DNA of 44,410 bases, taken from contig SYEM01000119.1 of assembly GCA_005801385.1 (NCBI GenBank), forward strand, positions 1 to 44,410. The letters run 5' to 3'. Shown in pieces: positions 1-44,410 of the stretch; positions within the stretch are counted from its first letter, which is position 1; each line of letters opens with the position of its first letter. The translations under genes were made by a program, and so were the position numbers. The notes beneath the pieces were generated by a model. The model did no database searches. It saw nothing but the letters and a program-made list of their open reading frames with translations, and was not told where the DNA came from. This DNA comes from Verrucomicrobiales bacterium. Its GTDB lineage: Bacteria; Verrucomicrobiota; Verrucomicrobiia; Limisphaerales; UBA9464.

Positions 1-190
1 AGCCGGAAGGCCCGATGAAGGCCGTGACCTGGCGTTCGGGAATCGACAGCGACACATCCCTCAAAGCCGGGGCGTCACCATAGGACAGGCAGAGGTTCTC
101 CGTCTGGATCGCCGGTTCGGACGTGGTCGTGGACCATTCGGAATCCACGGTATCCTCAACACGAATGGGTCTGTCTGTAGGAGTGTCCAT
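1..190 (-). CDS. pstB: Phosphate ABC transporter ATP-binding protein PstB, N-terminal part (truncated by window start)
   Basis: Reverse-strand reading MDTPTDRPIRVEDTVDSEWSTTTSEPAIQTENLCLSYGDAPALRDVSLSIPERQVTAFIGPSG runs into the window edge at the start of a Walker A motif; sits directly downstream of pstA. Confidence 0.85.
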   Translation of the reverse strand, partial: MDTPTDRPIRVEDTVDSEWSTTTSEPAIQTENLCLSYGDAPALRDVSLSIPERQVTAFIGPSG

Positions 191-201
191 GGTCTTGGGC
201 C

Positions 202-1146
202 TCAGGCGGCCTCCCGAAGGTTCCTTCTCATGCGGCTCCGGAGCAGGATTGCCCCAACATTGAGGGTGAGTGTCAGAGCCAAGAGCGCCAGGATCGTGGC
301 ATAGAGGATCGGGGCCGTCTGGTCGACATTCGGCGACTGCGTGGCGAGGACGTAGACATGGTATCCCAGGTCCATGAACTGGTCTGTCAGCCGGCCTGGG
401 AGCTCGGCCGTGTAATAGGCCGCCCCGGTGAAGAGGATCGGTGCCACCTCTCCCGCCGCCCGACCCACCGCGAGGATCCCGCCGGTGAGGATCCCCGGCA
501 ACGCCTGGGGCAGCACGATCCGCCAGACCGTCTCAAGCTTCGTCGCGCCCAGGGCCAGGCTGGCCTCCCGGAGCCCCGACGGGATCGAACGCAGCGATTC
601 CTCGGTGGCGACGATGACGACCGGGAGCGTCATGACCGCAAGGGTCAGGGAGGCCCACAGGAGGGACGGTCGGCCGAATACCGGCACACCAGAGCCCGTG
701 AGCCCATCCAGTCCCCGACCCAGGAAATTCACGAAGAAGCCCAGACCGAAGAGCCCGAAGACAATCGAGGGAACACCCGCGATGTTGCCGATCGCTGCGC
801 GGATCCCACGGGTGACGGGAGAGGCCGGATCGGCGTACTCCGTCAGATACACGGCCGTGACCACCCCAAAGGGCATCACGAAGACCGTCATGATCAGGAC
901 CCTCAAGGATGTCCCCACGACCATCGGCAGGATGGCGGCCGAATCGACATCGAAGAAATCCTTCCTCGGGATGGTCGACACGAACCGCCATGAGAAGGCG
1001 GGCATGCCCTTGGACAGCACCGTCGTCAGGAGGGCGACCAGAAACGCCAGGAGCACCAGGGTGGCCAGCCCAGTCAGGGTGAGACCCACGATTCCCGTGG
1101 GACCGCCCCACCGGCCCAGGCGCCGGGATGCCCCGAATGGCATCAT
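202..1146 (-). CDS. pstA: Phosphate ABC transporter permease PstA
   Basis: ORF 314 aa, multi-TM, ABC permease EAA-type motif (EASLALGATKLETVWRIVLPQALPGILTG); overlaps the pstC end by 4 nt. Confidence 0.93.
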   Translation of the reverse strand: MMPFGASRRLGRWGGPTGIVGLTLTGLATLVLLAFLVALLTTVLSKGMPAFSWRFVSTIPRKDFFDVDSAAILPMVVGTSLRVLIMTVFVMPFGVVTAVYLTEYADPASPVTRGIRAAIGNIAGVPSIVFGLFGLGFFVNFLGRGLDGLTGSGVPVFGRPSLLWASLTLAVMTLPVVIVATEESLRSIPSGLREASLALGATKLETVWRIVLPQALPGILTGGILAVGRAAGEVAPILFTGAAYYTAELPGRLTDQFMDLGYHVYVLATQSPNVDQTAPILYATILALLALTLTLNVGAILLRSRMRRNLREAA

Positions 1147-2336
1147 GCCATGCCCCCCAGTCGACGCCTGAGACGCCGGACGATCTGATCCCCGATCAGG
1201 TGGGTCACGAACGAGATTGCGAAGAGCAGCGTGCCCAGCAGGAACAGCATCCGATAGTGTCCCCCGCCCGAAACGGCCTCGGCCATCTCAGCGGCGATCG
1301 TGGCGGTCATGGACCGGGTCGAATCGAAGAGGCTCCACGAGAGCATGCTTGCGTTGCCGCTGGCCATCAGCACCACCATCGTTTCGCCCAGGCACCGGCC
1401 GAATCCCAGGATCATCGCCGCCACAACACCCGGCATCGCCGAGGGAAGGACGATCTGCCAGGCGGCCTGCCACGGGGAGGCTCCGAGCGACAGGGAGGCC
1501 TGGACGTATCCACGGGGAACACTCGTGAAGGAATCCTCCGCGATCGTGAAGATCAGGGGCACCGCAGTGAGGCCCAGGCCAATCCCTGCGACCAACGCGT
1601 TGAGGCGAAACTGGTAGCCGAAGAAGGACTGGAGGACGCCGGACAGCACGAGCAGGCAGAACACGCCCAGAACCACCGAGGGGATTCCCGCCAGCAGTTC
1701 GATCATGGGCTTGATCCACTCACGGAACCGGACCGGCGCCAGCTGGCTGACATAGAGGGCAGCACCCAGCGACAGGGGCACGGCGAACAGCAGACCCATT
1801 AGGGTCACCTTGAGGCTTCCGACCAGCAACGGGACCAGGTTGTACTTGTGGATTGTTCCGACGGGCTGCCATACGAATTCGGGACGGGAGTAGCCGGTCC
1901 ACTGGCGTGGCAGAAGGAGCCGACGCCAGTCGGCCGTGTTGACCGTGGCATCCGGATCGGCCCGGAAGGATTCTGGAATGTCCCGGAACCCCTCCTCCCG
2001 TGCTTCCATCATCGCCATGAGCGTCTCCCGATCCATACCTTCGAACTGGCTCCGCGACAGTTCCAGATAGGATCGCAGCGCGTCCCGCGGGATCGAGTCG
2101 ATCTCCTTCGAGGGAAGGATGGGCTGGACCAGGGCGGTGTTGATGCGGCCCATGAGGACCGGAAGCGCCTCACGACCCACAAAGACCAGAATCAACACCA
2201 TCAGCCCGATCGTGGAGAGCCCGACGGCCTGGATGAGCTTCTCAATGATCCACTCCCCCGGACGGGCCCGATGACCCCGGCGCAACCCCATCCAACCGGA
2301 AGTCGGGACCGCGGTGGAAGTGGGAGTCGGATGCAC
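1143..2336 (-). CDS. pstC: Phosphate ABC transporter permease PstC
   Basis: ORF 397 aa, permease motif (QASLSLGASPWQAAWQIVLPSAMPGVVAA); large insertion between TM1 and TM2. Confidence 0.92.
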   Translation of the reverse strand: MHPTPTSTAVPTSGWMGLRRGHRARPGEWIIEKLIQAVGLSTIGLMVLILVFVGREALPVLMGRINTALVQPILPSKEIDSIPRDALRSYLELSRSQFEGMDRETLMAMMEAREEGFRDIPESFRADPDATVNTADWRRLLLPRQWTGYSRPEFVWQPVGTIHKYNLVPLLVGSLKVTLMGLLFAVPLSLGAALYVSQLAPVRFREWIKPMIELLAGIPSVVLGVFCLLVLSGVLQSFFGYQFRLNALVAGIGLGLTAVPLIFTIAEDSFTSVPRGYVQASLSLGASPWQAAWQIVLPSAMPGVVAAMILGFGRCLGETMVVLMASGNASMLSWSLFDSTRSMTATIAAEMAEAVSGGGHYRMLFLLGTLLFAISFVTHLIGDQIVRRLRRRLGGMA

Positions 2337-2402
2337 GGGATGAAGCCAGGAGGGTTTTCGCGCAGCGGCGGGCCTCAGGCAAGCCGCCAGCCGGGATAAA
2401 CA

Positions 2403-3245
2403 TCAGTCCCGTCGGACTGGAAGGGGATAGTACCCGACGTCGCGGACCAGAGACTGGCCCTCGGGACCGCGGATCCAGCCGAGGAAGTCGGTGATCTCCG
2501 GGCGGTCCGTCGATGGATTCACATAGCAGTAGAGGTAGCGCGACACCGGATACTCACCGGAATGGACTGTCTTCTCGTTGGGCTCCACCGCCATGCCGCC
2601 CCGGGTCCGGGCAATTCCCAGCGTCTTGGTCCCCGACCCATAGGCCGCCCCGCCATAGCCGATGCCTTGGCGGTCTTGCCCAACGGCCTGGATCACCTGT
2701 GCCGTGCCCTGAAGGGTCTGCGTCGTGGGCGCGAAATCCCGTCCAGACAACACCCGGTCCTTGAAGAACTCATAGGTCCCGGAGCTGCTCTCGCGGCTGT
2801 ACAGGGTGATCGGGGCGTCGGCACCTCCCAGATCCCTCCAGTTGGTGATCCGCCCGGTGAACACCTCCCGAAGATCCTCCAGACTCAGCTCCCGGACAGG
2901 ATTGGATGGATTCACATACACGCTCAGCCCGTCCATCGCGACCGCATGCTCGGCCGGACGCTTCCGGAAGGTGCGGATGCAGGTCTCAAGCTCCCGGGCC
3001 TTCATCCGACGCGAGGCCGTGCAGATGTCGGTGGTCTGGTTCTGCAACGCCGCAAACCCGGTCCCGGTCCCACCACCTGTGACCTGGATGCGGGTGCCCG
3101 GGTGCCCTGCCATGTAGGTCTCGGCCCACCGCTGGGCCAGCACCACAAGAGTGTCGGATCCCTTGACGGTGATCTCACCGGCCAACAGACGGCCAAGCAG
3201 ACCCATCCAACCCCACAGGCACAGCACTCGGACAAAACCACTCAC
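2403..3245 (-). CDS. pstS: Phosphate-binding periplasmic protein, PstS-like
   Basis: ITVKGSDTLVVLAQRWAETYM...TGGGTGTGFAALQNQTTDIC...SRESSSGTYEFFKDRVL is PstS-like; likely GTG start at 3245 preceded by AGAGGA; the listed ORF extends upstream to 3320. Confidence 0.88.
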   Translation of the reverse strand: MSGFVRVLCLWGWMGLLGRLLAGEITVKGSDTLVVLAQRWAETYMAGHPGTRIQVTGGGTGTGFAALQNQTTDICTASRRMKARELETCIRTFRKRPAEHAVAMDGLSVYVNPSNPVRELSLEDLREVFTGRITNWRDLGGADAPITLYSRESSSGTYEFFKDRVLSGRDFAPTTQTLQGTAQVIQAVGQDRQGIGYGGAAYGSGTKTLGIARTRGGMAVEPNEKTVHSGEYPVSRYLYCYVNPSTDRPEITDFLGWIRGPEGQSLVRDVGYYPLPVRRD

Positions 3246-3341
3246 GTTTCCTCTGGATTCAGATAACGCATGGTGCAGTCCTCTTCCAGTTGAGTGACGA
3301 CACGGCAACAACCGCGCCATGGAGGCCGGATTCGTTGTACG

Positions 3342-4964
3342 TCAGTAGTTCCACTGGGCTTGGAACTCGATGCGGCTGGCCCCTTGGACATCCGCGTACG
3401 GGGCCTGGCTGGTGTTGGTCCGATCGAAGGTCCAGGTATACTGCACGCTCAGCTCAAGATCGGTCCAGGGTGAATACTCGAATCCGAAGTCGAGTTCGTT
3501 GACGTACTCGAAGGGCGCGTTACTGCCGAACTTCCGGCCGCCCTGATAGTAATGCCAGCGGGTGTAGGGGAACAGCTTTCCGCTGCCTACGCCGATCTGG
3601 TAGTTGGCCTGGAGGTACCCGCCGTTCAGCCAACCCGATTTGATCTGAGAGAAGTCGTAGTTCAGGCGCGGACCCGTGCCGATGTTCCATTCGGCCTCGA
3701 ACCCGAACGGCTGTGGATACCACACCGCCGTCGCGGCGACACGGCGGTCCATCACCCCGTCGGGGTCGAACTTCGGGGTCACCGGTTTCCCATTGTAGGA
3801 AACGGTCTGGACCGAGGGCACATACCGGCCCAGGTACCCCTGGAGGCCCACCTCGAGGAACTGGCCGTTGTCCAACTTGAAGGGGTAGTCAGCCCGGGCC
3901 AGCCAGTAGGGGAAGCCATTCAGGTCGGGCTTGTTGGGGCCCTGTCCGTTGTAGGCGCCAAACGACAGCACCCCGTAATCGCCCGACCCCTTGAGTCCCG
4001 ACTGCACGAGCTCCTTGAACCGCTTCCGGGCCTCCTCCGGTGCATACATCGCGAAGGCCCCGATGTCGCGCTCACCCTCCGCAGCCGAGTTGATCGCGTC
4101 CGGACGCTCCATTGGGGACCGGTTCTGACTCGACTGCATGTTGACCCAGCCATAAGGGACCTTGGACTGGCCCAGACGGAACCAGACCTCCCGCGAATCA
4201 GTCGGGTAGACATCGGCATAGAGGTCCCGCAGCTGGACTCCCGAGGACGAGCCTCCGCCACTGGCGATGTTGGCGAAGGCGTCCACCTGGGCATACAGGG
4301 ACAGGTGGGGGGACACATCCCCCGCCATCCGGAACCGGGCCCGGCGGATGGTGAATAGCGCGGTGGGGCTCACCGACGGATCGTTCGGGACGTTCAGCCC
4401 ATCCGCCTCCTCATTGAGCAGCGCCGTCACCCGGAACTGCGTGTACCCGCCCACGTTGAATTTCTGGTACCATTTCTCCTTCTCCTTCGGCACCGCAGCC
4501 GCGGCGGCCTTCGCCAGGGCGTTGGTGGACGAGGCCGTGTCGGCCAGCACTGGCGCGGTGGGAGCGACCCCGGGCTTTGCGGGAGCATTGGTGGATGCCG
4601 GTGCCGTCGTGGCCACACCCGGGGTGCCACCCACAGGTTTTCCAGAATTCTCGGGTGAACCGGCCATGTTCATCAGCAGCTGGTATTCCTCGGGGCTGAT
4701 CGAGCCCCGGTCCCTCAGGATCTTGAAGAGCTGCAGCATCGCCGGATCCGGAGCCGCCCAACCCGACTGGATCGCGAGGGCCAAACCCAGGAGACCGGAT
4801 CCCCACTTCCACCAGACCGGACCCAGCGGCACAGACGACCGCTGCGTCACCCGAATGGAACCCGTCACGGGTTCGACACCGGACCGTTTCTCGTTCGTCA
4901 CAGCATGGGTAAACGAAGTCGGGATTGGGACTCTCTCTGCGGACTGAAGACGTCTTGGACTCAC
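3342..4964 (-). CDS. Outer-membrane porin of the phosphate-selective porin O/P type
   Basis: 540 aa ORF, N-terminal signal-like segment, then beta-rich domain (YTQFRVTALLNEEADG...FTIRRARFRMAGDVSPHLSLYAQVD...C-terminal RIEFQAQWNY); adjacent to pstS. Start codon uncertain. Confidence 0.82.
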   Translation of the reverse strand: MSPRRLQSAERVPIPTSFTHAVTNEKRSGVEPVTGSIRVTQRSSVPLGPVWWKWGSGLLGLALAIQSGWAAPDPAMLQLFKILRDRGSISPEEYQLLMNMAGSPENSGKPVGGTPGVATTAPASTNAPAKPGVAPTAPVLADTASSTNALAKAAAAAVPKEKEKWYQKFNVGGYTQFRVTALLNEEADGLNVPNDPSVSPTALFTIRRARFRMAGDVSPHLSLYAQVDAFANIASGGGSSSGVQLRDLYADVYPTDSREVWFRLGQSKVPYGWVNMQSSQNRSPMERPDAINSAAEGERDIGAFAMYAPEEARKRFKELVQSGLKGSGDYGVLSFGAYNGQGPNKPDLNGFPYWLARADYPFKLDNGQFLEVGLQGYLGRYVPSVQTVSYNGKPVTPKFDPDGVMDRRVAATAVWYPQPFGFEAEWNIGTGPRLNYDFSQIKSGWLNGGYLQANYQIGVGSGKLFPYTRWHYYQGGRKFGSNAPFEYVNELDFGFEYSPWTDLELSVQYTWTFDRTNTSQAPYADVQGASRIEFQAQWNY

Positions 4965-5010
4965 GGCGGACCCAAGGCAGCGGCCGACGTGTTCCGAATC
5001 AGAGTCCAGT

Positions 5011-5029
5011 TTGTTACGTTCATGTTACG
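5011..5029. promoter_or_regulatory. Pho-box-like direct repeat (TTGTTAC-GTTC-ATGTTAC)
   Basis: TGTTACG at 5012-5018 and 5023-5029, 11-nt periodicity, in the intergenic region upstream of the porin gene and the divergent TonB cluster. Confidence 0.45.
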
Positions 5030-5094
5030 GGACCGGTGCCAGTGGGGCTCCATGGAGGTTTCAGGGCTGAAACAAGGGGGGTTGTCACGGAGTC

Positions 5095-5919
5095 GTGACG
5101 CTCGCGCCATATGACCGACACCGGTGGACCGGAATGCTGGCGGGGATGAGTCCGACATCCTACGGCACGCTGCTGATCTCCGTTGGTCTGGGCGCAGCCC
5201 TGATCCACTTCGTCCAGGCGGCCGACCCCTCCCTGAACTCGACCCGCGAGACGGTGGCGCAATGGGTCCAGACCCAGCAGTTGATCTCCAAGACCCGCAG
5301 CGACTGGGAGGCCGATCGGGAACTGCTCCAGCAGTCCAAGGCCCTGTTCGAACGGGAGCTGAAGGCGATCCAGGACGAGATGGGCAAGCAGAGCACGAAC
5401 AGCTCCGTGGCCGATGCAGAGCGGCTGAAGGCCGAGACGGAGCTGAAGCGGTCGAACGAGGCGCTCGAGCGGGCCAAGGTGGCCGCCGCAGCCCTCGAGA
5501 CCGAGGTGAAGTCCCTCCTCCCACTGCTTCCCGCGGCGGTCCTGTCCACTGCCCAGCCCCTGCTCAACAAGATTCCAGCCGACCCCAACACCACCAAGGC
5601 CGCCCCGACGGAGCGTATCCAGACGCTCGTATCGCTCCTCAACGAGATCGACAAGTTCAACAACGCCGTGACGGTCTTCACCGAGAAGCGGAAGGGTCCC
5701 AACGGCGAGGAGGTTTCCGTGGAGACCGTCTATGCCGGGCTGGGTGCCGCCTATTTCGTCAACGAGTCTGGGGACTTCGCCGGACACGGTCGTCCGGGTC
5801 CCCAGGGCTGGGACTGGACCCTCGATCCGAAGCTGGCCGACCCCGTCCGGGAGGTGATCCGGATCTATCGCAACGAGCGTACGGCACGCTTTGTGAGCCT
5901 CCCCGCCACCGTCGAATGA
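5095..5919 (+). CDS. DUF3450-type coiled-coil periplasmic protein (TonB/ExbB-associated)
   Basis: 274 aa ORF, signal peptide then long helical/coiled-coil region; first gene of ExbB/ExbD/TonB cluster; start may be 5095 (GTG), 5134 or 5146 (ATG). Confidence 0.75.
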   Translation: MTLAPYDRHRWTGMLAGMSPTSYGTLLISVGLGAALIHFVQAADPSLNSTRETVAQWVQTQQLISKTRSDWEADRELLQQSKALFERELKAIQDEMGKQSTNSSVADAERLKAETELKRSNEALERAKVAAAALETEVKSLLPLLPAAVLSTAQPLLNKIPADPNTTKAAPTERIQTLVSLLNEIDKFNNAVTVFTEKRKGPNGEEVSVETVYAGLGAAYFVNESGDFAGHGRPGPQGWDWTLDPKLADPVREVIRIYRNERTARFVSLPATVE

Positions 5920-7337
5920 CCCCTCTTTTCCGTCCCATGTCCTTCCGTCCTCTCCATGCGCTCGCCCTCGGAGCAATCCTCTCCCTCGGCACCCACGCTG
6001 CGGAGGCCGACCTCACCGGCCTCGCCAACGGAGCCCAGTCGGATCTCCAGAAGGCCCTCGCCACCCTCGCCGAGGTCCGACAGAAGATCGAAGCCGAGCG
6101 GGTCCCAATGGGACGCGAAATCAATGACCTGGAGCAGCGCCTCGCCGACCAGCGGGCCGATCTGGCGAAGGCCCAGCGGTTCCAGGAGAACCAGCTCGTC
6201 GAGCTCAACGCACTCAAGGCGGAGGCCAAACGCCGGGCCGACGAGGTCGGCTACATCGATTCCCTCCTGACGGAGTACACCCGGGCCTTCCGGTCGCGCC
6301 TCAACTTCGCCGAGGAGTCCAAGTACCTGCCAGCCGTCGAGGCGGCCGAGAAGGCCGCCGTCGCACCCGACCTGGCACCCGCGGACCGGATCGAACGCCG
6401 TACCGCCATCCTCAAGACCGCCCTCGGACGCGGACGCTCCGCGTTGGGCGGCGAGATCTTCGAAGGACGCGCCCTCGACCGCCAGGGGCGGGTCCAGAAG
6501 GGCAAGATCGCCCTGATCGGACCCATCTCCCTGTTTGCCGACACCGCAGGCACCACGGCGGGACTGCTGCAGATGGAGCTGAACAAGTCCGACCCCACGG
6601 TCATCGCCATCGACCCTGAGACGGAGATCGCAACCCGGGAGCTGGTGACCACGGGCAAAGGCAGGATCGCCCTCGATCCCACCCTCGGGAACGCCTTCAA
6701 GCTCAGCGCGATGGAGGAGACGCTCTTCGAGAAGATCAAACACGGTGGCTGGGTCATGGCACCGCTTCTGATCCTCGGGTTCGCCACCGCCATCGTGGCA
6801 CTGGTGAAATGGATCCAGCTCTCCCGGGTTCGCCTCGCCACGGAGAAGGATCTCCAAACCGTGCTGCAGCACCTCGGCAAGGGGGATCAGCCCGGAGCCC
6901 TGACCCATGCCCGCTCGATCCCTGGTCCCGCCGGCGAGCTGCTGTCCGCCGCCGTCGAGCACTCGGACGAGAAGAAGGAATACATCGAGGAGGTCATGTA
7001 CGAGAAGATGCTCGGCTGGCGGATCCGACTCGAACGCGGCCTTCCGTTCCTGGCGCTAACCGCCACGACCGGTCCCCTGTTTGGTCTGCTCGGCACCGTC
7101 ATGGGCATGATCGCCCTCTTCAAGCTCATCTCCAGCTTCGGCAGCGGGGATCCCAAGGTGCTGGCCTCCGGTATCTCCGAGGCCCTGATCGCCACCGCCT
7201 CGGGCATGATGGTCGCCATCCCTGCCCTGCTCCTCCACGCGTTCCTCAGCCGCAAGGCCAAGGGGATCATGGGCAGCCTTGAACAAACCTCGGTCGGCTT
7301 CATCAACGGCCTGCCCGAGCAGAACCCATTCGCCTGA
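5916..7337 (+). CDS. exbB: MotA/TolQ/ExbB proton-channel family protein with N-terminal periplasmic coiled-coil domain
   Basis: ATGA overlap with the preceding stop; signal peptide (MTPLFRPMSFRPLHALALGAILSLGTHAAEA), coiled coil, then ExbB core (LTATTGPLFGLLGTVMGMIALFK...EALIATASGMMVAIPALLLH). The listed ORF from 5124 includes out-of-frame upstream sequence. Confidence 0.88.
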   Translation: MTPLFRPMSFRPLHALALGAILSLGTHAAEADLTGLANGAQSDLQKALATLAEVRQKIEAERVPMGREINDLEQRLADQRADLAKAQRFQENQLVELNALKAEAKRRADEVGYIDSLLTEYTRAFRSRLNFAEESKYLPAVEAAEKAAVAPDLAPADRIERRTAILKTALGRGRSALGGEIFEGRALDRQGRVQKGKIALIGPISLFADTAGTTAGLLQMELNKSDPTVIAIDPETEIATRELVTTGKGRIALDPTLGNAFKLSAMEETLFEKIKHGGWVMAPLLILGFATAIVALVKWIQLSRVRLATEKDLQTVLQHLGKGDQPGALTHARSIPGPAGELLSAAVEHSDEKKEYIEEVMYEKMLGWRIRLERGLPFLALTATTGPLFGLLGTVMGMIALFKLISSFGSGDPKVLASGISEALIATASGMMVAIPALLLHAFLSRKAKGIMGSLEQTSVGFINGLPEQNPFA

Positions 7338-7354
7338 ACCCCGTCGGCCTTCCG

Positions 7355-7996
7355 ATGAACGCCTTCATCAAGGAACTCCTCCACGCGTGGTCCACCGGAG
7401 GATGGGTGATGATCGCCCTCGCGATCCTCGGGGTGATCATCTACGGCACCGCCGCCTACCTCGTCGTCAACCTCTACCACCGCGGGATCACCCGCATCAG
7501 CGATGCCGACATGCGCCGCTGGGTGGGGGATCCGGCCAATGCCCCGGGCGAGTTCCGGGAGCTGATCCGCTACACGCAGGACGAGGTGCGCTCCCTGGAG
7601 GACATCGAGGGCCGTTTCCGCGAGATCGAGTCCAGCAAGGTCTCGGAGGTCGACCGTCGGATCACGTTCCTGAACGTCATGGTGGTCGGCGCGCCCCTGT
7701 TCGGCCTGCTCGGCACCGTCCTGGGCATGCTCCTCACCTTCAAGGCGATCGGCATCGGTGGCGGATCTGCCTCGGAGATCATCTCCAAAGGCATCAGCGA
7801 GGCGCTGGTCGCGACCCAGACCGGGATGATGGTGGCGATCCCGGGGCTCATCGTGGCCTACATCGCCAAGATCCTCCGGAACGAGTTCGTCTCGTTCCTG
7901 GCCCGACTCGAGACCCTCACGCTCCGCCACTTCCGCCCCCAGTTCCACGGCATGACCCGCGTGTTCACGAAGCCCACGGGACAGAGTCCCTCCTGA
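7355..7996 (+). CDS. exbB: ExbB/TolQ proton-channel protein (second copy)
   Basis: 213 aa; APLFGLLGTVLGMLLTFKAIG...EALVATQTGMMVAIPGLIV. Confidence 0.9.
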   Translation: MNAFIKELLHAWSTGGWVMIALAILGVIIYGTAAYLVVNLYHRGITRISDADMRRWVGDPANAPGEFRELIRYTQDEVRSLEDIEGRFREIESSKVSEVDRRITFLNVMVVGAPLFGLLGTVLGMLLTFKAIGIGGGSASEIISKGISEALVATQTGMMVAIPGLIVAYIAKILRNEFVSFLARLETLTLRHFRPQFHGMTRVFTKPTGQSPS

Positions 7997-8017
7997 CCCT
8001 CCTCCCGACCCCTCTCC

Positions 8018-8422
8018 ATGAAGTTCCGCCGCCACCTCGCCGAGGCCGAGGAGAACATCGACCTGAACCTGATCCCGCTCATCGACGTGATCATGTTCCT
8101 CCTGATCTTCTTCATCTCCACCACCAGCTTCGTCGAGGAGCCCGGGGTGACGGTCGACAAGCCCCAGGCCGCCAGCGCCCGCCAGCTCGAGAAGAACAGC
8201 ATCATCTTTGCTGTCACCTCCGACGGAAAGGTCGCCTACGGCGGCAAGGAGATCGGGCTCGGCGGTGTCCGCCCCACCGTGAAGCGCCTCTGTGCCAAGG
8301 AACCGCTGCCGGTCGTGATCCAGAGCGATGAGAACTCCAAGTCGGGGGTCCTGATCCGGGTGATCGACGAGGCGAAACTGGGGGGCGCCAAGGACGTGAG
8401 CCTCGCCACTGAGAAGGGCTGA
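8018..8422 (+). CDS. exbD: Biopolymer transport protein ExbD/TolR
   Basis: 134 aa; NIDLNLIPLIDVIMFLLIFFISTTSF signature. Confidence 0.92.
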   Translation: MKFRRHLAEAEENIDLNLIPLIDVIMFLLIFFISTTSFVEEPGVTVDKPQAASARQLEKNSIIFAVTSDGKVAYGGKEIGLGGVRPTVKRLCAKEPLPVVIQSDENSKSGVLIRVIDEAKLGGAKDVSLATEKG

Positions 8423-8436
8423 CCCTCGAAACCGGC

Positions 8437-9105
8437 ATGCGGAAGGTCTACCAGCATTCGGACTCCCAGCGGGGCCTATGGATCGCCATGGCGACCTCGG
8501 TCGTCATGACGTTCGGCATCTTCCTCATCCTGCCGTTCACCCATGTGGTGGCCCGGCCGGAGCGGACTCTCGAGCTGCGGAAGACGAGCGTTGCCGATAT
8601 CCCGCCACCGACGGAAGAAGAACCCCCACCGCCGCCCGAGCAGGAGAAGCCCCAGGAGGACACCCCTCCGCCCCCGTCCCTCGCGGACATCCCCCAACAG
8701 GTTCCGGTCATGGCCGACCTCGATGTTGCTGTGGGCGGTGGCGGCTTCCTGCCCGGATTCAGCAGCCTCGCCGGCTCCCAGGCCACCCAGGAGACGGAGG
8801 GCGTCGCCGAGGCGTTCAGCGCGGCCGATCTCGAGGAGCGCCCCCAGGCCACCGCCCAGACCCCACCCACCTACCCGGCCGAGCTCCGCAAGGCCAAGGT
8901 CGAGGGCAGTGTCACGGTGGCGTTCGTTGTCGACGAGAATGGCCGTGTCGAGGACGCCCGGGTGGAGAAGTCCAGCCATCCCGAGTTCGAGAAGTCCGGT
9001 CTGGAGGCGATCCGCAAGTGGCGCTTCCGCCCCGGCCGCAAGGAAGGCCAGGCCGTCCGGACCTATCTCGTGCAGACCTTTCGTTTCCGCCCCCCGGGTA
9101 ATTGA
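8437..9105 (+). CDS. tonB: TonB family energy transducer
   Basis: N-terminal TM, Pro/Glu-rich linker (PPPTEEEPPPPPEQEKP), C-terminal TonB domain (YPAELRKAKVEGSVTVAFVVDENGRVEDARVEKSS...AIRKWRFRPG). Confidence 0.92.
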   Translation: MRKVYQHSDSQRGLWIAMATSVVMTFGIFLILPFTHVVARPERTLELRKTSVADIPPPTEEEPPPPPEQEKPQEDTPPPPSLADIPQQVPVMADLDVAVGGGGFLPGFSSLAGSQATQETEGVAEAFSAADLEERPQATAQTPPTYPAELRKAKVEGSVTVAFVVDENGRVEDARVEKSSHPEFEKSGLEAIRKWRFRPGRKEGQAVRTYLVQTFRFRPPGN

Positions 9106-9108
9106 CCG

Positions 9109-10533
9109 ATGAGAACCCCCATCCTCCTCCCCGCCCTTGCGGCCGTCGTCCTGTCCCTGCCCCTCTGCGCGGCGGACCCGACACCGTCGACCGGACAGCC
9201 CCCCGCCGCCTTTGCGCCGGTCGCAGCCGGAAATCCCCTGGCATCGATGTGGAACGACCCCGAATTCCAGCGCCGCATGCTGGGCAGCTACGGGATGAAG
9301 TCGGAGATCGAGCCGCGCATGACGCCCGACGAGCAGGCCGTGTATCGCGACAAGATCGTGCCCGCGCTCCGTGGTGGGGCCAAGGCCGCCATCGACCTGC
9401 TCAAGGACCGAGCCAAGCCGGGTTCGACCGCGCAGTTCGACTTCGCCCTGGGCAACGTCTACTTCCAAAACGACGACCTCACCAACGCCATCACATCGTT
9501 CGAGGCCGCCATCGGGAAGTTCCCCGACTTTCTCCGCGCCCAGAAGAACCTCGGGTTCGCCTACCTCCGCACCGGCCAGTTCGAGAAGGCCGTGCAGCCC
9601 TTGTCGAAGACCATCTCCCTAGGCGGACCGGACGGAAAGGTGTTCGGGTTCCTCGGCTACTGCTACGGCAACCTGGGCCGCAATGCCTCGGCCCTGGGAG
9701 CCTACCAGCAGGCCCTACTGTTCGAGCCCGACAACCTCGACTTCAAGCTCGGCCTGGTGAAGAGCGCGATCGGCCTCGGGTCCTACGACCAAGCGCTGGC
9801 GCTTCTCGACGAGGTCCTGCAGCAGCATCCCGAACGCGACGCTCTCTGGGCCCTGCAGGCCAATGTGTTCGTGCAGAAGGGCCAGATGGACAAGGCCGCG
9901 GTGTCGCTCGAGATGCTACGGCGCCTCGGCAAGGCCACCCCCGCCCAGCTCCTGATGCTGGGGGACCTGTATCTGAACCAGGAGGCCCGGGACCTGGCCC
10001 TCGGCGCCTACAATGAGGCGGTTGAGAAAGGACCAGGAGCCAACCTGCCGAAGGCCCTGCGGGCGGCCGACATCCTCGCCTCGCGCAGCGCGTTCAAGGA
10101 GGCCTCCGACCTGCTCAAGAAGATCCGCTCCACGTCCGGGTCCGCCCTGACCGGCAACGACGAGCTCAGGTGGTACAAGCTTTCGGCCAAGGTGGCGCTC
10201 GGAACCGGGGACGGCACCAAGGCCATGGAGATGCTCGAGGGCGTCATCCAGAAGAACCCTCTCGACGCCGAGGCGTTGATCATGGCCGGCGACTACTACG
10301 CCCGGAACGGCCAGCCCGAGAAGGCGCTGTTCCGTTACGAGACCGCCGGAAAGATCGATGGGTTCGAAGCCGATTCCCTCGTCAAGCAGGCGCAGCTGAT
10401 GGTCTCCACCCGGAAGTACGAGCCGGCCCTCGAACTCCTGCGCAAGGCCCAGAAGGTGAAGCCCCGGGACAACGTCCAGCGCTACCTCGAGCGGGTCGAA
10501 CAGGTCGCCCGCAACGCGAGCCGCCGGTCCTGA
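9109..10533 (+). CDS. Secreted TPR-repeat protein
   Basis: 474 aa, signal peptide, multiple TPR units (FALGNVYFQNDDLTNAITSFEAAIGKFPDFLRAQKNLGFAYLRTGQFEKAV...). Confidence 0.85.
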   Translation: MRTPILLPALAAVVLSLPLCAADPTPSTGQPPAAFAPVAAGNPLASMWNDPEFQRRMLGSYGMKSEIEPRMTPDEQAVYRDKIVPALRGGAKAAIDLLKDRAKPGSTAQFDFALGNVYFQNDDLTNAITSFEAAIGKFPDFLRAQKNLGFAYLRTGQFEKAVQPLSKTISLGGPDGKVFGFLGYCYGNLGRNASALGAYQQALLFEPDNLDFKLGLVKSAIGLGSYDQALALLDEVLQQHPERDALWALQANVFVQKGQMDKAAVSLEMLRRLGKATPAQLLMLGDLYLNQEARDLALGAYNEAVEKGPGANLPKALRAADILASRSAFKEASDLLKKIRSTSGSALTGNDELRWYKLSAKVALGTGDGTKAMEMLEGVIQKNPLDAEALIMAGDYYARNGQPEKALFRYETAGKIDGFEADSLVKQAQLMVSTRKYEPALELLRKAQKVKPRDNVQRYLERVEQVARNASRRS

Positions 10534-10564
10534 GCCGGCACGACCGTCCCACCCCACCTTCCTT

Positions 10565-13459
10565 GTGGATCCCATCCTCTCCAAGGCCCGCCTCGGCTGG
10601 GCACTGACCCTGTTGCTGCTGGTCTGGAGCGTGTCGACGGTGCGCGCCCAGGAGACCGGAACCTTGTCCGGAACGGTCGTGAACAGCTGGGACGGCCGTC
10701 CCCTGCCCGGGGTGATCATCACCGTGCGGGGCACCGTGCTGGCCACCACCTCCGACGCCACGGGCCGGTATCGCCTCGAAGGCGTTCCCGCCGGAGAGCA
10801 CAGCGTCCGCTTCAGCAAATCCGGCTTCGCTCAGGCCACCGCCACCGGGGTTCGGGTAGCTCCTGGACTTGTCCGTGAATTGCCCGGCGCGCTGCGCCCC
10901 GAGTTCTTCGAGATGGAGGAGTACGAGGTCACGGCCGAGGAGTTCCAGGTCGAGGCCCTCGAGATCATCGAGCAACGGCAAGCCTCGACCTCCTTCATCG
11001 ACGCCATCAGCTCGGAGCAGTTCCGGCGACTGGGAGTGACCGACGCCGCCCAGATCATCACCAAGCTTCCGGGCACCACGGTGGTCGACGGCAAGTTCGC
11101 TGTCATCCGCGGTCTGAGCGACCGCTACAACATCACCCAGCTGAACGGGGCCCAGATCCCGACCGCAGATCCCTACCGGCAGGGGGCTCCGCTCGACATC
11201 ATCCCAGCCTCCATGATCCGGGAGATCTCCGTGAGCAAGACCTTCACGCCCGATCTGCCCGGAGGGTTTGCGGGTGGCCTGGCGAACGTCATCACCAAGT
11301 CGTTCCCGGACAAGTTCTTCCTGCAGATCGAGCTGAACCTCGAATACAACACCCAGGCGACGTTCAACCCGAACTTCATCTCCTACCCAGGGAGCGAATA
11401 CGACTGGGCGGGCTTTGGGGAGTCGACCCGGTCCCTGCCCGCGGTGCTGAACGGCCAGACCGGATCCACACTGCGCCGGCCACCCCGTGCGCCGGCCAAC
11501 CAGACCCCGGCCCAGGCCCAGCAGCGGGCCAACCAGGCGAACCTCCTCCAGGACGCACTCGGTTCGTTCCAGGACTACACCTTCGCCGGAACGCCCAAGG
11601 CTCCGCCCATGAACTACGGGGGCAACTTCTCCGTGGGCGACACCATCGATCTCAACGGACACGACTTCGGCTACTTCGTCGGCGGCGTCTACCGGCGACG
11701 TTGGACCTTCTACGACGACGGGATCCAGGCCCGCTACAGACCGATAGGGGTCGACACCATCGCCCCCTATCGTCAGCTCAAGGACACCCGCGGAGTGATG
11801 GAGGCCACCTGGGCGAATGTGATCAACCTCGCCTACGAGATCATCCCGGAGGATCACACCATCGGGTTCACCTTCTATTGGAACCAGAACGGCGAGGACA
11901 CGACCCGGCGCCAGGTGGGGACCATCGAGAACTTCGAACAGACGGTGGACCTGAACACGCTCCAATGGATCCAGCGCCAAGTGCACGCATTTCAGATCCG
12001 TGGCGACGACCATTTCGAGGAGTTCCTGGACCTCAAGTCTGACTGGCTGATCTCGATCGCCAACACGACCCAGGACGAACCGGACCTCCGCTATTTCAAC
12101 TACGCGTACCAGCCGGATGGATCCAACCCGGTGTTCTCGAACTCGATCCCCGAGCCGATCTTCCCCACGCGATTCTACCGCAACATCAACGAGGACAGCA
12201 TCTGGGCGGCGCTGAACAACAAGATCCCGTTTAAGCAGTGGTCGGGTGAGGAATCATTCGTGAAGTTTGGTGGGGCCTACAGCGGCTCCGAGCGCCAGTT
12301 CGAGGAGCAGACCTTCCAGTTCGCCGGCACCACGGCCTGGGGCGAGCCGCCGACGCCGAACAACTACTTCACCCCGTCCAACCTCCGCTACACCCCCCAG
12401 ACCACCTCGCGCGGGACCAACTATGTGTTCGACCGCTGGTTCCAGGAGGGCATCTCTCCCGCCACCTACACGGGCACCCAGGAAATCCCGGCGGGCTACT
12501 CGATGGTCGAGCTGCCGGTCGCCGAAAGCTGGAAGGTCGTCGGAGGCGCCCGGCTCGAGAACACCACGATGTCGATCCGAGGCGACGGCGGGGCCGCCGG
12601 CTCCACGAATTCCCTGATCAACCAGCTGAACCTGATGCCCGCCATCAGCGGCACCTACTCGATCCGTTCCAACATGAACCTCCGGGCCAGCTTCAGCCAG
12701 ACCGTCGCCCGGCCCTCCTATCGGGAGATCGCGCCCTACCGGTCCTACGACACGACCGGCGACGAGATCATCCAGGGCAACCCCGGCCTGAGGATGACCG
12801 ACATCAACAACTACGACGTCCGCTGGGAATGGTACCCGAAGCCAGGCGCCGTTCTCTCGGTGAGCGGCTTCTACAAGCAGCTGCAGAACCCGATCGAGAA
12901 GGTCGCCCTGACCTTCGGCGGCGGCATCGTGACGTTTGAGAACCGCCAGGAGGCACAGCTCTATGGCTTGGAATTCGAGGCCAACAGCAAGCTGGACTTC
13001 CTCGATGACTCCCTCGAGGAGTTCCTCGTCGGGTTCAATTTCGCCTTCATCCAGTCCGAGGTCGAGCTCACCGCCACGGAGTACGCCAACGAGCGGGTCC
13101 TCTTTCCGAACGTGTCGAAGACCCGTCCCCTCTACGACCAGTCGCCGTGGATCGTGAACTACGACCTCACCTACGATCGGAAGGCCTCGGGAACGACCGC
13201 CACCATCTCGCTCGGAGCCGCAGGACCCTACATCTACATCGTCGACCGGGCCGGTCCCGACGTCTACGAGTTCCCGCCGATCCAGCTCAACTTCGTCGTG
13301 ACCCAGCGCCTCTCGGAACACTGGAAGATGCGCCTCACGGCCCGGAATCTCCTGAATCCCGAGACGATCCGTTCCTACGGCGAGGAAGCCGGGGGCCCCA
13401 TCTACGCCTCCTCGACCGTCGGCGTGAACATCGCCCTCACCCTGACGTTCGAGTACTGA
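10565..13459 (+). CDS. TonB-dependent outer-membrane receptor with N-terminal carboxypeptidase-regulatory-like domain
   Basis: 964 aa; GTLSGTVVNSWDGRPLPGVIITVRG...VPAGEHSVRFSKSGF domain, plug (DAAQIITKLPGTTVVDGKFAVIRGLSDRYNITQLNGAQIP...TPDLPGGFAGGLANVITK), C-terminal barrel ending LTLTFEY; GTG start. Confidence 0.9.
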   Translation: MDPILSKARLGWALTLLLLVWSVSTVRAQETGTLSGTVVNSWDGRPLPGVIITVRGTVLATTSDATGRYRLEGVPAGEHSVRFSKSGFAQATATGVRVAPGLVRELPGALRPEFFEMEEYEVTAEEFQVEALEIIEQRQASTSFIDAISSEQFRRLGVTDAAQIITKLPGTTVVDGKFAVIRGLSDRYNITQLNGAQIPTADPYRQGAPLDIIPASMIREISVSKTFTPDLPGGFAGGLANVITKSFPDKFFLQIELNLEYNTQATFNPNFISYPGSEYDWAGFGESTRSLPAVLNGQTGSTLRRPPRAPANQTPAQAQQRANQANLLQDALGSFQDYTFAGTPKAPPMNYGGNFSVGDTIDLNGHDFGYFVGGVYRRRWTFYDDGIQARYRPIGVDTIAPYRQLKDTRGVMEATWANVINLAYEIIPEDHTIGFTFYWNQNGEDTTRRQVGTIENFEQTVDLNTLQWIQRQVHAFQIRGDDHFEEFLDLKSDWLISIANTTQDEPDLRYFNYAYQPDGSNPVFSNSIPEPIFPTRFYRNINEDSIWAALNNKIPFKQWSGEESFVKFGGAYSGSERQFEEQTFQFAGTTAWGEPPTPNNYFTPSNLRYTPQTTSRGTNYVFDRWFQEGISPATYTGTQEIPAGYSMVELPVAESWKVVGGARLENTTMSIRGDGGAAGSTNSLINQLNLMPAISGTYSIRSNMNLRASFSQTVARPSYREIAPYRSYDTTGDEIIQGNPGLRMTDINNYDVRWEWYPKPGAVLSVSGFYKQLQNPIEKVALTFGGGIVTFENRQEAQLYGLEFEANSKLDFLDDSLEEFLVGFNFAFIQSEVELTATEYANERVLFPNVSKTRPLYDQSPWIVNYDLTYDRKASGTTATISLGAAGPYIYIVDRAGPDVYEFPPIQLNFVVTQRLSEHWKMRLTARNLLNPETIRSYGEEAGGPIYASSTVGVNIALTLTFEY

Positions 13460-13464
13460 CCAGT

Positions 13465-14727
13465 ATGGGGGCTTGGGACTGGAACGGACGGCCCCATCCG
13501 CGGTTGCCCGGGGACCAGTCCACGGCACCTTGCAGCTCCATGCTTTCCGGTTCCAGCCGTCGCACCGCCGTCTGTCCTTGGTCAGGACACGTCACCCACC
13601 AGCCGGTGCGATCACCCAACGGAGGTCCATCGGGATGCCCTGAGGACCCAGGTCGCGCAGCGGCACGGTTCATCGAGAATCACGCCCTCGAGACGGGAAT
13701 CGCCGGGACTGCAACGGCTGCGGCACGCATGGAGGACGTCTGCCGGGAAATGCAGGCCACCGGCACCTACACCCACACGGCGTCCGAACTCGAGTGGGCG
13801 GGTCGCGTGGCGTGGCGGAACAGCACCCGTTGCGTCGGGCGCCTCTTCTGGAAATCCCTGCGGGTCATCGACGCCCGGGAGGCGATCACCCCGGAACAGC
13901 AGGAAAAGGCGATCCGGCGACACCTTCGTCTGGCGACCCACGACGGGGCGATTCGGCCAGTGATGACCGTTTTCCCACCCGAGAAAACCGGCAGACCTGG
14001 GCCTCGGATCCGAAACCATCAGCTCATCCAGTACGCCTGGTGGGAGGATCTTGGCGTCGGCGACCGGGCAAACGCCGAACTCACCCGCTTCCTGATCGGG
14101 AAGGGCTGGCAACCGCCGGCAACCCGGGGCGCCTTTGATGTCCTGCCCGTCTGGATCCAGACCCCGGGTGGACCTGGTGTCCTGATTCCCTGGCATCCGG
14201 AGGAGGTCCTGCGCGTCGACATCCGTCATGGTCGACATCCGTCACTGGAGCAACTGAACTGGAGCTGGCATGCGGTGCCAGCCCTGAGCGATTTCCGGCT
14301 CGAGGCCGGCGGCATCGTCTATCCCACCGCGCTCTTCAATGGCTGGTACATGGGGACCGAGATCGGCGCGCGCAACCTGGTCGATCCCGATCGCTATGAC
14401 GGGCTCGGCGCCCTCGGTCGCGTCCTGGGGCTCGACCAGTCCCGCGAGGACACCCTGTGGCGAGACGAGGCCCTCGTGGTGTTGAACCAGGCGGTGCTCG
14501 AGAGCTTCTCGAAGGCTGGGGTCACCATGATCGACCACCACACCGCCACCACGGATTTCATGAAGTTCTGCGATCGTGAACAACGATCCGGCCGGGAAGT
14601 CCAGGCGGACTGGTCTTGGATGATCCCGCCCATCAGCCCCGCCGCCACCGCGGTATGGAACGCCGACTGGCCGAACCGGGAACAGGATCCCCGCCTCGCC
14701 CAGAACGCGTCGATGACAGGTCCCTGA
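13465..14727 (+). CDS. nos: Bacterial nitric oxide synthase, oxygenase domain only
   Basis: Heme-thiolate motif AGRVAWRNSTRCVGRLFW (Cys codon 13831-13833), LPAxxxFRLEAGGIVYPTALFNGWYMGTEIGARNLVDPDRY substrate/heme region, MIDHHTATTDFMKFC and ADWSWMIPPISPAATAVW pterin-region motifs. Start uncertain: ATG 13465, ATG 13540 or GTG 13606. Confidence 0.93.
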   Translation: MGAWDWNGRPHPRLPGDQSTAPCSSMLSGSSRRTAVCPWSGHVTHQPVRSPNGGPSGCPEDPGRAAARFIENHALETGIAGTATAAARMEDVCREMQATGTYTHTASELEWAGRVAWRNSTRCVGRLFWKSLRVIDAREAITPEQQEKAIRRHLRLATHDGAIRPVMTVFPPEKTGRPGPRIRNHQLIQYAWWEDLGVGDRANAELTRFLIGKGWQPPATRGAFDVLPVWIQTPGGPGVLIPWHPEEVLRVDIRHGRHPSLEQLNWSWHAVPALSDFRLEAGGIVYPTALFNGWYMGTEIGARNLVDPDRYDGLGALGRVLGLDQSREDTLWRDEALVVLNQAVLESFSKAGVTMIDHHTATTDFMKFCDREQRSGREVQADWSWMIPPISPAATAVWNADWPNREQDPRLAQNASMTGP

Positions 14728-14785
14728 ACCCCTGTTTCCCCTCCTCCACTCCGCGTTCCATCCATCAGACGCGGGACCCCGGCAC

Positions 14786-14818
14786 GAAAAAGGGGCCGGG
14801 CATTGCTGCCCGGCCCCT
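14786..14818 (-). terminator. Rho-independent terminator for the minus-strand LamG gene, between convergent nos and LamG gene
   Basis: Perfect 12-bp stem AGGGGCCGGGCA (14791-14802), TTGC loop, TGCCCGGCCCCT (14807-14818); read on the minus strand it is followed by a T run. Confidence 0.85.
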
Positions 14819-14838
14819 GTGTTTGGATCAGACCGACC

Positions 14839-17800
14839 TCAGTTCGAAGCGCGATAGAACCGGACCTGAGACCCAACAGGGATCGTGTACGGGCTGGTCG
14901 CACCCGGGACATCCTTGAAGGTCCCAGTCAACGAATCGGCCTCCTGGAGCTTGCCGGTGAAGGTCACCGTCGAGCCTTGGATGCTCACAGCGGGCTTCAC
15001 CGGAGCATCGCCACGGGGTGCCACGCTAGTTCCGATACGGATGCGCTGGACCGAGTAGTTCGACGGATTCTGCTGGCCCTCGAGATCCGTCCCGAGGAAC
15101 CCGTTCCCGCCGTACGCATTGTTCGGCGGCGCGCCGGATCCGGTGTCGCTCATCGTGGAGAACCCGAAGATCAGCTGACTGCTCAGCGGCAGCGCCTTCG
15201 GCCCGTCCAGCAGCGCCCACTCACGGCCGTCGTACGAGACGAAGAACGTGAAGTCGTTGCCGGCGCGCTTGATACGGAGCCACCGCGAGGACAACGGCGA
15301 GCTCTCCGGATCCGGAGTGCCCGCGGCGTCGATCGCGCGCTGGTCGAGGTCGTAGCCCTTGATGCCACCGATCGGCGTGGTCCAGGCGAAGCCCGGGTTG
15401 CCGTTGCCGTATCCCGCACCCGGCTCCTCGCGGAAGAGCGGGATGCCGGCACGGTTCGGGGCCGACCCCTCGATGTACGTGGTGTTGGCCACCATCGCCA
15501 CCTTGGTGCCGTCCTGCGTATACTGCTGACCCGGGAGATACTCCGCCTCACGGAGCATCAGGCCGGAGTTGGCCCATGCCGCGGTGTTGGCCGGACGATC
15601 GTTGCGGCTGACCTCCACCGTGACCTCGAAGTCGCCTACAAGCGGCACGCCGCTGACGTAGTGGACATAGTCGCCGGGGTTCCAGGCATTGGAACCGCCG
15701 CCGATGATCTCGATCTCGGTCTCCGTGGAGCCGGAGGCCACAGCAACCGCCTGGCCGATCCGGTACGGATCGTCACCCGCGGTCCGGACATCCGGATTGC
15801 CGCTCTGGATGAGGCCGATGTCGGTCGACTTCCAGGCCGACGAGCGGCCGGTGACCTTCGATCCGGCCGGCAGCTGGTTGCCGGCTGCATCGGTCACGTT
15901 GTTGACCGTGACGTCGAACGTGTCGGCGGTGAGGCCATTGACGGTGAGGTACACCGAATCGCCACCGATGCCGCCCTGGACGGCGGTCACGGTGCCCTGG
16001 CTGATCGAATAGTTTGCCGCCACCAGCGCGCCCGAAGAGGCGACCGGCTCGGAGAACTTCACGCCGACGACCTTCTTGCCCATGGTCGCGGCCGAAACCA
16101 GTGACGGGGCGACGTTGTCGTTCAGGACCGTCTTGCCGTAGTTCGAGAACCCAACCGTGGCCAGGTTCTTGCCACCGGTCTGGTCCGCGGAGTTATAGCT
16201 CGCGGAGAACGCGTAGGCGCCCACCAGGAGCTTCTCAGGCCACTCCTGCCAGCGCTGGCCAACGAGGGCCCAGCTGCTGCCATCGGTGCCGACATAGGCG
16301 GCGAACCAGTTGCCGACACGACGCAACCGGATCCACTGGCTCGGTAGGGTCTTGTCGACTCCGCCGTAGGACCGGCCGAACGAGGTGTAGTTCTGGGCGG
16401 CAGCAGCCCGGCCAATCGCGCGAACCTCGTTCACACCCTTGGGATTGCCCACGTTGACCAGGAACGACGGGCTCAGGGCGTTGAGTGCCCATCGTGCCTG
16501 CAGTCCGCCGGACGCCCAGGCATCGACCGGATCCGTCACCGGACCGCTGGTCACGCTGGTCACCTTGGTGCTGATGTCGAAGTCGCCCAGGATCTCCTCA
16601 TACGCGAACTGCTGAACGTCGCCTGGCTGGTCGACGTTCGATGCGGCCGCCCAGGCCACGAGTCCAGGTCCGGCCACGGTCATCGACCCCGGCCCACCGA
16701 AGGTCACTGAACCGGCCGGCAGCTCCACCGGCAGGGCTTCGGTCGGCTTGATCAGGGCGGTCTTGAGGGCATCACCGACAGTGGCCGCGGTGTAATGGGC
16801 CTTCGCCTGGGCCGCCGTGAGGGCCTTGTTGTAGACGGCCACTTCATCGATGGAACCGGTGAAGTTGTCCGCCCAACCCTCGCCGGTCGACCCGATCGCC
16901 CAGTCGCCATCGGGGACGGCGACCGCACCCACGGCATCCGCCTGGCTGGCGACCTGGGTTCCATTGCGGTAGAGGCGCCAGGTGGTGCCGTCATAGACAC
17001 CCACCAGGTGGATCCAGTTGCCGGAGCCGAGGTCGGACCCCACAGGAGCCCGGACTCCGTGGAAGCCGGCGCTATCGGTGGAGCCGAGGACATACTCGGA
17101 GCCGTTCTCGATGCGGAGGGAAACCTCGTTGGGGCTCAGGAGTGAGCCGGCAAGGGTGATGCCCGCCTCGCCGGGGGAGGCGAAGTCGGACTGGAGGGCC
17201 GGACCATGGGAGAGGATGCGCGCGACAGCCCCCTGGGCGGCATCCGGCTTGACCCAGGCCTCGAGACTGATCTGACCCGAGAAGTTGAGGGAAGCAGGGT
17301 TGTTGAGGGAGACGAAGTTGCGATCGGTGATGGGCACCGCGGCATTTTCGCCCGTGAAGCCAGGCCCAGTGACGCCTGGGGCGGTATTCGCGCCATTCAC
17401 CATGACACCCTCTGCGAGGGACCCAACGAAGCCGCTGTTGCCGGCAGAGGCGCTGGCCGGCTCATTGAACCGGAGATAGAGCGGCGGCAGGGTGACACGC
17501 TCCTTGGTCTGGTCGGGCGAGTTGTTCGCATCGAACCCAGCGGTGTAGACGAGGGACTCGTAGGGCTTTGCCGGGTTGCGGGTCTTGCCAGCCTCATAGT
17601 GGGCCGCGATTTGCTCGGGCTTGAGGACGTAGTTGTTGTAGAACGCTATCTCGTCGATGCCTCCCTCGAAGGGGTTCGAGCCGATGCCGGAGGCCAGGTT
17701 GTAGGCACCGATGCCGAGATCGGCGGGGACGCCCACGGGCTTGCCCTGCCCTTCCTCGGGAACGGCCCGGTTGGCGGCGTAGAGGGCGTTCTCATTGCGG

Positions 17801-19308
17801 GCGACCTGCTTGCCATCGACATAGGCGGTCAGGATGCCCTGATACTGATGGTTTCCATTGCCGCCGGTATCGCCGTTGTCGACCTGGGGTTCCCAGGTGA
17901 CGACGAGGTGCTGCCAACGGCCGACCTCATAGTTGGTGTCCGTCAAGACATCCTGGCCGGAGGTTCCGTTGCCACTGTACATCCGGAAATTCCAACCGAG
18001 GCCCTCCGATGCGGGATAGGTCTCGTTCGGATTGCGCTGGAAGATGACCCATCCGGTTCGGCTGGTGCCGCTGGGACCCACCATGCGGTTGTTGATGGGG
18101 CATTGTCCGCCCTGCTTGTCGCGCGTGGGCTTGAGCCAGGTCTCGAAGGTGAACGGAACGCTGGAATCCGGGTTGAAGCCCTCGTTGAAAGGGATCGAGG
18201 CGGAGGCGTAGCCGTTGCGGCTGTGGTAGATCACGGTCGTATCCCCGGAGTCACCGGCGAGGGCACCCGGGGCACCCGGGCGGATCTCGGAGGTGTAGGT
18301 GCCATTGCCGGCGGCCCGGAGGTCACCGACGTTCACAAGGCCTTCGGCCCCGGGAGCCAACTCACCAAGGCGGAGGTAGACGCTGGGGTTGTCAGACTTG
18401 ACCAGCGTGGGATAGGCGGTGGTCCTACCGGCGTTGGTCGCGTTCTGGTAGTGCGCCTTGATCTGCGCGGCGGAGAGCTTCGTCGGGTAGAAGGCGAACT
18501 CGTCGACGGCTCCGAACCACGGGTTGAGACTGCCGTTGGCGTTGTTGTAGTTGCCGAGCGCCAGCATGGGCTGGCCATTGATCGCCTGATCGGTCGGGTG
18601 GTCATCGGTCACCGGCGCATAGGCCGGCTTGCTGTCGTTGGTCCACTCGGCGGTGTTGGCCAGCTCACCATCGATGTACATCGACAGCTTGGTCCCCACA
18701 CCCGCATTGGCGACGGGCTCATAGACCACCACCATGTGGGTCCATTTACCGAGGACGAACGGCAGCCCGCTGGTGACCTCGAGCGCCGTGCTCGTGTCGA
18801 CACCCGAGTACATGCGGAAGTTCCAGCCGATGGCGCCCTCGCCGCTGGTGTTGTCGGCACTCGGACGGCGCTGGAACATCACCCAACCCTGGCGCGGTCC
18901 GCCCTGGGTCCACCGGTTGGCAATCGGGGACATGCCACTGCCCGACTGGTCAGACGAGGGAAGAAACCAGGCCTCGACCGTGAACGGCTGGTCAGCAGGA
19001 CGGTTGATCTCCCGATTGAACGGAATCTCGGTGCGGGTGGTAAAATCGAAGAATGAGGCCCTGTTGGGGTCGCCAACGATGGCGCCCGGGATCGACCGTA
19101 CAACGCCGGTGGGCAGGTCATTGGTGGCATTTGCGGCCGCTCCAAGGCTTCCGCTGTTGACGTTGATGGCCGACCGGGCCTGGGAATCATTCAGGCGGTA
19201 GTAGGCTGCTGGACCGTCGGACAGGACGGTGGACGGGTAGTCCGCGCGTCCGTCGACACATGCGAGCGACAACGCTGTCGCCGCCATGAGGAACGATGGT
19301 TTTTTCAT
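14839..19308 (-). CDS. Large secreted LamG/concanavalin A-like multidomain protein
   Basis: 1489 aa ORF with signal peptide (MKKPSFLMAATALSLACVDGRA), three LamG-like units ending in DE[FIV]A[FV]Y...L...Q..AHY, Ig/SbsA-like unit, two DUF1349-like jelly-roll-type units. Confidence 0.85.
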   Translation of the reverse strand: MKKPSFLMAATALSLACVDGRADYPSTVLSDGPAAYYRLNDSQARSAINVNSGSLGAAANATNDLPTGVVRSIPGAIVGDPNRASFFDFTTRTEIPFNREINRPADQPFTVEAWFLPSSDQSGSGMSPIANRWTQGGPRQGWVMFQRRPSADNTSGEGAIGWNFRMYSGVDTSTALEVTSGLPFVLGKWTHMVVVYEPVANAGVGTKLSMYIDGELANTAEWTNDSKPAYAPVTDDHPTDQAINGQPMLALGNYNNANGSLNPWFGAVDEFAFYPTKLSAAQIKAHYQNATNAGRTTAYPTLVKSDNPSVYLRLGELAPGAEGLVNVGDLRAAGNGTYTSEIRPGAPGALAGDSGDTTVIYHSRNGYASASIPFNEGFNPDSSVPFTFETWLKPTRDKQGGQCPINNRMVGPSGTSRTGWVIFQRNPNETYPASEGLGWNFRMYSGNGTSGQDVLTDTNYEVGRWQHLVVTWEPQVDNGDTGGNGNHQYQGILTAYVDGKQVARNENALYAANRAVPEEGQGKPVGVPADLGIGAYNLASGIGSNPFEGGIDEIAFYNNYVLKPEQIAAHYEAGKTRNPAKPYESLVYTAGFDANNSPDQTKERVTLPPLYLRFNEPASASAGNSGFVGSLAEGVMVNGANTAPGVTGPGFTGENAAVPITDRNFVSLNNPASLNFSGQISLEAWVKPDAAQGAVARILSHGPALQSDFASPGEAGITLAGSLLSPNEVSLRIENGSEYVLGSTDSAGFHGVRAPVGSDLGSGNWIHLVGVYDGTTWRLYRNGTQVASQADAVGAVAVPDGDWAIGSTGEGWADNFTGSIDEVAVYNKALTAAQAKAHYTAATVGDALKTALIKPTEALPVELPAGSVTFGGPGSMTVAGPGLVAWAAASNVDQPGDVQQFAYEEILGDFDISTKVTSVTSGPVTDPVDAWASGGLQARWALNALSPSFLVNVGNPKGVNEVRAIGRAAAAQNYTSFGRSYGGVDKTLPSQWIRLRRVGNWFAAYVGTDGSSWALVGQRWQEWPEKLLVGAYAFSASYNSADQTGGKNLATVGFSNYGKTVLNDNVAPSLVSAATMGKKVVGVKFSEPVASSGALVAANYSISQGTVTAVQGGIGGDSVYLTVNGLTADTFDVTVNNVTDAAGNQLPAGSKVTGRSSAWKSTDIGLIQSGNPDVRTAGDDPYRIGQAVAVASGSTETEIEIIGGGSNAWNPGDYVHYVSGVPLVGDFEVTVEVSRNDRPANTAAWANSGLMLREAEYLPGQQYTQDGTKVAMVANTTYIEGSAPNRAGIPLFREEPGAGYGNGNPGFAWTTPIGGIKGYDLDQRAIDAAGTPDPESSPLSSRWLRIKRAGNDFTFFVSYDGREWALLDGPKALPLSSQLIFGFSTMSDTGSGAPPNNAYGGNGFLGTDLEGQQNPSNYSVQRIRIGTSVAPRGDAPVKPAVSIQGSTVTFTGKLQEADSLTGTFKDVPGATSPYTIPVGSQVRFYRASN

Positions 19309-19638
19309 ATTGAGGAAACATCATCTGTAAACGAATCCTTCCCGACCCAGGGAAGGCACGCTTTCGGGATTAGCGATCAACGTCGACAGATGGATGGCAA
19401 AGTCAATCCCACACCCTCCCAGCACAGCGCGGGAATCCATCAGGCATGTCGCCTTGGAAACCGGATTCCATCTGCAGGATCAGCCACGGATGCCTCCTGA
19501 CCGGGCCTGCGCGGGAGGCTCCCGGCGCGGGCCAAGGGTGGAGGATCCATCGAAAAGCCCGAATTGCCCCGGAACTGTCATCGTCCAACAACGGAGTTTG
19601 AAATCCGCTCCGACCACCGCTTACTCTGCTCCATCACC

Positions 19639-20646
19639 ATGAAGTCCACCCCCGATTCCGCATCTCTCCGCCCCTCCCTTCTGGCCGGGCTGGTCCTCGG
19701 CACCCGACTCCTTGCCGCGGATCCCGACTTCCAGAAGGACGTGCTACCCCTGCTCCAGCAGCGGTGCATCGAATGCCACGGAGCTGAGAAACAGAAAGGC
19801 AAACTCCGGCTGGACTCCAAGGAGGCGACCTTCAAGGGCGGCAAAGATGGACCGGCGCTGAAGGCCAAGGACTCCGCCGGGAGCGAGATGATCAAGCGCG
19901 TTTCCCTGCCCGCCGGGACTGATGATCGGATGCCGCCCGAGGGGGATGGTCTCACGGCCGACCAGATCGCGGTGCTCAAGGCGTGGATCGATGCCGGTGC
20001 GGCGTGGCCCGACGGCGTCATCGTCGAGTCCAAGAACAAGCCGAAGGCCCCGGAGGCCCAGGTCCGTCAAGGCCCGCCCCAACCCGCGCTGCCGGAGCTG
20101 CCGAAGGAGTTCAAGCCGGCCGCCGGCGAAGCCGCCGCATTGGCAACCCTGGCCAAGACCGGACTCGAGGTCCGCCCCATCGCCCAGAACAGCCCCTGGC
20201 GCGAGGCCAATTTCCGACTCGCCGGCACCAACGTCACCGACGCCTCCATTGCCCCGCTGAAGGAGGTCACCTCGTTGGTCGAACTGAACCTCGGCGCGAC
20301 CCGCGTCACCGACGCCGGCCTGGCCAGCATCGCCAACCTCGGCTACCTGCAGAATCTTCAGGCCCCCCTCACCGGACTCACCGACGCGGGCCTCGCCCGA
20401 CTCAAGGGTCTGTCCAATCTGGTCAGCATCAACCTCTACGGCACGCAGGTCACCGACGCCGGCCTCGAGACCCTCAAGGGACTGAAACACCTGCGGTCGG
20501 TCTACGTCTGGCAGACCAAGGTGACCCCCGAGGGGGCCACGAAGCTCAAGGAAGCCCTGCCGTGGCTCTATGTGAACACGGGCGCCGAGCTGGCGGCCCT
20601 CGCGACGAACACTCCTCCGGCAGAAAAGAAGGAGGAGAAGAAATAG
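19639..20646 (+). CDS. Planctomycete-type cytochrome c (PSCyt1-like) domain fused to leucine-rich repeats
   Basis: Signal peptide, DFQKDVLPLLQQRCIECHGAEKQKGKLRLDS...MPPEGDGLTADQIAVLKAWIDAGAAWPDG, then LRRs (LVELNLGATRVTDAGLASIANLGYLQNLQ...). Confidence 0.88.
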   Translation: MKSTPDSASLRPSLLAGLVLGTRLLAADPDFQKDVLPLLQQRCIECHGAEKQKGKLRLDSKEATFKGGKDGPALKAKDSAGSEMIKRVSLPAGTDDRMPPEGDGLTADQIAVLKAWIDAGAAWPDGVIVESKNKPKAPEAQVRQGPPQPALPELPKEFKPAAGEAAALATLAKTGLEVRPIAQNSPWREANFRLAGTNVTDASIAPLKEVTSLVELNLGATRVTDAGLASIANLGYLQNLQAPLTGLTDAGLARLKGLSNLVSINLYGTQVTDAGLETLKGLKHLRSVYVWQTKVTPEGATKLKEALPWLYVNTGAELAALATNTPPAEKKEEKK

Positions 20647-20649
20647 AAA

Positions 20650-20673
20650 AAAGGGGGGCGAAAGCCCCCCTTT
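20650..20673. terminator. Bidirectional Rho-independent terminator between convergent genes
   Basis: AAAGGGGGGC-GAAA-GCCCCCCTTT, 10-bp stem with GNRA loop flanked by A tract and T tract. Confidence 0.9.
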
Positions 20674-20707
20674 CCGTTTCTGGTATGAGCCGAAGTGCGA
20701 CCGTCGG

Positions 20708-21361
20708 TCAGAGCGGCTTCACCCGGATGTTCCGATAGTAGACCACGCTCTTAGGGTCGTGGGCCTGGAGCGCCACGGTCCCGGCGTTCAGCTTCCGCTC
20801 GAAATCCTTGCCGGGCTTGCGGTCCGACGCCTCCTTGAACTCGTTCACCAGCGTGCCGTTCAGATAGACCCGGATCGTATCACCCTTCACGACGACATGG
20901 TGGGTATACCACTCGTTGTCGCGGGTCACACCCTTGATCTTGTCCTCACGGACATCCTGCACCGCATAGACGCTGCCGGACTTCCGCCAGTCACCCTGGG
21001 TCTGGTTGACCTGGGTCTCATACCCGCCCCAAGGCCACCCGGTGTCCTGGTACTTGGTGTGGATGTAGACGCCGCCGTTCGATCCGGGCTCGGTCTTGAT
21101 GTCGATCTTGAGCTCGAAGTCTTTGAACGGCTGGAGCGGCCCGACGTAGAAGTTGTGGCTCCGGGGGCCCTGGGCGCGGAACCCGCCCTCGGCGAGGGTC
21201 CAGGCCTGGGGATTTTCATTCACCTTCCAGCCGTTCCAGGTGCCGTCGGAGATCCGGATGAATCCCTCGGCGTCCTTCGAGCCGATGCCGGACTTGGGGG
21301 TGGAGGAGGTGGAACAGCCGGCGAGCAGGACCGCCAGCGCGAGAATGGGACCGGTTTTCAT
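20708..21361 (-). CDS. DUF1080 (3-keto-disaccharide hydrolase-type) lipoprotein
   Basis: Lipobox LAGC; DGTWNGWKVNENPQAWTLAEGGF...FELKIDIKTEPGSNGGVYIHTKY; start ATG at 21361, listed ORF extends upstream. Confidence 0.85.
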   Translation of the reverse strand: MKTGPILALAVLLAGCSTSSTPKSGIGSKDAEGFIRISDGTWNGWKVNENPQAWTLAEGGFRAQGPRSHNFYVGPLQPFKDFELKIDIKTEPGSNGGVYIHTKYQDTGWPWGGYETQVNQTQGDWRKSGSVYAVQDVREDKIKGVTRDNEWYTHHVVVKGDTIRVYLNGTLVNEFKEASDRKPGKDFERKLNAGTVALQAHDPKSVVYYRNIRVKPL

Positions 21362-21510
21362 TGAAGCCGCGGCTTGATACGCGTCCACCGGCGCGGCCGC
21401 AAGGAAACACCCGCTGGGATCCCGATTGCCACACCTCCGATCCCCACGGACACTGAGGTCACCGATGCCGTGGAGGACGTTTCCCGGGACGGACTGCGGA
21501 CGCACCGATC

Positions 21511-22281
21511 ATGAAGCTGCTGCTCGATACCGAAGCCCAGACGGTCACGCGCACGGATGCCAACGGCACCCGGACCGTGCTGCTCTATTCCGACGAGGCC
21601 TTCGACTGGATCTCAGACCACTGGCTGACCGTGGGCTGGAACCAGAAATACTCCTACACGTTCTCGTGGATGGGACGCCCCATCATCCAGCTGCCGGAGG
21701 ACATGGTTCGAACCCAGGAGGTGCTGCATCGGGTGCAGCCCGACGTGATTGTCGAGACCGGAGTCGCCCACGGTGGGTCGCTGGTCTACTACGCCTCGCT
21801 CTGCAAGGTGCTCGGGCGCGGACGCGTCATCGGGGTCGACATCGAGATCCGTCCCCACAATCGGAAGGCCATCGAAGAGCATCCGCTCGCCTCCTACATC
21901 AGCCTGATCGAGGGCAGCTCCACCGATCCCGGGACGGTGGCGCAGGTCCAGAGCCGGATCCAACCCGGGGAGGGCGTCCTCGTGCTGCTGGATTCCAATC
22001 ACACCCGGGACCACGTCCTGGCCGAACTGGAGGCCTATCACCGGCTCGTCTCCCCGGGGTCCTACATCGTGGCGACCGACGGCATCATGCGGGATCTGAC
22101 CCAGGCTCCCCGGGGCAACCCGGAGTGGTCGTGGGACAATCCGACCGAGGCCGCCGCGGAGTTCGCCCGGAACCATCCGGAATTCGTGCTTGAGCAGCCC
22201 GTGTGGCCGTTCAACGAGAGCGGCCTCCGGCGCAATCTCACGCACTGGCCCGGGGCATGGCTGAGGCGGCGCGAGGGTTGA
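21511..22281 (+). CDS. CmcI / rhamnosyl O-methyltransferase-family SAM-dependent methyltransferase
   Basis: 256 aa; NQKYSYTFSWMGRPIIQLPEDMVRTQEVLHRVQPDVIVETGVAHGGSLVYYASL...LLDSNHTRDHVLAELEAYHRLVSPGSYIVATDGI. Confidence 0.85.
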   Translation: MKLLLDTEAQTVTRTDANGTRTVLLYSDEAFDWISDHWLTVGWNQKYSYTFSWMGRPIIQLPEDMVRTQEVLHRVQPDVIVETGVAHGGSLVYYASLCKVLGRGRVIGVDIEIRPHNRKAIEEHPLASYISLIEGSSTDPGTVAQVQSRIQPGEGVLVLLDSNHTRDHVLAELEAYHRLVSPGSYIVATDGIMRDLTQAPRGNPEWSWDNPTEAAAEFARNHPEFVLEQPVWPFNESGLRRNLTHWPGAWLRRREG

Positions 22282-22292
22282 GCCTCCCCGCA

Positions 22293-22335
22293 GAGGGGAC
22301 CTTTGGGCCCGTTCCGCAGGACACTGCGGCACCCA
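22293..22335. repeat. Degenerate copy of tandem-hairpin intergenic repeat
   Basis: TTCCGCAG-GACA-CTGCGGCACCC resembles the conserved hairpins at 27437-27458 and 28488-28509. Confidence 0.5.
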
Positions 22336-22421
22336 GCAGGGATTCCCAATCGGGGATCGCTTGGGTCAAATTTCCAGGCCAAGGCTGGCACTCCCCGCGG
22401 CTTTGGGTGACATTCCTCACC

Positions 22422-23162
22422 ATGAACTCCCTCGTCCGCATCCCCAGCCTAGGTCTCGTACTGGCCGCTCTTCTTTTCAACGGCCAAGCCGCTGAACCGG
22501 CCTCTGGTTCCTCACCCACTGCACGGATTGTTGCCGATGACGGTCCCGGCTGGACCGCTTGGACCCTCGACCAGTTCAAGAATGTGAACTGCGCCACCAA
22601 CACGTGGTCGATGGATGGCGGGGTGATCCGCTGCACCGGCAATCCCGTTGGCGTCATCCGCTCCCATCACTCCATCACCAATCTCGAACTCGTCGTCGAG
22701 TGGCGACATCTCCAGTCGGGCGGCAACTCCGGCATCTTCCTGTGGGCGACCGACTCCTCGATCAAGAATCTCGAGGCCGGCAACGGGCGCCTGCCGGAGG
22801 GCATCGAGGTGCAGGTACTGGACCATGGCTACACGGCCCAGTATGAGCGCGACCACAAGAAAAAGGCCGACTGGTTCACGACCCACGGGGATGTCTTCCC
22901 GACGGGTTCTGCCACCATGAAACCCTTCCCACCGGTGGCCCCGAACGGCCAACGCAGCTTTCCTAGCAAGAACCGCAGCCGGGGCGTCGGCGAGTGGAAC
23001 CACTATTATGTCCGCGCCCTCAACGGGGAGGTCCGCCTCTGGGTGAATGGCGAGGAGGTATCTGGCGGCTCCCAATGCAAACCCGCCTCGGGATATCTGT
23101 GCTTGGAATCCGAAGGGGCTCCGGTCGAATTCCGGAACCTCAAGGTTCGACAGCTGCCCTGA
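22422..23162 (+). CDS. Secreted DUF1080 (3-keto-disaccharide hydrolase-type) protein
   Basis: Signal peptide; DLELVVEWRHLQSGGNSGIFLW-type motif (NLELVVEWRHLQSGGNSGIFLWATD), WNHYYVRALNGEVRLWVNGEEVSGG. Confidence 0.85.
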   Translation: MNSLVRIPSLGLVLAALLFNGQAAEPASGSSPTARIVADDGPGWTAWTLDQFKNVNCATNTWSMDGGVIRCTGNPVGVIRSHHSITNLELVVEWRHLQSGGNSGIFLWATDSSIKNLEAGNGRLPEGIEVQVLDHGYTAQYERDHKKKADWFTTHGDVFPTGSATMKPFPPVAPNGQRSFPSKNRSRGVGEWNHYYVRALNGEVRLWVNGEEVSGGSQCKPASGYLCLESEGAPVEFRNLKVRQLP

Positions 23163-23204
23163 ACACGGGGTCGCCCCGTCGTTCGGAGGAATCCCCGGCG
23201 GGAA

Positions 23205-23759
23205 TCAGACCGTGAGGATCTCCTTCTCCTTGTGGGCGAGGTGCTGCTCGAGTTTCGCGATGAAGCGATCGGTGAGCTTCTGGACCTCGCCCTCGGCCGT
23301 CTCCACCTCGTCCTCCGAGACACCGTCGTTCTTTGCCTTCTTGAGGGCCTCCATGGCCTGACGTCGCTCGTTGCGGACCGCGACCCGGCCGTCTTCGGTC
23401 ATCTTCTTGCAGAGCTTCACGAACTCCGCCCGGCGCTCGGCGCTCAGATCGGGCAGCACGATGCGGATGAACTTGCCCTGGGTCGCCGGATTGAGCCCGA
23501 GGTTGGAGTTCTGGATCGCCTTCTCGATGGCCTTGGTGTTGCCGACATCGAAGGGCTGCACCATCAGCATCCGCGCCTCGGGCGTGCTGATGGTCGCCAG
23601 CTCCTTGAGCCGCATGTGGGACCCGTAGGCCTCCACCTGGACATTCTCAATCAGCGAGGGGGAGGCCTTGCCGGTGCGGACGCCCGCGAACTGCTGCACC
23701 AGATGCTCCTCGGTCTTGAGCATCTTTTCCTCGGTCTCGAATAGGATCTCGTCGGTCAT
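23205..23759 (-). CDS. frr: Ribosome recycling factor
   Basis: 184 aa; EHLVQQFAGVRTGKASPSLIENVQVEAYG...RIVLPDLSAERRAEFVKLCKKMTEDGRVAVRNERR. Confidence 0.97.
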   Translation of the reverse strand: MTDEILFETEEKMLKTEEHLVQQFAGVRTGKASPSLIENVQVEAYGSHMRLKELATISTPEARMLMVQPFDVGNTKAIEKAIQNSNLGLNPATQGKFIRIVLPDLSAERRAEFVKLCKKMTEDGRVAVRNERRQAMEALKKAKNDGVSEDEVETAEGEVQKLTDRFIAKLEQHLAHKEKEILTV

Positions 23760-23786
23760 GGGATGGGGATGGGAAAGGATGAAGGA

Positions 23787-24527
23787 TTACTGAGTCACCA
23801 AAGTGCCGACCCGGGCTCCGGAGACGACACGCAGCAGGTTGTGGGGCCGGAAGAAGTCGAAGACGATGATCGGCATCTTGTTGTCCTGGCACAGCGCAAA
23901 CGCCGCGGCATCCATGACCTTGAGCCGCTTCTCGAGGGCCTCGGTGTAGGTGATCCGCTCGTAGCGCTTTGCGTCCGGATATTTCTTGGGATCCTTGTCG
24001 TAGATGCCATCCACCTTGGTGGCCTTGAGGACGACCTCGGCCCCGATCTCGTTGGCCCGGAGGGCCGCGGCGGTGTCGGTCGAGAAGTACGGATTGCCGG
24101 TGCCGGCACCGAAGATGAGGACGCGTCCCGTCTCGAGATGGCGCACGGCGCGACGACGGATGAAGGGCTCCGCGATCGCCGTCATGGTGATGGCACTGAG
24201 GACGCGGGTCGCGACCTTCTGTTTCTCGAGGGCGTCCTGGAGGGCAAGGGCGTTGATGACCGTCGCCAGCATGCCCATGTAGTCGCCGGTGGCCCGCTCT
24301 ATGCCCCGCTCGCTGCCCTGGAGCCCCCGGAAGATGTTGCCACCGCCGACGACGATGACCACCTCGACGCCGAGCTTCTGCACCTCGGTGATCTGGGTCG
24401 CCATGTCATGCACGGCTTCCGGACAGATGCCTGTACCGGCCTCGCCGCCCAGCGCCTCCCCGCTGAGCTTGATCAGCACACGCTTGTATCGGGGCTTGGT
24501 CTTGGCGGAGGAGCGGGGTTTGTTCAT
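23787..24527 (-). CDS. pyrH: UMP kinase (uridylate kinase)
   Basis: 246 aa; [15 protein letters not shown]...[12 protein letters not shown]...[17 protein letters not shown]; adjacent to frr. Confidence 0.97.
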
Positions 24528-24607
24528 TCGGCGCGAGGGGAGTTATCAGAGTCGATCCACCGGGTCAAACCACCCGGCTGGAATCGGGCTGCACGATGCG
24601 GATCCCA

Positions 24608-25852
24608 TCACTGGACCGGTCCCGTTCCCTTCACGTCGACGCAGACCACGTCACCCTTGGAGTTCCGGACATAGAGTTTGCCGGCATCCAGGACCGGGGC
24701 ACTCCAGACCTTGCCGCCCGACACCTGGGCCCGGACGATCTCCTTGTAGGCATCGGGCGCAGCCAAGACGACCACCAGCTCACCCGCTCCAGTGATCCAG
24801 AGGAGCTTTCCATCAGCCGCCGCGAGATTGCCCATCGGGGCCTCGGGTGAACTCCACTTCATGGCGCCTGTCTTGACGTCCAGACACCGGAGGTGACCCG
24901 GCCGGTCACCGTTGCCGCTGATCCCGTAAAGGTGCCCCCCGATGAGGATCGGTGTCGAAAGCTGGCTGGCGATCTCCTTGGACTGCCAGAGCTTCTGGGC
25001 GCCACCAGCGGTCGGACGGAACAACGCCCCCGAAGCACCCGTGCCGGGGCCCTCCAGGAACTTGTATCCGGAGGTCACGAAGAGATCCGTGCCAACCACG
25101 ATGGGATCCGGCGCATTGACGTCGTACATGGTCTCCCACGGGAAGCGGGAGAGCTCCTTGCCGGTCTTCGGATCGACCACCACGGCCGCCTTGGCGGCGA
25201 AGATGGCGAGAGCGGGCTGGCCATTGAAGCGGAAGGCGACTGGCGTCGCGTACCCGGAGGCATCCTTGCCGGAGGACCAGATCGGGCTGCCATCCTTGGC
25301 GTTCAGGGCGATGCCATGGGTGCCGGCGTTCAGGAAGACCACGTTCCCCTGCACCAGTGGGGACCCGGCGAAACCCCACTCGGGCTCCTCGACCCCATGC
25401 TCCTTCCGGACATTCCGAAGCCAGATCTCCTTCCCTGTCGCCGCATCCAGGCACCGGACCTCGCCCTGCTTGCTGATGAAATACAGACGGCCGGCGGCGA
25501 TCGTCGGCGTCGCGCTCGGCCCACCCTCGTAATATTTCGGATCGAGCTTCTGCGGATACACCACCTTCCAGACTTCAGCCCCTGTGGTGGCGTCGAAGCA
25601 GAAGATCGTATCCTGGTTGTTGGCGTTGCCCACCGTGTAGACCTTGCCAGCGGCCACCGACATCGAGGAGTAGCCAATCCCCACGCTCTTCTTCCACAGC
25701 TGCTTCGGCTGTCCGCCGGGCCACGCCCCCAGCCAGTTGCGCTCGGGCGAGATGCCGGTCTGGTCGACACCACGGAACATGGGCCACTCGGCGATCACGA
25801 CCCCGGCGGTCACGGTGAGGAGGGAGGCAAGGAGAGGGATCTTTCGAATCAT
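24608..25852 (-). CDS. PQQ-like beta-propeller repeat protein
   Basis: 414 aa, signal peptide, MFRGVDQTGISPERNW and repeated blades (DATTGAEVWKVVYP..., LDAATGKEIWLRNV...). Confidence 0.85.
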   Translation of the reverse strand: MIRKIPLLASLLTVTAGVVIAEWPMFRGVDQTGISPERNWLGAWPGGQPKQLWKKSVGIGYSSMSVAAGKVYTVGNANNQDTIFCFDATTGAEVWKVVYPQKLDPKYYEGGPSATPTIAAGRLYFISKQGEVRCLDAATGKEIWLRNVRKEHGVEEPEWGFAGSPLVQGNVVFLNAGTHGIALNAKDGSPIWSSGKDASGYATPVAFRFNGQPALAIFAAKAAVVVDPKTGKELSRFPWETMYDVNAPDPIVVGTDLFVTSGYKFLEGPGTGASGALFRPTAGGAQKLWQSKEIASQLSTPILIGGHLYGISGNGDRPGHLRCLDVKTGAMKWSSPEAPMGNLAAADGKLLWITGAGELVVVLAAPDAYKEIVRAQVSGGKVWSAPVLDAGKLYVRNSKGDVVCVDVKGTGPVQ

Positions 25853-26023
25853 GAGCCGACCTTAGTCAGGTCCCCCGGACCGTCAAACCCCGGATCCCAG
25901 TCAACGCGCCGGGGTAGATGCGGACAAGAAACACAGGATGTCGCTTGTTTGTCCAAACGCCGGGTCGGAACCTCTCTCAAACCTCAGAACCGCCCAGAGT
26001 CCGGCCCCATCCCCTATCGATCG

Positions 26024-27361
26024 ATGTCCCTCATGAAGCCGTCCCTGCTTCCGTTTTCCGCGCTCGCAGTCGCCTTGTTCTTCGCCCGTGGGGCCGACGC
26101 CCCGGTCGACTGGCCGGAGTGGCGGGGGCCCGCGGCTCAAGGGCATGCCTCCGCGAAGGGAATTCCGGAGAACTGGAGCGACACCCAGAACATTGCGTGG
26201 CGGTGCGACCTGCCGGGTCGGGGCTGGTCGACACCCGTCATGAATGCCGACCAGATCTGGCTGAGCACCGCACTCGAGACCCCAGCCTCACCCGAGGAAG
26301 TGGCCCAGCGGACGAAGGTCAACACGGCCGACCAGCCGCTCACCGTGCTCTCGAAGGTCGAGCTCAAGGCCCTCTGTGTCGATCGCCGCACCGGGAAACA
26401 GCTCCGGGACATCCCGCTCATCACGGTCGAGGACCCGCAATGGGTTCATGAGCTGAACAGCTATGCCTCACCCTCTCCGGTCCTCGAGCCCGGACGGGCC
26501 TACTTTCATTTCGGCACCTTCGGGACGTTCTGCGTCGATGTCGGGACCGGCGGCGTGGTCTGGGCGAACACGAACCTCCACATCATGCACGAGAACGGAC
26601 CCGGGAGTTCGCCGGTCCTTGTCGGGGACCTGCTGCTGTTCCATCTCGACGGCAGCGATTCGCAATCCATCGCGGCCCTCGACAAGAAGACAGGACGCCC
26701 CGTCTGGCGGACCGACCGCTCGGGTAGGATGAATGAGCATCCCCAGCTCAAGAAGTCCTACGCCACGCCCACCCTCACTCAGTGGGGTGGCAAGGCAGCG
26801 GTGCTATCGCAGGGCGCCGACTGGATCTATGCCTACGAACCAGGAACGGGGAGGGAACTCTGGAAGGTGCCCTACGGGAACCTCGGGTTCTCGCTGTCGT
26901 CGCGGGCCGTGTTGGGCGAGGGACGGGTCTACTTCGCGACCGGGTACTCCCGGTCTGAGGTCCAGGCCGTCCAACTTGGCGGCCCAGACGCCGCTCCGGC
27001 CACCGCATGGAAATACGCCAAGGGAGCCCCGACGATGTCGTCGCTGCTTCTGGTGGGGAACGAGCTCTACTTCGTCTCCGACTCCGGCGGCATGCTGACC
27101 TGCCTGGACGCCCGCAATGGACATGAGCACTACCGCGAACGTCTGGGCGGCAGTCACAGTGCCTCGCCGCTGTTCGTGGACGGCAAGATCCTCCTGTGTT
27201 CCCGGGAAGGGGAAACGTGTGTGGTTGCTCCCGGGACCTCCTTTAAGCTCATCGCGAGAAACCGTCTCCCAGGCAAACTCATGGCCTCACCGATCGCCTC
27301 GGGGGATTCGTTGTATCTCCGCACCGACACCGCACTCTACCGGATCCAGGGCGGAAAGTAG
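26024..27361 (+). CDS. PQQ-like beta-propeller repeat protein
   Basis: Signal peptide; WPEWRGPAAQGHASAKGIPENWSDTQNIAWRCDLPGRGWSTPV and repeated blades; start at 26024, long upstream extension in the listed ORF is not credible. Confidence 0.85.
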   Translation: MSLMKPSLLPFSALAVALFFARGADAPVDWPEWRGPAAQGHASAKGIPENWSDTQNIAWRCDLPGRGWSTPVMNADQIWLSTALETPASPEEVAQRTKVNTADQPLTVLSKVELKALCVDRRTGKQLRDIPLITVEDPQWVHELNSYASPSPVLEPGRAYFHFGTFGTFCVDVGTGGVVWANTNLHIMHENGPGSSPVLVGDLLLFHLDGSDSQSIAALDKKTGRPVWRTDRSGRMNEHPQLKKSYATPTLTQWGGKAAVLSQGADWIYAYEPGTGRELWKVPYGNLGFSLSSRAVLGEGRVYFATGYSRSEVQAVQLGGPDAAPATAWKYAKGAPTMSSLLLVGNELYFVSDSGGMLTCLDARNGHEHYRERLGGSHSASPLFVDGKILLCSREGETCVVAPGTSFKLIARNRLPGKLMASPIASGDSLYLRTDTALYRIQGGK

Positions 27362-27416
27362 CGGGTCTGGAAGACGTCGCGGAAGACTCGGGCCCGATGT
27401 GAGGTTGCGTCTTCGT

Positions 27417-27465
27417 GGCTGCGCGGAGCGCAGCCAGATCCGCAGGGCGCTGCGGATCCCACCGT
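27417..27465. repeat. Tandem-hairpin intergenic repeat, copy 1
   Basis: GGCTGCGC-GGA-GCGCAGCC (27417-27435) then GATCCGCAG-GGCG-CTGCGGATC (27437-27458) CCACC. Confidence 0.75.
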
Positions 27466-27528
27466 CGTTTTGCCACACCGATTGACGATGATTGCCCGGG
27501 ATTCCAATGTACCCATAGGCTCACCGTC

Positions 27529-28401
27529 ATGGACCTCACACTCCGCCCCATCCTCTCCGCGGGCACACTGATTGCAGCACTGCTCACCGGCACGGCCGCT
27601 GAACCGGTGCACAAGGCCATCAAGGGGAACGCCGCCCCGACCGCCGCCCGATCCGTGCATCTCGGCTATCCGGCTCCCGAGGGATCCTTGTTCTACACGG
27701 AGATGGTCATCGAGCAGTCAGTCCCCGGGAGCTACTTCATGGCCGCCGGATGGAACACCGGCTATTTCGGACTCCAGCAGCTCGGCAAGGCCAACGAAAA
27801 GGTCGTCATCTTCTCAGTTTGGGACCCGACGACCGGCGACGATCCGGGTGCGGTGAAGACGGAGGATCGGGTGGAGGTGCTCCATGAGGGTGACGGCGTA
27901 CGGATCCGACGCTTCGGCGGCGAGGGGACTGGCGGCCAATGCATGGCGCCCTGGCCATGGTCCCTGGGTGAGACAAACCGCTTCCTGCTCCAGGGCGAGG
28001 TCCAGGGCAACAAGACCGCCTACACCGCCTGGGTGTCCAAGGGGGGAGCCGACTGGAAGAAGCTCGCCACGTTCCGGACCCGCACCGGCGGGCTGCCACT
28101 GAAGGGCTACTATTCGTTCGTCGAGGACTTCCGTCGGGATGGCGCCAGCGTGGGCGAGACCCGCAAAGCCCGCTTTGGCAACGGATGGGTGAAGACCACC
28201 TCCGGCGACTGGGTTCCGCTGAACCGCGCCCGTTTCACGGCCTCCGGAGCCGACTGGGAAGCCCGGGACAACATCGATGGTGGCGAATCCGGATCCTGGT
28301 TCTTCCTGGGAACCGGTGGGGACATCGCGGCCAGTCACCCTTTGCAGAGCCTGCTGAGGCTGCCACCACCCGTGGCGCTGCCGAAGTTGGACGCTCCCTG
28401 A
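27529..28401 (+). CDS. Secreted DUF3472-like protein
   Basis: ORF in frame from 27529; signal peptide; SVHLGYPAPEGSLFYTEMVIEQSVPGSYFMAAGWNTGYFGLQQL...VIFSVWDPTTGDDPGAV. Confidence 0.8.
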   Translation: MDLTLRPILSAGTLIAALLTGTAAEPVHKAIKGNAAPTAARSVHLGYPAPEGSLFYTEMVIEQSVPGSYFMAAGWNTGYFGLQQLGKANEKVVIFSVWDPTTGDDPGAVKTEDRVEVLHEGDGVRIRRFGGEGTGGQCMAPWPWSLGETNRFLLQGEVQGNKTAYTAWVSKGGADWKKLATFRTRTGGLPLKGYYSFVEDFRRDGASVGETRKARFGNGWVKTTSGDWVPLNRARFTASGADWEARDNIDGGESGSWFFLGTGGDIAASHPLQSLLRLPPPVALPKLDAP

Positions 28402-28467
28402 GCGCAGCGGACGACAGGCGGAGCACGTCCTCAGGACCAACGACTGCCTCGAAGGCACCCGCCCCGG

Positions 28468-28515
28468 TTGGCGGATGGCGCCGCCAAGGTCCGCAGGGCA
28501 CTGCGGACCCCACCC
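28468..28515. repeat. Tandem-hairpin intergenic repeat, copy 2
   Basis: TTGGCGG-ATGGCG-CCGCCAA (28468-28487) then GGTCCGCAG-GGCA-CTGCGGACC (28488-28509) CCACCC. Confidence 0.75.
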
Positions 28516-28542
28516 ACGCACGCGGAAGACCAAGCCGACCCG

Positions 28543-29400
28543 TCAGGCGAACAGCGAACCGGCGGCCTCGTCACAGCCGAGGTTGCGTCCAATCGAGGTG
28601 ACCTCCTCGAGCCGGCCACCCCGCCAGATCCGGTGCCGATAGAGCGTCGCGAAGCCGTAGTCCGGTGCCGCCCCACCCTGCCCCCCGACCAGTTCGCTGC
28701 CGCGCCGCACATTGTCCTGCATCCAGGCCGGCAGGAGCAGGTGGAACGGGTTGCGCCGGACCTCCCCCACATGGAACGACAGGGCCGTGACCTGATCCGC
28801 AACCTGTGCCTCCGAGAGCTCGACCATGAGGTTGGGACGCGTCATCTGACCCCAATACTCAGTGTCCACCAGGTGGGTTGTGAAGTGGGCCGGAAGGGTG
28901 GCGAGGGCATCCTGGACGAGGAAGTGCACGCCGATGTGGGTGCCGTTCCAGTCGTGCTCATGGGGTACGAAGATGGCCTTTGGGGACTCCCGACGGAGGA
29001 TGTCGGCAATCACAGCTACCTTGGCCGCCCAGCCGGCAGGGTCCTGCTGACGGGCCTTGGGCGTGATCGCCTCGAGTCCGTTCGGCGCGGTCTGGAGGAG
29101 CCCCAACCCCAGGTGGTCGCAGGCATCACGCAGCTCCGACAGCCGAGCGGCCTGACGCTCCCGGTTGCTCCCTTGTGTGACCGCGACGTTGCGGATGGTC
29201 CACCCGGATTCCCGCATCAGGCGGACCGCGAGTCCGCCCACGATGCACTCGTCGTCGGGATGCGGGGAGAAGATCAGTCCCACCGGGGCGTTCGGCCCCG
29301 CCTGGGGCCGCGGGAGGGGAGGAAATCCTCCGAGCGGATAGTCCTTCCCGGTCCGGAAGAACCGGGCGTATTCGGCGACAAGGTGGGCGTAGGGATTCAT
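28543..29400 (-). CDS. PIG-L family (LmbE-like) deacetylase
   Basis: GLIFSPHPDDECIVGGLAVRLMRESGWTIRNVAVTQG and PHEHDWNGTHIGVHFLV, zinc-binding HPDDE/HxxxH pattern; start ATG at 29400. Confidence 0.87.
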   Translation of the reverse strand: MNPYAHLVAEYARFFRTGKDYPLGGFPPLPRPQAGPNAPVGLIFSPHPDDECIVGGLAVRLMRESGWTIRNVAVTQGSNRERQAARLSELRDACDHLGLGLLQTAPNGLEAITPKARQQDPAGWAAKVAVIADILRRESPKAIFVPHEHDWNGTHIGVHFLVQDALATLPAHFTTHLVDTEYWGQMTRPNLMVELSEAQVADQVTALSFHVGEVRRNPFHLLLPAWMQDNVRRGSELVGGQGGAAPDYGFATLYRHRIWRGGRLEEVTSIGRNLGCDEAAGSLFA

Positions 29401-29431
29401 GCGGTCGCCCAGCTTCCCCACGAGGGAAACC

Positions 29432-30829
29432 TCAGGCAAGCACCGGGAGGCTGGCAGCGGCGATGGCCTGGCCGTGACGCTTGTCCTTCTCGTCAGGGGT
29501 CACAAACCCAACCCGGGCCGACAGCTCGGGGAATTCGAGATCCAGGACCTCACGGGCCTTCTTCAGGATCAACTCACCGCCGGTGCCGGTGGTCACCCGT
29601 CCCAGCACCAGGACGTGGCGCATCGCATAGTACCGGGACCAGTGGGCCAAGGCGTAGCCCAGGAAGACGCCGATTGATTCATAGATCCGGGCCGCACGCG
29701 GATCCCCGGCGGCCATGAGGGCCTGCACGTGCTTGAGCCGGTCGGGCAGTCCCAGTGCCGGATCGACCTCGATCCCGGCCGGCGCCAGCAGTCGTCCCAC
29801 CGCCTGCTGGGAGAAATACTGGGCGCCGCAGCCGACGTCGCCCGACCACTCCTCCTTGGGGGCCGGACGACGGTAGTCCACGGGCACGAAGGCCAGCTCG
29901 TTCAGCCACGACGTGATGTTGCCATCGGGCGTGACGAACCCCGCCGCCGTGCTCGTGCCCATGGCGATCCCCAGAACCGCGTTCTGGTTCAGGGCCATGG
30001 ATCCCGCCAGGGCGGTCACCTCGCCGTCGTTCACCACCTCGAACGGGATGCCGCCCCACTGCCGACGCAACTCGAGGAAGAGATCCTTCACCCGGGACTC
30101 GAACAGGTCAGGCGGCACGCCCCGGAACAGCGAGGCCACCTTGACCCGGTTGTTCACGTACACGCCCGCGGCCGAACCCCCGATCGCATCCACCCGCGGC
30201 AGGTGGGCTGCAGCCCGGCGCAGCGAGTCCATGATGCCGTCGACGTGGTACTGCGGATCCTTCTGGAAGTAGGGATCCCAGACGATCTCCTCGGAGAAGA
30301 CCGCCTTGCCGTCGAGCACCGCCGCGACCTTGCGGTCGCTGCCACCGAGATCGAATCCGATGCGGCAGCCATCGAGGTGACGCCCCAGCGGTGCGGTGAT
30401 GGAGCGTGCCGGAGGCAGACGATCCGGGGATTCGACCCAGACAACCTCGATGGGATGGTCGTAGACCTTACGGCCAATGGTCTCGGAATCGAAACGCCCG
30501 TTCGGTGTCCCGGCATAATGCGCCCGGAGCGCATCGGCGATCTCCCTCGGGCCAGCGACCGTGAAGCGCCAACCGCCCCAGCCCCACAGGAGGAACTTCG
30601 CGAGGCGCTCCACGAAGAACGCATTCGCCTCGACGGCACCCGGAGCCGTGGGCACGAGCACCTTGAAGGCCTGGTGGAACACGGAGCCATCGGCCTGTTC
30701 GAGGGCGACCGTGACCGGAACCGTCGCCTCCCGGAGGAACGCACGCTCCGCCAGCACGGCGGGACGGAACTCGGGATCCAGGGGCGGCAGGATCCTGGGG
30801 ACGGCCAGGAAACGATCGACGGCACTCAT
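29432..30829 (-). CDS. ROK-family-like sugar kinase/ATPase-fold protein
   Basis: RIGFDLGGSDRKVAAVLDGKAVFSEEI, VNDGEVTALAGSMAL, GIAMGTSTAAGFVTPDG. Confidence 0.75.
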   Translation of the reverse strand: MSAVDRFLAVPRILPPLDPEFRPAVLAERAFLREATVPVTVALEQADGSVFHQAFKVLVPTAPGAVEANAFFVERLAKFLLWGWGGWRFTVAGPREIADALRAHYAGTPNGRFDSETIGRKVYDHPIEVVWVESPDRLPPARSITAPLGRHLDGCRIGFDLGGSDRKVAAVLDGKAVFSEEIVWDPYFQKDPQYHVDGIMDSLRRAAAHLPRVDAIGGSAAGVYVNNRVKVASLFRGVPPDLFESRVKDLFLELRRQWGGIPFEVVNDGEVTALAGSMALNQNAVLGIAMGTSTAAGFVTPDGNITSWLNELAFVPVDYRRPAPKEEWSGDVGCGAQYFSQQAVGRLLAPAGIEVDPALGLPDRLKHVQALMAAGDPRAARIYESIGVFLGYALAHWSRYYAMRHVLVLGRVTTGTGGELILKKAREVLDLEFPELSARVGFVTPDEKDKRHGQAIAAASLPVLA

Positions 30830-30929
30830 GCGTCCCCGAGGCTGCACTCCCGGCCCCGCCCTGCGCAAGATGGCGCGTCGTCATCTCCAACCGCTCCACT
30901 GCGGCGACGGAGACAGAACCCCAGAGGTC

Positions 30930-33068
30930 TCACTCGATCGCCGCCCGCATCGCGGCAAACCAGTCGGTCCCCGCCTCGCTCGACACCGGATTGATGCCCG
31001 CCGTCTCGGCATCCTCGACACACTCCGGCGGCAGCTCCTTCAGGAAGGGCGAGGGATGACACGGCAGGACCTGGCCATAGCGCTTGCGTCCTCCGCAGTG
31101 GGAGATCCGAAGCGTCCGCTGGGCGCGTGTGATGGCCACGTAGAACAGGCGTCGTTCCTCGTCGAGGGTGCCTTCCAGCTTCGACCGCGAGTGGGGAAGC
31201 AGACCGTCCTCCACTCCGACGATCTGGACGTGTGGGAATTCCAACCCCTTCGCTGCATGCATGGTGATCAGGGTCACCTGATCGCCGGTCTCCTTGTCCT
31301 CGGCCCGCTCCTGGTCGAGGGAGAGCTGCTCCAGGAATTCCGCCACCCGCTCAGCGGGGTGACGGGTGAGACGGCGCCGCGGCGGCGGAAGGGGTACGGC
31401 TGGTGCCGGAGCCAGCACCACCTCGTCGGTGGCGGGTGTCGGTACGGACGCCTCGACGGGCCGAGCCACGGCTGCGATGCCGTTGGGATCATCGAGGTCA
31501 TCCAGCAGTTCCCAGACATTCCGCCAGCGCGCCTCGGAGGCCTCGAGGGTCTTCTCGCTGCGGGTCAATTCCGCACGGTAGTCGATCGACCGGAGCCAGT
31601 CCTCGGCCCAGTTCCCGAGACAGACCGGATCCTTCGACTCAAGGACCGCACGCGTCTCCTCGATGAACGCGATAAATGACCGGAGGGCCTCCACCGTGCG
31701 GGGCTGGAACCGCTCCTGGACATCGGTGTGCCGCATCGCGGTGAAGACGCTGCTCCTTCGCTCCTGGCTTGCGGCCAGCAGCCGTTCCATCGTCACGTCA
31801 CTAAGCCCCCGGGCCGGGGTGTTGGCGATCCGCAGCAGGGCGACGTCGTCGTGCGGATTCAGGAACGTCTTCAGATAAGCGAGGAAGTCCCGGATCTCCC
31901 GTCGGTCGAAGAAGCTCTGTCCCCCGATCAGCCGGTACCGGATCTTGGACTGGCGGAGGGCGGACTCGAGGAGCCGGGACTGGATGTTGGTGCGGAACAG
32001 AATCGCCTGGTCGCCCCAGGGGATGCGCCGGACCATGCGGTCGTCCTCGATGTTCTGGGCCACCGTCTTGGACTCCTCCTCATCGGTGTCGAAACACTGG
32101 AGCAGGATCTTCTCTCCCTCCCCCTTGGACGACCACAGCTGCTTGCCACGACGTCGGGCGTTGTTGCGGATCACACCGTTGGCCGCCTTGAGGATCACGT
32201 TGGTGGACCGGTAGTTCTGCTCCAGCTTCACCACCTTCACCTCGGGAAAATGCTTCTCGAGGTCCAGTAGGTTGGCGACCTCGGCACTGCGCCAGCCGTA
32301 GATGGACTGGTCGTCATCACCCACGACACAGAGGTTCCGGGAGTCCCGGGTCAGGGCATGCACGAGCTCGAACTGCGCGGCATTGGTGTCCTGGTACTCA
32401 TCCACCATGACATACCGGAACCGTTCCCGACATGCCTCGAGGGCCTCGGGGTGCTCCTTGAAGAGGCGCAGCACCAGCAGGATGAGGTCGTCGAAGTCCA
32501 CGGCATTGCAGGCGTGGAGAGCGGACTGGTAGCGGGAGAGCACATGTTCCGCGAGTGCTCGGACCTCGGGATCCTCGAACACGGACGCCCGACTCCCACC
32601 GCCACGAAACCGGGACAGCAGGCCGAGGATGGCGTGCGGATCGCTCTTCACCTTTCCCTCGTGGATGGAGGACAGGATCTTCTTGATGGCTCCGATCTGA
32701 TCGGACTCGTCGTAGATCACGAAGTTCCGCTTGTAGCCGAGCTTCTCGATGTGCTGGCGGAGGATCCGGACGCAGAGGGAGTGGAAGGTGCAGACCGTCG
32801 GACGCTCCGGAGTCTCACCGTCGGAGTCGCGACGGGACCGACGCGGCAGCATTTCGTTCACCCGCTCCTGCATCTCCTTGGCGGCCGTGTTGGTGAAGGT
32901 GACGGCCAGGATCTTCCCGGGGGAGATGCCCCGTTCGATCATGTGGACGATCCGGCAGGTGATCACCCGCGTCTTGCCCGTCCCGGCCCCGGCGAGGATC
33001 AGCACCGGGCCCCGGACGGTCGACACCGCCTGCTGCTGCTCCGGGTTGAGGGCGTCGATGTTGAACAC
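30930..33068 (-). CDS. pcrA: UvrD/PcrA-type ATP-dependent DNA helicase
   Basis: LNPEQQQAVSTVRGPVLILAGAGTGKTRVITCRIVHMI...VDEYQDTNAAQFELVHAL...GDDDQSIYGWRSAEVANLL...TMHAAKGLEFPHVQIVGVEDG; likely GTG start at 33068 (VFNIDALNPEQ). Confidence 0.93.
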   Translation of the reverse strand: MFNIDALNPEQQQAVSTVRGPVLILAGAGTGKTRVITCRIVHMIERGISPGKILAVTFTNTAAKEMQERVNEMLPRRSRRDSDGETPERPTVCTFHSLCVRILRQHIEKLGYKRNFVIYDESDQIGAIKKILSSIHEGKVKSDPHAILGLLSRFRGGGSRASVFEDPEVRALAEHVLSRYQSALHACNAVDFDDLILLVLRLFKEHPEALEACRERFRYVMVDEYQDTNAAQFELVHALTRDSRNLCVVGDDDQSIYGWRSAEVANLLDLEKHFPEVKVVKLEQNYRSTNVILKAANGVIRNNARRRGKQLWSSKGEGEKILLQCFDTDEEESKTVAQNIEDDRMVRRIPWGDQAILFRTNIQSRLLESALRQSKIRYRLIGGQSFFDRREIRDFLAYLKTFLNPHDDVALLRIANTPARGLSDVTMERLLAASQERRSSVFTAMRHTDVQERFQPRTVEALRSFIAFIEETRAVLESKDPVCLGNWAEDWLRSIDYRAELTRSEKTLEASEARWRNVWELLDDLDDPNGIAAVARPVEASVPTPATDEVVLAPAPAVPLPPPRRRLTRHPAERVAEFLEQLSLDQERAEDKETGDQVTLITMHAAKGLEFPHVQIVGVEDGLLPHSRSKLEGTLDEERRLFYVAITRAQRTLRISHCGGRKRYGQVLPCHPSPFLKELPPECVEDAETAGINPVSSEAGTDWFAAMRAAIE

Positions 33069-33284
33069 GGGCCGCGGAGCATGGCGCGACGACCGCGCCG
33101 GGCAAGTCCAAGTCCCTCGCAGAACTTCGGCAGGGACACGTGGCCCACAAAGGTCCCACCTGGCCCAGCGTATTCCTCGCAGGAATATCTTCGGTAACCC
33201 CAGCCAAACCGGGCGCCGAAATATGGTTTTCAGACCCCGCACCGTTGCCACCCCATCCGAGGACCCGTAGGTTCGTGGGCCGCT

Positions 33285-34685
33285 ATGGAGTCAATCCTCA
33301 GCTTTGTGTACGTGGCCGTGATGGTGGTGCTGCTCTTCGGGGCCAGCATCTTTGTGCACGAGTACGGCCATTACTGGATGGCCCTCAGGCGCGGGATGAA
33401 GGTGGAGGGCTTCGCCATCGGGTTCGGACCGAAGATCTTCTCCTGGATGCGCGATGGCGTGGAATGGTCCATCCGGTGGATCCCTGCGGGTGGCTTCGTG
33501 AAGCTGCCGCAGATGATCACCTCGGAGGCGATCGAGGGGAAGGCGGCTCCCGACATCCCGCATGCCCCTCCCTTCTCCCGAATCCTCGTCTCGATCGCCG
33601 GTCCCGCGATGAACATCGCCTTCGCCCTCGCCATCGCGTGCGTCATCTGGGCCATCGGTATCCCCGTCCGGGTCAATCCGCCCATCATCGGACCCGTCGA
33701 CCCCCAATCCACCGAGGCCGCCCGTGGGGTGCGCAGCGGGGACCGGATTGTGGAGGTGAACGGGCACAAGGTGCGGTCCTGGCAGGACATCAACCTCGAG
33801 GTCATCACGGCTCTCACCAACGTGGTCCCCGTGACCCTCGAGCGGTCCGGTCAGCGTCTGACCGTCAGCCTCCCCACCAAGCGGTCCGAGACACTGGGGC
33901 TGAAGTGGCTCGACCTCGAGCCCCAGGAACGCCCCATTGTCGGTCTCGTCCAGCCCGGCATGCCTGCCGAGAAGATCGGACTCAAACTCGGGGACAAGTT
34001 CCTATCCTTTGACGGTGTCTACGTCCTCAACCAGGAGCAGCTCAGCGACGTCATCAACAAGGGCAAGGGGCGTCCCTGCGAGGTGGTCGTCGAGCGCGAC
34101 GGCACCAAGCTGAACCTGACGGTCACCCCGGTCTACGACCCGGAGACGCAGCGCGGGCGCATCGGCATCGGGTTCGCCGGTGGCCACTACGAGGTCCAGC
34201 GTCCAGGCCCCAACCCGATCGAGCAGTTTGGCGACGTCCTGCGACTCATGGGCAAGACGTTCAACGCCCTGTTCCATTCCAAGGAGACCGGCGTCAGCGC
34301 GAAGGACATGAGCGGACCCGTCGGCATCCTGGGCAAGCTGTGGCTTGACGTGCACACCGACCTCCGACTGGCCCTCGGGTTCCTGGTGACGCTCAACATC
34401 AACCTCGCCCTGATGAACCTCCTGCCGATCCCGGTCCTCGATGGTGGCCACATCATGATGGCGCTCTATGAACTCGTCTCACGACGACGGGTCGGCGCAC
34501 GGTTCCAGGAGATCGTCACCGCCGGCTTTGCCGTGGTGCTGTTGTCGTTCATGGCCTTCGTGACCTACTACGACCTTCATCGGGCTCCGATCTTCCGTCA
34601 GATGCTCAAGCAGAAGAGCGTCATCGAGTCCCCGGCCAAGGGGACGGCGCCGGATTCCTCGACCCCGACACCCATCAAGCGCTGA
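33285..34685 (+). CDS. rseP: RIP metalloprotease RseP (site-2 protease)
   Basis: FVHEYGHYWMAL zinc motif, PDZ domain(s), C-terminal LNINLALMNLLPIPVLDGGHIMM. Confidence 0.95.
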   Translation: MESILSFVYVAVMVVLLFGASIFVHEYGHYWMALRRGMKVEGFAIGFGPKIFSWMRDGVEWSIRWIPAGGFVKLPQMITSEAIEGKAAPDIPHAPPFSRILVSIAGPAMNIAFALAIACVIWAIGIPVRVNPPIIGPVDPQSTEAARGVRSGDRIVEVNGHKVRSWQDINLEVITALTNVVPVTLERSGQRLTVSLPTKRSETLGLKWLDLEPQERPIVGLVQPGMPAEKIGLKLGDKFLSFDGVYVLNQEQLSDVINKGKGRPCEVVVERDGTKLNLTVTPVYDPETQRGRIGIGFAGGHYEVQRPGPNPIEQFGDVLRLMGKTFNALFHSKETGVSAKDMSGPVGILGKLWLDVHTDLRLALGFLVTLNINLALMNLLPIPVLDGGHIMMALYELVSRRRVGARFQEIVTAGFAVVLLSFMAFVTYYDLHRAPIFRQMLKQKSVIESPAKGTAPDSSTPTPIKR

Positions 34686-34874
34686 TGCGGATCCGGTGTC
34701 CGGTCAGGCTGGTTACTGGACGATGAAACCCATCAATGTGGCGGCGAAAGCCCCAGCTTAGGCGCACCCTTCTCAGGGGAGCCGTTAACAACGGGGATGC
34801 AGCTGCGGGCGCAGCCCAACCCCTTTCGACGCTTCCCATCGCGTCGTTTCGCCATACCCTCGCGGCCACGTTCG

Positions 34875-36650
34875 ATGAACTACTGCGCCTCCCCCTGGTC
34901 GTTCCACAGACGCCCCACCCGCGAGGTCACCGTAGGCGACCCCTCCCGTGGAGGCGTCGCCATGGGTGGAAACCATCCGGTCGTCCGTCAGTCCATGCTG
35001 ACCTGCGACACGATGAACACCGCCGAGTGCGTGCGCCAGACCCTCGAGCTCGTCGCCGTCGGCTGCCAGATCGTCCGCATCACCGCACCCACGGTGAAGG
35101 ATGCCGCCAACCTCGAGAACATCGTCCGGGAACTCCGCGCGGTCGGCTGCCACGTTCCCATCGTGGCCGACATCCACTTCAAGCCCGAGGCCGCCATGGA
35201 GGCCGTGAAGTGGGTGGAGAAGGTCCGCATCAACCCTGGCAACTATGCCGACTCGAAGAAGTTCGCGATCAAGGAGTACACCGATGACGCCTACACGGCT
35301 GAGCTGCTTCGCATCGAGGAGAAGTTCACCCCTCTCGTGATCGAGGCGAAGCGACTGGGTCGCGCCCTGCGCATCGGCACCAACCATGGGTCGCTGTCGG
35401 ATCGCATCATGAACCGGTACGGCGACACCCCTCTGGGAATGGTGGAGAGTGCCCTGGAGTTCGCCCAGATCTGCCGGAAGCATGACTTCCACAACTTCGT
35501 GTTCTCGATGAAGTCATCGAACCCGAAGGTGATGATCGAGTGCTACCGCCTCCTGGCAGCCCGACTCGAACAGGAGGGTCCGGACTGGAACTACCCGCTG
35601 CATCTCGGGGTGACCGAAGCCGGCGAGGGCGAGGACGGTCGCATCAAGTCCGCCATCGGCATCGGCTCCCTGCTGTGCGACGGCATCGGCGACACCATCC
35701 GGGTCTCGCTCACCGAGGACAGCCCCCGAGAGATCGCCGTCTGCAACGATCTCCTGGCCCAGATCCCGCGGCTCACCCGGACAAAACCCGCCGTGGATGG
35801 TCTCCGCCTGCCATGGGATCCGTTCGTCTACCGTCGTCGTGACACCGCGAGCGCCTCGCTCGGGTCGACGACCTGCGGTGGGGAATCCGTCGTGCGGGTT
35901 GTCGTCACGCACGCGACCCATGACAAAGTCGCGCCGTTGATCTCACCGAAGAGCGATGTGAGGCCCGAGGGGATCCACGAGGATCTGAACCTGCTGGAAC
36001 TCGATCCCCGTTCCCCGCTGGCGCCGGAGACGATTGGTTGTGACACGCAGCTGGTCACGGTGAAGGACGGCATCGATCTCCCACCCATCCAGGCCTTCCG
36101 TCTGCTGGCCGTGCGACTCCACGAGCTGGGGCGCCGCAACCCGATCCTTCTGAAGGATTGTCTGTCGTTTGAACCGGTGCCGCTCACCCCGGAGGTCGCC
36201 CTGCTCCGGGCCGCGGTGAACCTCGGGTCACTCCTCGCCGACGGCTTCGGCGACGCGATCCTCGTCCGCGGGGAGCCCGGCGCCGGCCAATCGCTGCGTC
36301 TGGCCTACAACATCCTCCAGGCCGCGGGGTGCCGGTCGTTCAAGACCGACTACGTCGCCTGCCCCAGCTGTGGACGGACCCTGTTCAACCTCCAGACCGT
36401 CACGGCTCGTATCAAGGCCCGCACCGACCACCTCAAGGGCGTGAAGATCGCCATCATGGGATGCATCGTGAACGGCCCGGGTGAGATGGCCGACGCGGAT
36501 TTCGGCTACGTCGGCGGTGCCCCCAACAAGATCAACCTCTACGTCGGCAAGAAGCCGGTGAAATTCAACATCCCCGAGGCCGAGGCCGTGGAACGGCTGG
36601 TCGACCTCATCAAGGAACACGGCAAGTGGGTGGAGCCGGAGGCGGCCTGA
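34875..36650 (+). CDS. ispG: 4-hydroxy-3-methylbut-2-enyl diphosphate synthase IspG, long (three-domain) form
   Basis: MGGNHPVVRQSMLTCDTMNTAECV, VADIHFKPEAAMEAV, C-terminal CPSCGRTLFNLQ and MGCIVNGPGEMADADFGYVGG (Fe-S cysteines); central insertion. Confidence 0.96.
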   Translation: MNYCASPWSFHRRPTREVTVGDPSRGGVAMGGNHPVVRQSMLTCDTMNTAECVRQTLELVAVGCQIVRITAPTVKDAANLENIVRELRAVGCHVPIVADIHFKPEAAMEAVKWVEKVRINPGNYADSKKFAIKEYTDDAYTAELLRIEEKFTPLVIEAKRLGRALRIGTNHGSLSDRIMNRYGDTPLGMVESALEFAQICRKHDFHNFVFSMKSSNPKVMIECYRLLAARLEQEGPDWNYPLHLGVTEAGEGEDGRIKSAIGIGSLLCDGIGDTIRVSLTEDSPREIAVCNDLLAQIPRLTRTKPAVDGLRLPWDPFVYRRRDTASASLGSTTCGGESVVRVVVTHATHDKVAPLISPKSDVRPEGIHEDLNLLELDPRSPLAPETIGCDTQLVTVKDGIDLPPIQAFRLLAVRLHELGRRNPILLKDCLSFEPVPLTPEVALLRAAVNLGSLLADGFGDAILVRGEPGAGQSLRLAYNILQAAGCRSFKTDYVACPSCGRTLFNLQTVTARIKARTDHLKGVKIAIMGCIVNGPGEMADADFGYVGGAPNKINLYVGKKPVKFNIPEAEAVERLVDLIKEHGKWVEPEAA

Positions 36651-36765
36651 GCGGGACCCCTGCAGGGGGACCCACGCCGAGACGCCAAGGCGCGGAGAAA
36701 CGAGAGAACGGGCAGGAACAGAGACGGGCGGGATGCCGCCGTCTCGTGTTCCCACGCCTCGCCGC

Positions 36766-38256
36766 TCAACCCTCCACGTCCTTCGGTTCCGGCAGCCACC
36801 GGGTCAGCACCACGCCGATCAGCGCATAGACGGCAGCCACACCGGCACCGACCACGGCGATCTTCACCGGGTCGGGAGGACGCGACGCGGAAAGGGTGAT
36901 CGTCAGCCACGCGGCCGCAGTCCCCAGGACACGGCCCCCGATGTTCGCCGCGAAGCTCTCGCCAGTGCCACGGAGGTGGACCGGGAACACGAGGGGGATG
37001 TAGTTCCCCCAGAAGCTGAACTGGGCAACGGTGAGGAAGCCGGCGATGAAGATGCCGATCTGGATCATCTGGAGGCTGTCCGCCTGGGACAGGGATCCGG
37101 AGATCCACCAGAACAGCAGCGGAACATAGAGCAGCGCCGGAACCTGGAACACCCGGAGGAGGGTGCGTCGGCTCAGGATCCGGACCGCCAACACCGCAAG
37201 CGCCATGCGCCCGAACAACCCGCCGATCTCCTGCCACAGCGTCACCTTGGCCACGGCCTCGTCGGTGGCATTGCCGCTGATCTGCCGCAGTCGTCGCGCG
37301 TCCGGGGCTGGCTTGCCAGAGGCCTGGGCCTCGGCCACCGCCACATCCTGAGCGGCCTTGGCCTTCGCACGGATTGCGGCATGCCCCTGGGGTCCGCCCA
37401 GGATCTGCGGGAGTTGCTGGATCGCGCCAAAGGCGATGCCGTAGCTCGCGGCGAAGACCAGGGTGGTCAGGACCGTGGTCCGGATCAGGGCGGGGCTGAA
37501 CAGCTCGGCCAGGCTGGGGCGTCGGAGCTCGCCCGATGCCTTCTTGCGGGCCCAGACCGGTGATTCAGGCAGGAACGGACGGATCAGAATCAGGGGCAGA
37601 GCGGGGATGACCCCGGAGATGAGGGTATAGCGCCAGGCCTCGTGGTTGCCGTGAATGGCAGGGAGGTCGAGCGCAAGCCTGGCCGCCAGCACGTTGGCGC
37701 CGCCGACCAGCAGCCCGCCGATGGATGAGAAGGCCTGGGTGTATCCCAACACCCGCTCCCGCTGGGCCGGGTTCGCGAACAGTTCCGCCAACCACGCGAC
37801 GGCCGCCACGAACTCCACGCAGACGCCAATGAAGACTCCGCAGCGGAGCACGAGCAGCTGCGGCAGCGAGGTCGCAAAACCCGCGGCACAAGCCGAGAAC
37901 GCATAGAGGAGGATGCTGAACGTGAGCACCCGTCGGCGCCCCAACAGATCGGTCAGGTATCCACCCAGCAGACCGAACACGCCTCCCGCGATCGCAGGCA
38001 CAAAGAACAGGGTCCTGGCCCACCGGACATACTGGTCCCCACCCGGGGCCCATAGCTGGGCCGCATCCGCCTTGGCCATGCCACCCTGGACCAGTGCCTC
38101 AACCATGGGGGCGCTCAATGCCGCGATGGCCGGCTTCACGATCAGCGGAAGCATCAGCAGCTCATAGATGTCGAAGGCAAATCCGATGGCGGCGATCGCA
38201 CAGATCAGCCATTCGGTCATGCCCAGCCTCACAGGCTGCGATCCAGTGGAGTTCAT
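36766..38256 (-). CDS. MFS transporter (sugar/metabolite symporter-like)
   Basis: 496 aa, 12-TM-like pattern, GLLGGYLTDLLGRRRVL and RPFLPESPVWARKK motifs. Confidence 0.88.
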   Translation of the reverse strand: MNSTGSQPVRLGMTEWLICAIAAIGFAFDIYELLMLPLIVKPAIAALSAPMVEALVQGGMAKADAAQLWAPGGDQYVRWARTLFFVPAIAGGVFGLLGGYLTDLLGRRRVLTFSILLYAFSACAAGFATSLPQLLVLRCGVFIGVCVEFVAAVAWLAELFANPAQRERVLGYTQAFSSIGGLLVGGANVLAARLALDLPAIHGNHEAWRYTLISGVIPALPLILIRPFLPESPVWARKKASGELRRPSLAELFSPALIRTTVLTTLVFAASYGIAFGAIQQLPQILGGPQGHAAIRAKAKAAQDVAVAEAQASGKPAPDARRLRQISGNATDEAVAKVTLWQEIGGLFGRMALAVLAVRILSRRTLLRVFQVPALLYVPLLFWWISGSLSQADSLQMIQIGIFIAGFLTVAQFSFWGNYIPLVFPVHLRGTGESFAANIGGRVLGTAAAWLTITLSASRPPDPVKIAVVGAGVAAVYALIGVVLTRWLPEPKDVEG

Positions 38257-38397
38257 ACGTACGCGTAGAAAATCGGTTCACCTGTCTCGACGCAATGCCG
38301 CAGACGGATCGGAGAGGTGTCTCCTTCCCTCGTCTTTTCTCCGCGTCGCCATGCGAGACCCCCCCATCCTCCACATTCCCCGGGGCCAGGCTTGGGA

Positions 38398-39672
38398 TCA
38401 CAGCTCGACCCAGATCGGCATCCCCACCCAGGCCATGCGGCGGAGGTAGTCGGCGTTCCAGTTGGCGAGGCGGAAGCAGCCATGGCTCTCGGTTCGCCCC
38501 ACCATCTCGGGCACCGGCGTCCCGTGGATTCCATAGCCCGCGCGGCTGAGCCCAATCCAAGCGACCCCCACCGGATTGTTGGGTCCCGCGGGGAGGACCA
38601 GTCGACGCCCGAGTGTCCGAGCTTCCTCCGATTCCGGGAACACGGACGGATTGAAGGTGTAGTTCGGGTTCCTGACCACCGATGCGACTTCGAGTTCACC
38701 GACCGGACGCCGTTCGGCGATCCGCCCGATGCTGCACGGGAAATGGGCGAGAAGGTTTCCGTCGGCGTCAAACACCCGGAGATGCCGGTGCTCGAGGCTG
38801 ATGCGCGCCAACGCCGCCCTCCGGGCCGGTGGGTAGACCGAGTTGGGGACGACAACCTCCTGGCCGGGCTGAAGCGCCGACCAGTCCACTCCAGGATTCA
38901 GTCGCCTCAGCAGGGTCGGGCTGGCGTGCGACCTTTCAGCAAGGGATTCCAGGACGGTCTCGAAACCCAGGTGCGGTGCCTTGGACTTGCCCAGCCACGT
39001 GTCCGGCACCGTGGCCAAGCCCTCGAAGTCCTCAGGCTTCAACACCACCCGACGAAACAGCGGTCGGACAATCCGGAGCTGCTCCTGGGTATCGGGATCA
39101 AGCCGACCCGATTCGTCCAACCCCTTGGAATTCTGGAACGCGCGGAGGGCCTGCATCGTCTGATAGCCTCCCACTCCATCGATCGAACCCGAACTGATTC
39201 CGAAGCATGAGAGAACGATCTGGGCCTCCAGGATGTTCGTTGGAGGTCGGTCCGGGATCGCGGACAGGAGCTCCGGGGAAATGACGGGCCCCGCGGGGGC
39301 CACGGACGTGGGGGTGCCAGAGGGCAGGACGGGAGGGTTCGAGGAGCCTGTGGGGGCAGAAGGAGGCGGGGTGACCGGGACCGGTCGGGACACCGCAGGG
39401 GGAACCGTCGGGGTCACGGATACAGTCGGTCCCGGGACCGGGGCTGGGGAACCGCCTTGGGCTGGAAACGGTTGGGTCGGCACCCTGACAACCGGGCCGT
39501 TGGAGACCCCGGAGGCGCTGTTTGAACCGGTCGCGACACCCGTCCGAGGCGGGCGCCTGAGGAACCCGAAGACCCCGAGTCCGAGCAGCAACATCAGGAC
39601 AAGTCCGCCCAGGAGAACGGCCAGACGGCCCTGCCCCCCACTGTCCCGCGCTCGAACCGGTCGACGTCCCAT
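38398..39672 (-). CDS. L,D-transpeptidase (YkuD) with peptidoglycan-binding domain
   Basis: N-terminal TM, Pro-rich linker, PG-binding-like helix bundle (GSIDGVGGYQTMQALRAFQNSKGLDESGRLDPDTQEQL), YGIHGTPVPEMVGRTESHGCFRLANWNADYL catalytic motif. Confidence 0.9.
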   Translation of the reverse strand: MGRRPVRARDSGGQGRLAVLLGGLVLMLLLGLGVFGFLRRPPRTGVATGSNSASGVSNGPVVRVPTQPFPAQGGSPAPVPGPTVSVTPTVPPAVSRPVPVTPPPSAPTGSSNPPVLPSGTPTSVAPAGPVISPELLSAIPDRPPTNILEAQIVLSCFGISSGSIDGVGGYQTMQALRAFQNSKGLDESGRLDPDTQEQLRIVRPLFRRVVLKPEDFEGLATVPDTWLGKSKAPHLGFETVLESLAERSHASPTLLRRLNPGVDWSALQPGQEVVVPNSVYPPARRAALARISLEHRHLRVFDADGNLLAHFPCSIGRIAERRPVGELEVASVVRNPNYTFNPSVFPESEEARTLGRRLVLPAGPNNPVGVAWIGLSRAGYGIHGTPVPEMVGRTESHGCFRLANWNADYLRRMAWVGMPIWVEL

Positions 39673-39682
39673 ACGTCCGGCC

Positions 39683-40132
39683 TCAGACGTCGATGATGGG
39701 GCCCGATCCATCAGGACCGTCGGACCCATCCCTTGGTCCGCGACGCCGGGGGCCACCCCGCTTGAACTCCACCCTCGGCCCCTTGCCCAGCAGCGCGTTG
39801 ACGCACATCGACGTGATGCTGATCACCAACCCGCCCCAGAAGGCGTCCCAGAAGCCACCCACCCGGAACCCCGTCACCAGATCGGCCACGAGAAGCAGCA
39901 GCAGGGCGTTCACCACCGGCACGAACAGACCCAGGGTCAGGATGAGGAACGGAAGCGACAAGAGCAGGAGGATCGGGCGGACAAACGCGTTGAGGAACCC
40001 CAGCACCAGGGAAGCCAGGATGAGGGAGCCGGCATCGCGGTAGGAGATCCCGGGGACGACCCAGGCCGCGACGAGGACAGCCAGCGTCGTGATCACCCAC
40101 CGCTGCAGGAAGCTGAGGAACGTCACCGGCAT
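39683..40132 (-). CDS. Phage holin family (superfamily IV-type, 4-TM) membrane protein
   Basis: 149 aa; VVPGISYRDAGSLILASLVLGFLNAFVRPILLLLSLPFLILTLGLF. Confidence 0.85.
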   Translation of the reverse strand: MPVTFLSFLQRWVITTLAVLVAAWVVPGISYRDAGSLILASLVLGFLNAFVRPILLLLSLPFLILTLGLFVPVVNALLLLLVADLVTGFRVGGFWDAFWGGLVISITSMCVNALLGKGPRVEFKRGGPRRRGPRDGSDGPDGSGPIIDV

Positions 40133-40209
40133 CGGACGCTCAGGCTACAGGCCCGAGCGGGCTCAGGTGAAGCGGTTTGGCAGGACGCATGCCACACGCA
40201 CACGCCCGG

Positions 40210-40857
40210 TCACGAGGCGACGGGAAGGCGCCGCAGGAAGTCCCGGCAGGCATCGGCGACATCCGGGGTCCGGAGGATGGCGGACACGACACAGATCCGG
40301 GTCGCGCCGGCATCAAGCACGGCATCGAGGTTCCCCAGCGTGATGCCACCGATCGCGAACCATGGGATCGACACATTCGCCGCGGCCCAACGGACATAAT
40401 CCAGCGTGACTGCCGGTCGACCGGGCTTGGTGGCGGTGGCAAAGACGGGTCCCACGGCAATGTAGTCGGGCCCAGCCTCGACCGCCCGAACCGCCTGGTC
40501 GGGCGCGTGGGTGCTGAGACCAAATTCGACCCGGGCCTCTGGAGGGAGCAGATCCCTGACCTTCCGATGCCCAGCTTCGACGAAGTCCTCCTGCCCCAGA
40601 TGACAGACCTCGGCACCGAGAGATTGAGCGATCCGAGGGTGGTCGTTGATCACCAGCCTCACACCGGCGGCCCGGGTGACGGGAAGGATCGACTCCGCCA
40701 GCAACTGGACCGCGGATTCCGGCATCCCCTTGGCCCGTACTTGGACCAGGTCGGCCCCGCCCTCGCAGAGACGATGGGCGAGATCTACAGGGTCGCGGCC
40801 GTCCAGATACGCGGTGTCGACAAAGGTATACAGCCGACAGGCGGACAGCGGCTTCAT
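40210..40857 (-). CDS. thiE: Thiamine-phosphate synthase
   Basis: LAHRLCEGGADLVQVRAKGMP...VRLVINDHPRIAQSLGAEVCHLGQEDF...GPDYIAVGPVFATATKPG...IPWFAIGGITLGNLDAVLDAGATRICVVSAIL; start ATG at 40857. Confidence 0.93.
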   Translation of the reverse strand: MKPLSACRLYTFVDTAYLDGRDPVDLAHRLCEGGADLVQVRAKGMPESAVQLLAESILPVTRAAGVRLVINDHPRIAQSLGAEVCHLGQEDFVEAGHRKVRDLLPPEARVEFGLSTHAPDQAVRAVEAGPDYIAVGPVFATATKPGRPAVTLDYVRWAAANVSIPWFAIGGITLGNLDAVLDAGATRICVVSAILRTPDVADACRDFLRRLPVAS

Positions 40858-40900
40858 GCGAGGGTGGAGTGCCCGCAGGTTGCCTGCGGCAACGAACAAC

Positions 40901-41746
40901 TCAGCGCTTGGTGGTGGTCCGCTCGCGGAGCCACGCGGTATCCGTGCGGTTGGTCGTGCTCGGAACGCCGGAATGCACCGAGTGGAAGTCCCCCTTGAAC
41001 GTAGGCTTGATGAACTTCGAATCCTGCCACCGGTGTCCCTCGGAATGCCCATCGGCCATCGCGAAGTTGGAGACCAGCCCATGGTAGTTGCCCGGGACGT
41101 GGTAGACCCCGGCGGTCCCGGTCATGTTCACCCCAAAGAAGGGTCTGCAGATGCTCTCCGGGTGGATCTCTCCAAAGACAAAGGTCATGCTGGGACTGAT
41201 CACCTCGCCGGTCCGTTTCGGCACGTTCCAGGTCCGTCCGTCACCCTGCCCGTTGTACGGATCCCCCGTCCAGGCCACGAAGGCGTTCATCGCGTAGTTG
41301 CGAGGCACGCGGGTCTTCCGGCCGTTGATCACGACCACATAGCGGTCACCGGGGCAGCGGAAGCTGTTCTTGGACTTGAAGTAGGGGGCGATGAGCGAAA
41401 GCTTCTCATTCACGAGACCGTCGGCTGATCCCTCGACCAGATTGCTGCCCTCACGCCCCTCGGCCCACAGCTTCGGGACGTAGTTGGGTGGAGGGGTGAC
41501 GAGGCTGACATTCGCGTCGCCTGCCCCATTGGGCGCGAAGTTGTCGTTGAAGTCGGTCGCATACAGCAGCGAGGCGGTGATCAGCTGCTTGGTGTTGTTC
41601 ATGCAGGCAATGCTGTTTGCCTTGGTCTTCGCATTGGCGAGCGCCGGCAGGAGCATTCCGGCGAGGATCGCGATGATGGCGATCACGACCAACAGCTCGA
41701 TCAAAGTAAACCCGCGCCGGCGAGGCGATTGCAGAGGACGCTTCAT
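40901..41746 (-). CDS. Type II secretion/prepilin-type N-methylation domain protein (DUF1559/H-X9-DG-like)
   Basis: [48 protein letters not shown]-terminal [20 protein letters not shown]. Confidence 0.9.
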
Positions 41747-41773
41747 GGAGTCCCCGACGCTGACTCCCCAGAA

Positions 41774-42121
41774 CTAGCCCTGCAAGTCCGCAAGCAGGCC
41801 CTCCATCTCCGCCAACGGACCCTCATGATGCTGGGACACCGCAAGGTCCCGGGCCCGCTCGAAGGCGGTGATCGCCTCGGCGCGACGCCCCAGCTCCAGG
41901 GCACATTTCCCGATCAGAATCTGGACAACCATCCAGTCCGGCTTCTTCCGCAACGCCACCTTGAGATGCTCCTCGGCTTCGCCATGGCGCCCCAGGTCGA
42001 AGAGGGCCTTGCCCAGACTGAAGCGGCCCAGCTCATTTTCAGGGAACCGCTCCAACATCTGCCGGTGACGTTCGAGGACATCCATGGATTCTGAGGAGGG
42101 GAGAGACGGGCCTACGGCCAT
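41774..42121 (-). CDS. Small TPR protein
   Basis: 115 aa; NELGRFSLGKALFDLGRHGEAEEHLKVALRKKPDWMVVQILIGKCALELGRRAEAITAFERA; may start at 42085. Confidence 0.8.
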   Translation of the reverse strand: MAVGPSLPSSESMDVLERHRQMLERFPENELGRFSLGKALFDLGRHGEAEEHLKVALRKKPDWMVVQILIGKCALELGRRAEAITAFERARDLAVSQHHEGPLAEMEGLLADLQG

Positions 42122-42145
42122 CAGGTCAGCGACGGCCCAGACAGA

Positions 42146-43480
42146 TCAGGACAACACCCCAGGAAGCCGCCCGGTGCTGTCGCCAAATCGGGTCTCATGG
42201 ACACCCATGCGATCCATCATCTCGAGGAACAGATTCGACATCGGTGTGTTCTTGTCCACCCGGACGTGGCGTCCAGACCGGATCGTTCCTCCGCCGCGAC
42301 CGCACAGAAGGACCGGTAGATCGTGGTGGGCATGGGCATTGCCATCGGCAATCCCGGATCCGTAGACGATCATGCTCTGGTCGAGCAAGGAACCCTCCCC
42401 TTCCCGCGTCTCCTTGAGTCGGCGGATGAAATAGGCGAACTGCTCCATGTGGAAGCGGTTGATCTTGGCAATCTTCGTCTTCTTCTCCTCGTCGTTGCCG
42501 TGATGCGAGAGGTCATGGTGACCGTCGCTGATGCCGAGATTCGGATACGCCCGGTTGCTTCCGTCATGGGCCATGATGAACGAGGCCACCCGGGTACTGT
42601 CATTCTGGAACGCAAGCACCATGAGGTCGTACATCAGACGGACATGCTGCCCGTAGTCCGACGGCATGCCCTCGGGGACTGAGTTGGCGGGCAGGCTGGC
42701 GGTCACCTTCTCCGTCTGTTCGATGCGACGCTCCAGGTCCCGGACCGAAGTCAGGTATTCATCGAGCTTCCGCTGGTCCGTCTTCCCCAGCTTCGCGTTG
42801 AGACGACGGGCGTCCTCCAGGACGAAATCGAGCACGCTGCGCCGCTGGAGCATCCGACGCGTCCGGGCCTCGGCACTGTCCCGGGGATCCCCCGCAGAGA
42901 ACAGCCGCTCAAACGCGCGGCGGGGCTTGGTCTCCGGCGGGACCGGAGCGGTCGGAGTCCGCCACGCGATGTTGAACTGGTAGGCGCAGGAATAGCCGGA
43001 ATCACACGACCCGGAGGACTGGCCCCGGTCGCATCCCAGCTCCAAGGACCGGAACGGGGTCTGGTCGCCGGCCTTGTGGGCAATCACTTGGTCGACCGAC
43101 ACGCCGACACGGATGTCGACCCCGGCGGTCTTCCGGGCCTGCATCCCGGTCAGGAAGGTGGCCGAGGCCCGGGCATGATCCCCAGCCCCGTCGCCGTTGG
43201 GACGCGCCTTGTCATGGGCCAGCCCGCTCATCACCAGGACGTCCGATCGCACCGGTTCCAGAGGTTCCAGGATGGAGGGGAGACGGAACTCCGAACCCAG
43301 GGCCCCGGGTGTCCAGTCGGCCATGTTGGCCCCGTTGGGCACGTAGATGAAGGCCGCACGGCGTGGCAGGGCACCCACAGTCGTCCCGGAGGACGCCAGC
43401 GACGGAAGCACCGGCAGGGCCATCAAGGTCCCCAGACCCTTCAGGAAGGTCCGCCGTGGAAGTGAGGATACGGAGGCCAT
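42146..43480 (-). CDS. DUF1552 domain protein (secreted, Tat-like N-terminus)
   Basis: 444 aa; SLPRRTFLKGLGTLMALPVLPSL, AAFIYVPNGANMADWTPG, SVDQVIAHKAGDQTPFRSLELGCD, SMIVYGSGIADGNAHAHHDLPVLLCGRGGG. Confidence 0.9.
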   Translation of the reverse strand: MASVSSLPRRTFLKGLGTLMALPVLPSLASSGTTVGALPRRAAFIYVPNGANMADWTPGALGSEFRLPSILEPLEPVRSDVLVMSGLAHDKARPNGDGAGDHARASATFLTGMQARKTAGVDIRVGVSVDQVIAHKAGDQTPFRSLELGCDRGQSSGSCDSGYSCAYQFNIAWRTPTAPVPPETKPRRAFERLFSAGDPRDSAEARTRRMLQRRSVLDFVLEDARRLNAKLGKTDQRKLDEYLTSVRDLERRIEQTEKVTASLPANSVPEGMPSDYGQHVRLMYDLMVLAFQNDSTRVASFIMAHDGSNRAYPNLGISDGHHDLSHHGNDEEKKTKIAKINRFHMEQFAYFIRRLKETREGEGSLLDQSMIVYGSGIADGNAHAHHDLPVLLCGRGGGTIRSGRHVRVDKNTPMSNLFLEMMDRMGVHETRFGDSTGRLPGVLS

Positions 43481-43587
43481 ATTAGTGGTGTACGAATGAT
43501 CGTACGTTCACGTCCTTTCTACGCAAGCCGTGATCCCGGAATTCACCCGGTCCTGAGTCCAGGCGGTGTCCTGAACGACGTGATCCC

Positions 43588-44410
43588 TTAAAGACCGAAG
43601 GCCTTCTGCATCTGCTCCCGGACCGTCTTGAGACGGGCCACTCCGCCACCCCCAACCTCGGCAGTGGCCCACCCGGCGAAACCGATGTCGGCCAGCGCCT
43701 TCTGGACCTGCTTCCACGGCAGGTCGTCGTCGGGACTGGTGATGTCGACGAACGAGTTCTTCGCCCGGCTGAAGCCCTTCACGTCCAGCTTCACACAGCG
43801 GCGTCCGAATGACCGGATCCACTCGGCCGGCTGACCGTATTTCCAGTGGTTGCCGATGTCGTAGTACATGCCGACCCAGGGGCTATTGAAGCTGTCGACG
43901 AATGCAATGAACTGCTCGGGGCCCTGGTCGGGTGCGCCGTTGTGGTCGTAGAACATCTGGTTCCAGACGTTCTCGATGAGAATGTACTGACCGTAGACGG
44001 CGGCCAGCGGAAGCAGCTTCCGCATCTCGGTCCGGGCGCGTTCCTCGACCTCCTTGGCCGTGCCGTCCCCCCCGCTGCCGACGACGATGAGCACTCCGGA
44101 TCCCCCGGCGCCGTGGGAGACACGGATGCAGTGCTCGATGTTGGCCCGGCTCTGGTTCCGCTCGGTCTCCTTGGCACTGGTCAGGCGCTGGGACCAGTGC
44201 GCGTGATTGATGGCGTTGTGGACGAACACTCCCGACTGGCGGACGGCGGCCCGGGCCTGCTCCGGGGTCTGGTTCGCGGCCTCATCGAGGTCGACTCCAT
44301 CGAAGCCCGCCTCGCCCGCCATGCTCAACCGGTTGGCGAGGGAGAGCTTCTTGTCGCCGTCCTTGTCAGCAATCATGGACAGCTTGCATGAAAGCAGGAG
44401 CCTCTTGCCC
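43588..44410 (-). CDS. TIM-barrel sugar phosphate isomerase/epimerase-like protein (5' end beyond the window)
   Basis: Frame stays open upstream of the ATG at 44376 to the window edge (GKRLLLSCKLSMIADKDGDKKLSLANRLSMAGEAGFDGVDLDEA); AP-endonuclease-2-type residues (ILIENVWNQMFYDHNGAPDQGPEQFIAFVDSFNSPWVGMYYDIGNHWKYG). Confidence 0.85.
   Translation of the reverse strand, partial: GKRLLLSCKLSMIADKDGDKKLSLANRLSMAGEAGFDGVDLDEAANQTPEQARAAVRQSGVFVHNAINHAHWSQRLTSAKETERNQSRANIEHCIRVSHGAGGSGVLIVVGSGGDGTAKEVEERARTEMRKLLPLAAVYGQYILIENVWNQMFYDHNGAPDQGPEQFIAFVDSFNSPWVGMYYDIGNHWKYGQPAEWIRSFGRRCVKLDVKGFSRAKNSFVDITSPDDDLPWKQVQKALADIGFAGWATAEVGGGGVARLKTVREQMQKAFGL

Follow-up and report, generated by a model that had tools for sequence, protein, structure and literature searches.

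The window, by which we mean the whole 44,410-nucleotide stretch of DNA analysed here, contains a genuine oxygenase-only bacterial nitric oxide synthase (NOS) gene, which in this genome and in that of one close relative stands directly behind a TonB-dependent receptor gene at the end of a TonB2-type operon, and whose product carries a Cys-Pro (CP) motif in its N-terminal tail. The reading that we prefer, and to which we attach a probability of roughly 0.64, is a joint one: the enzyme would make NO, its gene would have been added behind the operon and be read through from it, and the CP tail would handle heme.

The open reading frame at 13147-14727 (+) holds the whole NOS oxygenase domain. NO_synthase (PF02898) is matched over the Pfam cut-off at 403.6 bits (E 9.3e-121), across positions 8-357 of the 362 in the profile, and is the sole Pfam family within 420 aa, there being no fused reductase. 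The earlier note, made from the sequence of the window, had reported a complete oxygenase core without a flavodoxin or reductase domain; both statements are confirmed, the core lying at the place and on the strand proposed with every quoted motif present. The closest solved relatives by sequence (phmmer) are the NOS oxygenases of Bacillus, and an AlphaFold2 model built from a 32-sequence alignment (pLDDT 87.6) matches B. subtilis NOS in Foldseek with a TM score of 0.86 and rmsd of 1.6; a single-sequence model (pLDDT 34.5) was discarded. Residues 1-31 fall below a pLDDT of 50 and are probably disordered, as far as the model indicates. Nearly all columns that are invariant among NOS in our alignment (A1) are retained, including the heme ligand C98 and most residues of the heme-thiolate loop W92-R101 (13813..13842, +), as well as E274 (14359..14361, +), which by its place in the NOS family would be the arginine-binding glutamate. 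Comparison with the related genome G001 gives a dN/dS of 0.20 for the whole NOS gene and 0.12 for its core, the receptor gene having 0.19; such low values for NOS imply functional constraint and purifying selection.

The same comparison relocates the start codon, which had been placed at the ATG 5 nt past the receptor stop (13465). G001 has no ATG just after its receptor stop, and the stretch leading from the receptor stop to ATG 13540 has diverged between the two genomes, with frame-breaking indels, so that it cannot be aligned as coding sequence. A start at 13465 is hence ruled out, and positions 13465..13539 (+) are probably an untranslated spacer. From ATG 13540 onwards the proteins of the window and G001 do align (MLSGSSRRTAVCPWSG and MLSGSSHRTAVCPFTG respectively), with synonymous changes in 7 of the first 13 codons, giving a gene of 395 aa at 13540..14727 (+). 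With this start the gap between receptor and NOS is 80 nt in the window and 70 in G001, the former being the largest in the gene run, where other gaps are 3-31 nt. A twin-arginine reading of the tail sequence SSRRTAV was also dismissed; G001 has SSHRTAV and no hydrophobic stretch follows.

Upstream of NOS, and on the same strand, the genes follow the order of a TonB2-type system: a TtpB-like DUF3450 protein, the first gene of the operon (5095..5919; PF11932, E 2.1e-22), a long, TtpC-like MotA/ExbB protein whose 5' limit is approximate (5934..7337; PF01618, E 4.1e-30), ExbB (7355..7996; PF01618, E 2.3e-21), ExbD (8018..8422; PF02472, E 5.2e-25), TonB (8437..9105; PF03544, E 2.9e-21) and a TtpD-like protein matching Pfam TPR families (9109..10533). 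The TonB-dependent receptor comes next (10565..13459), with CarboxypepD_reg (PF13620) and Plug (PF07715) domains and a partial match to TIGR01782; it ends at 13459, immediately upstream of NOS as had been claimed. The divergent neighbours, a Porin_O_P outer-membrane porin (3342..4964, -; PF07396, E 1.1e-23), a PstS-like substrate-binding protein (2403..3320, -; PF12849, E 5.2e-40) and two ABC permease genes (202..2336, -, at 1143-2336 and 202-1146; PF00528 in both, PstC and PstA being inferred by position), suggest phosphate; a search of the window for a PHO box found none. Beyond NOS lies a terminator-like hairpin (14791..14818, called on the - strand), whose stem is kept in G001, followed by a convergent gene (14839-19308, -) that encodes a 1489-aa protein with three Laminin_G_3 stretches.

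Receptor and NOS occur in the same order in G001, where the proteins are 82.7% and 81.9% identical to those of the window respectively. In two other genomes of the genus, G002 and G003, the receptor (69% identical) is the last gene of the run and a convergent gene follows it; no NOS match was found in either, G002 being only about 70% complete. NOS hence stands behind the receptor in two of the four genomes compared within the genus. G017, from the same family, has a NOS on a contig that differs from that of its TonB operon. More widely, NOS occurs in 4 of 96 relatives, in 5 of the 320 genomes covered from the order and in 18 of the 388 from the phylum, and its neighbours vary throughout the phylum. 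Another 22 NOS loci from the phylum, a few being fragments at the ends of contigs, were judged by eye from ORF starts without a Pfam scan, and in none does a receptor directly adjoin NOS; a general pairing of the two genes was rejected on this ground. L118 has a receptor-like ORF near NOS, not adjoining it. Since the adjacency recurs in G001 only, and is absent from G002, G003, G017 and the other loci of the phylum, we regard the pairing as a local arrangement. The comparison of neighbourhoods proposed in the earlier note therefore bears out the adjacency in one congener and no further, and its broader theme, a coupling of NO production to nutrient uptake, is not supported as a generality; any such link is local and unproven. 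Its remark that the pairing seemed undescribed still holds, our literature search having found no report that joins bacterial NOS, a TonB-dependent receptor and an operon. NOS genes in Verrucomicrobia have already been reported, with toxin genes not beside them (PMC5673642).

In other genomes of the family to which this genus belongs, the TonB-dependent receptor is followed, at the place occupied here by NOS, by a gene of about 317-332 aa (L161:1181-2134, L162:10873-11826 and L163:669-1667), without a Pfam match in the one case tested. One and the same NOS fragment, a 263-aa ORF with the same neighbouring ORFs, occurs in genomes of two different groups (L090, G157:C252; L121, G676:C66), and one of these bins is probably contaminated by the other.

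The gene had further been proposed to be the distal cistron of the operon, a proposal that is sustained by the shared strand and order and by their conservation in G001, and weakened by the 80-nt gap and by recurrence in a single congener; support for the placement comes from two close species. NOS could instead be a chance neighbour, inserted behind the receptor under its own promoter and unconnected with the TonB operon in regulation or function, and we give this a substantial though minority likelihood. It accords with the width of the gap, with the presence of NOS there in only two of the four genomes sampled from the genus and its different location in G017, and with the shifting company that NOS keeps across the phylum. 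However, gene order and terminator are both kept in two species whose proteins have diverged by 17-18%, and the gap has neither conserved upstream DNA nor any promoter-like site (the scan being for sigma-70 type sites) or terminator-like site. Co-transcription of receptor and NOS is plausible.

The NOS proteins of the window, G001 and G017 form one clade in a quick tree (support 100, stem branch 0.84), in which 23 positions differ from a residue that 75% or more of the other aligned NOS share. The changes include R164Q/A, G167W, Y168W, M252F, P265L, F373W and H374N/D; in the window the last two appear as W373-N374 (14656..14661, +), replacing the F-H of a PVFH stretch in which, outside the clade, F is found in 26 of 29 sequences and H in 28 of 29. 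In NOS structures this stretch helps to form the pterin site of the partner subunit in the dimer. With near-invariant residues lost on the pterin side and elsewhere, activity could be altered, and judging by these replacements the pterin preference of the clade may differ.

A second NOS is encoded in the same genome, the assembly of which is 80% complete in 330 contigs. This protein (G000:C305:3112-6510; L086) combines domains of the cNMP-binding type, a BFD-like 2Fe-2S domain, a reductase region and a NOS oxygenase; Fer2_BFD and NO_synthase are over cut-off, and FAD_binding_6 is so only in the homologue L088 from G005. In the tree, each of the two NOS of the genome belongs to a clade of its own, both clades having full support. 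The second gene sits between nuoA-like and panC-like genes, which in G001 (98% and 91% identical respectively) lie next to each other with no NOS between them. Contamination is an unlikely source of this gene, because its flanks (90-98% identical) are collinear in G001, which lacks only NOS. The organism has, then, a reductase-linked NOS elsewhere in its genome, where a PTPS/QueD-family gene is also present, so that the statement that no dedicated reductase or pterin gene is visible is true of the window and not of the genome. In another genome, G480, a short degenerate NOS-like ORF (L126:3085-3684) accompanies a multidomain NOS on a separate contig (L125), cut at the contig end.

These features bear on the possibility that the window protein is a heme protein of NOS fold that has moved away from ordinary NO synthesis towards another pterin, substrate or product. 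Changes at near-invariant positions, the pterin-side exchange of F-H for W-N/D and the long stem branch of the clade all speak in its favour, and the second NOS, with its own reductase, could supply NO. Against it, the protein retains the heme cysteine, the arginine-binding glutamate and almost every invariant column, and its core evolves at a dN/dS of 0.12; we judge such a drift improbable.

The tail of the window NOS reads VCPWSGH, in which C12-P-W-S-G-H17 (13573..13590, +) lies within the low-confidence residues 1-31. CP[FWYVIL] occurs in the N-tail of 10 of 18 single-domain NOS from the phylum of the window, where shuffled tails give 0.31, and at most 4 in 20,000 shuffles. A wider set of 72 non-redundant NOS was assembled from representatives below 85% core identity, with cores located by a BLAST-anchored rule and the start codons of other loci also set by rule. 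CP is present in an end tail of 33 of these, 11 at the N-terminus, 22 at the C-terminus and none at both, compared with expectations from shuffling of 0.62 and 0.78 respectively (never more than 6 for either end); the reversed order PC[FWYVIM], used as a control, appears in no N-tail and one C-tail. The exclusivity of the two ends has p = 0.012, uncorrected for ancestry. Almost every C-tail that contains a cysteine has it in CP (23/24), and 20 of the 22 C-terminal motifs have their cysteine within nine residues of the end. Carriers at the C-terminus include Lentzea, Saccharothrix, Streptomyces, Paenibacillus, Brevibacillus and Alicyclobacillus, the named set being biased to the matches nearest the window query. 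Endings of the CP[FVYI]xH type, such as terminal GCPVAH and KCPFAH, were observed in L006, L008, L021, L033, L042, L061, L075, L079, L081, L082, L085 and L110, from Actinomycetota, Bacillota and one genome of the phylum of the window. Alignment of the variable tails is unreliable; the spacing from motif to His varies, and G001 lacks the His.

The resemblance of these tail motifs to heme-regulatory CP motifs suggests that the terminal CP of NOS may be a heme-handling tag. Each of the 14 KatG-type proteins that we read from related genomes (L177-L191) has a comparable CP[FV] in its N-terminal segment. The P450s of those genomes have no consistent terminal CP motif and were dropped as further carriers. 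Our literature search on heme-regulatory motifs in connection with KatG or bacterial NOS returned nothing on a terminal CP tag. Tentatively, and from a correlation of motif patterns, we raise the possibility that NOS and catalase-peroxidases share a terminal CP[FVYW] tag, often followed by His, which would capture or sense heme and so control maturation or turnover, the window NOS being one carrier. If true, a CP tag found in KatG and, across three bacterial groups, at opposite ends of NOS would offer a testable handle on how heme loading is achieved or policed, and the tag may prove a more general discovery than the operon link.

We consider it doubtful that the terminal CP instead forms a metal site where the subunits of the dimer meet, comparable to the zinc site of the animal enzymes. 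C12 does fall near the zinc cysteines of eNOS when positions are counted back without gaps from phmmer alignments in which the region itself is unaligned. CPWSGH also fits the Cys-X4-His pattern that has been reported, as a partly conserved zinc motif, from the N-terminal region of Streptomyces turgidiscabies NOS (PMC3701330). However, the variable His spacing, the lack of the His in G001 and the occurrence of a comparable motif in KatG, whose fold is unrelated, all oppose a metal site, and because the motif is also C-terminal, in 22 representatives, the zinc reading is kept only as a rival. A redox role stands beside zinc as the rival to the heme tag.

On the joint reading that we prefer, the window NOS would be a soluble enzyme of 395 aa that converts arginine to NO and citrulline, with its electrons supplied by the general reductases of the cell and a reduced pterin, probably tetrahydrofolate, as cofactor; cellular reductases and tetrahydrofolate are the partners proposed for bacterial NOS (PMC3701330). 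In two related species its gene stands behind the last gene of the TonB2-type operon, where it was probably added, and transcription probably runs on into it from the receptor gene as far as the conserved terminator. This placement would give NOS the expression pattern of the operon and need imply no direct role for NO in uptake, while the Cys-Pro tail would capture or sense labile heme, or switch the stability of the protein according to heme or redox state. Should the link to the operon be borne out, a Gram-negative bacterium would have its endogenous NO tied to the acquisition of nutrients at the outer membrane, of which we found no description. The possession of stand-alone and self-sufficient NOS by one genome would, in addition, make both comparable within one cell.

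Among known systems, the window NOS is most simply set beside the B. subtilis type of bacterial NOS (PF02898), with which it shares the oxygenase-only architecture, the fold, and the heme and arginine residues, at about 43% identity in the structure alignment, and from which it differs in its N-terminal CP tail, its clade-specific pterin-side residues and its placement behind a TonB operon. That operon is like the TonB2 system of Vibrio vulnificus (TtpB2, TtpC2, ExbB2, ExbD2, TonB2, TtpD2) in having the same kinds of gene, ttpB2 (DUF3450) being first and ttpD2 (TPR) last in Vibrio (PMC6957404); unlike it, the window operon has a receptor, and in two species NOS, behind the TPR gene. The second NOS on C305 resembles scNOS of Sorangium cellulosum, in which the reductase comes first and the oxygenase last (PMC3701330), both having an N-terminal 2Fe-2S domain and flavin-type reductase before a C-terminal oxygenase, a likeness that is drawn from the published layout; it bears, in addition, N-terminal domains of the cyclic-nucleotide-binding type, and the window NOS belongs to a separate clade from this Sorangium-type protein. 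Streptomyces turgidiscabies NOS has, by its published description, an N-terminal Cys-X4-His like that of CPWSGH, whereas no toxin-biosynthesis neighbours were seen at the window NOS. Lastly, the Irr protein of Bradyrhizobium binds heme at the CP motif Gly-Cys-Pro-Trp-His-Asp (GCPWHD) (PMC11442138), which like the NOS tip has Cys-Pro-aromatic and then His; in the window, by contrast, the motif is a putative heme site, recognised by its sequence, at the tip of a catalytic heme enzyme.
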